Origin: Bacteroidaceae bacterium
GTDB taxonomy: Bacteria > Bacteroidota > Bacteroidia > Bacteroidales > Bacteroidaceae
Assembly (NCBI GenBank): GCA_017448965.1
Contig: JAFSKK010000026.1
Location: 1-46,977, forward strand
Direction of reading: 5' to 3'
Length of the DNA: 46,977 nt
Positions 1 to 46,977 of this stretch are shown here, in pieces. Under the pieces are notes generated by a model. The model saw only the letters and a program-made list of their open reading frames with translations. It searched no databases and was not told the origin of the DNA. The position numbers and the translations under genes were made by a program. Position 1 is the stretch's first letter; each line of letters starts with the position of its first letter.

Positions 1-320
1 ATATAAATATATTTATATATAATATATAATATAACTTGGCTGCGCAGAAAGCAAAATTCACGATTTCACAATTTCACAATTTCACACCCTCGTCAGGATG
101 ACACCAACATGCTCACGCCAGTCACTTCCACATGGTTAGCTTCATCACTTCCATATAGTACAGCGTCTCACTGAAAGGTGCTCTGATGATTGCATTTTAC
201 TCTAAAATAACAGAGCAGCCTAATCACAGAAAACAGAGAAAGACACCGTGAGCGGTGGAAAAACATGAGGGGGATTTCGGTGTTTTCGGAAAATTATCCG
301 TACATTGAGCTCCGCTCGAA
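1..320. other. Gene-free stretch upstream of the grpE promoter
   Basis: No convincing coding sequence is seen here. The first 35 bases are almost pure A/T. Positions 63-86 hold three copies of the 8-base unit ATTTCACA. The rest is unremarkable intergenic sequence leading to the promoter-bearing repeat at 321. Confidence 0.6.
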
Positions 321-386
321 GGTACTTTCGTTCGGAATAACTCAAATAAACTTGTTTTTTCACTCACTTAATCGTACCTTTGCAGC
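321..386 (+). repeat. Dispersed promoter-bearing repeat, copy A
   Basis: About 66 bases that recur at 39314-39380 with roughly ten differences. Both copies share GTTCGGAA, ACTCAAATAAAC, CTCACT and a perfectly conserved ATCGTACCTTTGCAGC at the downstream end. This copy contains the grpE promoter. Both copies lie just upstream of a plus-strand gene, so this looks like a portable promoter block rather than a coding repeat. Confidence 0.7.
352..382 (+). promoter_or_regulatory. Promoter for grpE-dnaJ
   Basis: TTG at 352-354, exactly 20 bases, then TACCTTTG at 375-382. This fits the Bacteroidetes -33/-7 consensus (TTTG, 19-21 bases, TAnnTTTG). Transcription should start near 389, giving a 5' leader of about 100 bases before the grpE ATG. 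That leader contains the hairpins described at 406-457. Confidence 0.75.
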
Positions 387-424
387 GGATTTGCTGAGAG
401 GTGGGGTGACACAATGTCACAGCA

Positions 425-457
425 ATGCCAGAGTTTCATGCACTGGCATGTTTTTTG
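425..457 (+). terminator. Terminator-like hairpin in the grpE leader
   Basis: ATGCCAG (425-431) and CTGGCAT (443-449) form a 7-bp stem with an 11-base loop, followed by GTTTTTTG. A second small hairpin, GTGAC/GTCAC at 406-420, lies just upstream. The pair sits between the promoter and the grpE start, so it could act as an attenuator or a temperature-responsive structure. It could also terminate an upstream transcript. Confidence 0.5.
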
Positions 458-490
458 TCACTCTCGTGAAAATGAAAAAATCATTGAATT

Positions 491-1072
491 ATGGAAAAAG
501 AGATAAAGAACGAAGAGGTTAACGAGGATATCGTTAACGAGAAGCAGGATGCCGCTGCCGAGGTGCAGACGGATGCTGCTGAAAAACCTGAAGAGAATGA
601 GAAGAAGGAACTGACGCCTGAGGAGAAGGTGGCGGAACTGGAGAAGCAGATTGAGGAGTTGAAGACTCAGCAACTGTATAAAGTGGCTGAGTTTGATAAC
701 TTCCGCAAGCGCGTGATGCAGGAGAAGGCCGACCTCATCAAGAATGGCGGGGCGAAGGTCATCACGACCCTGCTGCCCATCGTGGACGACCTGGAGCGCG
801 CTCAGCAGAACATGGACAAGTATGAGGATGTGGCTGCAGTGAAGGAGGGTCTGTCGCTCATCATCGACAAGTTCTTCAAACTCTTGGCGCAGGAGGGATT
901 GCAGAAGATGGACGTGGTGGGGAAGCCGTTCGATGCCGACTTCCACGAGGCTATCGCTATGGTGCCTGGACAGTCTGAAGACCAGAAGGGCAAGGTGATG
1001 GATTGCATGACTGCAGGGTACACGCTGAACGACAGGGTCATCCGCTATGCCAAAGTGGCGGTGGCTGAATGA
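491..1072 (+). CDS. grpE: GrpE, nucleotide exchange factor for DnaK
   Basis: Releases ADP from DnaK in the cytoplasmic Hsp70 cycle. The 193-residue product has the family layout: an acidic, disordered first 50 residues, a long charged coiled coil (about 50-110, with EFDNFRKR and LLPIVDDLERA), and a C-terminal beta domain (about 130-190) ending in the usual GYTLNDRVIRYAKVAV. The ATG at 491 follows a long leader from the promoter at 352-382. dnaJ begins 60 bases after its stop, so the two are probably one heat-shock transcript; dnaK is not in the window. A 494-residue open frame on the opposite strand covers this pair but has no family features. Confidence 0.97.
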   Translation: MEKEIKNEEVNEDIVNEKQDAAAEVQTDAAEKPEENEKKELTPEEKVAELEKQIEELKTQQLYKVAEFDNFRKRVMQEKADLIKNGGAKVITTLLPIVDDLERAQQNMDKYEDVAAVKEGLSLIIDKFFKLLAQEGLQKMDVVGKPFDADFHEAIAMVPGQSEDQKGKVMDCMTAGYTLNDRVIRYAKVAVAE

Positions 1073-1132
1073 TTTAGGAGTGAGCGAAGCGATAACTTCA
1101 AAAGGTTGAATACATTTATATAATATAAGACT

Positions 1133-2302
1133 GTGGCGAAAAGAGACTACTACGAGGTGCTGGGAGTGTCGAAGACGGCTTCCGACGACGAGATAAAGCG
1201 TGCCTACAAGAAGATGGCCATCAAGTATCACCCCGACCGCAATCCGGGTGACAAGGAGGCCGAGGAGAAGTTTAAGGAAGCGGCTGAGGCATACGATGTG
1301 CTTCGCGACCCGCAGAAACGTCAGCGTTATGACCAGTTCGGTCCTGATGCCTTCGGTCCTGGTGCCGGTGGGTTTGGCGGACAGGGCATGTCGATGGATG
1401 ACATTTTCAGCATGTTTGGCGACATCTTCGGTGGAGGTGGATTCGGTGGAGGATTCACCGACTTCGGAGGTTTTGGAGGCAGAGGCGGGCAGCGTCGCAA
1501 ACCTGTTTACAAGGGTCAAGACCTGCGCATGCGCATCGAGCTGGATCTGAACGACATCGTGAATGGTGTGACCAAGAAGTTCAATGTGCGCACCGACATC
1601 ACCTGTCCCCATTGCAACGGCTCTGGTTCGGAAGACGGTCAGGAATCCACTTGCGGCACTTGTAACGGACAGGGCGTAGTGTATAAGACACGCCAGACAA
1701 TGCTTGGCATCATGCAGACCCAAACAGTGTGCGACACCTGTCACGGCGAGGGAACAGTCATCAAGAACAAGTGCAAGCACTGCAACGGCGAGGGTATCGT
1801 GAAGGGCGAGAAGCAAGTGGAGGTGGAACTGCCAGCCGGATTGGTGGAGGGTTATGCCTACAACTTTCAGGGCAAAGGTGGTGCAGGCCGCAGAAATGGC
1901 GTGAATGGCGACTTGCAGATTCTCGTGCATGAAAAACCGCATCCCGAACTGGTACGCGACGGTGTTGACCTCGTCTATAACCTCTTACTCACCATTCCGC
2001 AGGCGGTGCTTGGCACCTCACTCGAAGTGCCTACCCACGACGGGAAGGCCAAAATCACCATCCCTGCAGGCACTCAGCCTGGCACTGTGCTCCGACTGAA
2101 GAATAAGGGCATTCCAGACATCAACGGATATGGTCATCAGCGTGGCGACGAAATCATCAACATCTCCATCTACATGCCTGAAACGCTCAGCAAAGACGAA
2201 CGAAAAGCCATCGAAGGATTTGCCGAAAGCGAGAACTTCAAACCGTCGGCCAGCATCAAGGAGAAAATTTTCAGTTTCTTCCGTGCCTACATCAAAAAAT
2301 GA
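1133..2302 (+). CDS. dnaJ: DnaJ, Hsp40 co-chaperone
   Basis: Delivers unfolded clients to DnaK and stimulates its ATPase. The 389-residue protein is a full type I DnaJ: J domain at 1-70 with the HPD motif at 33-35, Gly/Phe-rich linker at about 75-125, four zinc-binding CxxCxGxG motifs at about 155-225 ([32 protein letters not shown]), then the client-binding C-terminal domains. The start is GTG at 1133; the next residues, [11 protein letters not shown], are the normal DnaJ N-terminus, which fixes it. Directly after the stop come two tandem T8GA6-like runs with no clear terminator, so read-through toward the next promoter is possible. Confidence 0.97.
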
Positions 2303-2340
2303 ACTTTTTTTTGAAAAAATCGCGTTTTTTTTGAAAAAAG

Positions 2341-2372
2341 TTTGGTTGGAACAAAAAAAAAGCATAGTTTTG
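2341..2372 (+). promoter_or_regulatory. Promoter of the small secreted-protein gene
   Basis: TTTG at 2341-2344, 20 bases, TAGTTTTG at 2365-2372, a full match to the Bacteroidetes consensus. Transcription should start near 2379, about 64 bases before the ATG at 2443. This makes the gene independent of dnaJ. Confidence 0.7.
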
Positions 2373-2442
2373 CACAATAATTCCGAAAAGTGGGGTGACA
2401 AACGCTCCCTTTCCGACACAAACTCCTAAAAGGAAATAGCCT

Positions 2443-2787
2443 ATGAGTACATCTATACATACGACGACAAAGGCCTTCTTGGTAGCAGTTTGCCTCGCAG
2501 TTCCAACAGCCATGATGGCCGACACGATGACTGAGACCATGTATGAGGAATTCGCGCAGAATCAACCTGAGATGGAGCAGAACCAAATCATGGTCAGCGC
2601 CTCACGCATGAAACTGCAAGTGAAGAATGCCGAAGGACAGACAATGGAGGTTTTCAACCTGATTGGCGATAAAGTTTACACGCAGCGCATTGAAGCGCAG
2701 TCGAAGTCCTTTGATCTTGGCCAACTGCCTCACGGATATTATATCGTGAAGATTGGCAATTTCTCCCGCAAAGTTTATTTACACTAA
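2443..2787 (+). CDS. Small secreted protein with sorting-domain-like C-terminus
   Basis: The 114-residue product starts with a signal peptide (hydrophobic run AFLVAVCLAV, cleavage likely after MMA near residue 26). The second half (about 65-114) has the strand pattern of type IX secretion C-terminal domains or of DUF3244: VFNLIGDKVYTQ, FDLGQLPHGYYIVKI and a final RKVYLH. Almost nothing else is present, so it looks like a nearly stand-alone C-terminal domain. It has its own promoter (2341) and terminator (2809), so it is monocistronic. Function is unknown; DUF3244-type small secreted protein is the closest family I can suggest. Confidence 0.7.
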   Translation: MSTSIHTTTKAFLVAVCLAVPTAMMADTMTETMYEEFAQNQPEMEQNQIMVSASRMKLQVKNAEGQTMEVFNLIGDKVYTQRIEAQSKSFDLGQLPHGYYIVKIGNFSRKVYLH

Positions 2788-2808
2788 AAGAAGAGATAAC
2801 AAGGAACT

Positions 2809-2848
2809 GACCCTCTCCCCTGCCTAAAAAGGACCGAGAGGGTCTTTT
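2809..2848 (+). terminator. Rho-independent terminator after the small secreted-protein gene
   Basis: GACCCTCTC (2809-2817) pairs perfectly with GAGAGGGTC (2836-2844), followed by TTTT. It separates the small secreted-protein gene from the ECF sigma gene. Confidence 0.8.
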
Positions 2849-2939
2849 ACGTTCTCGCCACAGAACTCATTCCGCCCCTCCGCATTAAACCTTTCGACGT
2901 TTCGGCAAGTCACACCCATCGAGTGAGCGCCTACACCCC

Positions 2940-3485
2940 ATGAGAAAGATAGACGAACAAGACATATTGCAGCGATTTCAGCGTCCAGAGACGAAACGAG
3001 CCGCCTTCGAGGAGATGGTGGGCGCCTATTCGCGTCAACTCTACTGGCAGATTCACCATCTGCTGCAGAATCATGACGACACTGACGATGTGCTGCAAAA
3101 CACGTTCATCAAAGCATGGAGAGGCATCGACGGGTTCAAGGGAGATGCAGCGCTGTCCACTTGGCTCTACCGCATAGCCTACAACGAGTCCATCACCTGG
3201 CTGAAACAACGCCGGCAGATGGCATCGATTGACGATGAGGACTTTGTGGAGCAGGCCAACTTCGCAGCCGACGATTATTTCGATGGCGATGAGACTGAAG
3301 AACTGCTGATGCAAGCGGTCTCCACCCTGCCGGCCAAACAGCGCCAGGTGTTCTGCATGAAATATTTCGAGGACAAGAAGTATGAAGAAATCTCCTCGCT
3401 GGTGGGCACCAGTGTCGGGGCGCTCAAGGCCTCCTACCACATCGCCGTGGAGAAAATCACCAACTTCCTCCAATTAAAAGAATAA
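2940..3485 (+). CDS. ECF-family RNA polymerase sigma factor
   Basis: The 181-residue protein has the two-domain ECF layout. Region 2 covers about 20-90 (DDTDDVLQNTFIKAW for core binding, then LSTWLYRIAYNESITWLK for -10 melting). Region 4 covers about 120-175 (LPAKQRQVFCMKYFEDKKYEEI, then the recognition helix VGALKASYHIAVEKI). An acidic linker rich in Asp and Glu lies between. Region 1 and 3 are absent, as expected. The next gene encodes a single-pass membrane protein placed like an anti-sigma factor and the third a Spy-like periplasmic protein, so an envelope-stress regulon is likely. No promoter with the housekeeping consensus was seen upstream, which would fit self-activation. Confidence 0.9.
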   Translation: MRKIDEQDILQRFQRPETKRAAFEEMVGAYSRQLYWQIHHLLQNHDDTDDVLQNTFIKAWRGIDGFKGDAALSTWLYRIAYNESITWLKQRRQMASIDDEDFVEQANFAADDYFDGDETEELLMQAVSTLPAKQRQVFCMKYFEDKKYEEISSLVGTSVGALKASYHIAVEKITNFLQLKE

Positions 3486-3566
3486 AAAAAAAGATACAAC
3501 TGGATTAAACCATTGCAAATCAAGAGAAGTCATACCAATAACTAACAACTAAAACAATATAATAAT

Positions 3567-4007
3567 ATGAGTACAAAGAACAACCGAATATTAAACCCCG
3601 AAGGCGGCAGATATCCGTTCAAGGTGAGTGACGAATATTTCGACAATCTGACTGCTCGTATCATGGCCAAAGTGGACGAAGCCGAGCAGGCAGAAGGCAC
3701 CAACACCAACGCAAGCCCTGAAAAGGGAGCCAAGTTGATCAGCATCAACGACTCTAGCCGCAATCGCAACAAGCGGTGGCTCAGCATCGTCTCCATCGCA
3801 GCCACATTGGCTCTCGTTGTCACGGTGGCGCTGAAGTTCATACCGTGGACAGGCAGCACCACGCAGCCAACTGACGAACTGGTGGCTGAATACACGGTGG
3901 ATGATGACTACAACGAAGCCCTGATGACCTACACGATGGCGGACAACATGGATGTGTACTGCTATCTGGAATCAGGCGACGACATGGGTGCTGAAGACGC
4001 TTACTAA
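3567..4007 (+). CDS. Probable single-pass membrane anti-sigma factor
   Basis: The 146-residue product has a charged cytoplasmic N-terminus (PEGGRYPFKVSDEYFDNLTARI at about 10-32), one membrane span at about 72-90 (SIVSIAATLALVVTVALKF) and a short acidic periplasmic tail. It starts 81 bases after the ECF sigma stop and is probably co-transcribed. Bacteroidetes sigma operons often carry such small membrane proteins, with the N-terminal FxVPxxYFxxL-like segment binding the sigma. The role is inferred from position and topology only; there is no zinc-binding HxxxCxxC motif. Confidence 0.65.
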   Translation: MSTKNNRILNPEGGRYPFKVSDEYFDNLTARIMAKVDEAEQAEGTNTNASPEKGAKLISINDSSRNRNKRWLSIVSIAATLALVVTVALKFIPWTGSTTQPTDELVAEYTVDDDYNEALMTYTMADNMDVYCYLESGDDMGAEDAY

Positions 4008-4063
4008 CGACTCATCATTTGACAAGAACAGACTGAATCTGACACAAAAAAAACGGACTGACT

Positions 4064-4558
4064 ATGAAACAGATACTCACATGGATGGTGGCCATGCTGA
4101 TGTTCACCAGCATGAATGCCCAGCAGCCTGCCAACAATGGCAGACAACATAATGGCCGACGCGAATTCAACCCCGAACTCTACATGAAGAAGATGAACGA
4201 GTTCGTGGCTTGCGAGGCCCATCTGACCGAAGCAGAACAAGCCAAGTTCTTCCCGCTGCTCAAGGAGATGCTGGACCAACAGCACAGCCTGGTGAGGCAG
4301 CAGAGGGAACTGATGATGCAGGGATGGAAAAAGCCTAACATGAGTGAGGCCGAATACGAGAAACTGGTGAACCGCGTCGCTGCTCTCGAAGTGGAGAGCA
4401 AGAAAGTGGAGCAGACCTACTACAAGCGCTTCCACACGGTGCTCCCGTGGAAAAAAGTGTACGCTGTGAGAATCGCTCTGTCGCGCTTCCAGATGGAGGC
4501 CCTCAACCATTTCCAACCTGGCCGAGGAAACAAAGACCGCAACGCACCACAAAAATAG
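4064..4558 (+). CDS. Spy/CpxP-like periplasmic helical protein
   Basis: The 164-residue protein has a signal peptide (WMVAMLMFTSMNA, cleavage before QQP near residue 20) followed by almost pure alpha-helix rich in Glu, Lys, Arg and Gln. The segment LTEAEQAKFFPLLKEMLDQQ (about 45-65) resembles the LTxxQ motif of Spy/CpxP periplasmic chaperones. It follows the anti-sigma-like gene by 56 bases and is closed by a strong terminator. An extracytoplasmic-stress chaperone or sensor is the likely role. The family assignment rests on composition and one motif. Confidence 0.65.
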   Translation: MKQILTWMVAMLMFTSMNAQQPANNGRQHNGRREFNPELYMKKMNEFVACEAHLTEAEQAKFFPLLKEMLDQQHSLVRQQRELMMQGWKKPNMSEAEYEKLVNRVAALEVESKKVEQTYYKRFHTVLPWKKVYAVRIALSRFQMEALNHFQPGRGNKDRNAPQK

Positions 4559-4577
4559 AAGTAATAATTTGACCATA

Positions 4578-4627
4578 AAAAGGAAAAACACTAACTTTGC
4601 ACACGAAAAGTTAGTGTTTTTCCTTTT
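4578..4627 (+). terminator. Strong terminator closing the sigma-factor operon
   Basis: A perfect 18-bp inverted repeat (4578-4595 and 4610-4627) with a 14-base loop; the right arm ends in TTTTTCCTTTT. This is the most stable hairpin in the first 10 kb. Confidence 0.85.
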
Positions 4628-4686
4628 GTAGCACCTGTCCATCGCGACTGATGCCAAGAGAAACAAACCATATCAACATCTAAAAC

Positions 4687-5346
4687 ATGAACAAAATGAA
4701 GAAATTTCTCATCGCCCTCTTCGCTGTGGCACTCCCCATGATGATGCAAGCCCAAAGCGAAGGTCTGTTTAGCCGCAAGGCTCCCAAAGGACAGAAAGCC
4801 GACCTTTCAGCCTACGCTGCAAAGGGAGCCGTGCCCGAAGTGGACGGCAAAGTGGTGTTCAAGGATGTCATAGCCGCCCCCGGCAAAACAAAAGACGACA
4901 TCTTCACGAAACTGGCTCAGTGGGCAAGTCTCCGCTATGAGGCCAACAGTGTGATGGGTGACGATTACAGGGATGCCAACTTCTTCAAGAACCTCGAGTT
5001 CGCCAAGGTGACAAAGGCTGACAAGCAAAGCGGAGCCCTCCAGTGCCAAGGTGCCGAAGAACTCATCTTCTCGCTCAAGGCGCTGGCCAAGAACTACACC
5101 CAGGCTTTCTACCTGCTCAACCTGAATGTGCGTGACGGACAGGTGGAGTTTGAACTCAACACCCTCTCCTTCAATGTTGACTTGGGTGAAGGGCAGTTCA
5201 CACGTGTTCCTGCCGAAGACTGGATTACAGACAAGGAATGCCTGAACAAGAAGGGCGAGATGAAACGCATCCCCTCCAAATTCCGCGTCAAAACCATCGA
5301 CTTGGTGGAGGAACTGAAGAAGGAAATCGCGGCAGCCATCAACTGA
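4687..5346 (+). CDS. DUF4468 secreted protein
   Basis: The 219-residue product has a signal peptide (MKKFLIALFAVALPMMMQAQ; cleavage near residue 23). The mature part matches what I know of DUF4468, which has a TBP-like fold: PEVDGKVVFKDVIAAPGKTK near 50-70, a charged middle, AEDWITDKECLNKKG near 180 and KFRVKTIDLVEELK near the end. The function of the family is unknown; members are exported. It is followed by a small membrane-protein gene 18 bases downstream and the porin-like gene after that. Confidence 0.75.
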   Translation: MNKMKKFLIALFAVALPMMMQAQSEGLFSRKAPKGQKADLSAYAAKGAVPEVDGKVVFKDVIAAPGKTKDDIFTKLAQWASLRYEANSVMGDDYRDANFFKNLEFAKVTKADKQSGALQCQGAEELIFSLKALAKNYTQAFYLLNLNVRDGQVEFELNTLSFNVDLGEGQFTRVPAEDWITDKECLNKKGEMKRIPSKFRVKTIDLVEELKKEIAAAIN

Positions 5347-5364
5347 ACATGACCCAGAGCAAGC

Positions 5365-5631
5365 ATGAACCAAGAAGACGTTGACAAAATCATAGCGGAA
5401 GCCGTTGCGGAGAGCAAGAAGGAAAGCCATAAGAAATGGCACAAAAGCAAATCCTCCAGCGATAGTGTGGCCACAGCAAGAAGAGTCCTGAACTGGACAT
5501 TCATGCTGGGGTTTGCCGCAGCCATCATCATCTACTTTGTTCTGCCCGAACAGCGCACCCTCTTCTTCTGTGTTGGCTTCGGAGCCGTCGCGTTGAAGTT
5601 GGCGGAGTTCTATCTGAGATTTATGCTCTGA
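5365..5631 (+). CDS. Small two-span membrane protein, unknown function
   Basis: The 88-residue protein has a hydrophilic, Lys/Ser-rich N-terminus (about 1-34), then two hydrophobic helices at about 38-55 (WTFMLGFAAAIIIYFVL) and 62-85 (LFFCVGFGAVALKLAEFYL). I do not recognise a family. It lies between the DUF4468 and beta-barrel genes with 18- and 36-base gaps, so all three are probably co-transcribed. Confidence 0.7.
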   Translation: MNQEDVDKIIAEAVAESKKESHKKWHKSKSSSDSVATARRVLNWTFMLGFAAAIIIYFVLPEQRTLFFCVGFGAVALKLAEFYLRFML

Positions 5632-5667
5632 GTTCATGTCATCCTTTCAAGACATACATTTAAGATT

Positions 5668-7731
5668 TTGAAATCCAACTATCTATTCACACTCTTTTTC
5701 TTGACATTGTTCGCTTCGGTGAGCCATGCCCAGCGCATTGTGACCGAACTGGAAACCAACACCGACCTGTCGACGGACTCACGTCCCGACTCGATGGAGA
5801 CCAAGAAGAAAAAGAAGGTGGTTCCCAACGATATTCGAGCATGGACGGTGGACGAGACTTTTGGAAACAGAACTGACACCTACGTTGACACGCTCCACCA
5901 TCTCTTCATGAACACAGACCTGCCTGAAGGTATCCACGGACACTACAACTCGTTGGGCAACGTGGGTTCTCCACGTATGTCGCGCATCTTCATGGAGCGT
6001 CCTGTCATGCGTGATTTCATGTTCACCCTGCCCTTCGACATGTTCTATGTGGATACGGAACATTTTCGTTTCTACAACACCAAGTCACCCTTCATGAACG
6101 TGACATACAACTGGAATGGTTCGAGAGATACGGGTTCAGACCATGTGAAAGCCACTTTCACGAATAATGCAGGAAAGAAGTTCAACTTCGGCGGCATTTT
6201 CGATTATATCTATGGACGCGGATATTATGACACGCAGTCCACTTCCTACATGAACGCTTCGGCATGGGCTTCGTATCTGTCGGACAAATATGACTTCCAT
6301 TTCTACTACCAGCACAACTTTATGAAGACGGCTGAGAATGGCGGTATCGAGAATGAAAGTTACATCACCAATCCGGAGAACATGGAGAAGGAACTATCGT
6401 CGAACGACATCCCCACCCTGCTCTCTCATACTTGGAACCGACAGGAGCACGACCTCATCTTCTTCAATCATCACTACAACATCGGCTTCTATCGCGAAGA
6501 AGAGATTGACTCTGTCACCACCAAGCAGGTGTTCGTGCCGGTGAGCAAGATTTTCCATACGCTGAAAATCGAGAACATGATGCGCAATAACCGCGCATAC
6601 CGGGAAACTGAGAACTACCACTCCTACACCTATCTGCCAGGAGATTCAACAGAGGACTTCACCAAGCACTTCCACATGAAGAATCTCGTGGGTCTCTCCA
6701 TGTGCGAGGGTTTCAACAAATGGGCTTTGTTCGGGCTGAATGCTTATGTGGGCTTTGAGACCAAAAGATTCTCTTTGCCAGATTCGACCATGTATGGCGG
6801 CTATTACACCAACACGACCGGACGCGTCGGCAAACAACATCTCCATGAAAACAATGTATTGGTGGGTGGACAGATTATTCGTTCGCAAGGCACAGCCGTA
6901 CACTATCATCTGAATGGAGAATTTGTGGTGGGAGGCACTGACATCGGCGCCTTCGACGTAAATGGTCATGCTGAAGTCAACATTCCAGTCTTAGGCGACA
7001 CAGCACAGGTGGCTCTCAACGCCTACATCAAGAACACCGCTCCTAAATTCTATTTCCGCCACTATCATGGAAAGCATGCCTGGTGGGACAAAGATTTCGA
7101 CAAGGAATTCAGACAGCGCATCGAAGGCCTCATCGATATTCCACACACCCATACAAAAATCACCGTGGGTGTGGAAAACATCAAGAACTTCTGCTATTTC
7201 CAGAACACAGGCATCGTGTTCAATGCTGGTACAGAAACACAGGCCATCAGCAACAACGCTACACCTACGCAGTGCTCTGACAACATTCAAATCGTCAGCG
7301 TCAATCTGCTACAGGATTTCAAACTTGGCATCTTGCATTGGGAGAATGACATCACCTACCAGACGTGCAGTCATTCAGATGTCCTTCCGCTCCCGACCGT
7401 ATCGCTCTACACAAATCTCTTTCTGCGATTCAGAATTGCCAAAGTGCTGAAGACGGAATTCGGAGCCGACATGAAGTATTTCACGGAGTATAATGCACCT
7501 GATTATTCGCCAGCCATCGGTATGTTCATGAATCAGAATCCGCAGAAGAAAACCAAGATTGGAAATTACCCCATCTTTTCTGTCTATGCCAATTTTGACC
7601 TGAAGCGTACACGTTTCTACGTGATGTACCATCACTTCAACCAATCAAACGGACGCTACTTCTGGGCTCCGGGTTACCCCATCAACCCCAAGAGCATCCG
7701 CTTTGGTATCAGTTGGAATTTCTACGATTAA
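5668..7731 (+). CDS. Putative outer-membrane porin (Porin_10 type)
   Basis: The 687-residue product starts at TTG (5668) with a signal peptide ([18 protein letters not shown]). Near residues 50-110 it has the block typical of Bacteroidetes putative porins: [39 protein letters not shown]. The rest is alternating aromatic/hydrophilic beta strands (for example [35 protein letters not shown]) ending in an aromatic strand FGISWNFYD, as in outer-membrane barrels. No ATG lies near the signal peptide, which supports the TTG. Its stop overlaps the convergent ispE stop. Substrate unknown. Confidence 0.85.
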
Positions 7732-8555
7732 AGTTCACGCTGGCGACAGAACATGCCAGAGAATTCTTCATCGACATTCTCCACTGGGTCTTCGAAAATG
7801 CCAAACACGCTGGAGCCGCTGCCCGACATGCTGGCGTACACAGCCCCTAAATCATACATCTTGTCCTTGATAGCGGCAATCTCCGGATACTTCGAGAACA
7901 CACTTCCCTCGAAGTCGTTCTTCACGGTATCCTTCCAAGTCTCTATCGGTTGCGCCAAAAGTTCGGGCAACTGCTTTTCAGGATGCTGCACCTTCACCTT
8001 AGCATAAGCATCCTTGGTGGATACAAAAATATCGGGTTTGACAAGCACTAACTGCTTGTACTGCAAATTCATCTCGATGGGATGAAACACATTGCCGATG
8101 CCTGTAGCAAACACGGGCTTGTTCTGAATGAAGAAAGGACAGTCGGCACCCAATTGGGCACAATAGTCCTCCATCTGCTGGATGGTCATTCCCAGTTTGA
8201 AACGCTCATTCAATGTCTTCACCGTGAAAGCGGCATCAGCCGAACCTCCTCCAAGACCTGCACCGGTGGGGATGTGCTTATACAGCCCGATGCTCACCGG
8301 TGGCAAATCATACATCTTCTTCAGTAACTTGAATGCACGAACCACCAGATTATCCTCTGGCGAACCGTCCAGCACCGTACCTGTCACCTTCAGGCGATAG
8401 CCACATGCTGGTGCATCTGTCTCAATCTCTTGTATCTCCAATATGTCTTGCAGACCTATCGGATAAAACACTGTTTCCAAATTATGGTAGCCGTCTGGAC
8501 GCCTCTCCACCACGTTCAAACCAATGTTTATCTTTGCATTAGGATATACTATCAT
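7728..8555 (-). CDS. ispE: IspE, 4-diphosphocytidyl-2-C-methyl-D-erythritol kinase
   Basis: Phosphorylates CDP-methylerythritol in the MEP pathway of isoprenoid synthesis. The 275-residue GHMP kinase shows [12 protein letters not shown] at the N-terminus (catalytic Lys 8 region), the glycine-rich ATP loop [14 protein letters not shown] near 92-105, and [11 protein letters not shown] near 245-255. It has its own promoter (8583-8613), a leader of about 20 bases, and converges with the porin gene, the two stops sharing bases 7729-7730. This is the last gene of the minus-strand block. Confidence 0.95.
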
Positions 8556-8582
8556 AATTCTCCGTTTTTTTAGTTAACGGGG

Positions 8583-8613
8583 CAAAGGTAGCAAAAACCC
8601 AGCACAGAACAAA
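8583..8613 (-). promoter_or_regulatory. Promoter of ispE
   Basis: Read on the minus strand: TTTG (8610-8613), 19 bases, TACCTTTG (8583-8590). Transcription should start near 8576, about 20 bases before the ATG at 8555. Confidence 0.7.
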
Positions 8614-8670
8614 ATAATTCCATCGATTTTTATTCGAAGGCGTGAGAAAGGGTGTCCCAAGAAGGGATTA

Positions 8671-10161
8671 TCACTTGACCTTTATCTTCACAGGCTTCGA
8701 CTCATTGTGCAAACGGTCGAGAGCGGTCACAACAATCGTGGTTCCACGCGGAGCAGAAGGAACGGTATAGGAAAAAGCGTTTGTGATAGTCTGGATGTTC
8801 TCAGCCTTTTCCAAGTCCACCTTCTCCCCTTTCTCAAAGCGATAGACAACGTATTGATAGGCACGATCCATCTCATGCTTGGCCTTGGGAGCCTCCCAAC
8901 CGATGATGGTGCCGTTCATGGCATACTTGGAGGCTTTCACATTGCTTGGCTTTCCAGGCGCTTTCTTGTCAATGAAAGGCATCAAGGGCTGAAGAGCCGG
9001 TGTGGAGTGATAAACTTTCTCCAGCATGGTTCGGTAGTTGCCGGGATTGTTGACACAAGCAGCAGCATACCATTGACAAGAACCTTGTATACGAGGCAAC
9101 AAACGCTGGAGGTTATATTTTGCCTGCATCTGATGAGAGTTGGGGTTGTTGGGGTCAACACCCTTCACGGTGCGTTCCACATCCTGTCCGATGAAGAGTG
9201 GACGGTCACCGCAATAGTCATTCCACCAATGAAGAAGCACTTCGTAGTCGGCTGCTTCTGTACCAAAATTCCAATAGACTTGAGGAATGTTGTAATCCAC
9301 CCATCCCTGTTTCACCCAGTAAACGATGTCGGCATAGAGGTCATCGTAGTTCTGTTTGCCAGAAGTGGCACTTCCCTCTTTGGTGTTCTTGCCTGTTGAG
9401 CTATTCCGATAGATGCCAAAAGGCGACACACCAAACTTGACCCAAGGTTTGACCGAACGCACCAGCATGTGAAGGTCGCGGATGAGCAGGTTCACATTGT
9501 CGCGACGCCAATCCTCAATGGTGGAGAAACCACGTGGGTCGGCTTCGTAATAAGAGCGATCAGGCAATTCCAAACCCGCTACAGGATAAGGGTAAAAATA
9601 GTCGTCAATATGAATACCGTCCACATCGTAATGCTGCAGAATATCCTCCACCACCATGCAAGTGTAAGTGCGGTTCTCTGGCAAGGCTGGATTGAAGATG
9701 TAGAGTCCATCATACTCGAAGATGCGTTCAGGATGACGCACGGCAGGATGTTCTGGCACCAGTTCCTTAGTGAACTTGGTCTTCGCCCTATAGGGGTTTA
9801 TCCATGCATGACACTCCATCTGACGCAGATGACATTCGTTGACCATCCACGCCAACGGATCCCATCCATCCGAAGGAGCCTTTCCCTGTGTGCCTGTGAG
9901 GAAACGTGACCAAGGCTCATAACTCGATTCGTAGAGCGCATCGCCTTCGGCACGCACCTGGAAAAGAATAGCATTGATGCCACACTTCTGGAGCGTGTCC
10001 AACTGCGAAGACAACATCCGACGAAGTTGCTCGGGAGTCTTGCCAATATATTGGCCATTGACACACTGAATCCATGCACCACGAAACTCGCGCTTGGGAT
10101 TGATAGCATTCGACACAAAAATGGAAGAACACAGGATAAATAAAAGGAATAGTCTCTTCAT
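8671..10161 (-). CDS. Secreted GH10-like (DUF187) glycoside hydrolase with Fn3-like tail
   Basis: The 496-residue protein has a signal peptide (LFLLFILCSSIFVSNA) and then REFRGAWIQCVNGQY, the usual opening of the glycosyl-hydrolase-like 10 / DUF187 family. The TIM-barrel motifs include ECHAWINPYRAK, YDVDGIHIDDYFYPYP (about 190-205) and WVKFGVSPFGIYR. A fibronectin-like domain starts near 395 (KPSNVKASKYAMNGTIIGW). Related proteins are thought to act on glycans or cell-wall material; substrate unknown. It follows the phospholipase-D-like gene by 41 bases. Confidence 0.88.
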   Translation of the reverse strand: MKRLFLLFILCSSIFVSNAINPKREFRGAWIQCVNGQYIGKTPEQLRRMLSSQLDTLQKCGINAILFQVRAEGDALYESSYEPWSRFLTGTQGKAPSDGWDPLAWMVNECHLRQMECHAWINPYRAKTKFTKELVPEHPAVRHPERIFEYDGLYIFNPALPENRTYTCMVVEDILQHYDVDGIHIDDYFYPYPVAGLELPDRSYYEADPRGFSTIEDWRRDNVNLLIRDLHMLVRSVKPWVKFGVSPFGIYRNSSTGKNTKEGSATSGKQNYDDLYADIVYWVKQGWVDYNIPQVYWNFGTEAADYEVLLHWWNDYCGDRPLFIGQDVERTVKGVDPNNPNSHQMQAKYNLQRLLPRIQGSCQWYAAACVNNPGNYRTMLEKVYHSTPALQPLMPFIDKKAPGKPSNVKASKYAMNGTIIGWEAPKAKHEMDRAYQYVVYRFEKGEKVDLEKAENIQTITNAFSYTVPSAPRGTTIVVTALDRLHNESKPVKIKVK

Positions 10162-10202
10162 ATAGGTATCTTTATCTTCAACTTAATTGTCTATTACATT
10201 TC

Positions 10203-11426
10203 TCACAGCCAAGGGGTCAGCAGATTTCCAAACCAACCTTCGAACTGCTTGCCTGTCGACCGGGTTTTCCAATAGCCTTTCTTGATTTGGAAACTCGATT
10301 TGAGTTGCTCATTGAACAAATCGGTCAGTTCAGCCGTTGTCTTCTCACTGAAAATGACAGTATTGACTTCATAGTCAAAACGCAGCGAACGGGAATTCAT
10401 GTTGCTAGAACCCACCGTGCAGTAGCGGTCGTCAATCATCATGATTTTAGTGTGATGGAAACCACCCTCGAAAAGGTAAACCTTCGCACCACGTTTGGCC
10501 AGATTATTGCCAATATAATGAGAAGTCTCTGGTGTGAGCGGAATGTCACCTTTTGCCGAGAGAAGAATCTGCACATCCACACCACGGTCTATCGCTTTCT
10601 TCAAGGCTTTCCTGACACTGTGCGTCGGTATGAAATAGGGATTGATGATGAGCACCTTATGCTGTGCCGTGTTGATCATTTCGGCAAAGAGATCACGGAT
10701 GGCATCAGGTGTGATGCCTGAGTGACGATCCACAACAGCCAGTCGCTGGTTCTCCTTCTTATGTTCAGGAAGCGGAAAATACTTCTCGTCAGACAGAAAT
10801 TCGCCAGTCTCTTTCCGCCACATGTGTCGAAATATCTCATGCAAGTCGTTCACGGCAGGGCCTTCAATGCGCATGTGCATATCGTGCCAGTCACCGATGC
10901 CAGGCAATCCGACGATATAATAATCAGCCACGTTCATGCCACCCGTATAGGCCACACGTCCATCGATGACCACAATCTTTCTGTGGTCGCGAGGCGTAAT
11001 GTGATTAACCCACGGGAATCGGATGGGGTCGAACTTGACCAATTGAATGCCCAACGCACAGATGGAATCGTGCATCTGCTTCTTGATAGGCTGATTGTTG
11101 GAAGCATTGCCAAACGCATCATATAAGGCTCTCACCTCCACACCTTCTGCGGCTTTCTGTGCCAACAGATGGAAAAGGAGTCCTGCGATGGAGTCGTTGC
11201 GGAAGTTGAAATATTCAAGATGAATGAACGATTTGGCGTTCCTCACCGCCTCAAACATATCTTCAAACTTATCATGCCCATTCTTCAGCAACACCACCGA
11301 ATTGCCATCCGTGATGTTGATTCCACGGTCACGCAGATGTGCTGCCATGATGGAGTCCGAAGTCTGAGCCGTTGCAAAAAGAACGCTCTGAACCAATAAA
11401 ACCAGTAGGAATAAACGTCTTTTCAT
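10203..11426 (-). CDS. Secreted phospholipase D / cardiolipin-synthase-like enzyme
   Basis: Starting at the ATG at 11426 gives 407 residues with a signal peptide (RRLFLLVLLVQSVLFATAQ). An earlier in-frame ATG (11519) would overlap the upstream gene by 86 bases and add a basic, non-signal leader, so I reject it. Two HKD motifs are present: HRKIVVIDGRVAYTGGMN near 175-192 and HHTKIMMIDDRYCTVGSSN near 335-353. Cardiolipin synthases normally have two N-terminal membrane spans; these are replaced by an export signal, so the enzyme acts in the periplasm or is lipid-facing. It follows the SGNH hydrolase gene by 7 bases. Confidence 0.85.
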   Translation of the reverse strand: MKRRLFLLVLLVQSVLFATAQTSDSIMAAHLRDRGINITDGNSVVLLKNGHDKFEDMFEAVRNAKSFIHLEYFNFRNDSIAGLLFHLLAQKAAEGVEVRALYDAFGNASNNQPIKKQMHDSICALGIQLVKFDPIRFPWVNHITPRDHRKIVVIDGRVAYTGGMNVADYYIVGLPGIGDWHDMHMRIEGPAVNDLHEIFRHMWRKETGEFLSDEKYFPLPEHKKENQRLAVVDRHSGITPDAIRDLFAEMINTAQHKVLIINPYFIPTHSVRKALKKAIDRGVDVQILLSAKGDIPLTPETSHYIGNNLAKRGAKVYLFEGGFHHTKIMMIDDRYCTVGSSNMNSRSLRFDYEVNTVIFSEKTTAELTDLFNEQLKSSFQIKKGYWKTRSTGKQFEGWFGNLLTPWL

Positions 11427-11433
11427 CAGCCTT

Positions 11434-12171
11434 TCACTTTTTCGACTTCGACTTTGATTTCTTAGGCTGTTCGTTCTTGCCTTGCTGTTTCTGCACAAAC
11501 GCATCCACCTGCTCAGCAATCGCCTTCATGCCAGCAATGGAAGGATGGCCTGCCTTCTTCTCAATGTCGTGCAGCACGATGACTGGCACATTATAGCGGC
11601 CACAAATGGTCATCACCGATGCGTTGATGTCGTCCGACAGTTCGCTGTTGAGTATGAAAAACATCTCCACACCCAGATAACGCTTCGTCATGAAGTCGAG
11701 CATCTTGGCCAACGAAGGACGGAACGATTTCAGGTCTTCCTTCGTCCAACCGCTGTACTTATATTCACCAATCGGCGATGGCACCCAAGAGTCGTTCGTA
11801 GCACCAAAGATGAAGATGATGTCGGGATCGCCCAAATTGGTGGAACGGGTGACAAACGAACGGTCGCTATAATCAGCCTTTCCATAACCCGACGAGGAAA
11901 TGGTGGAACCGCTGTAGGAGTTATTCATGCAAAGTTTCCAACCGTTCTTCTTCAGCAACTGATGCCACCATGTATTCTCCACCGTGACGACATCATTGTC
12001 TTTCTGCTGACGGTCGAGAAGATACCACGTCAGATTATTTTCAGGCATCAGATAGCCTTCAAATGTAGAATAACTATCACCGAAAATGGTGACAGACTTC
12101 ACCTGCTTTTGAGCAAATGCTGCACCTAAAGCAAAGATGGAGATGAGGATGGCTAAATATATTCTTTTCAT
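11434..12171 (-). CDS. Secreted SGNH/GDSL-family hydrolase
   Basis: The 245-residue protein has a signal peptide (LAILISIFALGAAFAQ). SGNH blocks are seen: block I TIFGDSYSTFEGY (Ser near 34), block III FIFGATND (Asn near 106) and a C-terminal HPSIAGM block V His near 218. It ends in a Lys/Ser tail (KKSKSKSKK). Likely an esterase or acetyl-hydrolase of cell-surface glycans. It begins 4 bases after ung and is followed 7 bases later by the phospholipase-D-like gene, so these share a transcript. Confidence 0.85.
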   Translation of the reverse strand: MKRIYLAILISIFALGAAFAQKQVKSVTIFGDSYSTFEGYLMPENNLTWYLLDRQQKDNDVVTVENTWWHQLLKKNGWKLCMNNSYSGSTISSSGYGKADYSDRSFVTRSTNLGDPDIIFIFGATNDSWVPSPIGEYKYSGWTKEDLKSFRPSLAKMLDFMTKRYLGVEMFFILNSELSDDINASVMTICGRYNVPVIVLHDIEKKAGHPSIAGMKAIAEQVDAFVQKQQGKNEQPKKSKSKSKK

Positions 12172-12175
12172 AATC

Positions 12176-12841
12176 TCACCATTGAATTGGGCTTAAACCA
12201 TGTTGTTGTAAATATTGATTGCAAATACTGAAATGATGATTACCGAAGAAGCCACGATAGGCAGACAAAGGAGATGGATGTGCGGAACGCAGGATACAAT
12301 GTTTCGTGGTATCGATGAGCGATGCCTTACTCTGTGCATAACTGCCCCAAAGAATGAACACCACATGTTCCCGTTCAGCACTGACCAGACGAATCACAGC
12401 ATCGGTGAACGCTTCCCAACCCCGCTTCTGATGACTGGCGGCAGCATGAGCACGCACGGTCAACGTAGCGTTGAGCAGCAACACGCCCTGCTCTGCCCAT
12501 CGGGTCAAATTGCCCGATTGCGGCACAGGAGTACCGAGATCTGTCTGAATCTCCTGGAAGATGTTGCGCAGCGAGGGAGGGAATGGCACTCCGTCATTCA
12601 CCGAGAAACAGAGTCCATGAGCCTGTCCTGGCTCGTGATAAGGATCTTGTCCGATGAGCACCACCTTCACTTTCGGCAGCGGACAGAGATTGAACGCATT
12701 GAAGATGAGCGCACCTGGCGGATAGCATGTGCCTTGAGCATACTCCCTCTTGACGAACTGAATCAGTTCCTCAAAGTAGGGCTTGTCAAACTCCGTTTGG
12801 AGATGTTCGCGCCACGATTGCTCTATCTGCACCTTCGCCAT
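12176..12841 (-). CDS. ung: Uracil-DNA glycosylase, family 1
   Basis: Removes uracil from DNA to start base-excision repair. The 221-residue protein has every family-1 motif: the water-activating loop [13 protein letters not shown] (about 62-74, catalytic Asp 64), the LLLNATLTV segment near 120-128, [10 protein letters not shown], and the Leu-intercalation loop [13 protein letters not shown] near 188-200. PqqD lies 23 bases upstream and the SGNH gene 4 bases downstream. Confidence 0.96.
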
Positions 12842-12864
12842 ATCTCAGTTCCAATGATTCCAGT

Positions 12865-13152
12865 TCAATCCACCAGACCTGCTTCTTTCCACGAAGCCAC
12901 CAACGCCTTCACATCTGCTTCGGCCTTTGGTTTCTCCACTTCATATTCAGAAAGCAATGCCTCCACCATGTCCTGTTCGGTGAAATCCTTATCTGCCACC
13001 TGATTCCAGATGAAAGCCGCTGATTCGTTCAGCGTGATAACCTTTGTGAAGTCAATGTTCTCCACACCATGCGCAATGATGATATTCTCACCACAAATTT
13101 TGCGCAACTCAAAACCTTTCTTTATTCTCATATTATAATAATGTATTATCAA
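12865..13152 (-). CDS. PqqD-family protein
   Basis: The 95-residue protein is a full PqqD-like winged-helix domain: an N-terminal strand segment (KKGFELRKICGENIIIA), TLNESAAFIWNQVAD near 43-57, and a helical end with YEVEKPKAEADVKALVASW. PqqD domains bind leader peptides of ribosomal peptides (RRE). Its start overlaps the S26-type protease stop by 4 bases, and that gene overlaps the HprK-like kinase. The trio is a tight operon, but no precursor peptide or cyclase is visible nearby. Length and motif are typical; the partner peptide is unknown. Confidence 0.85.
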   Translation of the reverse strand: MIIHYYNMRIKKGFELRKICGENIIIAHGVENIDFTKVITLNESAAFIWNQVADKDFTEQDMVEALLSEYEVEKPKAEADVKALVASWKEAGLVD

Positions 13153-13631
13153 TTAACACTCCTTTTCCATCGTTCCGGCCACTGATGCAACCACAGCAAA
13201 CGATACAGAGCCAAAAGATAGCGCCGCAGAGGCAGCAACTTTGGCCACACAGCCGAATACACCTTCCATTGGCTCGATGTGTCCAACGTGTAAGTCTTAC
13301 CCTTCCGAATCACCTGCACCAATTTCGCCCTCACATTCGCCTCAGGAAACACTTCAGTGCCCTCAGGATTGCCGTCACCACGCATGGTCACCATCCCGTC
13401 ATTCATCTGCACGATGCGGTGACACACGAAATGCCCTTCCTCCACTTCTGCCAGAATCACATCGCCCACCTTCACGTGGTCAGCCTTACCAAACACCAGT
13501 TTGTCGCGACTGTCCTCAATGAACGGGCGCATGCTGTTGCCACGCGCTATGATGGTGGCCAGTTGTCCAGCCTTCACCCTTTCCACCACAATCGGAAGGA
13601 ACTCCTTGTTGTCAACCGACAATTTATGCAT
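13149..13631 (-). CDS. S24/S26-type signal-peptidase-like protein
   Basis: The 160-residue protein has the S26 core: ARGNSMRPFI (nucleophile Ser 33), KVGDVILAEV near 54-63, FVCHRIVQ (His 71) and MRGDGNPEGTEVF near 84-96. There is no Lys in the normal general-base position; the HRIV block suggests a Ser-His dyad as in SipW/ER-type signal peptidases. No N-terminal membrane span is seen; a basic hydrophobic C-terminus (LLPLRRYLLALYRLLWL) could attach it to the membrane. It overlaps both neighbours. A processing protease for a peptide recognised by the PqqD protein is a reasonable inference. Confidence 0.8.
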   Translation of the reverse strand: MHKLSVDNKEFLPIVVERVKAGQLATIIARGNSMRPFIEDSRDKLVFGKADHVKVGDVILAEVEEGHFVCHRIVQMNDGMVTMRGDGNPEGTEVFPEANVRAKLVQVIRKGKTYTLDTSSQWKVYSAVWPKLLPLRRYLLALYRLLWLHQWPERWKRSVN

Positions 13632-14523
13632 ACGCCTTTCCTGTCATCGCCTCATAACTCATCCGCACGGCATCCTCATCAGGCAAATTCTCCAAAAAGA
13701 ACACAGGTACCAGTTCCAACAAGCGCGACACCATATCGCAAGTTCCCACATAGTCACGTCTGTCCCACTTCATCACCGAACACGAAGGCAGCAACGAGGC
13801 AAAAGCATCCACCACCTTCATACGACTGATTTTATTATAAGGAGCCTGCTTCAGTTGCAAAAAGCCACCGATAGGCGCCTCTACATTGCGGTAACATGGA
13901 GTCTTTCCGCTCCAAGGAGAACCAAACACACGTGCCACCCCATCGTCGCACACGCGCACCACCGGGTTGTCGTCATTCATCAAATCAGTGTCTGGCACAT
14001 ATTTGAGCCAGTTCGACGTGTGTGTGCTCTTGCCCGTTCCGCTCACACCCAGACACAGATAACCACGGCCATCTTTCCTCACCACCGACGCATGCATCAG
14101 CACCGTCATCTTGTCGGCACCCGCAAAGGCATACATCATCATCAGCGCATTGTTCAAACCGAAATTACGCATAATCCAGTCGCCATTCAGACACACTTTG
14201 CCCAACGAGAAATCTGGCTTCGCCTCCAGCAGACAGCATTGCCTACCCTGTATGTCGCTGACATGAATCTGATACGTGCCATCGTCCAATCTGTACACGC
14301 CATGATTGTTGCCGCCACAGTCAAACTGACCAATCTCCACACCCATCCGTGCAGGTCTCCAGTTGTCATCCACCGTCAGTTCAAACAGCAAAGATTCCCC
14401 TTCCACTGGCGCATCAGCCAGACGGAAAGGTTCACTCGATGGCAACAAGTCCGTCGTGTTCTTATCGTCATTGAAGCAGACACCATACGTGTGTCGCCCC
14501 ACTCTATAATAGACCTTCTCCAT
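13624..14523 (-). CDS. HPr-kinase/PEPCK-like ATP-binding protein
   Basis: The 299-residue protein carries a Walker A motif GVSGTGKS at 159-166 and DD at 184-185, inside the order HASVV (144), GYLCLGVSGTGKSTHTSNW, NDDNPVV, FGSPWSGKTPCY seen in HprK-related proteins. True HPr kinase is longer with a different N-terminal domain, so the substrate is not HPr by default. HprK-like kinases occur in some lasso-peptide clusters with PqqD-like and protease partners, which matches the two downstream genes (8- and 4-base overlaps). The upstream protease gene ends 71 bases away. Confidence 0.78.
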   Translation of the reverse strand: MEKVYYRVGRHTYGVCFNDDKNTTDLLPSSEPFRLADAPVEGESLLFELTVDDNWRPARMGVEIGQFDCGGNNHGVYRLDDGTYQIHVSDIQGRQCCLLEAKPDFSLGKVCLNGDWIMRNFGLNNALMMMYAFAGADKMTVLMHASVVRKDGRGYLCLGVSGTGKSTHTSNWLKYVPDTDLMNDDNPVVRVCDDGVARVFGSPWSGKTPCYRNVEAPIGGFLQLKQAPYNKISRMKVVDAFASLLPSCSVMKWDRRDYVGTCDMVSRLLELVPVFFLENLPDEDAVRMSYEAMTGKAYA

Positions 14524-14578
14524 TTCAACAAAAAGCTAAAAAATAAAAGTTTAAGTTACCAACGTTCCGCATGGCCAT

Positions 14579-14596
14579 CTCTAAACTTTAAACTTT
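14579..14596 (-). repeat. 18-base A/T element overlapping a stop codon
   Basis: Read on the minus strand this is AAAGTTTAAAGTTTAGAG. It overlaps the TAA of the C11 protease gene. The identical 18 bases overlap the rpoD stop (16406-16423), and a third identical copy sits on the plus strand at 28299-28316. Its role is unknown. Confidence 0.6.
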
Positions 14597-15881
14597 ACTC
14601 CCCCCACACATCTTTTCCCCACTCCGTATCGAGATAAACCTCGTTAAATCGGGCTGAGTTCGTTGCATACTTGCTCAGCGGCACAAACATAGACACTGCG
14701 CAACATTGCGTCGGGTCATTGATTTTATAAGTCCTCCACCCTCCGCGTGAACCGCTATACCAGAAACCTGCCTGCATACAAGTGATGGCCTCCTCAGCCT
14801 TCTCCTGCCAAACGGCAAACTCTTCCTCGCTCAGCACATGCTTCATCACACTCTGCATATCGTAACAGTCAGGGATGTCCGTTCCCCAATTGCCCACACC
14901 ATAACGCAGATAGTTCAGCACATTGCTGTAGTCAGCATTCAGCAAATCCTCTCGATGCACCGCCACCACCTGCTTCATGTAGGCGGCAAAGGCATCCAAA
15001 GCATCCGTGTTCACACTCGACAAGACGATTCCCCACGAGATGTCGTTACAATACCTGTTATAATATGCCTCCAGCATCTTTGTGGCATAGTCATCCTTCT
15101 GAAACATGGCTGGCACCATCGTCGAATAGTCGGCACCATATCCAGGAATCTCAGCAGGCGAAGAAAGGATGTGCGACGCAACGTGGCGCAGTTCATAAAC
15201 CACCTCCACCGTTTGCATGAAGCAAGCATCAAACAGGATGAAATCAAAGTGCACATTCTCCAACTTCTCCAGCGCACGAGCCATATCTGTAATGTTCATC
15301 TGATTCCCCTGATTGGCTCTATTGTTATATCCGTTGTCCACACCAAACGACCTGAGCTTCGAACTGCTGAGCGCATCGCCGCTGAAATTCGACGGAATCC
15401 ATCCCGAACCATGCGACCACATCACCAGCCCGTAACTGTCATTTTCAGAAGGATAAGTCTTCTTCACATACTCGATAAAAGCAGCCAACTGCTCTGCCGA
15501 AGCCGAATTGACATCTGCGGTGTAAGTCTTCACCTCCTTCAATTCCGAGAGAGAAGCCACTTTCGTGGCATTGTTAATCAGATAAACGCGTGGCAACTTC
15601 ACATCATCCACATACACCACCAGACGGTCGCCTGGGTAGAATGTCGTCGAGGCCATCCCATTCAGCATCTCATACATGTCGCTGCTCACATCGTCCGCCA
15701 TGCTATTCTCTGCCACCATGTAAACCATCACCGTTCGGCTTGTGGTTAACGAGGTGTCATACTGCGGAGGCAGCTCTTTCGCATCATCTTTCTGACAGGC
15801 TGAAAACAAGCCAGTTGTGACGATGGCCCATACCATAGTCACAACTGTCCATATTCTTTGCCGCCCAATTCTCATGATCAA
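14595..15881 (-). CDS. Clostripain-family (C11) cysteine protease lipoprotein
   Basis: The 428-residue protein has a lipoprotein signal ending in a lipobox-like LFSAC (Cys 29), so it should be membrane-anchored. The C11 catalytic dyad is clear: VMWSHGSGW (His 157) and FDACFMQ (Cys 220). C11 peptidases cut after Arg or Lys and often self-activate. The gene starts 3 bases after the stop of a small exported protein, suggesting joint expression, and ends 71 bases before the HprK-like gene. Confidence 0.88.
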   Translation of the reverse strand: MIMRIGRQRIWTVVTMVWAIVTTGLFSACQKDDAKELPPQYDTSLTTSRTVMVYMVAENSMADDVSSDMYEMLNGMASTTFYPGDRLVVYVDDVKLPRVYLINNATKVASLSELKEVKTYTADVNSASAEQLAAFIEYVKKTYPSENDSYGLVMWSHGSGWIPSNFSGDALSSSKLRSFGVDNGYNNRANQGNQMNITDMARALEKLENVHFDFILFDACFMQTVEVVYELRHVASHILSSPAEIPGYGADYSTMVPAMFQKDDYATKMLEAYYNRYCNDISWGIVLSSVNTDALDAFAAYMKQVVAVHREDLLNADYSNVLNYLRYGVGNWGTDIPDCYDMQSVMKHVLSEEEFAVWQEKAEEAITCMQAGFWYSGSRGGWRTYKINDPTQCCAVSMFVPLSKYATNSARFNEVYLDTEWGKDVWGE

Positions 15882-15884
15882 TGA

Positions 15885-16322
15885 TCAATTTACAGCAGCA
15901 TCTAACGGATGCTTGAACGTGAAATAGCGTTCATCCACCATCACAATCTTCTTGTCAGGGTCATCCAGATAACGCTTCTTGATTTTATAGAACCTCTTCG
16001 ACAGTTTCTTTCGGCTCGAAGCATAAAACACACAAGTGGTCTGATGGTTCAGCGCCAACTGGCCCTCCATGTATTCCTTCAATTGCAAGCTGAACTCCGA
16101 ACGGAACGGCAGAAACTTCGTCTTCCGCTCCAAGTCGATGCTGTCCACCTGATTGATGTTCGTGATGTACACCACACTGTCGGTCAGCATCTGGCTCACG
16201 CCAAAAATATAAATCGTCGCCTTGCCCTTACCAAAAGACTGAGGCCCCTTCTTCGCCAAAGCAAACTCAGGCACCGCAAACATCAGCCCCAGCAAGACGC
16301 TCCATACAAATAATCTCTTCAT
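15885..16322 (-). CDS. Small exported protein, unknown function
   Basis: The ATG at 16322 is preferred over an in-frame TTG two codons upstream, because it gives a clean signal peptide (RLFVWSVLLGLMFAVPEFALA). The 145-residue product is basic, with TIYIFGVSQMLTDSVVYIT near 37-55 and KKRYLDDPDKKIVMVDERYF near the end. I recognise no family. It lies 99 bases after rpoD and 3 bases before the C11 protease gene, so it may be a partner of that protease. Confidence 0.7.
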   Translation of the reverse strand: MKRLFVWSVLLGLMFAVPEFALAKKGPQSFGKGKATIYIFGVSQMLTDSVVYITNINQVDSIDLERKTKFLPFRSEFSLQLKEYMEGQLALNHQTTCVFYASSRKKLSKRFYKIKKRYLDDPDKKIVMVDERYFTFKHPLDAAVN

Positions 16323-16330
16323 TTCCAAAT

Positions 16331-16360
16331 CCTAACCCTAACCTTAACCCTGACCTTAAC
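16331..16360. repeat. Five 6-base CCTAAC-type tandem units
   Basis: The units are CCTAAC, CCTAAC, CTTAAC, CCTGAC and CTTAAC, in the gap between rpoD and the small exported-protein gene. They resemble a degenerate simple repeat. Nearby, GTTATCGTTATGGTTATCGTT (16378 onward) is another imperfect repeat. No function is visible. Confidence 0.7.
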
Positions 16361-16421
16361 AAACCGTCCGGATAGCAGTTATCGTTATGGTTATCGTTAA
16401 AAAAACTCTAAACTTTAAACT

Positions 16422-17291
16422 TTATCCTAAATACGTCTTCAGCAATTTGCTCTTCGACTGCGAGCGCAGACGACGGATGGCCTTCTCCTTAATCTGACGC
16501 ACACGTTCGCGAGTCAGATTGAAGCGTTCGCCAATCTCCTCCAGCGTCTTCTCCGGCTCGCCCAATCCAAAGAACATCTTGATGATTTCCTTCTCGCGCA
16601 CCGTCAGCGTGTCAAGCGCACGCTCAATCTCCTTCTGCAACGACTCCGTCACCAGCATACGGTCTGCTGATGGAGAATCGGGGTTCGACAAGATGTCGAG
16701 CAGACTATTGTCCTCACCCTCCACGAATGGCGCATCCACACTGATGTGACGTCCGCTCACCTTCATCGTGTCAGCCACCTTATCCACTGGCAAGTCCAGC
16801 TGTGCAGCCAACTCTTCAGGCGACGGGCGACGCTCGTTCTCCTGTTCAAACTTCGAGAAAGCCTTGCCAATCTTGTTGAGCGAACCAACCTGGTTCAGCG
16901 GCAGACGCACAATACGGCTCTGCTCAGCCAATGCCTGCAGAATGGACTGGCGAATCCACCACACAGCATAACTGATGAACTTGAAACCACGCGTCTCGTC
17001 AAACTTCTCCGCAGCCTTAATCAGACCCAGATTACCCTCGTTGATAAGGTCGGGCAAACTCAAGCCCTGATTCTGGTACTGCTTGGCCACAGAAACAACG
17101 AAACGAAGGTTCGCTCTGGTCAGTTTCTCCAAGGCCCTTCTGCCTTCGACACCGCCCTTGCGAATCTTCGCAGCCAATTCAACTTCTTCTTCAACAGTGA
17201 TTAACTCCTCACGACCGATTTCCTGCAAGTACTTATCCAACGAAGCACTCTCACGGTTCGTGATTGACTTGGTGATTTTTAATTGCCTCAT
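16422..17291 (-). CDS. rpoD: Primary sigma factor (RpoD/SigA)
   Basis: Housekeeping sigma subunit. The 289-residue protein lacks region 1.1, as in Bacteroidetes primary sigma factors. Region 1.2 is at about 15-45 ([15 protein letters not shown]), region 2 near 85-150 ([35 protein letters not shown]), region 3 near 160-215, and region 4.2 near 255-280 ([19 protein letters not shown]). It presumably reads the TAnnTTTG promoters found across the window. Its own promoter is at 17314-17345; the leader is only about 16 bases. Its stop overlaps an 18-base element. Confidence 0.96.
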
Positions 17292-17313
17292 ACTTTACGC
17301 GTAAAAAAGTGTG

Positions 17314-17345
17314 CAAATATAGCACTTTTTTTCCAAAAATTCAAA
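17314..17345 (-). promoter_or_regulatory. Promoter of rpoD
   Basis: On the minus strand: TTTG (17342-17345), 20 bases, TATATTTG (17314-17321). Transcription should start near 17307, leaving a leader of about 16 bases to the ATG at 17291. Confidence 0.75.
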
Positions 17346-17448
17346 TGTTTCACATTTTTTATGCACATCCCCACCCTATTTACATGCCCCCATCAGCAAA
17401 TTGCTCCATCTTTGCCATCTCAAGACTCCAACGCCGCAAGCACTACGA

Positions 17449-17473
17449 GCCTAACGACGTTACTCTCATGAGC
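17449..17473. repeat. Dispersed 25-base intergenic repeat, copy 1
   Basis: Begins GCCTAACGACGTT and ends CTCATGAGC. It matches 39822-39846 with three differences in 25 bases. Nearby (17483-17505) a related CTCGTGAGCTTAACGACGTT follows, as it also does after the second copy. No coding capacity was recognised in 17346-17868. Confidence 0.6.
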
Positions 17474-17545
17474 CTACCGAAGCTATGCTCGTGAGCTTAA
17501 CGACGTTGATGATACACAAGCTATTCAACCGCCGTCATCGACAAA

Positions 17546-17660
17546 TCGGCAACGCCACTCACGATGAATCGATAACGCCACTCGCGATGAATCGACAACG
17601 ACACTCGCGATGAATCGATAACGCCACTCGCGATGAATCGATAACGTCGTTCCCGATTCA
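17546..17660. repeat. 23-base tandem repeat, about five units
   Basis: Units start at 17546, 17569, 17592, 17615 and 17638. The core unit reads TCGATAACGCCACTCGCGAT plus GAA; units 2 and 4 are identical, units 1 and 3 have two or three changes and the fifth diverges in its second half. Because 23 is not a multiple of three it is unlikely to be coding. Confidence 0.85.
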
Positions 17661-17711
17661 TCGACACTGAAAGACACATCTCCCTTATACAGACAAATCG
17701 CATCGTGCGCT

Positions 17712-17842
17712 ACAGTTGTTACAGTTGTTACAGTTGTTTTTTAGGGTATTCGGACCCCTAAAAATACTTTTATATTTATAAATAAATATAGAGTTTATTG
17801 TGACTTTTAGGTATCGTCGATTTGAACTGTAACAACTGTAAC
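17712..17842. repeat. 9-base tandem repeat with distant inverted partner
   Basis: ACAGTTGTT occurs three times at 17712-17738. An 18-base stretch of this (17718-17735) is perfectly complementary to 17825-17842. Between them is a small hairpin TTTTAGGG/CCCTAAAA and A/T-rich DNA. The 125-base unit could be a miniature inverted-repeat element or a remnant of a mobile-element border; it carries no gene. Confidence 0.6.
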
Positions 17843-17868
17843 GATTGAGTTTTCCCTCCGTTTTCCAC

Positions 17869-17895
17869 AAAAAAGCCCCCGTTAAGGACGAGGGC
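17869..17895 (-). terminator. Terminator of the tracrRNA
   Basis: On the minus strand GCCCTCGTC and the near-complement AACGGGGGC form a stem at 17875-17895, followed by six T (17869-17874). It ends the tracrRNA; the GC-rich stem has one mismatch. Confidence 0.8.
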
Positions 17896-17953
17896 AGAAA
17901 CCTGAATGTTTTCACAACGGAATAATCCTTATTGTGATTTGCTTCAAATTAGT
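17869..17953 (-). ncRNA. tracrRNA for the type II-C CRISPR system
   Basis: About 85 bases on the minus strand. The first 23 (17931-17953, ACTAATTTGAAGCAAATCAC onward) are the complement of repeat positions 1-24, with one bulged U in the crRNA and one G-U pair. Next comes AAGGATTATTCCGTTGTG, which fits the short nexus and the region after it in Bacteroidetes type II tracrRNAs, then a terminator hairpin. A promoter sits directly upstream (17958-17989), so transcription should start at or one or two bases before the anti-repeat. It is divergent from cas9. It pairs with crRNA so that RNase III and Cas9 can mature and use the guide. Confidence 0.88.
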
Positions 17954-17957
17954 GAGG

Positions 17958-17989
17958 CAAATTTATGATGTTTTTGAATTTTGTGCAAA
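17958..17989 (-). promoter_or_regulatory. Promoter of the tracrRNA
   Basis: On the minus strand: TTTG (17986-17989), 20 bases, TAAATTTG (17958-17965), a complete match to the Bacteroidetes consensus. The predicted start (17951-17953) falls at the first base of the anti-repeat. Confidence 0.8.
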
Positions 17990-17994
17990 TTTTT

Positions 17995-18026
17995 TATGAC
18001 AAAATCTTTGATTTTTCGTAAATTTG
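17995..18026 (+). promoter_or_regulatory. Probable weak promoter of cas9-cas1-cas2
   Basis: TAAATTTG at 18019-18026 is a full -7 match, but 20 bases upstream is TATG (17995-17998) instead of TTTG. It is divergent from the tracrRNA promoter, with only 5 bases between the two -33 boxes. Predicted leader about 32 bases. Confidence 0.45.
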
Positions 18027-18064
18027 GCGGCAAATAACTTCAAATTAGAAAAACCAAAACCATT

Positions 18065-21000
18065 ATGAAAAAGATATTAGGCCTAGATTTAGGCACAACC
18101 AGCATTGGCTGGGCGGTTGTGAACGCCAACGAAGAAACCCGAGAAAACGGAACCAAATACCTAAAACCAACTGGTATCAGTGCAGCTGGTAGTAGAATCA
18201 TTCCCATGTCACAAGACATTTTAGGGAAATTCGATGCGGGTAACTCTATATCCCAAACAGCAGAAAGAACGAGACTCCGCATGATGCGGCGGCTTCGTGA
18301 GCGTAGCTTATTGCGTCGAGAACGCCTGTTGCGAACATTGAAAACAATGGGATTCCTTCCTGAACATTTTGCACAACAGATCAATCTGTATGGTAAATTT
18401 ATAGATGACAGTGAACCCAAATTGGCTTGGAAAAAGAACGAGGATGGCTCTTCCGAGTTTCTTTTTCAGGATTCTTTCAAAGAGATGCTGGCAGATTTTG
18501 CGATGAATCAGCCACAACTGGTGAGTAACGATAAGAAAGTTCCTTATGATTGGACTATCTATTTCCTTAGGAAGAAGGCTCTGACAGAAAGAGTCACAAA
18601 AGAAGAACTTGCATGGATAATGTTGCAATTCAACCAGAAACGTGGATATTATCAATTACGAGGTGAAGAAGAGGATGAGAAAGAGAATGAGTCCATTGAG
18701 ATAATTAGTGCTAAAATCCTATCAGTTGAAAAGAAGGAAAAAGATAAAAAATATGAGAAGTATTGGTATGAGATGAATCTCGACAATGGTATGACATATC
18801 GTGCATCCTTTTATAATGATGTTTCTCATTGGCAGGGAAGCACGAGAGACTTTGTCCTGAAAACGACAATACTGAAAGATGGAAGTGCTAAAAACGAACT
18901 TTCATTTTTGCCAACCACAGACGAGATTGACAGGATGGATGCTCAGCGAAAAGCAAAGATGTATGCCAAGATAAAGTTGCGTACAGAGAAAGATATAGAA
19001 AACAGTAACACAACGGTAGGCAGTTTCATTTATGATAAACTCTTACAAAAACCCGATCAGAAGATTATTGGCAAACTGGTGCGTACCATTGAGAGGAAGT
19101 TCTATAAAGATGAACTCATTCTGATTCTTAACACACAACAAGAATATATTCCCGAATTAAGAGATACTGAACTATATCAAAGATGCATAGAAGAGTTATA
19201 CCCTAGCAACGAAGCGCATCGAAACAACATTGCTAAACCAGACTTCGTGACCCTTTTTGTTAACGACATTCTGTTTTACCAACGCCCCCTCAAAAGCAAA
19301 AAGTCACTCATTGACAATTGCCCATACGAATATCATTCTGACAAAGATGGAAATACATACCCAATTAAATGTATCGCAAAATCAAATCCCCTTTTCCAAG
19401 AATTCAGGCTTTGGCAGTTTGTTCAGAACTTACGCATATATCAGCGTGAACGAATTGTTAATAATGGGCAACTTGATTTATTCAGCAATGCACCCAAAGG
19501 CAAATTGCAAACCGATGTTGATGTAACAACAGAACTGCTTAAAAACGAAGATGATTATGTAAAACTTTTCGAGTGGCTTAATGATAGAAATTCCATTAAG
19601 CAGGACACACTACTCAATTCCTATTTCAAGATAAAAAAGGAAAAAGGAAAGGACAAATACCCTTTCCGATGGAATTATGTAGAAGACAAAGAGTATCCAT
19701 GCAATGAAACAAGAGCAGCATTGCTGTCAGGATTAGGAAAATGCAATATCAGCACCGATTTTCTCACTCATGAAAAAGAGATGGCTTTATGGCACATCCT
19801 CTACTCTGTTGAAGACAAAACTGAAATCGGCAAAGCGCTAAAGACCTTCGCCAGCAAAAACAGTCTTGAAGACAGTGTTGCATCAATCTTCAGCAAGTTA
19901 AAACCATTCAAGAAGGAGTATGGTTCCTATTCAGAGAAAGCTATTAAGAAACTTCTCCCATTGATGCGAATGGGTAACTATTGGAAAGCAGAAGCCATTG
20001 ATAATAAAACACTGGACAGGATTGAGAAAATCATCACAGGCGAATATGATGACAGCATCAAAACTCGTGTTCGAGAAAAGGCCATCAATCTCACAGATGT
20101 CAGCCATTTTCGAGGACTCCCCGTATGGCTCGCTTGTTATATTGTATATGATAGACATTCAGAATCTAAAGAAATAGAAAAATGGGAGAGTCCTGCTGAC
20201 ATTGATCACTATCTAAGAGGATTCAAACAGCATTCACTCCGTAATCCGATTGTCGAGCAAATCATTACGGAAACCTTACGAACTGTCCGAGATATATGGA
20301 AACAAGAAGGAAGAATTGACGAAATACACGTCGAGCTCGGGCGTGAAATGAAACTGCCTGCGGATAAACGTAAAAAACAGACAGAACGGATTCTTCAAAA
20401 CGAAAACACAAATCTTCGGATTAAAGCCATGCTTCTTGAATTCATGAATTCAGATGTGGAAAATGTACGCCCATTCTCTCCAAGTCAACAGGAAATACTG
20501 CGTATTTACGAAGAGAATGCATTGGACAATCTTACAAAAGAAGATTCTGAATATGAATTTGTAACAAGAATGTCCAAAACGGCTCAACCTACAAAATCTG
20601 ACATTATCCGTTACAAATGTTGGTTAGAACAGAAATATCGTTCTCCCTATACAGGGGAGATGATACCTCTTTCCAAACTTTTCACACCTGCATACGAGAT
20701 TGAGCACATCATCCCTCAATCACGCTATTTCGATGATTCTTTCAGTAACAAGGTGATATGCGAATCCGAAGTCAACAAATTGAAAGACCGTCAACTGGGT
20801 TATGAGTTCATCAAGAATTGTGCAGGACAAATCGTACAGCTCAGCCAGGGAGGAACGGTTAAAATTCAATCTATTGATGCTTATGAGAAATTTGTAAAAG
20901 ACCACTACACCACCAACGGTATCAAAATGAAGAAACTCCTAATGGAGGATATACCTGATGACTTCATCGAGCGACAGATGAATGATAGTCGCTATATTAG

Positions 21001-22753
21001 CAAGTTTATCAAGGGAGTACTTTCCAACATTGTTCGGGAAAAAATGGAAAATGGAGAGTATGAGCAAGAAACTGTATCAAAGAATCTTATTTCTTGCAAT
21101 GGTTCTATTACAACCTACTTGAAAAGAGACTGGGGAATGGAAAATGTTTGGAACAGCATCATACTTCCACGTTTCTTGCGCCTTAATCAATTGACAGGAA
21201 GAGATTGTTTCACTCGGCTTAACAATGAAGGGCACATAATTCCTGTAGTTCCTTTTGAGTTACAAAAGGGCTACAATAAAAAACGCATTGACCACCGTCA
21301 TCATGCGATGGATGCAATTGTTATTGCATGTGCAACAAGAGACCATGTAAATCTTCTGAACAATGAAGCGGCCCATTCTAAGCACAACGCAAACCGCTAT
21401 CAACTACAACGGAAGTTGCGCCGTTTTGAGAAAATTGTAATCAATGGAAAAGAAAGGAAAATTGCCCAAGAATTCCTAAAACCGTGGGAAACCTTCACAA
21501 CGGATGCAAAAAAGACTCTCGAAAATATCATCGTTAGCTTCAAACAAAACCTCCGAGTCATCAATAAGACCACAAACTCCTATCAGCATTTTGACGAAGA
21601 TGGCAAAAAAGAATTTACCAAACAAGAAAAAGGCTGCAGTTGGGCCATTCGTAAATCAATGCACAAGGACACTGTCTTTGGCGAGGTCAACTTACGTATG
21701 CCAAGGTTCATCAATGGAGAAATTGTTGAGGGAAGAAAGAAAACAGTTTCATTGCAAGAAGCCATCAATAACCCAGATGCAATTATTAACAAAGATTTCA
21801 AGAAGAAAGTCAAAGAACTTCTTGAGAACGGACATGATGTAAAGTACATCAAGAAATACGTGGAAGAAAACAAGGACATTTGGTCTGACATTGATTCCAA
21901 AAAGATAGAAGTGTATTATTTCTCCAAAGACGAAAAGAAGAGAAACGGAGAACCCAAAGAACGTTATTTTGCAACACGTAAGCCATTGGACACTTCTTTC
22001 GACCAGAAAAGAATAAAGGAAAGTATTACAGATACTGGAATTCAAAAGATTCTGCTGGCACATTTGGAATCAAAAGGTAACAACCCTGATCAAGCCTTCT
22101 CACCTGATGGCATTGAAGAAATGAATCGAAACATTATTGCCTTAAATAACGGCAAGTTCCATCAACCAATACAAAAGGTTCGTGTCTACGAGAAAGCAGA
22201 CAAATTTGCTGTAGGAAAGACGGGAAATAAGGGAAAGAAGTTTGTAGAAGCCAAAGATGGAACAAATTTGTTTTTCATGGTATATGAAAACAATGAAAAA
22301 GAACGTGTATTCGCAACTATTCCACTTAGTCTATCTATTGAGTGTCAAAAAGAAAGTCCACGCAGTTGGATATCATTACTTGACAAAAGACTCAGAAACA
22401 AAACCCCAATGGAAGAACTTCAGAAATATCAGAAACTAGAAATACCTGAAGATTCCAAACTCTTATTCATCATATCGCCTAATGATTTGATATATGTACC
22501 GTCAAATGAAGAACTAAAGAATGGGATAAAGCAAATTGATTACAACAGAATATACAAAGCTGTCAGTTTTAACAAGAAACAATGTTTTTGTATTTTGAGT
22601 AATGTGGCGACCCCCATTGTAAACAAGGTCGAATTCTCCTCGTCGAATAAAATGGAAAAAGCTATTACAGGTGAAATGATCAAGGAAATCTCTATCCCGA
22701 TCAAAGTTGATAGACTCGGCAACGTTATTGAGCTAAATGGAATGAAAATATAG
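18065..22753 (+). CDS. cas9: Cas9, type II-C effector nuclease (large form)
   Basis: RNA-guided DNA nuclease. The 1562-residue protein shows RuvC-I ILGLDLGTTSIGW (Asp 8), an Arg-rich bridge helix near 65-95 (RLRMMRRLRERSLLRRERLL), RuvC-II IHVELGRE (Glu 757), the HNH motif EIEHIIPQS (His 881, later Asn 904) and RuvC-III DHRHHAMDA (His 1080, Asp 1083). All catalytic residues are intact. The C-terminal part after about 1090 is unusually long, about 470 residues; many type II-C Cas9 proteins are far shorter, near 1000-1450 in total. The reading frame is more A/T-rich than flanking genes. cas1 follows by 5 bases; no csn2 or cas4 is present, hence II-C. Confidence 0.97.
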   Translation: MKKILGLDLGTTSIGWAVVNANEETRENGTKYLKPTGISAAGSRIIPMSQDILGKFDAGNSISQTAERTRLRMMRRLRERSLLRRERLLRTLKTMGFLPEHFAQQINLYGKFIDDSEPKLAWKKNEDGSSEFLFQDSFKEMLADFAMNQPQLVSNDKKVPYDWTIYFLRKKALTERVTKEELAWIMLQFNQKRGYYQLRGEEEDEKENESIEIISAKILSVEKKEKDKKYEKYWYEMNLDNGMTYRASFYNDVSHWQGSTRDFVLKTTILKDGSAKNELSFLPTTDEIDRMDAQRKAKMYAKIKLRTEKDIENSNTTVGSFIYDKLLQKPDQKIIGKLVRTIERKFYKDELILILNTQQEYIPELRDTELYQRCIEELYPSNEAHRNNIAKPDFVTLFVNDILFYQRPLKSKKSLIDNCPYEYHSDKDGNTYPIKCIAKSNPLFQEFRLWQFVQNLRIYQRERIVNNGQLDLFSNAPKGKLQTDVDVTTELLKNEDDYVKLFEWLNDRNSIKQDTLLNSYFKIKKEKGKDKYPFRWNYVEDKEYPCNETRAALLSGLGKCNISTDFLTHEKEMALWHILYSVEDKTEIGKALKTFASKNSLEDSVASIFSKLKPFKKEYGSYSEKAIKKLLPLMRMGNYWKAEAIDNKTLDRIEKIITGEYDDSIKTRVREKAINLTDVSHFRGLPVWLACYIVYDRHSESKEIEKWESPADIDHYLRGFKQHSLRNPIVEQIITETLRTVRDIWKQEGRIDEIHVELGREMKLPADKRKKQTERILQNENTNLRIKAMLLEFMNSDVENVRPFSPSQQEILRIYEENALDNLTKEDSEYEFVTRMSKTAQPTKSDIIRYKCWLEQKYRSPYTGEMIPLSKLFTPAYEIEHIIPQSRYFDDSFSNKVICESEVNKLKDRQLGYEFIKNCAGQIVQLSQGGTVKIQSIDAYEKFVKDHYTTNGIKMKKLLMEDIPDDFIERQMNDSRYISKFIKGVLSNIVREKMENGEYEQETVSKNLISCNGSITTYLKRDWGMENVWNSIILPRFLRLNQLTGRDCFTRLNNEGHIIPVVPFELQKGYNKKRIDHRHHAMDAIVIACATRDHVNLLNNEAAHSKHNANRYQLQRKLRRFEKIVINGKERKIAQEFLKPWETFTTDAKKTLENIIVSFKQNLRVINKTTNSYQHFDEDGKKEFTKQEKGCSWAIRKSMHKDTVFGEVNLRMPRFINGEIVEGRKKTVSLQEAINNPDAIINKDFKKKVKELLENGHDVKYIKKYVEENKDIWSDIDSKKIEVYYFSKDEKKRNGEPKERYFATRKPLDTSFDQKRIKESITDTGIQKILLAHLESKGNNPDQAFSPDGIEEMNRNIIALNNGKFHQPIQKVRVYEKADKFAVGKTGNKGKKFVEAKDGTNLFFMVYENNEKERVFATIPLSLSIECQKESPRSWISLLDKRLRNKTPMEELQKYQKLEIPEDSKLLFIISPNDLIYVPSNEELKNGIKQIDYNRIYKAVSFNKKQCFCILSNVATPIVNKVEFSSSNKMEKAITGEMIKEISIPIKVDRLGNVIELNGMKI

Positions 22754-22758
22754 ACATT

Positions 22759-23682
22759 ATGATTAAGAAGACCCTCTATTTCGGCAACCCCATCTACCTC
22801 AGCCTCCGCAATGCCCAACTGGTGTTGCGGAAGCCTGATGCGGACAAATTAGAAGAGTCATTCAAACAGGATGCCGAAAAGACTATCCCGATTGAGGACA
22901 TCGGCGTGGTGGTGCTCGACAACAGACGCATCACCATCACAACAGGAGCAATGGAAGCATTGCTTAGCAATAACTGCGCTATCATCACATGCGACAGCAC
23001 AAGCTTGCCCGTTGGTCTGATGCTACCGCTCTGCGGAAACACCACACAAACTGAACGTTTCCGCAACCAAATAGATGCATCGCTGCCACTAAAAAAACAG
23101 CTTTGGCAACAAACCATCCGCCAAAAAATTCTGAACCAGGCAATGGTGCTGAGCAGGAATACAGGGGCGGTTGTCAAGAATATGCAAGTATGGGCTAACG
23201 AGGTGAAAAGCGGTGACACAGACAATCTCGAAGCTCGTGCTGCCACCTACTATTGGCGTAACATCTTCCCCACTCTTCCAAATTTCGTTCGCGGTCGTGA
23301 AGGTGAGCCTCCCAATAATCTGCTCAACTATGGCTATGCCATTCTGCGGGCTTGTGTGGCTCGTGGATTGGTGGGTAGCGGTTTGTTACCCACCTTGGGC
23401 ATCCATCACCACAACCGCTACAATGCCTATTGTCTGGCTGATGACATCATGGAACCTTATCGACCCTTTGTGGATGATTTGGTCATCAATATCATGCAGC
23501 ACTATCCCGACTATAGTGAACTGACACTGAGCATCAAAGCAGAACTTCTCACCATCCCGTCACTTGATGTGATGCTGGATGGCAAGCGGAGTCCGCTGAT
23601 GGTTGCCGTTGGACAAACAACAGCCAGCCTCGCCAAATGCTTCAACGGAGAACTGCGTAAAATTGCTTACCCCGAATTATAA
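22759..23682 (+). CDS. cas1: Cas1, spacer-integration nuclease
   Basis: Integrase of the Cas1-Cas2 adaptation complex. The 307-residue protein has the type II Cas1 layout; likely metal-binding residues are Glu 158 (NLEARAATYYW), His 217 (LGIHHHNRYN) and Glu 232 (DDIMEPYRPF). It starts 5 bases after cas9 and 9 bases precede cas2. Its codon use looks closer to the chromosomal average than that of cas9. Confidence 0.96.
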   Translation: MIKKTLYFGNPIYLSLRNAQLVLRKPDADKLEESFKQDAEKTIPIEDIGVVVLDNRRITITTGAMEALLSNNCAIITCDSTSLPVGLMLPLCGNTTQTERFRNQIDASLPLKKQLWQQTIRQKILNQAMVLSRNTGAVVKNMQVWANEVKSGDTDNLEARAATYYWRNIFPTLPNFVRGREGEPPNNLLNYGYAILRACVARGLVGSGLLPTLGIHHHNRYNAYCLADDIMEPYRPFVDDLVINIMQHYPDYSELTLSIKAELLTIPSLDVMLDGKRSPLMVAVGQTTASLAKCFNGELRKIAYPEL

Positions 23683-23691
23683 TAAAAGAAC

Positions 23692-24033
23692 ATGAGCTGT
23701 TTGTCACGCCTCACAGAATACAGAGTTATGTGGATTTTAGTATTCTTCGACTTGCCCACAGAAACCAAGAAGGACAAAAAGCGTTATACGGATTTTCGGA
23801 AGAAACTTCAGTGTGACGGATTTACCATGTTCCAATTCTCCATCTACATCCGACACTGCGCCAGCAGCGAAAATGCAGAGGTACATTTAAAAAGAGTTAA
23901 ATCTTTTCTTCCCGAATTCGGAAAGGTCGGATTGCTAACCATAACTGACAAACAGTTCGGGAATATGCAACTTTTCTATGGACAGAAGCCAACGGAGCCC
24001 AAAGCACCTAGCGTTCAGTTGGAATTATTCTGA
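23692..24033 (+). CDS. cas2: Cas2, adaptation-complex subunit
   Basis: The 113-residue protein begins MSCLSRLTEYRVMWILVFFD; the MWILVFFDLPTETKKD block is the first strand with the conserved Asp (residue 20). Then FRKKLQCDGFTMFQFSIYIRHC and the terminal QLELF follow, typical of type II Cas2. A later ATG at residue 13 is possible, but the longer N-terminus is common in relatives. It is the last gene of the cas operon, closed by the terminator at 24040. Confidence 0.95.
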   Translation: MSCLSRLTEYRVMWILVFFDLPTETKKDKKRYTDFRKKLQCDGFTMFQFSIYIRHCASSENAEVHLKRVKSFLPEFGKVGLLTITDKQFGNMQLFYGQKPTEPKAPSVQLELF

Positions 24034-24039
24034 AAATGA

Positions 24040-24067
24040 AAAATCCAGCCGTCAAGCTGGATTTTTT
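24040..24067 (+). terminator. Terminator of the cas operon (bidirectional)
   Basis: AAAATCCAGC (24040-24049) and GCTGGATTTT (24056-24065) pair perfectly with a 6-base loop and T-runs at both ends. It can stop cas transcripts from the left and crRNA transcripts arriving from the right. The 76 bases between it and the array hold no gene. Confidence 0.85.
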
Positions 24068-24143
24068 ATGTCATACCCCTTTCTTTTTTCTTTTCTATTT
24101 TTCATCATAACCACCTAACAATCTTCCACTTATAAAGATTCAG

Positions 24144-24957
24144 GGTGTATATGACTCTGCAAAGATACTAATTTGAAAGCAAATCACAACACCAACGAGT
24201 ACATGGCTGTCCACAATTAGGTGTATATGACTCTGCAAAGATACTAATTTGAAAGCAAATCACAACCGCAAACGACTACGCCATCACGGCATCGTTGGTG
24301 TATATGACTCTGCAAAGATACTAATTTGAAAGCAAATCACAACTTGGTTCTCGCTTTTCTTTTTGTTGTATCGGTGTATATGACTCTGCAAAGATACTAA
24401 TTTGAAAGCAAATCACAACCCCTTAACTCGCTGTCTTTTTTTGTTTGACGGTGTATATGACTCTGCAAAGATACTAATTTGAAAGCAAATCACAACCCTT
24501 TGTTAAGTAGTTTTAATGATGTTTGAGGTGTATATGACTCTGCAAAGATACTAATTTGAAAGCAAATCACAACGTTCAGATGTGATGTTTGTGAATTGGT
24601 AAGGGTGTATATGACTCTGCAAAGATACTAATTTGAAAGCAAATCACAACACAAAGCGTGTTTTATTGCTAAATCATTGAGGTGTATATGACTCTGCAAA
24701 GATACTAATTTGAAAGCAAATCACAACGCGGTGTGTGGCTTGTTTCATTTTATTTAGGTGTATATGACTCTGCAAAGATACTAATTTGAAAGCAAATCAC
24801 AACACCCGTGCCTCTGGTCACGGTCACACGATAGGTGTATATGACTCTGCAAAGATACTAATTTGAAAGCAAATCACAACCCTCGACGAGTCGCATATCC
24901 AGCGTGTACGGGTGTATATGACTCTGCAAAGATACTAATTTGAAAGCAAATCACAAC
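24144..24957 (-). CRISPR. CRISPR array: 11 identical 47-base repeats, 10 spacers
   Basis: Plus-strand repeats begin GGTGTATATGACTC and end AAAGCAAATCACAAC; starts are 24144, 24220, 24297, 24373, 24450, 24527, 24604, 24681, 24757, 24834 and 24911. All copies look identical. Spacers are 29 or 30 bases. The tracrRNA anti-repeat is complementary to the minus-strand form (GTTGTGATTTGC...), so crRNAs are read from the minus strand, opposite to cas9. Each repeat in that direction holds TTG, 19 bases, TATCTTTG, a complete promoter match. I did not recognise any spacer as matching other DNA in this window. Confidence 0.98.
24927..24956 (-). promoter_or_regulatory. Predicted promoter inside each CRISPR repeat (example: right-most repeat)
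   Basis: In the crRNA direction, repeat bases 2-4 are TTG and bases 24-31 are TATCTTTG, 19 bases apart; here these map to 24954-24956 and 24927-24934. Transcription would begin about repeat base 36-39, roughly 8-11 bases before the spacer. The same sites exist in all 11 repeats and in the orphan repeat at 26220-26266. Confidence 0.6.
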
Positions 24958-24976
24958 GTATTTCAAATAAAAGTCG

Positions 24977-24984
24977 TACCTTTG
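24977..24984 (+). promoter_or_regulatory. -7 box of a possible plus-strand promoter
   Basis: TACCTTTG fits TAnnTTTG and is preceded by TCAAATAAA, as in the promoter repeats at 321 and 39314, but no TTTG box lies 19-21 bases upstream. It may drive the small frame ending at 25214, which is closed by a terminator. Confidence 0.4.
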
Positions 24985-25040
24985 TAATGTAATCCAAGAG
25001 AGGATTGCACAGGGAAATCCGAAAACCTTGAAAAGAGTAG

Positions 25041-25214
25041 GAAGCCAGTCGTGGCGGTGCCAGGGAAGGCGCTGGCAGGAAACGCAAGGGAGTCCATTAC
25101 TATGGATTCCGTGCCCGTCAGGAGGTGCACGAAATCCTCTCCGCTCTGGGTGACGGCTCCAAAGCCGACTTCATCAACGAATGCATCCTGAAGGCATGCG
25201 ACAAGCAGCCATGA
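25041..25214 (+). pseudogene. GGAREGAGRK-motif small protein, apparently frameshifted at its start
   Basis: The plus frame after a TAG at 25038 encodes 57 residues with SRGGAREGAGRKRKG at the start and ILSALGDGSKADFINECILK in the second half. GGxRxGAGRK is common near the N-terminus of small phage, plasmid and transposon proteins. No ATG, GTG or TTG occurs in frame after the TAG, while a TTG at 25028 opens another frame (KRVGSQS). A one-base slip near 25045 would join the two, so either a frameshift mutation or an unusual start is implied. It ends 3 bases before a terminator and sits where an array leader might be expected. Confidence 0.5.
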
Positions 25215-25217
25215 AAG

Positions 25218-25255
25218 AAGGAGGGTGTGACATCGCAAGGTCACACCCTCCTTTT
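25218..25255 (+). terminator. Rho-independent terminator after the GGAREGAGRK frame
   Basis: AAGGAGGGTGTGAC (25218-25231) pairs perfectly with GTCACACCCTCCTT (25240-25253), loop 8, then TT. A 14-bp perfect stem right after a stop codon supports a real plus-strand transcript here. Confidence 0.85.
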
Positions 25256-25321
25256 CATTATGAAAGACAGCGAATTTGACGCTGCCATGGGTGCGCCGCC
25301 AGCCCGAGCGGCGGCTTCTGT

Positions 25322-25603
25322 TCAAATAGCGGCAGCAATACTTGCCGGGGCCTGGATTCCATCAGCCGCACGTCTGATGCGGTCAGAAAGGTCATAAAGT
25401 GCTCCACGTAACTGAGAGGCTTCCTCTTCGTTAAAGCCGCCCTTTCCTCCATTGCCATCAATACCATCCATCTTGTGATAGAACCACGATGCCGACTTCG
25501 AAAAATAATTGTTGGCGACTTCTCTCCATGATACGGCAAAAAGAATGTCGTTCAGCTGTTGTTTCATGTCAGAAATGACATTTTGTTTCATTGTTACTTC
25601 CAT
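25322..25603 (-). CDS. DUF5053 family protein
   Basis: The 93-residue product (89 from the second ATG at 25591) matches my memory of DUF5053: SWREVANNYFSKSASWFYHKMDG near 25-47, FNEEEASQLRGALYDLSDRI near 57-76. The pattern of a helix, an NYFxKSxSW block and a second helix suggests a small DNA-binding or structural domain; no function is established. DUF5053 genes are found in Bacteroidales phages and mobile elements. It lies 49 bases downstream of the 54-residue gene and likely shares its promoter. A GC-rich 6-bp hairpin (25295-25315) follows the stop. Confidence 0.7.
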   Translation of the reverse strand: MEVTMKQNVISDMKQQLNDILFAVSWREVANNYFSKSASWFYHKMDGIDGNGGKGGFNEEEASQLRGALYDLSDRIRRAADGIQAPASIAAAI

Positions 25604-25652
25604 ATTCTTATTGTTTTTGTATGGTCTCCCCCTTTCGAGGGAGGCCGACTTG

Positions 25653-25817
25653 TTAACCTCTGTAAGCGTCCATCATGATGTCGAAAAGCTTTTCAGCGTA
25701 CCACCTTAATTCGGGGTCTCCATTGGGAAAACTTCTAACGTAGTTCCTAATCGCTGCGAGGAGTTCCTCTTCTTCCTCCGTGACCTTGATGGTCAGCATC
25801 TTTTGTTTCTTTTCCAT
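25653..25817 (-). CDS. 54-residue putative ribbon-helix-helix protein
   Basis: A short complete frame with ATG at 25817 and TAA at 25653-25655. After MEKKQ comes a strand-like KMLTIKV, then helix TEEEEELLAAIRNYV, a turn at SFPNGDP and helix ELRWYAEKLFDIMMDAY: the strand-helix-helix order and length of a ribbon-helix-helix regulator. It has a full-consensus promoter and two identical palindromes around it, so autorepression is likely. It heads a two-gene unit with DUF5053. The fold is inferred from pattern only. Confidence 0.65.
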   Translation of the reverse strand: MEKKQKMLTIKVTEEEEELLAAIRNYVRSFPNGDPELRWYAEKLFDIMMDAYRG

Positions 25818-25845
25818 ATTGTATTGCTTTTTCTTTTGAACAGTA

Positions 25846-25877
25846 CAAAGTTACTACATTTTTTTGTAGTAACCAAA
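25846..25877 (-). promoter_or_regulatory. Promoter of the 54-residue gene and DUF5053
   Basis: On the minus strand: TTTG (25874-25877), 20 bases, TAACTTTG (25846-25853), a complete consensus. Predicted start near 25840, about 23 bases before the ATG at 25817. Confidence 0.75.
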
Positions 25878-25901
25878 TAAATACTACATTTTTTTGTAGT
25901 A
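25851..25901. promoter_or_regulatory. Two identical palindromic operators 30 bases apart
   Basis: TTACTACA, six T, TGTAGTAA at 25851-25872 and TACTACA, six T, TGTAGTA at 25882-25901. Centre-to-centre distance is 30 bases, about three helical turns. The first overlaps the -7 box; the second is just upstream of the -33 box. This is the layout expected for repression by a dimeric small regulator. Confidence 0.65.
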
Positions 25902-25971
25902 AAAGCAAAAATTTAACACTCCGAGCATGAAAATACATGAAAAACCGCTTGAATAGCACAGAAAGAGTGCA

Positions 25972-26219
25972 TCAGCAATGATGGAAACTTTTTGTTTTAG
26001 CGAGGAAAAGAGCCATCTGGATGTTGGCACCAGCACGCTGCAGCTTTGCGATGAAAGCATTAGCAGTTCTGCAAGTGGTGCAGATGTCATCGATGACAAT
26101 CACACGTTTTCCGTTGAAGAACCCTTCATCGAGCAAAACGTTGTCATCGATGTCTGCATCACGATGCAGATGCAGTTTTGTGCGTTTGCCAACAACCTGA
26201 ATGTGCTCGAAGCCATTCA
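25972..26219 (-). pseudogene. Truncated phosphoribosyltransferase remnant
   Basis: The minus frame encodes VIVIDDICTTCRTANAF, the PRPP-binding loop of type I phosphoribosyltransferases (normally DDxxTTGxT), then IAKLQRAGANIQMALFLAKTK. Only the C-terminal third of a typical enzyme is left, and Cys replaces the Gly of the loop. The frame continues in without a stop from the orphan CRISPR repeat at 26220-26266, so the break lies exactly at the repeat edge. Most likely non-functional as an enzyme. Confidence 0.65.
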
Positions 26220-26266
26220 GGTGTATATGACTCTGCAAAGATACTAATTTGAAAACAAAACACAAC
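26220..26266 (-). repeat. Orphan CRISPR repeat with two changes
   Basis: The full 47 bases are present about 1.26 kb beyond the array. Compared with the array repeats it differs only at crRNA-direction positions 7 (A to T) and 12 (C to T). Both are in the part that pairs with tracrRNA; the TTG (26263-26265) and TATCTTTG (26236-26243) promoter boxes are unchanged. No second repeat is next to it. Confidence 0.95.
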
Positions 26267-26407
26267 CTTTATTCAAAGTGTGTTTTTTATGGAATGATGA
26301 TCTCTTTGACAAAAAATCATGGAATTAGTCAATTTTTATTGTAAACAATGTGATTTCACAGAAATTATACGTAAGTTTGCAAGACAAACCATCCGATTGA
26401 TTGAAAT

Positions 26408-26551
26408 ATGGTCATACGAAAGGAAATAAGAAACAGTACGGCTGAGTTTGTCGGAAATTCCGACGAGCTGCCACGATGGCAGAACTTTTTTGAATCGGGC
26501 GAGCTGAAGGAGTATTCAGTTGTTTCCAAAATGGAAACAGGTCATGTATAG
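26408..26551 (+). pseudogene. RhuM-family fragment with internal loss
   Basis: A 47-residue frame from ATG 26408 to TAG 26549-26551. It starts IRKEIRNSTAEF, like the N-terminus of virulence-RhuM-type proteins, and later reads NFFESGELKEYSVVSKMETG, similar to their segment that follows the DNA-binding-like WLTQ region. The WLTQ region is missing and the frame ends where the next domain should start. It looks like a deletion remnant; RhuM proteins are often in mobile or defence-related regions. Identification is by memory of the family. Confidence 0.45.
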
Positions 26552-26777
26552 TCTTGTAATCGTACTTATGTAGAATTGAAATAAGGCTTTCGAGACAAAG
26601 AAACGAAGTCGGACGGCGCAAATTCAATTGTCCCGGATATTCCTTGGATATTCCTACCATTGCCGAACGATATTGCTACGATATTCGACCAATGTTTTCA
26701 ACACCGTGAATCACGTCGAAGAGACAACTATTTCCAAAATGGAAACAGTTCATCAGGAAGAAGTTTTTGTTGTTTTG

Positions 26778-26809
26778 TTTGTTGGTATCGCTATAGTTTT
26801 GTAATTTTG
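26778..26809 (+). promoter_or_regulatory. Promoter of the SH3-like protein gene
   Basis: TTTG (26778-26781), 20 bases, TAATTTTG (26802-26809). Transcription should begin near 26816, about 40 bases before the ATG at 26856. Confidence 0.65.
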
Positions 26810-26855
26810 CCGTCGAAACTAAGCAGAATCAATAACTCCTAAAAACCGAATTTGT

Positions 26856-27350
26856 ATGAAAAAGATTGCGATTCTTTGTTTAATGGTGCTGGCGGCACTG
26901 TATGTGAAGGCTCAGAGTGAGGTGGTGATTGCAGGCGACAATGTGTGTCTGCGGTTCCGCCCTGACAATGCAACGAAATGGACGGGAACTTCGGCTCCGC
27001 ATTTCAACACGGGTGACAGACTGCCGTGTGCCGGACAGGTGGGTGACTTCTACAAGGTGAAGTACAGAGGCGAATACTACTATGTGCCCAAGCAGTATGC
27101 ACGTCCACGGGGCACGCAGAGTGCTGGCAGCTCAAAGGCCACGTCTTACAGCAACATCGTCATCGCTGGAGACAGGGTGTGCCTGCGTTTCCGTCCTGAC
27201 GAATCGACGAAATGGACGGGCAGTTCGGCACCACATTTCGACACGGGCGACTATCTGCGTTGCGTGGGTGAAACGGGCGACTACTACAAGGTGGTGTACA
27301 GAGAACAGTATTACTACATCCCCAAGAGGTACGGAAGACCCAGGAATTGA
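26856..27350 (+). CDS. Secreted protein with two SH3-like repeats
   Basis: The 164-residue protein has a signal peptide (IAILCLMVLAALYVKAQ) and two near-identical 60-residue units, about 22-85 and 101-163. Each runs IAGDxVCLRFRPD, KWTGxSAPHFxTGD, YYKVxYRxxYYYxPKxYxRPR, the strand spacing of bacterial SH3 (SH3b) domains. SH3b repeats usually bind cell-wall peptides or glycans. A Ser/Thr-rich linker separates them. It has its own promoter and converges with the pseudouridine synthase gene 2 bases away, with no visible terminator. Confidence 0.8.
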   Translation: MKKIAILCLMVLAALYVKAQSEVVIAGDNVCLRFRPDNATKWTGTSAPHFNTGDRLPCAGQVGDFYKVKYRGEYYYVPKQYARPRGTQSAGSSKATSYSNIVIAGDRVCLRFRPDESTKWTGSSAPHFDTGDYLRCVGETGDYYKVVYREQYYYIPKRYGRPRN

Positions 27351-27352
27351 GG

Positions 27353-28282
27353 TCAGCGAAGCAGTTGCTTGAACGCTGACGGATAGGGTGTCTCGAACTT
27401 GAGGAATTCGCCTGTGATGGGATGCCGAAAAGCGATGGTGAACGCATGGAGACAGATGCGTTTGGCTGGTGATGTGTGAGCCGCATTCTGTTCGGCATCA
27501 GGGTTTTTATAGCCATATTTGAAGTCGCCCACGATGGGGTGGCCGATGTCTTGCATGTGAACACGTATCTGGTTCTTGCGTCCTGTTTCGAGTTTCAGTT
27601 CAATCAGAGAATAGCCGTTTTTGCGCTGCAGGGTTTTGTAGTGTGTCACCGCATATTTACCGCCATTATCGACTGGGCTGGATTGGGTGACACATCGGTT
27701 TCCTTCTGTGAGCCATGATTCAACTGTGCCTGTATCCTGCTGTACATTTCCTTGCACAACAGCCACATAACGGCGGTCGAGCACAAGATCATGCCAATTG
27801 TCCATGAAGATGCGCTGAATGTCGCGCCGCTTGGCAAAGATGAGCAGTCCTGAGGTGCCCTTGTCAAGTCTGTGTACGGTGTGAACAGCGAATGTCTTGT
27901 TCTGATGCTTCACATAGTCGTCGAGTATGGTTTTTGCGCTTTCCTGACGACTGCCTTCCATACTATTGGTGAGCACGCCTTCCTTCTTCTCTATCACGAG
28001 GAGGAAGGCGTCTTCGTAAACCACACGTATCTTGTCGCTTGCCACGGTTCGTTTATGTCGGTTCTGCGACACCTGCACAATCTGCCCCTTCTGCAAGGGA
28101 TGGTTGAACTGGGTGACAATCTGGTTGTTCACATACACCATGCGCTGGCTGAGATATTCCTTCGCTTTGGTGCGCGAGATGCCTGCAATGGTGGTCAGAA
28201 GGAACTGTAGCAGTTCTGCGGGTTCCTTCACAACATAGGTGGTATAGTGGTTGGCTCTTTTATAATCGGAATAGGAGGACAT
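27353..28282 (-). CDS. RluA-family pseudouridine synthase
   Basis: Converts uridine to pseudouridine in RNA. The 309-residue protein has an N-terminal S4-like RNA-binding part (about 20-75, TKAKEYLSQRMVYVNN) and the catalytic motif HRLDKGTSGLLIFAKR with Asp at 140, followed by RRYVAVVQG and LKLETGRKNQIRVHM near 235. Which site (RluC, RluD or other) cannot be told from sequence alone. It meets the SH3-like gene tail to tail. Confidence 0.93.
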   Translation of the reverse strand: MSSYSDYKRANHYTTYVVKEPAELLQFLLTTIAGISRTKAKEYLSQRMVYVNNQIVTQFNHPLQKGQIVQVSQNRHKRTVASDKIRVVYEDAFLLVIEKKEGVLTNSMEGSRQESAKTILDDYVKHQNKTFAVHTVHRLDKGTSGLLIFAKRRDIQRIFMDNWHDLVLDRRYVAVVQGNVQQDTGTVESWLTEGNRCVTQSSPVDNGGKYAVTHYKTLQRKNGYSLIELKLETGRKNQIRVHMQDIGHPIVGDFKYGYKNPDAEQNAAHTSPAKRICLHAFTIAFRHPITGEFLKFETPYPSAFKQLLR

Positions 28283-28291
28283 GGAGGGGGT

Positions 28292-28316
28292 AAAGTTTAA
28301 AGTTTAAAGTTTAGAG
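28292..28316 (+). repeat. AAAGTTT tandem and 18-base element
   Basis: AAAGTTT is repeated three times from 28292, and 28299-28316 is identical to the 18-base element at 14579-14596 and 16406-16423 (in opposite orientation). It lies 9 bases upstream of the pseudouridine synthase start. A related run is at 28515-28538. Confidence 0.6.
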
Positions 28317-28346
28317 TTCAACTTTCGGAAGTTACCGCTTCGCTCA

Positions 28347-28454
28347 GGAGTTAAAGGAGTTATAGGAGTTAAAGCCTATACTCAGTCAACTGTAGAGAGG
28401 AGTTTTCACGCCAGCATTACATTCGGCTTTAACTCCTCTAACTCCTTTAACTTC
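28347..28454. repeat. Long imperfect inverted repeat
   Basis: The left arm (28347-28376, repeats of GGAGTTAAA ending AAAGCC) matches the right arm (28425-28454, starting GGCTTTAACTCC) in nearly all of 30 positions. Arms are themselves made of a 9-10-base unit. It forms a large hairpin with a 48-base loop in the 288-base gap between rlmD and the pseudouridine synthase gene. It may be a decayed miniature element. Confidence 0.65.
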
Positions 28455-28570
28455 TTTAACTCCAAGAAAGTGGAGGTTCTTTGCGAGCAAAGCGCTACGC
28501 GATAAGCGAAACTTAAATTAGAGTTTAGAGTTTAGAGAATTTAGGAGCAGGGGGCAAGGGGAAGCCATTA

Positions 28571-30010
28571 TCAGCGACGTTCCAGGAGGACGACATTTTC
28601 CACATGCTGTGTGTGGGGGAACATGTCGACGGGTTGCACTTTCACTACTTTGTAATCGCTATCGAGCAACTGGAGGTCGCGTGCCTGTGTGGCTGGGTTG
28701 CAGCTGACATAGACGATGCGTTGCGGAGCAGCGAAGAGGATGGTGTCGATGACATCCTGATGCATGCCTGCACGTGGAGGGTCGGTGATGATGACATCGG
28801 GACGGCCATGCTCCTCGATGAAGTCGCGATTGAGGATGTCCTTCATGTCGCCTGCGAAGAAGAGGGTGTTGGTGATGCCGTTGATGTCGGAGTTCACTTT
28901 GGCATCCTCGATGGCTTCGGGCACATATTCGATGCCGATGACCTGACGGGCTTGCTTGGCAACGAAGTTGGCGATGGTGCCTGTGCCCGTATAGAGGTCA
29001 TAAACGAGGGGCTTCTCCGATGCGGTTTCGTCCTTATCTCCAAAGGCGAAATCACGGGCCACTTTGTAGAGTTCGTAGGCTTGTTCCGTGTTGGTCTGAT
29101 AGAAGGATTTTGGCCCCACTTTGAAGCGGAGTTCTTCCATCTGCTCGTAGATGTGATCCTTGCCTTTCACAACGTGAATTTCTTGGTCGCCAAACGTATC
29201 GTTAGCTTTATGATTATCAACGTAAAGGAGCGATGTTATTTGAGGAAAGGTTTCACTGAGATGCTGCATCAATCGGTCGGCTTGTTCCCGCTCTTCAGGA
29301 GTGTCGATTCTGAACTGCACAAGGAACATGAGTTCACCTGTGTTGGAGGTTCGAATCATGAGTGAACGAAGGAGTCCACGGTTCTGTCGCAAGTCGTAAA
29401 ATTCCAATCCGTTTTCCAACGCATATTGACGAATGTCGTTGCGGATTTGGTTGTTGATGTCGTCCATCAGATGACACTCTGTGATGTCGAGAATCTTGTC
29501 GAATGCACCTGTGATGTGAAATCCCACAGAGTCCATCACATCATACTTCACATCTTGCTTCACTTCATCGTCGGTGAGCCATCGTTTGTTGGAGAAACCA
29601 AACTCCAGTTTGTTGCGGTAGCCGTATATCTTCTTGCTGCCAAGAATGGGCTGGAACTCTGGCAACTCCACCTTGCCGATGCGAGCGAGGTTGTCGTACA
29701 CCTGCTGCTGCTTGGCCTTGAGTTGCTCCTCATACTGGAGGCATTGCCACTTGCAACCGCCACACACACCATAATGGCGGCAACGAGGCTCGGTGCGCAG
29801 AGGCGACTTCTCATGGAAATGAATGGCTACAGCCTCCATGTAGGAGTTCTTCTTCTTTTTCACCTGTAAGTCAACCACATCGCCAGGTACGACGAAGGGC
29901 ACAAAAACCACTTTGTCGTCCACACGAGCCAATGCTTTGCCTTCGGCAGCACAGGCTGTGATGGTCACTTGCTCCAGCACAGGAAGTTGTTTCTTTTTGT
30001 TTCGAGCCAT
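28571..30010 (-). CDS. rlmD: 23S rRNA (uracil-5-)-methyltransferase RlmD type
   Basis: Methylates a uracil of 23S rRNA at C5. The 479-residue protein has an N-terminal TRAM domain (about 8-65), a Cys cluster CRHYGVCGGCKWQC near 80-93 for the iron-sulfur cluster, a Rossmann fold with YDLYTGTGTIANFVA near 335 and the catalytic VSCNPATQARDL near 442-453. Length and order fit RlmD (RumA) better than the shorter TrmA. It is divergent from the oxidoreductase gene. Confidence 0.92.
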   Translation of the reverse strand: MARNKKKQLPVLEQVTITACAAEGKALARVDDKVVFVPFVVPGDVVDLQVKKKKNSYMEAVAIHFHEKSPLRTEPRCRHYGVCGGCKWQCLQYEEQLKAKQQQVYDNLARIGKVELPEFQPILGSKKIYGYRNKLEFGFSNKRWLTDDEVKQDVKYDVMDSVGFHITGAFDKILDITECHLMDDINNQIRNDIRQYALENGLEFYDLRQNRGLLRSLMIRTSNTGELMFLVQFRIDTPEEREQADRLMQHLSETFPQITSLLYVDNHKANDTFGDQEIHVVKGKDHIYEQMEELRFKVGPKSFYQTNTEQAYELYKVARDFAFGDKDETASEKPLVYDLYTGTGTIANFVAKQARQVIGIEYVPEAIEDAKVNSDINGITNTLFFAGDMKDILNRDFIEEHGRPDVIITDPPRAGMHQDVIDTILFAAPQRIVYVSCNPATQARDLQLLDSDYKVVKVQPVDMFPHTQHVENVVLLERR

Positions 30011-30042
30011 AAAAAACGAATCCTTTTTTGTTAATTTGGGGG

Positions 30043-30050
30043 CAAAGGTA
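30043..30050 (-). promoter_or_regulatory. -7 box for rlmD
   Basis: TACCTTTG on the minus strand, 33 bases upstream of the ATG at 30010. No clear TTTG box is seen 19-21 bases further up, so the promoter may be weaker. Confidence 0.5.
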
Positions 30051-30093
30051 GTGAATTATTAGGAATTAGGAATCAGATTTGAGGATAATTTCA

Positions 30094-30101
30094 TAACTTT
30101 G
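30094..30101 (+). promoter_or_regulatory. -7 box for the oxidoreductase-DUF4421 operon
   Basis: TAACTTTG, 41 bases upstream of the ATG at 30143, divergent from the rlmD box. The -33 position lacks TTG. Confidence 0.45.
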
Positions 30102-30142
30102 CATGGCATTATGGGCATCAATCTGTCCTTCTCACCAAGAAC

Positions 30143-31138
30143 ATGGAATATCTAAGCATAGTGAAATGGGGTTTCATCGGTTGCGGCGAAGTGACCGAGA
30201 AGAAAAGCGGGCCTGCCTTCGGTAAGATTGAAGGTAGCCAAGTGGTTGCTGTGATGAGCAGAGACAAGGAGAAGGTGAAGTCGTATGCCGAGCGCCACCA
30301 CATTGCGAGGTATTACACAGATGCCCAGTTGCTGGTGAACGATCCTGAAGTGAACGCTGTCTATATCGCCACTCCCCCATCCTCTCATGCCACCTTTGCC
30401 GTGATGGCCATGAAAGCTGGCAAACCCGCCTACATCGAAAAGCCGTTGGCTGCCAGTTATGAGGAGTGCTTGCGAGTGAACCGCATCAGCGAACTGACAG
30501 GCATTCCATGCTTTGTGGCTTTCTACCGCCGATACCTGCCCTACTTCGAACGAGTGAGGGAGATTGTAATGGGTGGCGAAATCGGGAAAATCCTGACGGT
30601 GCAGATTCGTTTTGCGGTGCCTCCACGCGAACTCGACTACAAGAGCGGCAAGGAAATGCCTTGGCGACTCCAACCCGAAGTGGCTGGCGGAGGTGGCTAT
30701 TTCTACGATTTGGCATCTCATCAGATAGACCTGTTGCAATACTGGTTTGGAGCCATCATCGAGGCAGAGGGATTCTGCCAAAACATGGCTGGACTCTACA
30801 AGGTGGAGGACACGTTCAACGCTTGTTTCCGCTTTGCCAACGGATTGTCTGGCAGTGCATCGTGGTGTTTCGTGGCACATGAATCGGCACGAAGAGACCG
30901 CATCTCCATCGTGGGAACGAAGGGAAAGATTGTGTTCTCCGTGTTTGACTACGAGCCCATCGTGCTCGACACGGAACGGGGACAGGAAAAAATCATCGTT
31001 CCCAGTCCACCTCATGTGCAGATGGGACTGATTGAAAAAGTGGTCAAGCACCTGCGAGGCGAACAAGCGTGTGACTGCGACTCGATGAGCGCCACCCCCA
31101 CCAACTGGGTGATGGATAGAATCTTAGGAAAGATATAA
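30143..31138 (+). CDS. Gfo/Idh/MocA-family oxidoreductase
   Basis: The 331-residue protein has an N-terminal Rossmann fold (WGFIGCGEVTEKKSGPAF near 9-26), the conserved EKPLA motif near 98-102, and a C-terminal domain with PEVAGGGGYFYDLASHQIDLL. Members oxidise or epimerise sugars or similar substrates with NAD(P); the exact substrate is unknown. The ATG at 30143 was chosen; a GTG six codons later (30161) would also suit the family start VKWGFIGCG. The DUF4421 gene begins 3 bases after the stop, so they form one operon. Confidence 0.9.
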   Translation: MEYLSIVKWGFIGCGEVTEKKSGPAFGKIEGSQVVAVMSRDKEKVKSYAERHHIARYYTDAQLLVNDPEVNAVYIATPPSSHATFAVMAMKAGKPAYIEKPLAASYEECLRVNRISELTGIPCFVAFYRRYLPYFERVREIVMGGEIGKILTVQIRFAVPPRELDYKSGKEMPWRLQPEVAGGGGYFYDLASHQIDLLQYWFGAIIEAEGFCQNMAGLYKVEDTFNACFRFANGLSGSASWCFVAHESARRDRISIVGTKGKIVFSVFDYEPIVLDTERGQEKIIVPSPPHVQMGLIEKVVKHLRGEQACDCDSMSATPTNWVMDRILGKI

Positions 31139-31141
31139 TTC

Positions 31142-32326
31142 ATGAAGAGACTCGTCATCATAATGTTGTGGATGGTCGCGCTTGGAATGTCCATACCTGT
31201 CGACTGCATGGCCCAGACTGATTCGGTGCCTACAGAAAGAGGTGGTGTGACGATGACAGAAGATGTCATTGACAGCATCGATATGGAGAGCCTAACTGAC
31301 AGCGCCACGATGCTGAAGGGTGTGTCGGTCAAAGTCCGGCGCCCATCCGTTTTTGTACGCGCATTGGACGGTGTGACGAACTTCTTCATGGATTGTGATA
31401 CCATGTATGTCACCCCACAGAAGTATAACCTCACGGCACAGATGGAACTCTCGTATTGGCATGACTACTACTTCATGCGCTCAAGGAAGACGGGCAACAC
31501 GATGGTCATCCAGTCAGACCCGTCGGCCATTCTCGGAGGATTCGTCTATTACAGCATTTTCGGTTATGGTGCTGTTTGGAACCTGAACGACATAGGCATC
31601 AAGGCTGGCAAAACGAACGGCACCTCGCTCCGCCAAACGTTTGTCATCCACACGGAGAAAATCTTTGCCGAATACTATATGTTCAACTCTGGAAAGGGTG
31701 CGGAAATCAGAAGTGTGAGCGGCATCAGCACGAGGGGCAAGGAAAAGAGTTTCCACGGGCTGGACAGCCGATGCAAGGGTTTCAGCGCGGTATATTTCTT
31801 CAACAACCGCCACTTCTCGTGGCCTGCCGCTTTCGGTGCCAACGCCGTGCAGCGCAAGAGTTGCGGAAGTTGGAGTTTGGGATTCCAATTCAACCGTCAG
31901 GACATCAAATTCGACAAGGACGAACTGCCTGACTACATCAAAGAAGACATCGACTCCACCCTCCTCTTCAGTCACGTCAATTATAAGGATTACTGTGTGA
32001 GTGTGGGCTACAACTACAATTGTGTGCTGGGTCGCAACGTGCTCTTCGCCGCATCGCTCATTCCCAATCTGGGATACCGAACGTCGAGCATCACCGAACC
32101 CCTCGATTTCAAGCACCTGACCATCAACAACCTCTCCACCGACGTGAATCTGCGCTTGTCGCTCTTCTGGAACAACACACGCATGTTCAACGGCATCATC
32201 GTCGAGGCGCACACCTACTCTTACCGAAAGAGCACATTCGGTCTGACCAACACCTACGGCACCGTCAAGTATCTGATGGGTGTGAACTTCTGGAAAAAGC
32301 CAGAATACAGGAAACGGAAGACCTGA
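31142..32326 (+). CDS. DUF4421 outer-envelope protein
   Basis: The 394-residue protein has a signal peptide (LVIIMLWMVALGMSIPVDCMAQ). DUF4421 features seen are DGVTNFFMDCDTMYVTPQKYN near 77-97, the strand-rich YYSIFGYGAVWNLNDIGIK and SCGSWSLGFQF, and alternating aromatic residues toward the end, as in a small beta-barrel. Function unknown. It follows the oxidoreductase gene by 3 bases and ends 80 bases before the CotH-type gene. Confidence 0.78.
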   Translation: MKRLVIIMLWMVALGMSIPVDCMAQTDSVPTERGGVTMTEDVIDSIDMESLTDSATMLKGVSVKVRRPSVFVRALDGVTNFFMDCDTMYVTPQKYNLTAQMELSYWHDYYFMRSRKTGNTMVIQSDPSAILGGFVYYSIFGYGAVWNLNDIGIKAGKTNGTSLRQTFVIHTEKIFAEYYMFNSGKGAEIRSVSGISTRGKEKSFHGLDSRCKGFSAVYFFNNRHFSWPAAFGANAVQRKSCGSWSLGFQFNRQDIKFDKDELPDYIKEDIDSTLLFSHVNYKDYCVSVGYNYNCVLGRNVLFAASLIPNLGYRTSSITEPLDFKHLTINNLSTDVNLRLSLFWNNTRMFNGIIVEAHTYSYRKSTFGLTNTYGTVKYLMGVNFWKKPEYRKRKT

Positions 32327-32406
32327 CACCAACAAGGACAATACATTAAATAAACAACATATACAACAAACTTTTACGACAATACAAATCAAACAAAAAC
32401 CAAAAT

Positions 32407-35400
32407 ATGAAGAAACTATTTACAACACTGCTTCTCGCGACAGTCTCACTGATGGGCTTCGCGCAGCAAGAATGGATTGACGTGACGGACAAATACGTCA
32501 TCAATCCGAGATTTGACAACAACGACCGAACCACAGGATGGTCGGGCACAGAATTCAGTGCCTACAACCCGTGGGAGAACGCTGAACACTACGGGAAGAA
32601 TTATGACAGCTATCAGGACATTGAAGGGCTTCCGGCAGGCAAATACCGTGTAAGCCTCAATGCTTTCTATCGCATGGGTGATACGAACTCCGACTACAAC
32701 AAATACTCTTCGGGCAACTATTCCCAATATCAGCATGCACAATTGTATGCCACATCGTCCATCAATGACTATAGCACACCCATCGTCCCCCTCTGTTCAG
32801 GCATGAACAGCTACAGTCTGGGCGGAAGCGCCAAGATGGTGGGAGGTCATGAAGAATTGGATTGGGGTACATGGACCTGGGTTATCGTTGGTGGCAGCTA
32901 TGTGCCGGACAATATGGAAGCCGCCTACTACTGGTTCAATGCCGGCAAATACAAAAACACTGTTGAATGTCAGGTGGGCAGCGACAACAAACTGAAAATC
33001 GGTATCCGTAAGCAGACCACCATCAGCGACGACTGGACCTGTCTCGACGACTGGACGCTGGAATGCTGGGGAACGGTCAATCCTGTCACCACCATCGAAC
33101 TCTCTGAGAATGACATCGAACTCTCCATCTTGGAGACTTACTATCTGACAGCCACCACCTATCCGACGGATGCCACATACCGCAATGTGAACTGGGAGTC
33201 AACAGACGCATCTATCGCCACCGTCAACAGCAAGGGAGAGATTCAAGCGGTGGGCTTCGGCACTTGCTATATCAAAGCCATCGCAAAAGACGGCAAGGGA
33301 GCAGTTGCACAATGCAAGGTGACCGTTGTCAAGAATGAACCTACTGCCGAGAATATCATCATCAATGAACTCATGGCAGCGAATGTGGATGTCTATCGCG
33401 ACCCATCACAGAACTATGGCAGTTGGGTGGAACTCTACAACCCCACCGACAAGGGTGTTTCACTGGCAGGACTCTATGTGACCGATGATGAACAGAACCT
33501 GACCAAGCACCGCCTGAGAGACGACTACGAGTCTCTGCCTCCTCATGGTTTCGCCATGCTCCACTTCGACCACTTCGAAGTGTGGACTCCGTATGCGCTC
33601 TACCAGATTGATGACAAACTGGATTGCGATGGCGGTAAAATCTTCATCACTGATGGTAAGAAAATCATCGCACAGCAAGAATATCCCAAAGCCATTTCAC
33701 GTATATCATACGCCCGCACAACGGACGGTGGAGACACGTGGATGGAAACAGGAGCACCTTCACCAGGTTACTCCAACGAGGTGAACGGAGGCTTTGCAAC
33801 AGACCAGGTAGATGCACCCATTGTGGACAAAGATGGACAACTCTTCCAGGGCAATCTCCAAATCTGTGTCAACATTCCAGCGGGTGCCACGCTGAAATAC
33901 ACCATCGACGGCACAACACCAACACTCAACAATGGCCAAGTGTCGGAAACAGGACTCTTCAACATCGACTACACAACTTGTTTCCGTTTCCGTCTGTTCA
34001 AAGATGGATATCTTCCATCCGCGGTGGTCACACGTACATATTTATATAATAACGGCAACGAACCTTTCCCCATCATCTCGGTCGTAACCGATCCCGAAGG
34101 CATCTACAGCACTGAATACGGAGTGTTCTCGTCAGGAGGCCCTTACGGACGACCCGGTAATGGTAAGAACTACAAATGCAACTGGAACATGGATTGGGAT
34201 CGCCCCGTTTCGTTCGAATATATCACCACCGACAACGAGTGTCTCGTTTCTCAAGAATGTGACTTCTCAGCCTGTGGAGGTTGGAGCCGTGGATGGGACC
34301 CCCATTCGTTCAAGCTCAAGGCTACAAAGACTTACGACTTGCAGAACTCATTCCCCGTGCAGTTCTTCGCAGAAAAGCCCTATCTCAAGAATAAGACGTT
34401 GCAAATCCGCAATGGTGGTAATGACAGCGGTTGCCGCATCAAGGACGCTGCACTCCAGCAAATCGTTGCCCGAAGCGGCATCGACATCGATTACCAGTCG
34501 TGGCAGCCTGTGCATGTTTACATCAACGGAAGCAGCCATGCCGTCATCAACATGCGCGAGCCTAACAACAAGGACTATGCTTATGCAAACTACGGCATCG
34601 ACACCGACGAGATGGATCAGTTTGAGATTTCACCCGATTCTGGCTACGTGCAGAAACGTGGAACCGACGAGGCATTCCTCCGTCTGGTGAGCCTCAGCGC
34701 AAAAGCAACCAACGAGAGCACCTATGAAGAGATATGCCAATTGGTTGACATGAACGAGTTCATCAACTATATGGCCGCAGAACTCTATCTGTCAGGAAAC
34801 GACTGGCCTCGCAACAATGTGAAGGGCTTCCGCGATCAGAACAACGGAAAGTTCCGTTTCGTCCTGTTCGACCTCGACGGTGCTTTCGGATCATCCAATC
34901 CTTTCGACTATTTCTTCGGCAGGGAATACCACACTTTCGACAGGTTGTATGGCATCAATTATGCTACTGGCGAAAACATCGACGGTACATCCCTCACCTT
35001 ACAAATCAAATTAGTCACCATGTTTAAGAATCTGCTGCAGAATGCCACATTCCGCAAAAGATTCATCGACACGTATTCCATCATGGGTGGTTCAGTATTC
35101 CAACCCGACAAGGTGCAGTCCATCGTTGATGAGATGAGCAATTACCTCAGTCAGGGTGGATATGTAGATCCCAGAAGCACAGCCAATAACCTCAAGAGCA
35201 CGCTGACAGCCAGCTACAACAGCAACAGAATGACGCAGCTGAAGGAGCGTTCGGAGATGAAGCTTTCCACCACCGCAAAGATTACCGCCAATCTGTCAGT
35301 CAACCATCCAGACGCAAAGATTATGCTGAACGACATCGAGATACCTTATTCTCGATTTAACGGTTATGTATTCGCACCTGCCAAGATCAAGGCCGTAGCT

Positions 35401-36816
35401 CCTGCTGGCTACCGTTTCGTCGGATGGAGCAAGCCTGTGGACGGAACTCAGGCGACCCTCTTCGCTGCTGGCACCAAATGGAGTTACTACGATGGCGGTT
35501 CGCTGGATGGCGAAGACTGGACAGCGAAAAACTATGACATCACAGGGTGGAAGTCGGGGTCTGCCATCATCGGTTACGACTACAACAATATGCATCCCGA
35601 CATCACAACCAGCGATGTGACAGGCAATCTCTCCACTTACTACTTCCGCAAGACATTCAATGTCACCAACACACCTGCTTCCACAGATGTTTACACGCTC
35701 GACTTCACCATCGACGACGGTATGGTGGTGTACGTCAATGGTCATGAAGCTGGACGCTACAACATGCCTTCAGGCACAGTCAAATACGACACCTTTGCAT
35801 CCAGTTATGCACCTGACAACCCAGATACGGGCACTCTCGAGTTGAATCCATCCTTCTTCCAGAAGGGCAGTAATGTGATTGCAGTTGAAGTACACAATAA
35901 CAGCACTGGTTCCACCGACATCATGTGGAACGCATCGCTCACAGTCACTACCGAATCCAGCGATGGCAGCACCTTCGTCTCCACCAACGAGGAATACACA
36001 CTGCCGCTTTCGGGCACACAGAAACTCAGAGCCTGCTTCGAGCAAGTATCTGAAGAAGAAATGCTGGCAGAAGGTATCACGCCCGTACGCATCAACGAGG
36101 TGGGTGCAGCCAACTCCATGTACGTGAACGACTACTTTAAGAAGAACGACTGGATTGAGTTGTACAACACCACCGACGAAGACATCGACATCGCAGGCAT
36201 GTACATCTCCGACAATGTGAAGAAACCCAACAAGTATCAGGTGCCTTCCAACGATGCGACCCTCAACACCATCATTCCTGCTCGTGGCTTCAAGATTATC
36301 TGGTGTGACAAGCTGAACAACACCACCGAAATTCACACCAACTTCAAACTCGAAGCCGCTGGTGGAGATGTCATCATCAGCACCAAGGACTACAACGACG
36401 TTCTCACATACGATGTTCACACGGGCATTCAGAGCTTCGGACGTTATCCAGATGGTTCCAACGACACTTACGTGATGAACATTCCGACTATTGCAGAGAG
36501 CAACCAGATTGGCTACTACGACACCCTGTATATCGCACCGCAACCAGAACCCGACGAAATCCGCTCCTACACGAAGGAAGGCGGCATCACCATCGCTTAT
36601 GTGGGTGGTGTGGTTAACGTGAAGAGCGAAGACTCGCCCATCCGACAAGTCAACATCTACAACACATCTGGCCTGTCAGCGAAAGGCACCCAGTTCAGCC
36701 GCTCCAACGATCACTTCGTCAGCGTAGCTGTGTCAACACTCCCACGAGGCATTTATATTGCCACTGCCACCACCGAAGATGGCGATGAATGCCACATCAA
36801 ATTCATCATAAAGTAA
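32407..36816 (+). CDS. Large secreted CotH-kinase / lamin-tail protein
   Basis: The 1469-residue protein has a signal peptide (LFTTLLLATVSLMGFA). Domains, by position: carbohydrate-binding-like N-terminus (25-225), bacterial Ig-like BIG2 (228-310, VTVVK end), lamin-tail domain 1 (317-440, INELMAANVDVY), chitobiase/Fn3-like (471-550, YTIDGTTPT), CotH kinase-like region (about 555-945, with FRFVLFDLDGAFGSS, Asp 822 and 824), an unassigned region with a beta-sandwich (about 1080-1180), lamin-tail domain 2 (1225-1340, RINEVGAANSMY) and a C-terminal strand domain (about 1400-1469, RGIYIATAT) like type IX secretion tails. CotH kinases phosphorylate proteins; here the target is unknown. Stands alone between DUF4421 and galE. 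Confidence 0.85.
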   Translation: MKKLFTTLLLATVSLMGFAQQEWIDVTDKYVINPRFDNNDRTTGWSGTEFSAYNPWENAEHYGKNYDSYQDIEGLPAGKYRVSLNAFYRMGDTNSDYNKYSSGNYSQYQHAQLYATSSINDYSTPIVPLCSGMNSYSLGGSAKMVGGHEELDWGTWTWVIVGGSYVPDNMEAAYYWFNAGKYKNTVECQVGSDNKLKIGIRKQTTISDDWTCLDDWTLECWGTVNPVTTIELSENDIELSILETYYLTATTYPTDATYRNVNWESTDASIATVNSKGEIQAVGFGTCYIKAIAKDGKGAVAQCKVTVVKNEPTAENIIINELMAANVDVYRDPSQNYGSWVELYNPTDKGVSLAGLYVTDDEQNLTKHRLRDDYESLPPHGFAMLHFDHFEVWTPYALYQIDDKLDCDGGKIFITDGKKIIAQQEYPKAISRISYARTTDGGDTWMETGAPSPGYSNEVNGGFATDQVDAPIVDKDGQLFQGNLQICVNIPAGATLKYTIDGTTPTLNNGQVSETGLFNIDYTTCFRFRLFKDGYLPSAVVTRTYLYNNGNEPFPIISVVTDPEGIYSTEYGVFSSGGPYGRPGNGKNYKCNWNMDWDRPVSFEYITTDNECLVSQECDFSACGGWSRGWDPHSFKLKATKTYDLQNSFPVQFFAEKPYLKNKTLQIRNGGNDSGCRIKDAALQQIVARSGIDIDYQSWQPVHVYINGSSHAVINMREPNNKDYAYANYGIDTDEMDQFEISPDSGYVQKRGTDEAFLRLVSLSAKATNESTYEEICQLVDMNEFINYMAAELYLSGNDWPRNNVKGFRDQNNGKFRFVLFDLDGAFGSSNPFDYFFGREYHTFDRLYGINYATGENIDGTSLTLQIKLVTMFKNLLQNATFRKRFIDTYSIMGGSVFQPDKVQSIVDEMSNYLSQGGYVDPRSTANNLKSTLTASYNSNRMTQLKERSEMKLSTTAKITANLSVNHPDAKIMLNDIEIPYSRFNGYVFAPAKIKAVAPAGYRFVGWSKPVDGTQATLFAAGTKWSYYDGGSLDGEDWTAKNYDITGWKSGSAIIGYDYNNMHPDITTSDVTGNLSTYYFRKTFNVTNTPASTDVYTLDFTIDDGMVVYVNGHEAGRYNMPSGTVKYDTFASSYAPDNPDTGTLELNPSFFQKGSNVIAVEVHNNSTGSTDIMWNASLTVTTESSDGSTFVSTNEEYTLPLSGTQKLRACFEQVSEEEMLAEGITPVRINEVGAANSMYVNDYFKKNDWIELYNTTDEDIDIAGMYISDNVKKPNKYQVPSNDATLNTIIPARGFKIIWCDKLNNTTEIHTNFKLEAAGGDVIISTKDYNDVLTYDVHTGIQSFGRYPDGSNDTYVMNIPTIAESNQIGYYDTLYIAPQPEPDEIRSYTKEGGITIAYVGGVVNVKSEDSPIRQVNIYNTSGLSAKGTQFSRSNDHFVSVAVSTLPRGIYIATATTEDGDECHIKFIIK

Positions 36817-36899
36817 GAAAAAAAGGCTTTTTTTTACAAAAAGTGCATTTTCTTCAAAAATAAACACCTGACAAGAGGTGAAGAATGAATCTTTTGTTT

Positions 36900-36907
36900 T
36901 ATATTTG
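36900..36907 (+). promoter_or_regulatory. -7 box for galE
   Basis: TATATTTG, followed by a leader of about 80 bases. The -33 box is not clear. A small hairpin CACCT/AGGTG lies at 36867-36882. Confidence 0.5.
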
Positions 36908-36991
36908 CAACACCACAAGCAAAGGAACACGAAGATACGTTCTTCACCCCTTAAGTTTGGAAACACTAATTATTAAACTTACACATAACAC

Positions 36992-38026
36992 ATGAAAGAG
37001 ACAATTCTCGTGACCGGCGGAACAGGTTTCATCGGCTCACACACCACAGTGGAACTCCAGCAGGCTGGCTACGACGTGGTCATCATCGACAACTTATCTA
37101 ACTCAAACGCATCTGTGGTTGACGGCATCGAGAAAATCACAGGCATTCGTCCCGCTTTCGAGAAAGTGGACCTCAACGACTTTGCCTCAACGGAAGCCGT
37201 CTTCAAGAAATACCCCATCAAAGGCTGCATCCATTTTGCTGCCTCCAAGGCTGTAGGCGAATCGGTGGAAAAACCACTGCTCTACTACCGCAACAATCTC
37301 AACTCGCTGATGAACGTACTTGAGCTCATGGTCAAGTATGGCGGCAAGGGCATCATTTTCTCATCATCCTGCACCGTCTATGGTCAGCCTACCGAGGAGA
37401 ATCTTCCAGTGACCGAACAGGCACCCATCCAGAAGGCACTCTCTCCTTATGGCAACACCAAGCAAATCAACGAGGAAATCATTCAGGACTACATCCACTC
37501 GGGTGCTCCCATCAAGTCCGTCATTCTTCGCTACTTCAACCCCATCGGCGCACACCCATCTGCACTCATCGGCGAGTTGCCAAATGGCGTGCCCATGAAC
37601 CTCATACCATTCGTTACTCAGACTGCTATCGGCATCCGCAAGCAACTGAAGATTTTCGGCAACGACTACAACACGCCCGACAAGACTTGCATCCGCGACT
37701 ACATCTATGTGGTGGATCTCGCCAAGGCTCACGTCAAGGCCATGCAGCGTGTGCTCGAACAGGAGACTGACCCTGTTGAGGTGTTCAACATCGGTACAGG
37801 TCACGGCTACTCAACGCTGGAGATTGTCGAGGGTTTCGAAAAAGCAACAGGCGTAAAACTCCCATGGGAGTATGCACCACGTCGCGAGGGCGACATCGAA
37901 GCCATCTGGGGCAATGTGGACAAAGCCAACAAGGTGCTCGGATGGAGTGCCGACACCCCGCTCGACGACATTCTGCGTTCAGCGTGGAAATGGCAAGAGA
38001 AACTCCGCGCCGACGGTATACAGTAA
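36992..38026 (+). CDS. galE: UDP-glucose 4-epimerase
   Basis: Interconverts UDP-glucose and UDP-galactose for surface polysaccharides and galactose use. The 344-residue extended SDR has the NAD-binding TGGTGFIGS (about 7-15), NLSNSN near 36-41, SSSCTVYG near 124-131 and the YGNTK catalytic Tyr/Lys motif near 153-157. The C-terminal substrate part includes ICIRDYIYVVDLAKAH-like FNIGTG. Length is standard. Confidence 0.96.
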   Translation: MKETILVTGGTGFIGSHTTVELQQAGYDVVIIDNLSNSNASVVDGIEKITGIRPAFEKVDLNDFASTEAVFKKYPIKGCIHFAASKAVGESVEKPLLYYRNNLNSLMNVLELMVKYGGKGIIFSSSCTVYGQPTEENLPVTEQAPIQKALSPYGNTKQINEEIIQDYIHSGAPIKSVILRYFNPIGAHPSALIGELPNGVPMNLIPFVTQTAIGIRKQLKIFGNDYNTPDKTCIRDYIYVVDLAKAHVKAMQRVLEQETDPVEVFNIGTGHGYSTLEIVEGFEKATGVKLPWEYAPRREGDIEAIWGNVDKANKVLGWSADTPLDDILRSAWKWQEKLRADGIQ

Positions 38027-38032
38027 ACATCT

Positions 38033-38077
38033 AACGCATCGGGGGTCACCCTGATGCGTTCCAGAACAACGTTCTGG
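38033..38077 (+). other. Two adjacent hairpins after galE
   Basis: AACGCATC/GATGCGTT (38033-38040 and 38053-38060, with an inner GGG/CCC) and CCAGAAC/GTTCTGG (38061-38067 and 38071-38077). No T-run follows, so they are structures of the galE 3' region rather than terminators. Confidence 0.55.
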
Positions 38078-38123
38078 GTAAAACCAGAACCGTTTGTCGT
38101 GTTTTATTTTGTGTTTGTGTTGT

Positions 38124-38162
38124 GGCTATTCTTTTTCGTGAGAAACGGGGTAGCCCTTTTTT
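38124..38162 (+). terminator. Likely galE terminator
   Basis: GGCTATTC and GGGGTAGCC (38124-38131 and 38147-38155) form a wobble-containing stem, followed by C and TTTTTT (38157-38162). Confidence 0.65.
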
Positions 38163-38198
38163 ATTGACTCATTTTCTATCAATTCAGAGACACACAAA

Positions 38199-38243
38199 AG
38201 CCCATTCGAGGAGAACGAAACACCCCTCAAATGGCAACGGGCT
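38199..38243. other. Structured intergenic region
   Basis: CATTCGAGG (38203-38211) pairs with CCTCAAATG (38225-38233), one mismatch, inside an outer AGCCC/GGGCT (38199-38203, 38239-38243). Together with nearby GGTAAC/GTTGCC near 38308 it makes the 376-base gap between galE and ompH unusually folded; a small RNA is possible but unproven. Confidence 0.4.
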
Positions 38244-38344
38244 TCCCTATTAATAGACAACGAGGAAACCAATCAATCAGAAACGGAGAAATCAATGGAG
38301 TGGTAACGGCGTTGCCTTTACAGCATCAATGTGTGTCATCATAA

Positions 38345-38386
38345 CAAACAGCGGGTCAAACAAAATCTTGTTTAACCCGCTGTTTG
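38345..38386 (-). terminator. Hairpin terminating the OmpH-family gene
   Basis: CAAACAGCGGGT (38345-38356) and ACCCGCTGTTTG (38375-38386) pair over 12 bases, extended by CAAACAA/TTGTTTA with one mismatch. It is just downstream of the ompH stop. No long T-run follows on the minus strand, so termination may rely on the stem. Confidence 0.65.
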
Positions 38387-38402
38387 AAAGTAATTCTTTC
38401 AG

Positions 38403-39041
38403 TTATTTCTTGTCCTTCTTCTCGTCCTTCTTGGGAGCATCCTTCTCATAACGCTTGTTCAAGGCCTTCACCACCTCGTCCGTCACGTCGTAAGCCTCGT
38501 TGGCATACAACACATTGTCAATGCCCGACGACTTGCAGAGAATGAAGTCATAACCCTTCTCCTTCGCATACGACTTCGTGAAGTTCTGAATCGTGTCAGT
38601 CAACGCCTGGAACTCCTTCTGGTACTCCTCCTGCAACGAATTGCTCAGACGAGTCTGCAAGTCCTGCAAATCCTGCTGCAACTTAGCCAGACGAGCCTGC
38701 TCAGCCTCAAACTGCTGCTGCGTGAACTGGTTGCTCTGATACTTGCGGTTGAACTCCTGCATCTGCGCCGTGAAAGCCTTACCCTTCGAATTGATGGTGC
38801 TCTCGGCATTCGCACGCTTCTTGGTGAATTCATCTTCAAGATCCTTGCACTTCTGATACTGCGACGTCAGCGTATCAATCAGCACGTATGCAATCTTGTA
38901 ATTCTGACCCTTCGACTCCACAGCCTTAGCAGGCGTGGCAGCGCTCGAAGGTTCCTCATTCGTGTTGGTGCATGAAACAACCGAAGCAGCCACAGCACCC
39001 ATCATAAGTCCACAAAGGACAAGTGTAAAAGTTTTTTTCAT
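38403..39041 (-). CDS. OmpH/Skp-family periplasmic chaperone lipoprotein
   Basis: The 212-residue protein has a lipoprotein signal (LVLCGLMMGAVAASVVSC; Cys 24). The body is a long coiled coil (about 50-190) rich in Glu, Lys and Gln, with KIAYVLIDTLTSQYQKCKDLEDEF at 48-71 and LCKSSGIDNVLYANEAYDVT near 165-185, the Skp/OmpH layout. A final Lys/Asp-rich tail (KDEKKDKK) is present. Skp guides unfolded outer-membrane proteins; lipid anchoring is a variation. The small membrane-protein gene on the same strand lies 32 bases upstream. Confidence 0.88.
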   Translation of the reverse strand: MKKTFTLVLCGLMMGAVAASVVSCTNTNEEPSSAATPAKAVESKGQNYKIAYVLIDTLTSQYQKCKDLEDEFTKKRANAESTINSKGKAFTAQMQEFNRKYQSNQFTQQQFEAEQARLAKLQQDLQDLQTRLSNSLQEEYQKEFQALTDTIQNFTKSYAKEKGYDFILCKSSGIDNVLYANEAYDVTDEVVKALNKRYEKDAPKKDEKKDKK

Positions 39042-39073
39042 ATCTAATGTTTAAATGTTCTCTATCTCAATTT

Positions 39074-39286
39074 TCAACTTTCAACCTCATTCACCGCAAA
39101 ACGCGACGGATGCCGCATCGCAAAATCCTGACTCTGCACACAGGTCACCCCACGCTTGCGCATCTCCTTCGACTGGCTCACATGCGTCTTCACAAAACGC
39201 CCGTTCTTCTTCAGCAAGATACGGACACTCAGCAAAAGCACCGCCACCCCAACAATGATGACACATAAAATCACAGTCTTCACCAT
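39074..39286 (-). CDS. Small single-span membrane protein
   Basis: From the ATG at 39286 it is 70 residues, with a membrane helix at about 3-22 (TVILCVIIVGVAVLLLSV) followed by RILLKKNGRFVKTHV and GVTCVQSQDFAMRH. The KxGRF...H...G..C.QSQD pattern is known to me from small Bacteroidales membrane proteins of unknown function. An upstream in-frame ATG (39322) would add a 12-residue non-membrane leader; the later start is preferred. It is read toward and just before the OmpH-family gene. Confidence 0.65.
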   Translation of the reverse strand: MVKTVILCVIIVGVAVLLLSVRILLKKNGRFVKTHVSQSKEMRKRGVTCVQSQDFAMRHPSRFAVNEVES

Positions 39287-39313
39287 AAAATTCCTATCTT
39301 TCGTTTCGCACAA

Positions 39314-39380
39314 GGTACTCATGTTCGGAAAAACTCAAATAAACCTGGTATTTTCGCTCACTAAATCGTACCTTTGCAGC
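39314..39380 (+). repeat. Dispersed promoter-bearing repeat, copy B
   Basis: Matches 321-386 (see copy A). The -7 box TACCTTTG (39369-39376) is kept, but the -33 box has become CTG with a 21-base spacer, so promoter strength is probably reduced. It precedes the gene at 39471 by about 90 bases. Confidence 0.7.
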
Positions 39381-39470
39381 CAAATCGATTGCAAAGATAA
39401 GTGTTAAAAAGTTTGCCGCTACCCCCAAGCCCCGTTTTTTAACCTTATTTATGATAAAATACACCATTTT

Positions 39471-39758
39471 ATGGACAAAACACATTCATCCATACCTTTT
39501 CCCGTACACATCAGCGTGGAAAACAGCAGCGACACCATCAGCGCCACCACCCTGCTCAAGCAGTTTATCGAGCAAGCCTCACAACGCTACCAGCTCACCC
39601 TCATCGCCCCACCCTCTGGTACTCACCAGCAAGCCGATGCCATCATCTCCGTACCCTTCCCCCACCGCGAACACATCCGCATCGACTTCAACATCTTCGC
39701 CTCCGACATGGAAGACCTCCACGGCCCCCACTTCTACTTCCACATGGAAAGCGCCTGA
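39471..39758 (+). CDS. Small protein of unknown function
   Basis: The 95-residue product has no signal peptide or membrane span. It reads like an alternating alpha/beta protein: SIPFPVHISVENS, a helix TLLKQFIEQASQRYQL, then HREHIRIDFNIFASDMEDL and YFHMES. I recognise no family. The promoter-bearing repeat at 39314-39380 lies upstream; repeat-rich DNA follows. Coding is supported by frame length and upstream signal only. Confidence 0.5.
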   Translation: MDKTHSSIPFPVHISVENSSDTISATTLLKQFIEQASQRYQLTLIAPPSGTHQQADAIISVPFPHREHIRIDFNIFASDMEDLHGPHFYFHMESA

Positions 39759-39821
39759 CCCCTAACTGCCCACTCCAAACTTCTCACTCCTAACTCATCC
39801 TCGCCTCCACTAAGCTCATGG

Positions 39822-39846
39822 GCCTAACGGCGTTACCCTCGTGAGC
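39822..39846. repeat. Dispersed 25-base intergenic repeat, copy 2
   Basis: GCCTAACGGCGTT... to CTCGTGAGC, three differences from 17449-17473. Both are followed by a CGACGTT motif. The 232-base gap before the first TPR gene also contains T- and C-rich text with no other feature seen apart from the promoter at 39922. Confidence 0.6.
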
Positions 39847-39921
39847 TTTTCGACGTTAAGCCCACCTGCGCAACGGGCTTGCACTTTCAGTCCTCCCACC
39901 AAACAAAAAAACGCCCCACCC

Positions 39922-39953
39922 TTTGTCTTTTTCAAAAAACAACCGTATATTTG
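39922..39953 (+). promoter_or_regulatory. Promoter of TPR gene 1
   Basis: TTTG (39922-39925), 20 bases, TATATTTG (39946-39953). Predicted leader about 31 bases. This sequence differs from the duplicated promoter cassette of TPR genes 2 and 4. Confidence 0.75.
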
Positions 39954-39990
39954 CACACGGAAAAACTAAACCTAAACGCCTATACCTCTT

Positions 39991-42192
39991 ATGAGAAACT
40001 ATTTTTTTATATTATGTGCATTCGTACTGCTGCCCATAACCGCTATCGGTCAGACACAGCAGGGTTATGTGAAAACTTTAGGACGCCCCAATAAGGATGG
40101 TGTGCCTTTGAAAGGCGTGACCGTCCTCGTGAAAGGTGAGCACAATACTGTGCTGAGCAAGGCAGACGGTACTTTCTCCATGCTGATGACAGGCAAGAAG
40201 AATGGAGATGCCTACTCTCTGCAACAAGTACAGAAGTCAGGGTATGAACTGAACGAGAAGGGAGTGATTGGCAGAAAGTATACCTTTTCAGACAAGGTTC
40301 CATTGACCATCGTGATGGTGTCCACCTCCCAACTCCAGGCTGACAAACAGCGCATCGAGAACACAGCCTACGAAGTGGCACAACGGAACTACAAGGCAAA
40401 GATGGCTGAACTGGAGCGGCAACTCAGCAAGAATACCATTACGGCAGAGACTTACCGTTCAGAACTGGCAGACCTGCGAGAGAAGTTCGAACGCTACCAA
40501 CTGCTCATCGACGGATTGGCAGAACACTATGCCCACACCGACTACGACATGCTGACCGACACAGAGCGTGAAATCAACCTCTGCATCGAGTCAGGCGACC
40601 TCGACCGTGCCGACTCCCTCATCCACACCCTCTTCGACCCCACCGACGTTCTCCAGCGCAACCACGATGCCCTCGCCAAACTCGACCAACAAATCGACCA
40701 AGCAAACGACATCATCCGTCAGGCCAACACCGACATGGCCGCCGTGCTGAAACAACAGGAAAAGGATGCAGAGTATTTGTATCAGTTATACACCATCGCC
40801 CTTGCAAAGTACGACAATGAAAAAGCGAGATCTTATATTGAAACAAGAGCAAAATTAGATACGACGAATGTGGATTGGCAGAATGATGCAGGAATGTTTA
40901 TATACGAATACATGGCTCTATATGATGATGCTTTAACATATTTCGAGCGAGCATTATACTATTCCGAGAAACAAAACACGCCTAATAAGATATCAGACTG
41001 TTATTACAACATGGGACTCTGTTTTTGTGCCTTAGGACTATACGACCAATCTATTGAATATCAAACAAAAGCACTAATCAACAGAGATTCTAATGATGAT
41101 GGCAATCAGAAAGATATTGCAGCTATTTATGATCAAATAGGATTGACATACACAAGACAAGATATGTATACACAAGCTTTAAGCAACCATCTGAAGGCAG
41201 TACATATCTTAGATGATTACAACGATAGCACATGTTATGAGGAATATGCTACCATTTATAACAATATCGGAATTGTGTACAACCATCTTGATTCTTTAGA
41301 CAAGTCCTTATATTATTATAATAAAGCTCTGGAAAATTGTAATAAATTCTATAAACAAGAATACACCATTCATCAAGCCATAACAGACTGCAATATAGGA
41401 GTTGTGCTATACAAAAAGGGAGAAATGTTAGCAGCGTTAGGCCATTTTGAAAAAGCTTTAGAATGCTTTCAAAAAACATACGTAACAAACCACCCTGCAA
41501 TTGCGACAACTTTAAATCAAATCAGCGCATTTTACGCTGAAATGGATGACTGGAATAAGGCTTTGGATTATTTGGAAAGGGCGTTGCAAATTAATACCAA
41601 CGTATATGGAGAACAACATCCAAATACAGCAAAGAATCTCAGCAACATAGGTGCCATCTGTATTCAAATGGATAAGCCGTATGAGGCAATCCGAAATTTT
41701 GAAAAAGCATTAGAGATTAATAAGCGTTTCTATGGCGAAACACATTCAGACATTGCATCAATATACACATATTTAGGAGATGTTTTTTACCGTTTAGGAA
41801 ACCATGGTTTTTCTTCATCTCTTGAATATTACAATCAAGCTTTGGCCATTTATCAACAACTTTATGGAGAGACGCATTTGGATATTGCCAACATCAATAA
41901 AAAAATTGGGTGTATATATTACGAGAAAAAGAATTACACAAAGGCTTTAGAAATCCTACATCAGGCTGTTGAAATCTATGAGAAATTGCATGTACCAGAA
42001 AATTTGGATTTTGCCGATTCCTACAATTCCGTCGGGAGTGTTTATTATAGCCAAGGAAACTACACGAAAGCATTCGACTACTTTTCTAAGTCTTTAGCAA
42101 TTTTAGAGAAAGTGTTAGGTGAAGACCATCCTAACACAAAAATAGTTAAAGAGAATATAGAGTCTCTGAAACAGAAAATGAACGGCCAATAA
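39991..42192 (+). CDS. Secreted TPR protein, tandem family member 1
   Basis: The 733-residue protein has a signal peptide (YFFILCAFVLLPITAIG). Residues 23-105 form a carboxypeptidase-regulatory-like (transthyretin-type) domain starting QQGYVKTLGRP; 105-270 are a long coiled-coil segment (ADLREKFERYQLLIDGLAEHY near 157-177); from about 290 on are about ten TPR units such as YNNIGIVYNHLDSLDKSLYYYNKAL. It ends HPNTKIVKENIESLKQKMNGQ, like member 3. The first 290 codons are nearly identical to members 2-4, while the rest is visibly more A/T-rich and distinct, suggesting exchange of the C-terminal half. Function unknown; TPRs bind protein partners. Confidence 0.85.
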   Translation: MRNYFFILCAFVLLPITAIGQTQQGYVKTLGRPNKDGVPLKGVTVLVKGEHNTVLSKADGTFSMLMTGKKNGDAYSLQQVQKSGYELNEKGVIGRKYTFSDKVPLTIVMVSTSQLQADKQRIENTAYEVAQRNYKAKMAELERQLSKNTITAETYRSELADLREKFERYQLLIDGLAEHYAHTDYDMLTDTEREINLCIESGDLDRADSLIHTLFDPTDVLQRNHDALAKLDQQIDQANDIIRQANTDMAAVLKQQEKDAEYLYQLYTIALAKYDNEKARSYIETRAKLDTTNVDWQNDAGMFIYEYMALYDDALTYFERALYYSEKQNTPNKISDCYYNMGLCFCALGLYDQSIEYQTKALINRDSNDDGNQKDIAAIYDQIGLTYTRQDMYTQALSNHLKAVHILDDYNDSTCYEEYATIYNNIGIVYNHLDSLDKSLYYYNKALENCNKFYKQEYTIHQAITDCNIGVVLYKKGEMLAALGHFEKALECFQKTYVTNHPAIATTLNQISAFYAEMDDWNKALDYLERALQINTNVYGEQHPNTAKNLSNIGAICIQMDKPYEAIRNFEKALEINKRFYGETHSDIASIYTYLGDVFYRLGNHGFSSSLEYYNQALAIYQQLYGETHLDIANINKKIGCIYYEKKNYTKALEILHQAVEIYEKLHVPENLDFADSYNSVGSVYYSQGNYTKAFDYFSKSLAILEKVLGEDHPNTKIVKENIESLKQKMNGQ

Positions 42193-42244
42193 CTCTTCGC
42201 GGTGTATCTCTAATTTGTGATGCCTTGTCAAAAATATCCATCCT

Positions 42245-42349
42245 TTTTTGTAGGCTTGGAGGAATTTGTGTACCTTTGCCCCAAAATCGAATACCGATTT
42301 CTCCAAGAAACTCAAAAAAACCACTAAACCTAAATCATACCATCAAACA
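42245..42349 (+). repeat. Duplicated upstream cassette, copy 1
   Basis: About 105 bases before TPR gene 2, from TTTTTTGTAGGCTTGGAGG to the start codon, recur almost unchanged before TPR gene 4 (46349-46455). Shared parts include TCGAATACCGATTTCTCCAA and AAATCATACCATCAA. Confidence 0.85.
42247..42278 (+). promoter_or_regulatory. Promoter of TPR genes 2 and 3
   Basis: TTTG (42247-42250), 20 bases, TACCTTTG (42271-42278). The leader is about 65 bases. Gene 3 starts 19 bases after gene 2 and has no promoter of its own. Confidence 0.75.
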
Positions 42350-44551
42350 ATGAAAAAAGCATATCTCCTCTTTATTGCACTATTTGCCGCCATCTCTATG
42401 TCAGCCCAGATGCAGCAGGGTTATGTGAAAACTTTAGGACGCCCCAATAAGGATGGTGTGCCTTTGAAAGGCGTGACCGTCCTTGTGAAAGGTGAACACA
42501 ATACTGTGCTGAGCAAGGCTGACGGTACTTTCTCCATGCTGATGACAGGCAAGAAAAATGGAGATGCCTACTCACTTCAACAGGTACAAAAGTCTGGGTA
42601 TGAACTGAACGAGAAAGGCGTGATTGGCAGAAAGTATGCCTTCTCAGACAAGGTGCCGCTGACCCTCGTAATGGTGTCCACCTCCCAACTTCAGGCAGAC
42701 AAACAGCGCATTGAGAACAAAGCCTACGAGGTGGCACAACGGAACTATCAGAAAAAGATGGCAGAACTGGAGAGACAACTCGGCCAAAACACCATCACGG
42801 CAGAGACCTACCGCTCAGAAGCGGCTGACCTGCGAGAGAAGTTCGAGCGCTACCAACTGCTCATCGACGGATTGGCGGAACACTATGCCCACACCGACTA
42901 CGACCTGCTGACCGACACAGAGCGTGAAATCAATCTCTGCATCGAAGCTGGTGACCTCGACCGTGCCGATTCTCTCATCCACACTCTCTTCGACCCCACC
43001 GACGTTCTCCAGCGCAACCACGATGCCCTCGCCCGTCTCGACCAACAAATCGACCAAGCCAACGACATCATTCGTCAAGCCAACACCGACATGGCCGCCG
43101 TGCTGAAACAACAGGAAAAAGATGCAGAGTATTTGTATCAACTATATACCATTGCCCTTGCTAAGTACGATAATGAAAAAGCGAGATATTATATTGAAAC
43201 AAGGGCTGCATTGGACACAACAAGTGTGGATTGGCAGATTGATGCAGGACTTTTTATCGAGAACTATTTCGCAGATTATTCCAAGGCGCTCAACTATTAC
43301 CGATGCGCCTTAACCAACACTTTAAGAAATCCCAAGTATTATTATTTGCAAGGAGTCGCCTTGAACAATATTGGGGACCTATTACTAACACAAGCAAAAT
43401 ATCAAGAGGCTTTAACGAATTTTGAAAAAGCAAGAGATTTTGACAAAGATCTATTGGGAGAAGAAAATGTGCTTTTAGTAAAAGTCTACAACAATATTGG
43501 AGTTGTTTACGATGGAATGGAAAACTACATTATGGCATGGGATAATTACAATAAAGCACTTAAAATTGAAAACACACATCATCCAGATGGAAGTAAAGAA
43601 ATGGCTCTTCTCTATAGCAATATTGGAGGATTGTATCGTTCATTGGGCGAAAAAGATAAAGCTATCGTTTGTTACAAAAAAGCGTTGGAGTTATATCGGC
43701 GCTTCACTGGTGAACAATCCGCCGAAGTGGCTAGTGTTTATGGAAACTTAGCCGATTGTAGAACGAACAATGAGGAGGCTCTTCAATATGTGGAGAAAGC
43801 CCTTGACTTTTATCTCAAACTATATGGAGACGATCACCCGAATGTGGCTTGGTGTTATGGAATCATGGGCAGTATCTACTTTTTTCTTAATCAACCACAA
43901 AAAGGAGAAGAGTACATTATTCGAGCATTGTTTATTTATAAAAATTTTTTGGGAGATTTTCATCCCAAAGTTGCTGGTATGTACCGAGTCTTATCAGCGA
44001 GACATTTTGAAAGGGGGAATTTAGACATGGCCACCGAATATAATCAGAAGGCTTTGGATATTTATATGCAAACCTATGGTGAAGGTCATTCTACCGTTGC
44101 TTCTTGCTACATTCAAAACGGGGAGATTCTCATCAGTAAAGATAAGATTCAAGAGGCATCTACTTATATTGATAAAGCAATTAACGGGATGGAAAAGAAA
44201 TACCCAGAAGGACACCCTGATTTATATACATACTATCTATCACAAGGATGTTATCGTTTAGGGTTACAGACCAAAGATTCAACGCATTTAAAAAAAGACA
44301 GAGCATTGGATGGACAAATGAATGATTATGGCACAGAAGAAAGTTTTGATAAAGCCCTTGTTATAGCTGAGAAATTCTATCGCGAAGATTCCGAAAGAAT
44401 GCAAAATATAATTCAGTATCTGGTAAACATCTATTTCATAAGAATCGCTATAGGGGGAACTGCCTATCAAGATAAACTAAAAGCCTTGGCCACTAAATAT
44501 CCGAAATACGTCAAAACAGCATGGGATACACTTCAACAGCAGATTCCATAA
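42350..44551 (+). CDS. Secreted TPR protein, tandem family member 2
   Basis: The ATG at 42350 gives a signal peptide (LLFIALFAAISMSAQ); an ATG 84 bases upstream, inside the promoter cassette, is rejected. The 733-residue product has the same N-terminal regulatory-like domain and coiled coil (about 20-290) as member 1. The C-terminal half is again A/T-rich TPR, but different: YSNIGGLYRSLGEKDKAIVCYKKAL and YGIMGSIYFFLNQPQKGEEYI. The last part, near 620-733, has no TPR consensus. It shares a transcript with member 3. Confidence 0.85.
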   Translation: MKKAYLLFIALFAAISMSAQMQQGYVKTLGRPNKDGVPLKGVTVLVKGEHNTVLSKADGTFSMLMTGKKNGDAYSLQQVQKSGYELNEKGVIGRKYAFSDKVPLTLVMVSTSQLQADKQRIENKAYEVAQRNYQKKMAELERQLGQNTITAETYRSEAADLREKFERYQLLIDGLAEHYAHTDYDLLTDTEREINLCIEAGDLDRADSLIHTLFDPTDVLQRNHDALARLDQQIDQANDIIRQANTDMAAVLKQQEKDAEYLYQLYTIALAKYDNEKARYYIETRAALDTTSVDWQIDAGLFIENYFADYSKALNYYRCALTNTLRNPKYYYLQGVALNNIGDLLLTQAKYQEALTNFEKARDFDKDLLGEENVLLVKVYNNIGVVYDGMENYIMAWDNYNKALKIENTHHPDGSKEMALLYSNIGGLYRSLGEKDKAIVCYKKALELYRRFTGEQSAEVASVYGNLADCRTNNEEALQYVEKALDFYLKLYGDDHPNVAWCYGIMGSIYFFLNQPQKGEEYIIRALFIYKNFLGDFHPKVAGMYRVLSARHFERGNLDMATEYNQKALDIYMQTYGEGHSTVASCYIQNGEILISKDKIQEASTYIDKAINGMEKKYPEGHPDLYTYYLSQGCYRLGLQTKDSTHLKKDRALDGQMNDYGTEESFDKALVIAEKFYREDSERMQNIIQYLVNIYFIRIAIGGTAYQDKLKALATKYPKYVKTAWDTLQQQIP

Positions 44552-44570
44552 AGAGATAACACAAGAAAAA

Positions 44571-46256
44571 ATGAAAACGATTGTTTTTTTGTTTTTTATG
44601 TCAACAACACTTTCTCTATTGGCACAACAGCAACAGGGTTATGTAAAAACTTTAGGACGCCCCGACAAGAAAGGTGAGCCTTTGAGTGGTGTGACCGTCC
44701 TAGTGAAGGGTGAACATAATACAGTGCTGAGCAAAGCGGATGGTACTTTCTCCATGCTGATGACTGGCAAGAAAAATGGAGATGTCCACTCACTTCAACA
44801 AGTACAGAAGTCAGGATATGAACTGAACGAGAAGGGAGTTATTGGCAGGAAGTATGCCTTCTCCGACAAAGTTCCCTTGACCCTCGTGATGGTGTCCACT
44901 TCACAACTCCAGGCAGACAAACAGCGCATCGAGAACACAGCCTACGAGGTGGCACAAAGGAACTATCAGAAAAAAATGGCTGAACTGGAGAGACAGCGTG
45001 ACAAAAACACCATCACTGCGGAGACCTACCGCTCAGAAGCAGCTGACCTGCGAGAGAAATTTGAGCGCTACCAACTGCTCATCGACGGTCTGGCAGAACA
45101 CTATGCCCACACCGACTACGACCTGCTGACCGACACGGAACGTGAAATCAACCTCTGCATCGAGGCAGGCGACCTCGACCGTGCCGATTCCCTTATCCAC
45201 ACCCTTTTCGCCCCCACCGACGTGCTCCAGAGCAACCACGATGCCCTCGCCAAAATCGACCAGCAAATCGACCAGACCAAAGACATCATCCGCCAAGCCA
45301 ACACCGACATGGCCGCTGTACTGAAACAACAGGAAAAGGATGCAGAGTATTTGTATCAGCTATATACCATCGCCCTTGCAAAGTACGACAATGAGAAGGC
45401 GAGATATTACATTGAAACAAGAGCGGCACTAGATACGACAAATCTAAAATGGCAGAATGATACAGGGCGGTTTATCCACGACTATCTCGCAGACTATTCC
45501 ACATCTCTCAACTACTTCCAATTGGTTCTTCGTCAGTCATTAGTACAGGAGGGCGAAGAGAGTGCGTGGGTAGGTACAGCCTACAACAATATCGGTGGTG
45601 TCTATTCACACCAAGGTAACTATCCGAAAGCCTTGGAATACTACTCAAAGGCACTCACCGTCTGGGAAAAAGTATTGGGAATGGAAAATCCCGATGTCGC
45701 TTTATCCTACAACAACATTGGTGCAATTTACTACCACCAAGGTGACTACTCTAAATCACTAGAATACTATTCTAAGGCATTAATCATCTGGGAGAAGTTG
45801 CAGGGAACGGAACATCTAGACGTCGCCTTATCTTACAACAACATCGGTGCTGCCTATGCCGAGCAAGGCAACTACCTCAAGGCACTTGAATATCTTTTTA
45901 AGGCTCTCGCCATTCGGGAAAAGATACTAGGTAAGGAGCATCCAAATGTCGCTTTGTCCTACAACAATATTGGTTATGTCTACATCGAGCAAGGAGACTA
46001 CCCCAAAGCGTTGAGATACCATTTCGAAGCACTCGCCATTCGTGAAAAAGTTCTAGGGAAGGAACATCCCGATGTCGCCCAGTCCTATAACAACATCGGG
46101 GTTGTCTACTATTGCCAAGGTGACCACCGTTTAGCATTAGAATACCTTTCAAAGTCACTGGCCATCAGGGAAAAAGTGTTGGGACCTATTCATCCTAACA
46201 CGAAAATCGTAAGGGAAAATATTGAAGATGTAAAACAGGAGATGAATGCCCAATAA
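44571..46256 (+). CDS. Secreted TPR protein, tandem family member 3
   Basis: The 561-residue protein has a signal peptide (FLFFMSTTLSLLAQ) and the shared N-terminal half (about 20-290). The C-terminal part is six highly regular 42-residue kinesin-light-chain-type TPRs (SYNNIGxxYxxQGDYxKALE, KALxIxEKVLGxEHPDVAL) at about 340-545, encoded by 126-base DNA repeats. The tail HPNTKIVRENIEDVKQEM matches member 1. It lacks its own promoter and sits 19 bases after member 2. Confidence 0.85.
   Translation: MKTIVFLFFMSTTLSLLAQQQQGYVKTLGRPDKKGEPLSGVTVLVKGEHNTVLSKADGTFSMLMTGKKNGDVHSLQQVQKSGYELNEKGVIGRKYAFSDKVPLTLVMVSTSQLQADKQRIENTAYEVAQRNYQKKMAELERQRDKNTITAETYRSEAADLREKFERYQLLIDGLAEHYAHTDYDLLTDTEREINLCIEAGDLDRADSLIHTLFAPTDVLQSNHDALAKIDQQIDQTKDIIRQANTDMAAVLKQQEKDAEYLYQLYTIALAKYDNEKARYYIETRAALDTTNLKWQNDTGRFIHDYLADYSTSLNYFQLVLRQSLVQEGEESAWVGTAYNNIGGVYSHQGNYPKALEYYSKALTVWEKVLGMENPDVALSYNNIGAIYYHQGDYSKSLEYYSKALIIWEKLQGTEHLDVALSYNNIGAAYAEQGNYLKALEYLFKALAIREKILGKEHPNVALSYNNIGYVYIEQGDYPKALRYHFEALAIREKVLGKEHPDVAQSYNNIGVVYYCQGDHRLALEYLSKSLAIREKVLGPIHPNTKIVRENIEDVKQEMNAQ
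45585..46200 (+). repeat. 126-base tandem repeats encoding TPR units
   Basis: Inside member 3, TCCTACAACAAC or close variants recur every 126 bases (about 45581, 45707, 45833, 45959, 46085), each encoding YNNIG. The regular spacing at the DNA level allows gain or loss of whole 42-residue units by recombination without a frameshift. Confidence 0.8.
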
Positions 46257-46350
46257 CCCCTCGCAACGCATGTGAATTGCAAGAAGAATTCTATAAAATC
46301 ACAGAAAAAAATCTCAAATTCCACCTCAAACCCACAAAAAAACCTCCCTT

Positions 46351-46382
46351 TTTGTAGGCTTGGAGGAATTTGTGTATCTTTG
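46351..46382 (+). promoter_or_regulatory. Promoter of TPR gene 4
   Basis: TTTG (46351-46354), 20 bases, TATCTTTG (46375-46382), within the second copy of the upstream cassette (46349-46455). Confidence 0.75.
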
Positions 46383-46455
46383 CCACAAAATCGAATACCG
46401 ATTTCTCCAAGAAAGTCAAAAAACAACCACAAAATCTAAATCATACCATCAAGCA

Positions 46456-46977
46456 ATGAAAAAAATAGCTCTTATCATCGTTGCACTATTTGCCGCCATC
46501 TCTATGTCTGCCCAGATGCAGCAGGGTTATGTGAAATCTCTGGGACGCCCCGACAAGAAAGGTGAACCTTTAAAAGGCGTGACCGTTCTCGTGAAGGGTG
46601 AACACAATACTGTGCTGAGCAAGGCGGATGGTACTTTTTCCATATTGATGGCAGGCAAGAAGAATGGAGATGCCTACTCACTTCAACAGGTACAGAAGTC
46701 TGGATATGAACTGAACGAGAAAGGAGTGATTGGCAGAAAGTATGCCTTCTCCGACAAGGTGCCGCTGACCCTCGTAATGGTGTCCACCTCCCAACTTCAG
46801 GCAGATAAACAACGCATTGAGAACAAAGCCTACGAAGTGGCACAAAGGAACTATCAGAAAAAAATGGCTGAACTGGAGAGACAGCGTGACAAAAACACCA
46901 TCACTGCGGAGACCTACCGCTCAGAAGCAGCTGACCTGCGAGAGAAATTTGAGCGCTACCAACTGCTCATCGACGGT
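46456..46977 (+). CDS. Secreted TPR-family protein, member 4, cut by window end
   Basis: Only the first 174 codons are present. The signal peptide (ALIIVALFAAISMSAQ) and the start resemble member 2, and the domain from QQGYVKSLGRPDKKGEP onward matches the shared N-terminal half; the part near the edge (ERQRDKNTITAETYR) is closest to member 3. It has a duplicate of the member 2 promoter cassette. Whether its C-terminus is TPR cannot be seen. Confidence 0.85.
   Translation, partial: MKKIALIIVALFAAISMSAQMQQGYVKSLGRPDKKGEPLKGVTVLVKGEHNTVLSKADGTFSILMAGKKNGDAYSLQQVQKSGYELNEKGVIGRKYAFSDKVPLTLVMVSTSQLQADKQRIENKAYEVAQRNYQKKMAELERQRDKNTITAETYRSEAADLREKFERYQLLIDG

Follow-up and report, generated by a model that had tools for sequence, protein, structure and literature searches.

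Each repeat of a type II-C CRISPR array in a Bacteroidaceae genome probably constitutes, judging from its sequence, a complete promoter for the Bacteroidetes primary sigma factor, with TTG at repeat positions 2-4 as the -33 box and TATCTTTG at positions 24-31 as the -7 box. The array lies at 24144-24957 of the window, the whole 46,977-nt stretch of contig JAFSKK010000026.1 that was analysed, and comprises 11 identical 47-nt repeats and 10 spacers of 29-30 nt, the minus strand being the crRNA strand. Read on that strand, each repeat is GTTGTGATTTGCTTTCAAATTAGTATCTTTGCAGAGTCATATACACC, in which TTG at positions 2-4 is followed by 19 bases and then by TATCTTTG at positions 24-31. The two boxes of the first repeat in the crRNA direction occupy 24954-24956 and 24927-24934, respectively (minus strand), and the other ten repeats have the same sequence. 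The initial annotation, which had read TTG-N19-TATCTTTG in every repeat, was exact (11 of 11 repeats), and its claim of a complete Bacteroidetes-type promoter sequence in every repeat is further borne out by enrichment over shuffled sequences and over the repeats of other phyla. Sequence, spacing and strand agree with regions upstream of genes and of tracrRNAs, and the arrangement is spread widely among Bacteroidia.

The surrounding locus has the II-C layout: cas9 (18065-22753, plus strand; TIGR01865, 388 bits), a type II cas1 (22759-23682, plus strand; TIGR03639) and cas2 (23692-24033, plus strand; TIGR01573) are contiguous and are followed by the array, and the gaps hold no further open reading frame of at least 100 amino acids. 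A putative tracrRNA on the minus strand combines the elements of a type II-C tracrRNA, namely an anti-repeat (17932-17953), a promoter of the type present in the repeats, TTG-N20-TAAATTTG (17958-17988), and a terminator-like hairpin followed by T6 (17869-17895). The anti-repeat is predicted to pair with repeat positions 2-24, ending where the -7 box of the repeat begins. The window also encodes a sigma-70 family factor with regions 1.2, 2, 3 and 4 (rpoD-like; 16422-17291, minus strand), which lies behind TTG-N20-TATATTTG. A solitary twelfth repeat is located 1.26 kb upstream of the array in the crRNA direction (26220-26266, minus strand). It carries two changes, at positions 7 and 12 in the tracrRNA-pairing half, and its promoter boxes and 3' half are intact; an insertion or rearrangement of the array may have separated the two (24958-26266). 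Between cas2 and the array, a hairpin with T tracts on both strands (24039-24066), folded on the minus strand (-14.8 kcal/mol, z -4.55) and read by sequence on the plus strand, could form the end for both the cas operon and the array transcripts. Additionally, a match to the Rfam DUF805b RNA (RF02914, 45.3 bits) on the plus strand at 25009-25043 closely adjoins the first repeat.

The strict pattern TTG-N19-TAnnTTTG occurs at 14 sites in the window, compared with a mean of 0.70 and a maximum of 3 in 100 shuffles. These sites are the 11 array repeats, the solitary repeat, one upstream of a GHMP kinase gene (ispE-like) and one at 29191-29220. When candidate promoters were scored with a matrix, sites of at least 11.1 were found upstream of GrpE (352/375), the GHMP kinase gene (8612/8590), the sigma-70 family gene (17344/17321), the tracrRNA (17988/17965) and a TPR gene at 39991 (39923/39946). 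Another such site (42248/42271) is situated at the listed start of the next TPR open reading frame, and since the listed TTG start (42266) falls inside it, the true start is probably later. A further site (46352/46375) lies past the third TPR gene, and the sequence downstream of it runs off the window. The local promoter rule put forward in the initial annotation therefore holds for GrpE, the ispE-like and rpoD-like genes, the tracrRNA and two TPR genes, the third TPR site being located beyond that gene. The sequence in the array repeats has the composition of a Bacteroidetes-type promoter: TTG or TTTG, 19-20 nt, and TAnnTTTG. The three TPR-repeat proteins themselves are encoded in a row (39991-46256), with promoter-like TTG-N20-TAnnTTTG at the start of two.

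Bacteroidetes promoters reportedly consist of TTTG or TTG at -33 and TAnnTTTG at -7. The repeats described here share these boxes and the 19-20 spacing and differ in their position, the known promoters preceding genes. Among 646 upstream regions of Bacteroidia loci with arrays masked, matches to TTG-N-TAnnTTTG peaked at spacings of 19 and 20 (18 and 13 matches), while every other spacing from 12 to 27 gave 1-7. With spacings of 18-21, the pattern was present in 39 of the 646 regions, and in 44 on the opposite strand, against 6.35 in shuffles. A second set, 431 regions located elsewhere than at type II loci, showed the same peak (19 and 14 matches versus 3-10 at other spacings, both strands). 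The scoring matrix was built from a leave-one-letter-out count at spacings 19-20, which replaced an unsupervised two-block motif search that had drifted to T-rich sequence and was dropped.

The breadth of this arrangement was assessed in a survey of type II repeats. Cas9 was found above the family cut-off in 65 of 395 genomes of the phylum and at 1e-60 in 81 of 395 genomes of the class; 120 regions were taken, and 90 of the 121 sequences, including the window, gave a usable array, one each. Repeat-like arrays not of type II-C (in L082, L107 and L108) were excluded, and so were the second arrays of L082, L143 and L168. Repeats were oriented by their GTTG start, with which the anti-repeat alignment disagreed in 15 of 90 cases; these conflicts were judged to reflect alignments that were weak, that fell on a stray repeat copy or that covered most of the repeat. 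Three repeats (L079, L089 and L126) begin alike on both strands, and their orientation was set by hand to match the anti-repeat.

Among the 50 distinct long repeats (44-57 nt) of Bacteroidia, which are related and so are not independent observations, 39 scored higher than dinucleotide shuffles of the same repeat at p<0.05, 24 of them also at p<0.01, while the remaining 11 missed p<0.05. Fixing the first 11 bases in the shuffles left 35 and 20 repeats at these thresholds, and a matrix rebuilt only from regions away from type II loci left 35 and 18. The mean score of the long repeats was 9.77, compared with 5.09 for the shuffles and 4.16 for the other strand. At the level of families, 23 of 27 had at least one repeat at p<0.05, and in 20 of 27 all repeats reached this value. 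The perfect pattern TTG-N18..21-TAnnTTTG was present in 20 of the 50 repeats, where 0.3 was expected (largest value 3 in 500 shuffled sets), and in none of them on the opposite strand. It is also found in the II-C repeats of B. fragilis (PMC9367070, Table 1) and P. intermedia (PMC5608340), as printed in the available parts of these papers; the initial annotation had described the B. fragilis repeat as containing the box, which the table and the pattern check confirm. The window repeat is identical to that of L066 and to the published B. fragilis repeat through position 31, where the box ends, and diverges beyond it. Two long repeats depart from the usual geometry: L137, with 57-nt repeats and 30-nt spacers, has a box-like TAAATTTA at 36-43, and L132 has a perfect TATCTTTG at 17-24, too near the repeat start for the usual -33 box.

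The letters of the box stay alike where the sequence after it diverges. The box is at 22-27 in 45 of the 50 repeats, and among these the box letters are 80% alike even in the 760 pairs that share no more than 40% of the 8 nt following it. These figures bear on the suggestion that A+T-rich repeats often yield TAnnTTTG by chance and that shared descent has multiplied one such accident. The repeats are indeed related; nevertheless, shuffles of the very same sequences do not approach the 20 perfect patterns observed, and the box letters remain about 80% alike where the tails fall to about 30% identity, which makes an accident of this kind extremely improbable.

Outside the long repeats of Bacteroidia the pattern is much less frequent. 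Repeats of 36-37 nt in this class reached p<0.05 in 5 of 15 cases and missed it in 10, a set that retains L122 (G469:C28), probably a betaproteobacterial contaminant. The Cas9 of L122 matches that of the betaproteobacterial Candidatus Desulfobacillus denitrificans at 99%, and its repeat ends in TACAAT plus one base. In other classes of the phylum, none of 5 long repeats and 4 of 14 short ones reached p<0.05. An outgroup was assembled by searching with an aligned set of four diverse Cas9 proteins, giving 80 loci, mostly from Betaproteobacteria with some from Firmicutes, Campylobacterota and others; arrays in 56 of the 80 provided 41 distinct repeats. One outgroup locus, L185, is labelled Bacteroidia, yet it matches a betaproteobacterial genome at 99%. 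A single outgroup repeat of 41 reached p<0.05 and none p<0.01, many of them being G+C-rich, a composition for which the shuffles allow. The survey proposed in the initial annotation accordingly yields enrichment both over shuffles (39 of 50) and over the type II repeats of other phyla (1 of 41). Its surmise that the feature could be general in the phylum holds in part: the pattern is widespread in Bacteroidia and is not phylum-wide, as the short repeats and the long repeats of other classes indicate.

The outgroup repeats carry another element instead. A sigma70-like TAnnAT lies no more than 2 bases from the 3' end in 33 of the 39 clearly oriented repeats, in the place and form of a putative sigma70 -10 box. 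The same 3'-terminal TAnnAT, at the place of the Neisseria-type -10 box, is present in 0 of the 50 long Bacteroidia repeats. As a control of another CRISPR type, Csd1, the signature of type I-C, was too rare (1 of 198 genomes), and Cas6 (25 of 247 genomes) was used; for its 30 matches, 20 Bacteroidia regions were taken, which gave 10 arrays in 9 regions with repeats of 29-40 nt. None of the 20 strands of these Cas6-adjoining repeats reached p<0.05 (lowest 0.13), a weak control in that 9 of the 10 repeats are just 29-33 nt, barely exceeding the pattern length, and the 40-nt, three-copy array is doubtful. The I-B and III-B repeats of B. fragilis are likewise without the pattern.

The relation between the box and the tracrRNA was followed across the long-repeat loci. 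An anti-repeat was placed away from the array in 38 of 50 loci, the other 12 having none above the cut-off, and pairing with it ends at repeat position 24 (median of the 38 loci). A promoter of the same type, with a score of at least 9, is present upstream of the anti-repeat in 30 of 38 loci; among 1196 randomly chosen intergenic stretches, 6.7% have one. The -7 box of this promoter ends 2-6 nt ahead of the anti-repeat in 26 of the 30 loci, and the tracrRNA is thus expected to begin approximately at the anti-repeat and not to extend to the box of the repeat. Conservation of the box for tracrRNA pairing was considered and rejected, as the box lies outside the pairing segment. The TTG taken alone is weak evidence for a promoter, because the GTTG start is also constrained by tracrRNA pairing and is common in other phyla.

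The oldest repeat offers a different view of the same constraints. The first repeat in the crRNA direction is the oldest, and its 5' half serves no crRNA; in Riemerella, which has 47-bp repeats, new spacers enter at the cas2 side according to the accessible text of PMC6008519. A partial first repeat was found in 22 of the 50 long-repeat arrays, of which 20 were usable, L098 (N letters) and L150 (copy inside the array) being left out; in 12 other arrays a contig end is too close for this to be judged. In 19 of the 20 usable copies the altered stretch stops at positions 5-23, short of the box; the alteration varies from a few bases to complete replacement, and the remainder is intact apart from at most one change. 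This count is to be read with the detection limit of at least 9 matching bases at the 3' end, which copies eroded through the box would escape. The exception, L094, has changes that cross the box; it is the twentieth usable copy and stands outside the 19 scored for TTG. At the other end of the array no run longer than 10 nt was found, except in L150, where the array is split.

All 19 scored copies have lost their own TTG at positions 2-4. A TTG at spacings of 17-22 is present in 6 of the 19, with about 2.9 expected, which gives weak support to the proposal that a -33 box is retained or regained in the oldest repeat. In the available passages of Feussner 2025 (PMC12080349), extra II-C repeats are described as mutated mostly in the first 15 nt, and it is suggested that they need to keep their promoter; the present data agree with those passages for the -7 half, the TTG at 2-4 being the part that is lost. 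Weak expression of the first spacer, a lesser role of the -33 box, or retention of the intact half for reasons that go beyond promoter function would each account for this. In the changed part of the first repeats of L101 and L184, a short hairpin (CCCGCC-AGA-GGCGGG in L101) directly precedes the retained -7 half, a feature that recalls the upstream terminators reported in Feussner 2025.

These observations can be weighed against the idea that TATCTTTG is kept for another DNA or RNA function, such as recognition by Cas1-Cas2 or 5' trimming of crRNA, with a coincidental promoter likeness and with transcription coming from outside the array. Adaptation and pairing do constrain repeat sequence, and 13 of the 19 partial oldest repeats keep the box with no TTG near -33. 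Against this, the box and its spacing match what precedes ordinary genes and the tracrRNA within these loci, other phyla have a different, sigma70-like box in its stead, and the box falls outside the segment that pairs with tracrRNA. The oldest repeat, which is expected to be outside cas2-side adaptation, still keeps the box as well. A function of this other kind is therefore regarded as unlikely, and a promoter in each repeat as the better reading.

If every repeat is a promoter, RNA polymerase would start in the 3' tail of each one and proceed through the following spacer into the 5' half of the next repeat, where the tracrRNA would pair and the 3' end would be made. Each spacer would have its own promoter, the array would be transcribed towards cas2, and, the repeats being 47 nt long, the transcript would carry some 8-12 nt of repeat ahead of the spacer. 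The proposal in the initial annotation that crRNA would require no 5' processing is conjectural. The 5' half of the repeat would serve both as the -33 box and in tracrRNA pairing, with the -7 box just outside the pairing segment. Promoter activity, the start site and processing are what we infer from these sequences, and so is the independent expression of spacers with no need for a leader promoter.

The boxes might also be functional promoters that just top up the crRNA pool, most of it coming from a transcript begun upstream of the array. Promoters 76-77 bp apart should, by inference, interfere with one another, and the partial oldest repeats are often without the -33 TTG, both of which would suit such a scheme. 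Against it, the sole crRNA-strand site of this promoter type scoring at least 11.1 between the array and the solitary repeat (25876/25853) is about 900 bases away, although weaker or other promoters may be present there. Sigma70-type sites in 23600-26600 were no more frequent than chance, numbering 5 compared with 6.5 in shuffles, and one of the 5 overlaps both a repeat and its spacer. An upstream transcript as the main source appears quite improbable, somewhat more so than another function of the box, and transcription from each repeat remains the favoured reading.

Promoters inside the repeats have reportedly been described for the type II-C arrays of Neisseria and Campylobacter. In Neisseria, the -10 box is located at the 3' end of the 36-nt repeat. 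The arrays studied here would resemble those systems in having one promoter per repeat, transcription towards the newest spacer and short pre-crRNAs. Unlike them, they have TAnnTTTG mostly at positions 23-31 and TTG at 2-4 of a repeat that is usually 46-47 nt long, so that the start would fall in the repeat tail.

Parts of this arrangement have been proposed before. The TTG of the F. columnare repeat was suggested to be the -33 element of a repeat-encoded promoter (Hoikkala 2021, PMC8092290), a study in which eight RNA reads were directed towards the leader, and the -33 proposal was repeated for F. psychrophilum in a 2023 paper (PMC10309648). In the available passages of these two papers the TTG alone is named for the repeats, and TAnnTTTG is mentioned in connection with the cas9 promoter. 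Most of the 36-nt Flavobacterium-like repeats surveyed here lack the complete pattern. The passages at hand of Feussner 2025 (PMC12080349) state that every repeat of a type II-C array is provided with a promoter of its own, and those of a B. fragilis study (PMC5704556) that CRISPRleader could not assign a specific leader to the II-C system. A published analysis of Riemerella repeats reports no potential promoters in its accessible part, where the BDGP predictor is named (PMC5006608), and promoters were not strongly predicted for P. intermedia anti-repeats in the corresponding part of PMC5608340, which names the BDGP predictor or its web address. A repeat-internal Bacteroidetes promoter offers an explanation for these promoter-less predictions in Riemerella repeats and P. 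intermedia anti-repeats. To our knowledge, the BDGP predictor was not made for Bacteroidetes promoters.

No description of a TAnnTTTG box in a CRISPR repeat was met in the searches of the open literature, a body of text to which most subscription papers and preprints do not belong. The statement in the initial annotation that no published description was known consequently stands for the -7 box, and gives way for the -33 TTG (Hoikkala 2021 and the 2023 paper) and for the promoter in each repeat (Feussner 2025), as far as the accessible portions of these sources go. The principle is known from other bacteria, and the Bacteroidia version was earlier described only in part; what is new is the form found in Bacteroidia, which has both boxes, together with its wide occurrence, its contrast to TAnnAT-ending repeats and the promoter type shared with the tracrRNA.

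The distribution of repeat forms was compared with a Cas9 tree, read by leaf order and not by supports. Most long-repeat arrays fall together, apart from the outgroup and from most 36-nt arrays ending in [TG]AnnTT, among which L079, L097 and L124 are nonetheless placed. Conversely, five 36-nt repeats located among the long ones (L075, L088, L133, L143 and L179; p 0.009-0.041) have no tail and keep TTG-N18/19 with a box one letter off. The sequences suggest that the repeat tail may be dispensable and the TTG-to-box spacing not. A further geometry, TTG at 9-11 placed 19 nt before an edge half-box [TG]AnnTT, is shared by 7 of the 15 short Bacteroidia repeats and 9 of the 19 from other classes, together 16 of 34 distinct repeats, with L068, L074, L077, L078, L085 and L091 as examples among the 36-nt repeats; it is fixed by the shared repeat length and so is not independent evidence. 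Selection of spacers that supply the missing TG of the half-box was looked for and discarded: among 601 spacers, 6.3% have TG at positions 1-2, and its mean frequency at positions 5-24 is 6.7%.

A tentative generalisation, which we consider possible and somewhat doubtful, is that repeat-internal promoters are general to II-C systems and that the box follows the primary sigma factor of the host. It would take the form TAnnAT at the repeat edge in sigma70-type phyla and TAnnTTTG inside a lengthened repeat in Bacteroidia, and a third form, TTG(9-11)-N19-[TG]AnnTT at the repeat edge, with its last two letters supplied by the spacer, may be present in many of the 36-nt repeats of Bacteroidota. If the third form is true, a spacer would tune its own expression. 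Crossing a phylum border would then need a change of the repeat promoter, and this would constitute a barrier to the horizontal transfer of II-C systems.

A promoter within each repeat would place a single short sequence under three simultaneous demands, those of tracrRNA pairing, adaptation and transcription. It would also yield a rule, open to testing, that predicts where crRNAs start in Bacteroides, Prevotella and their relatives. Should the box indeed follow the host sigma factor, it would be possible to predict which transferred II-C arrays stay silent until their repeats change, and the same dependence predicts the array design that would be needed for such systems to work in Bacteroidia.
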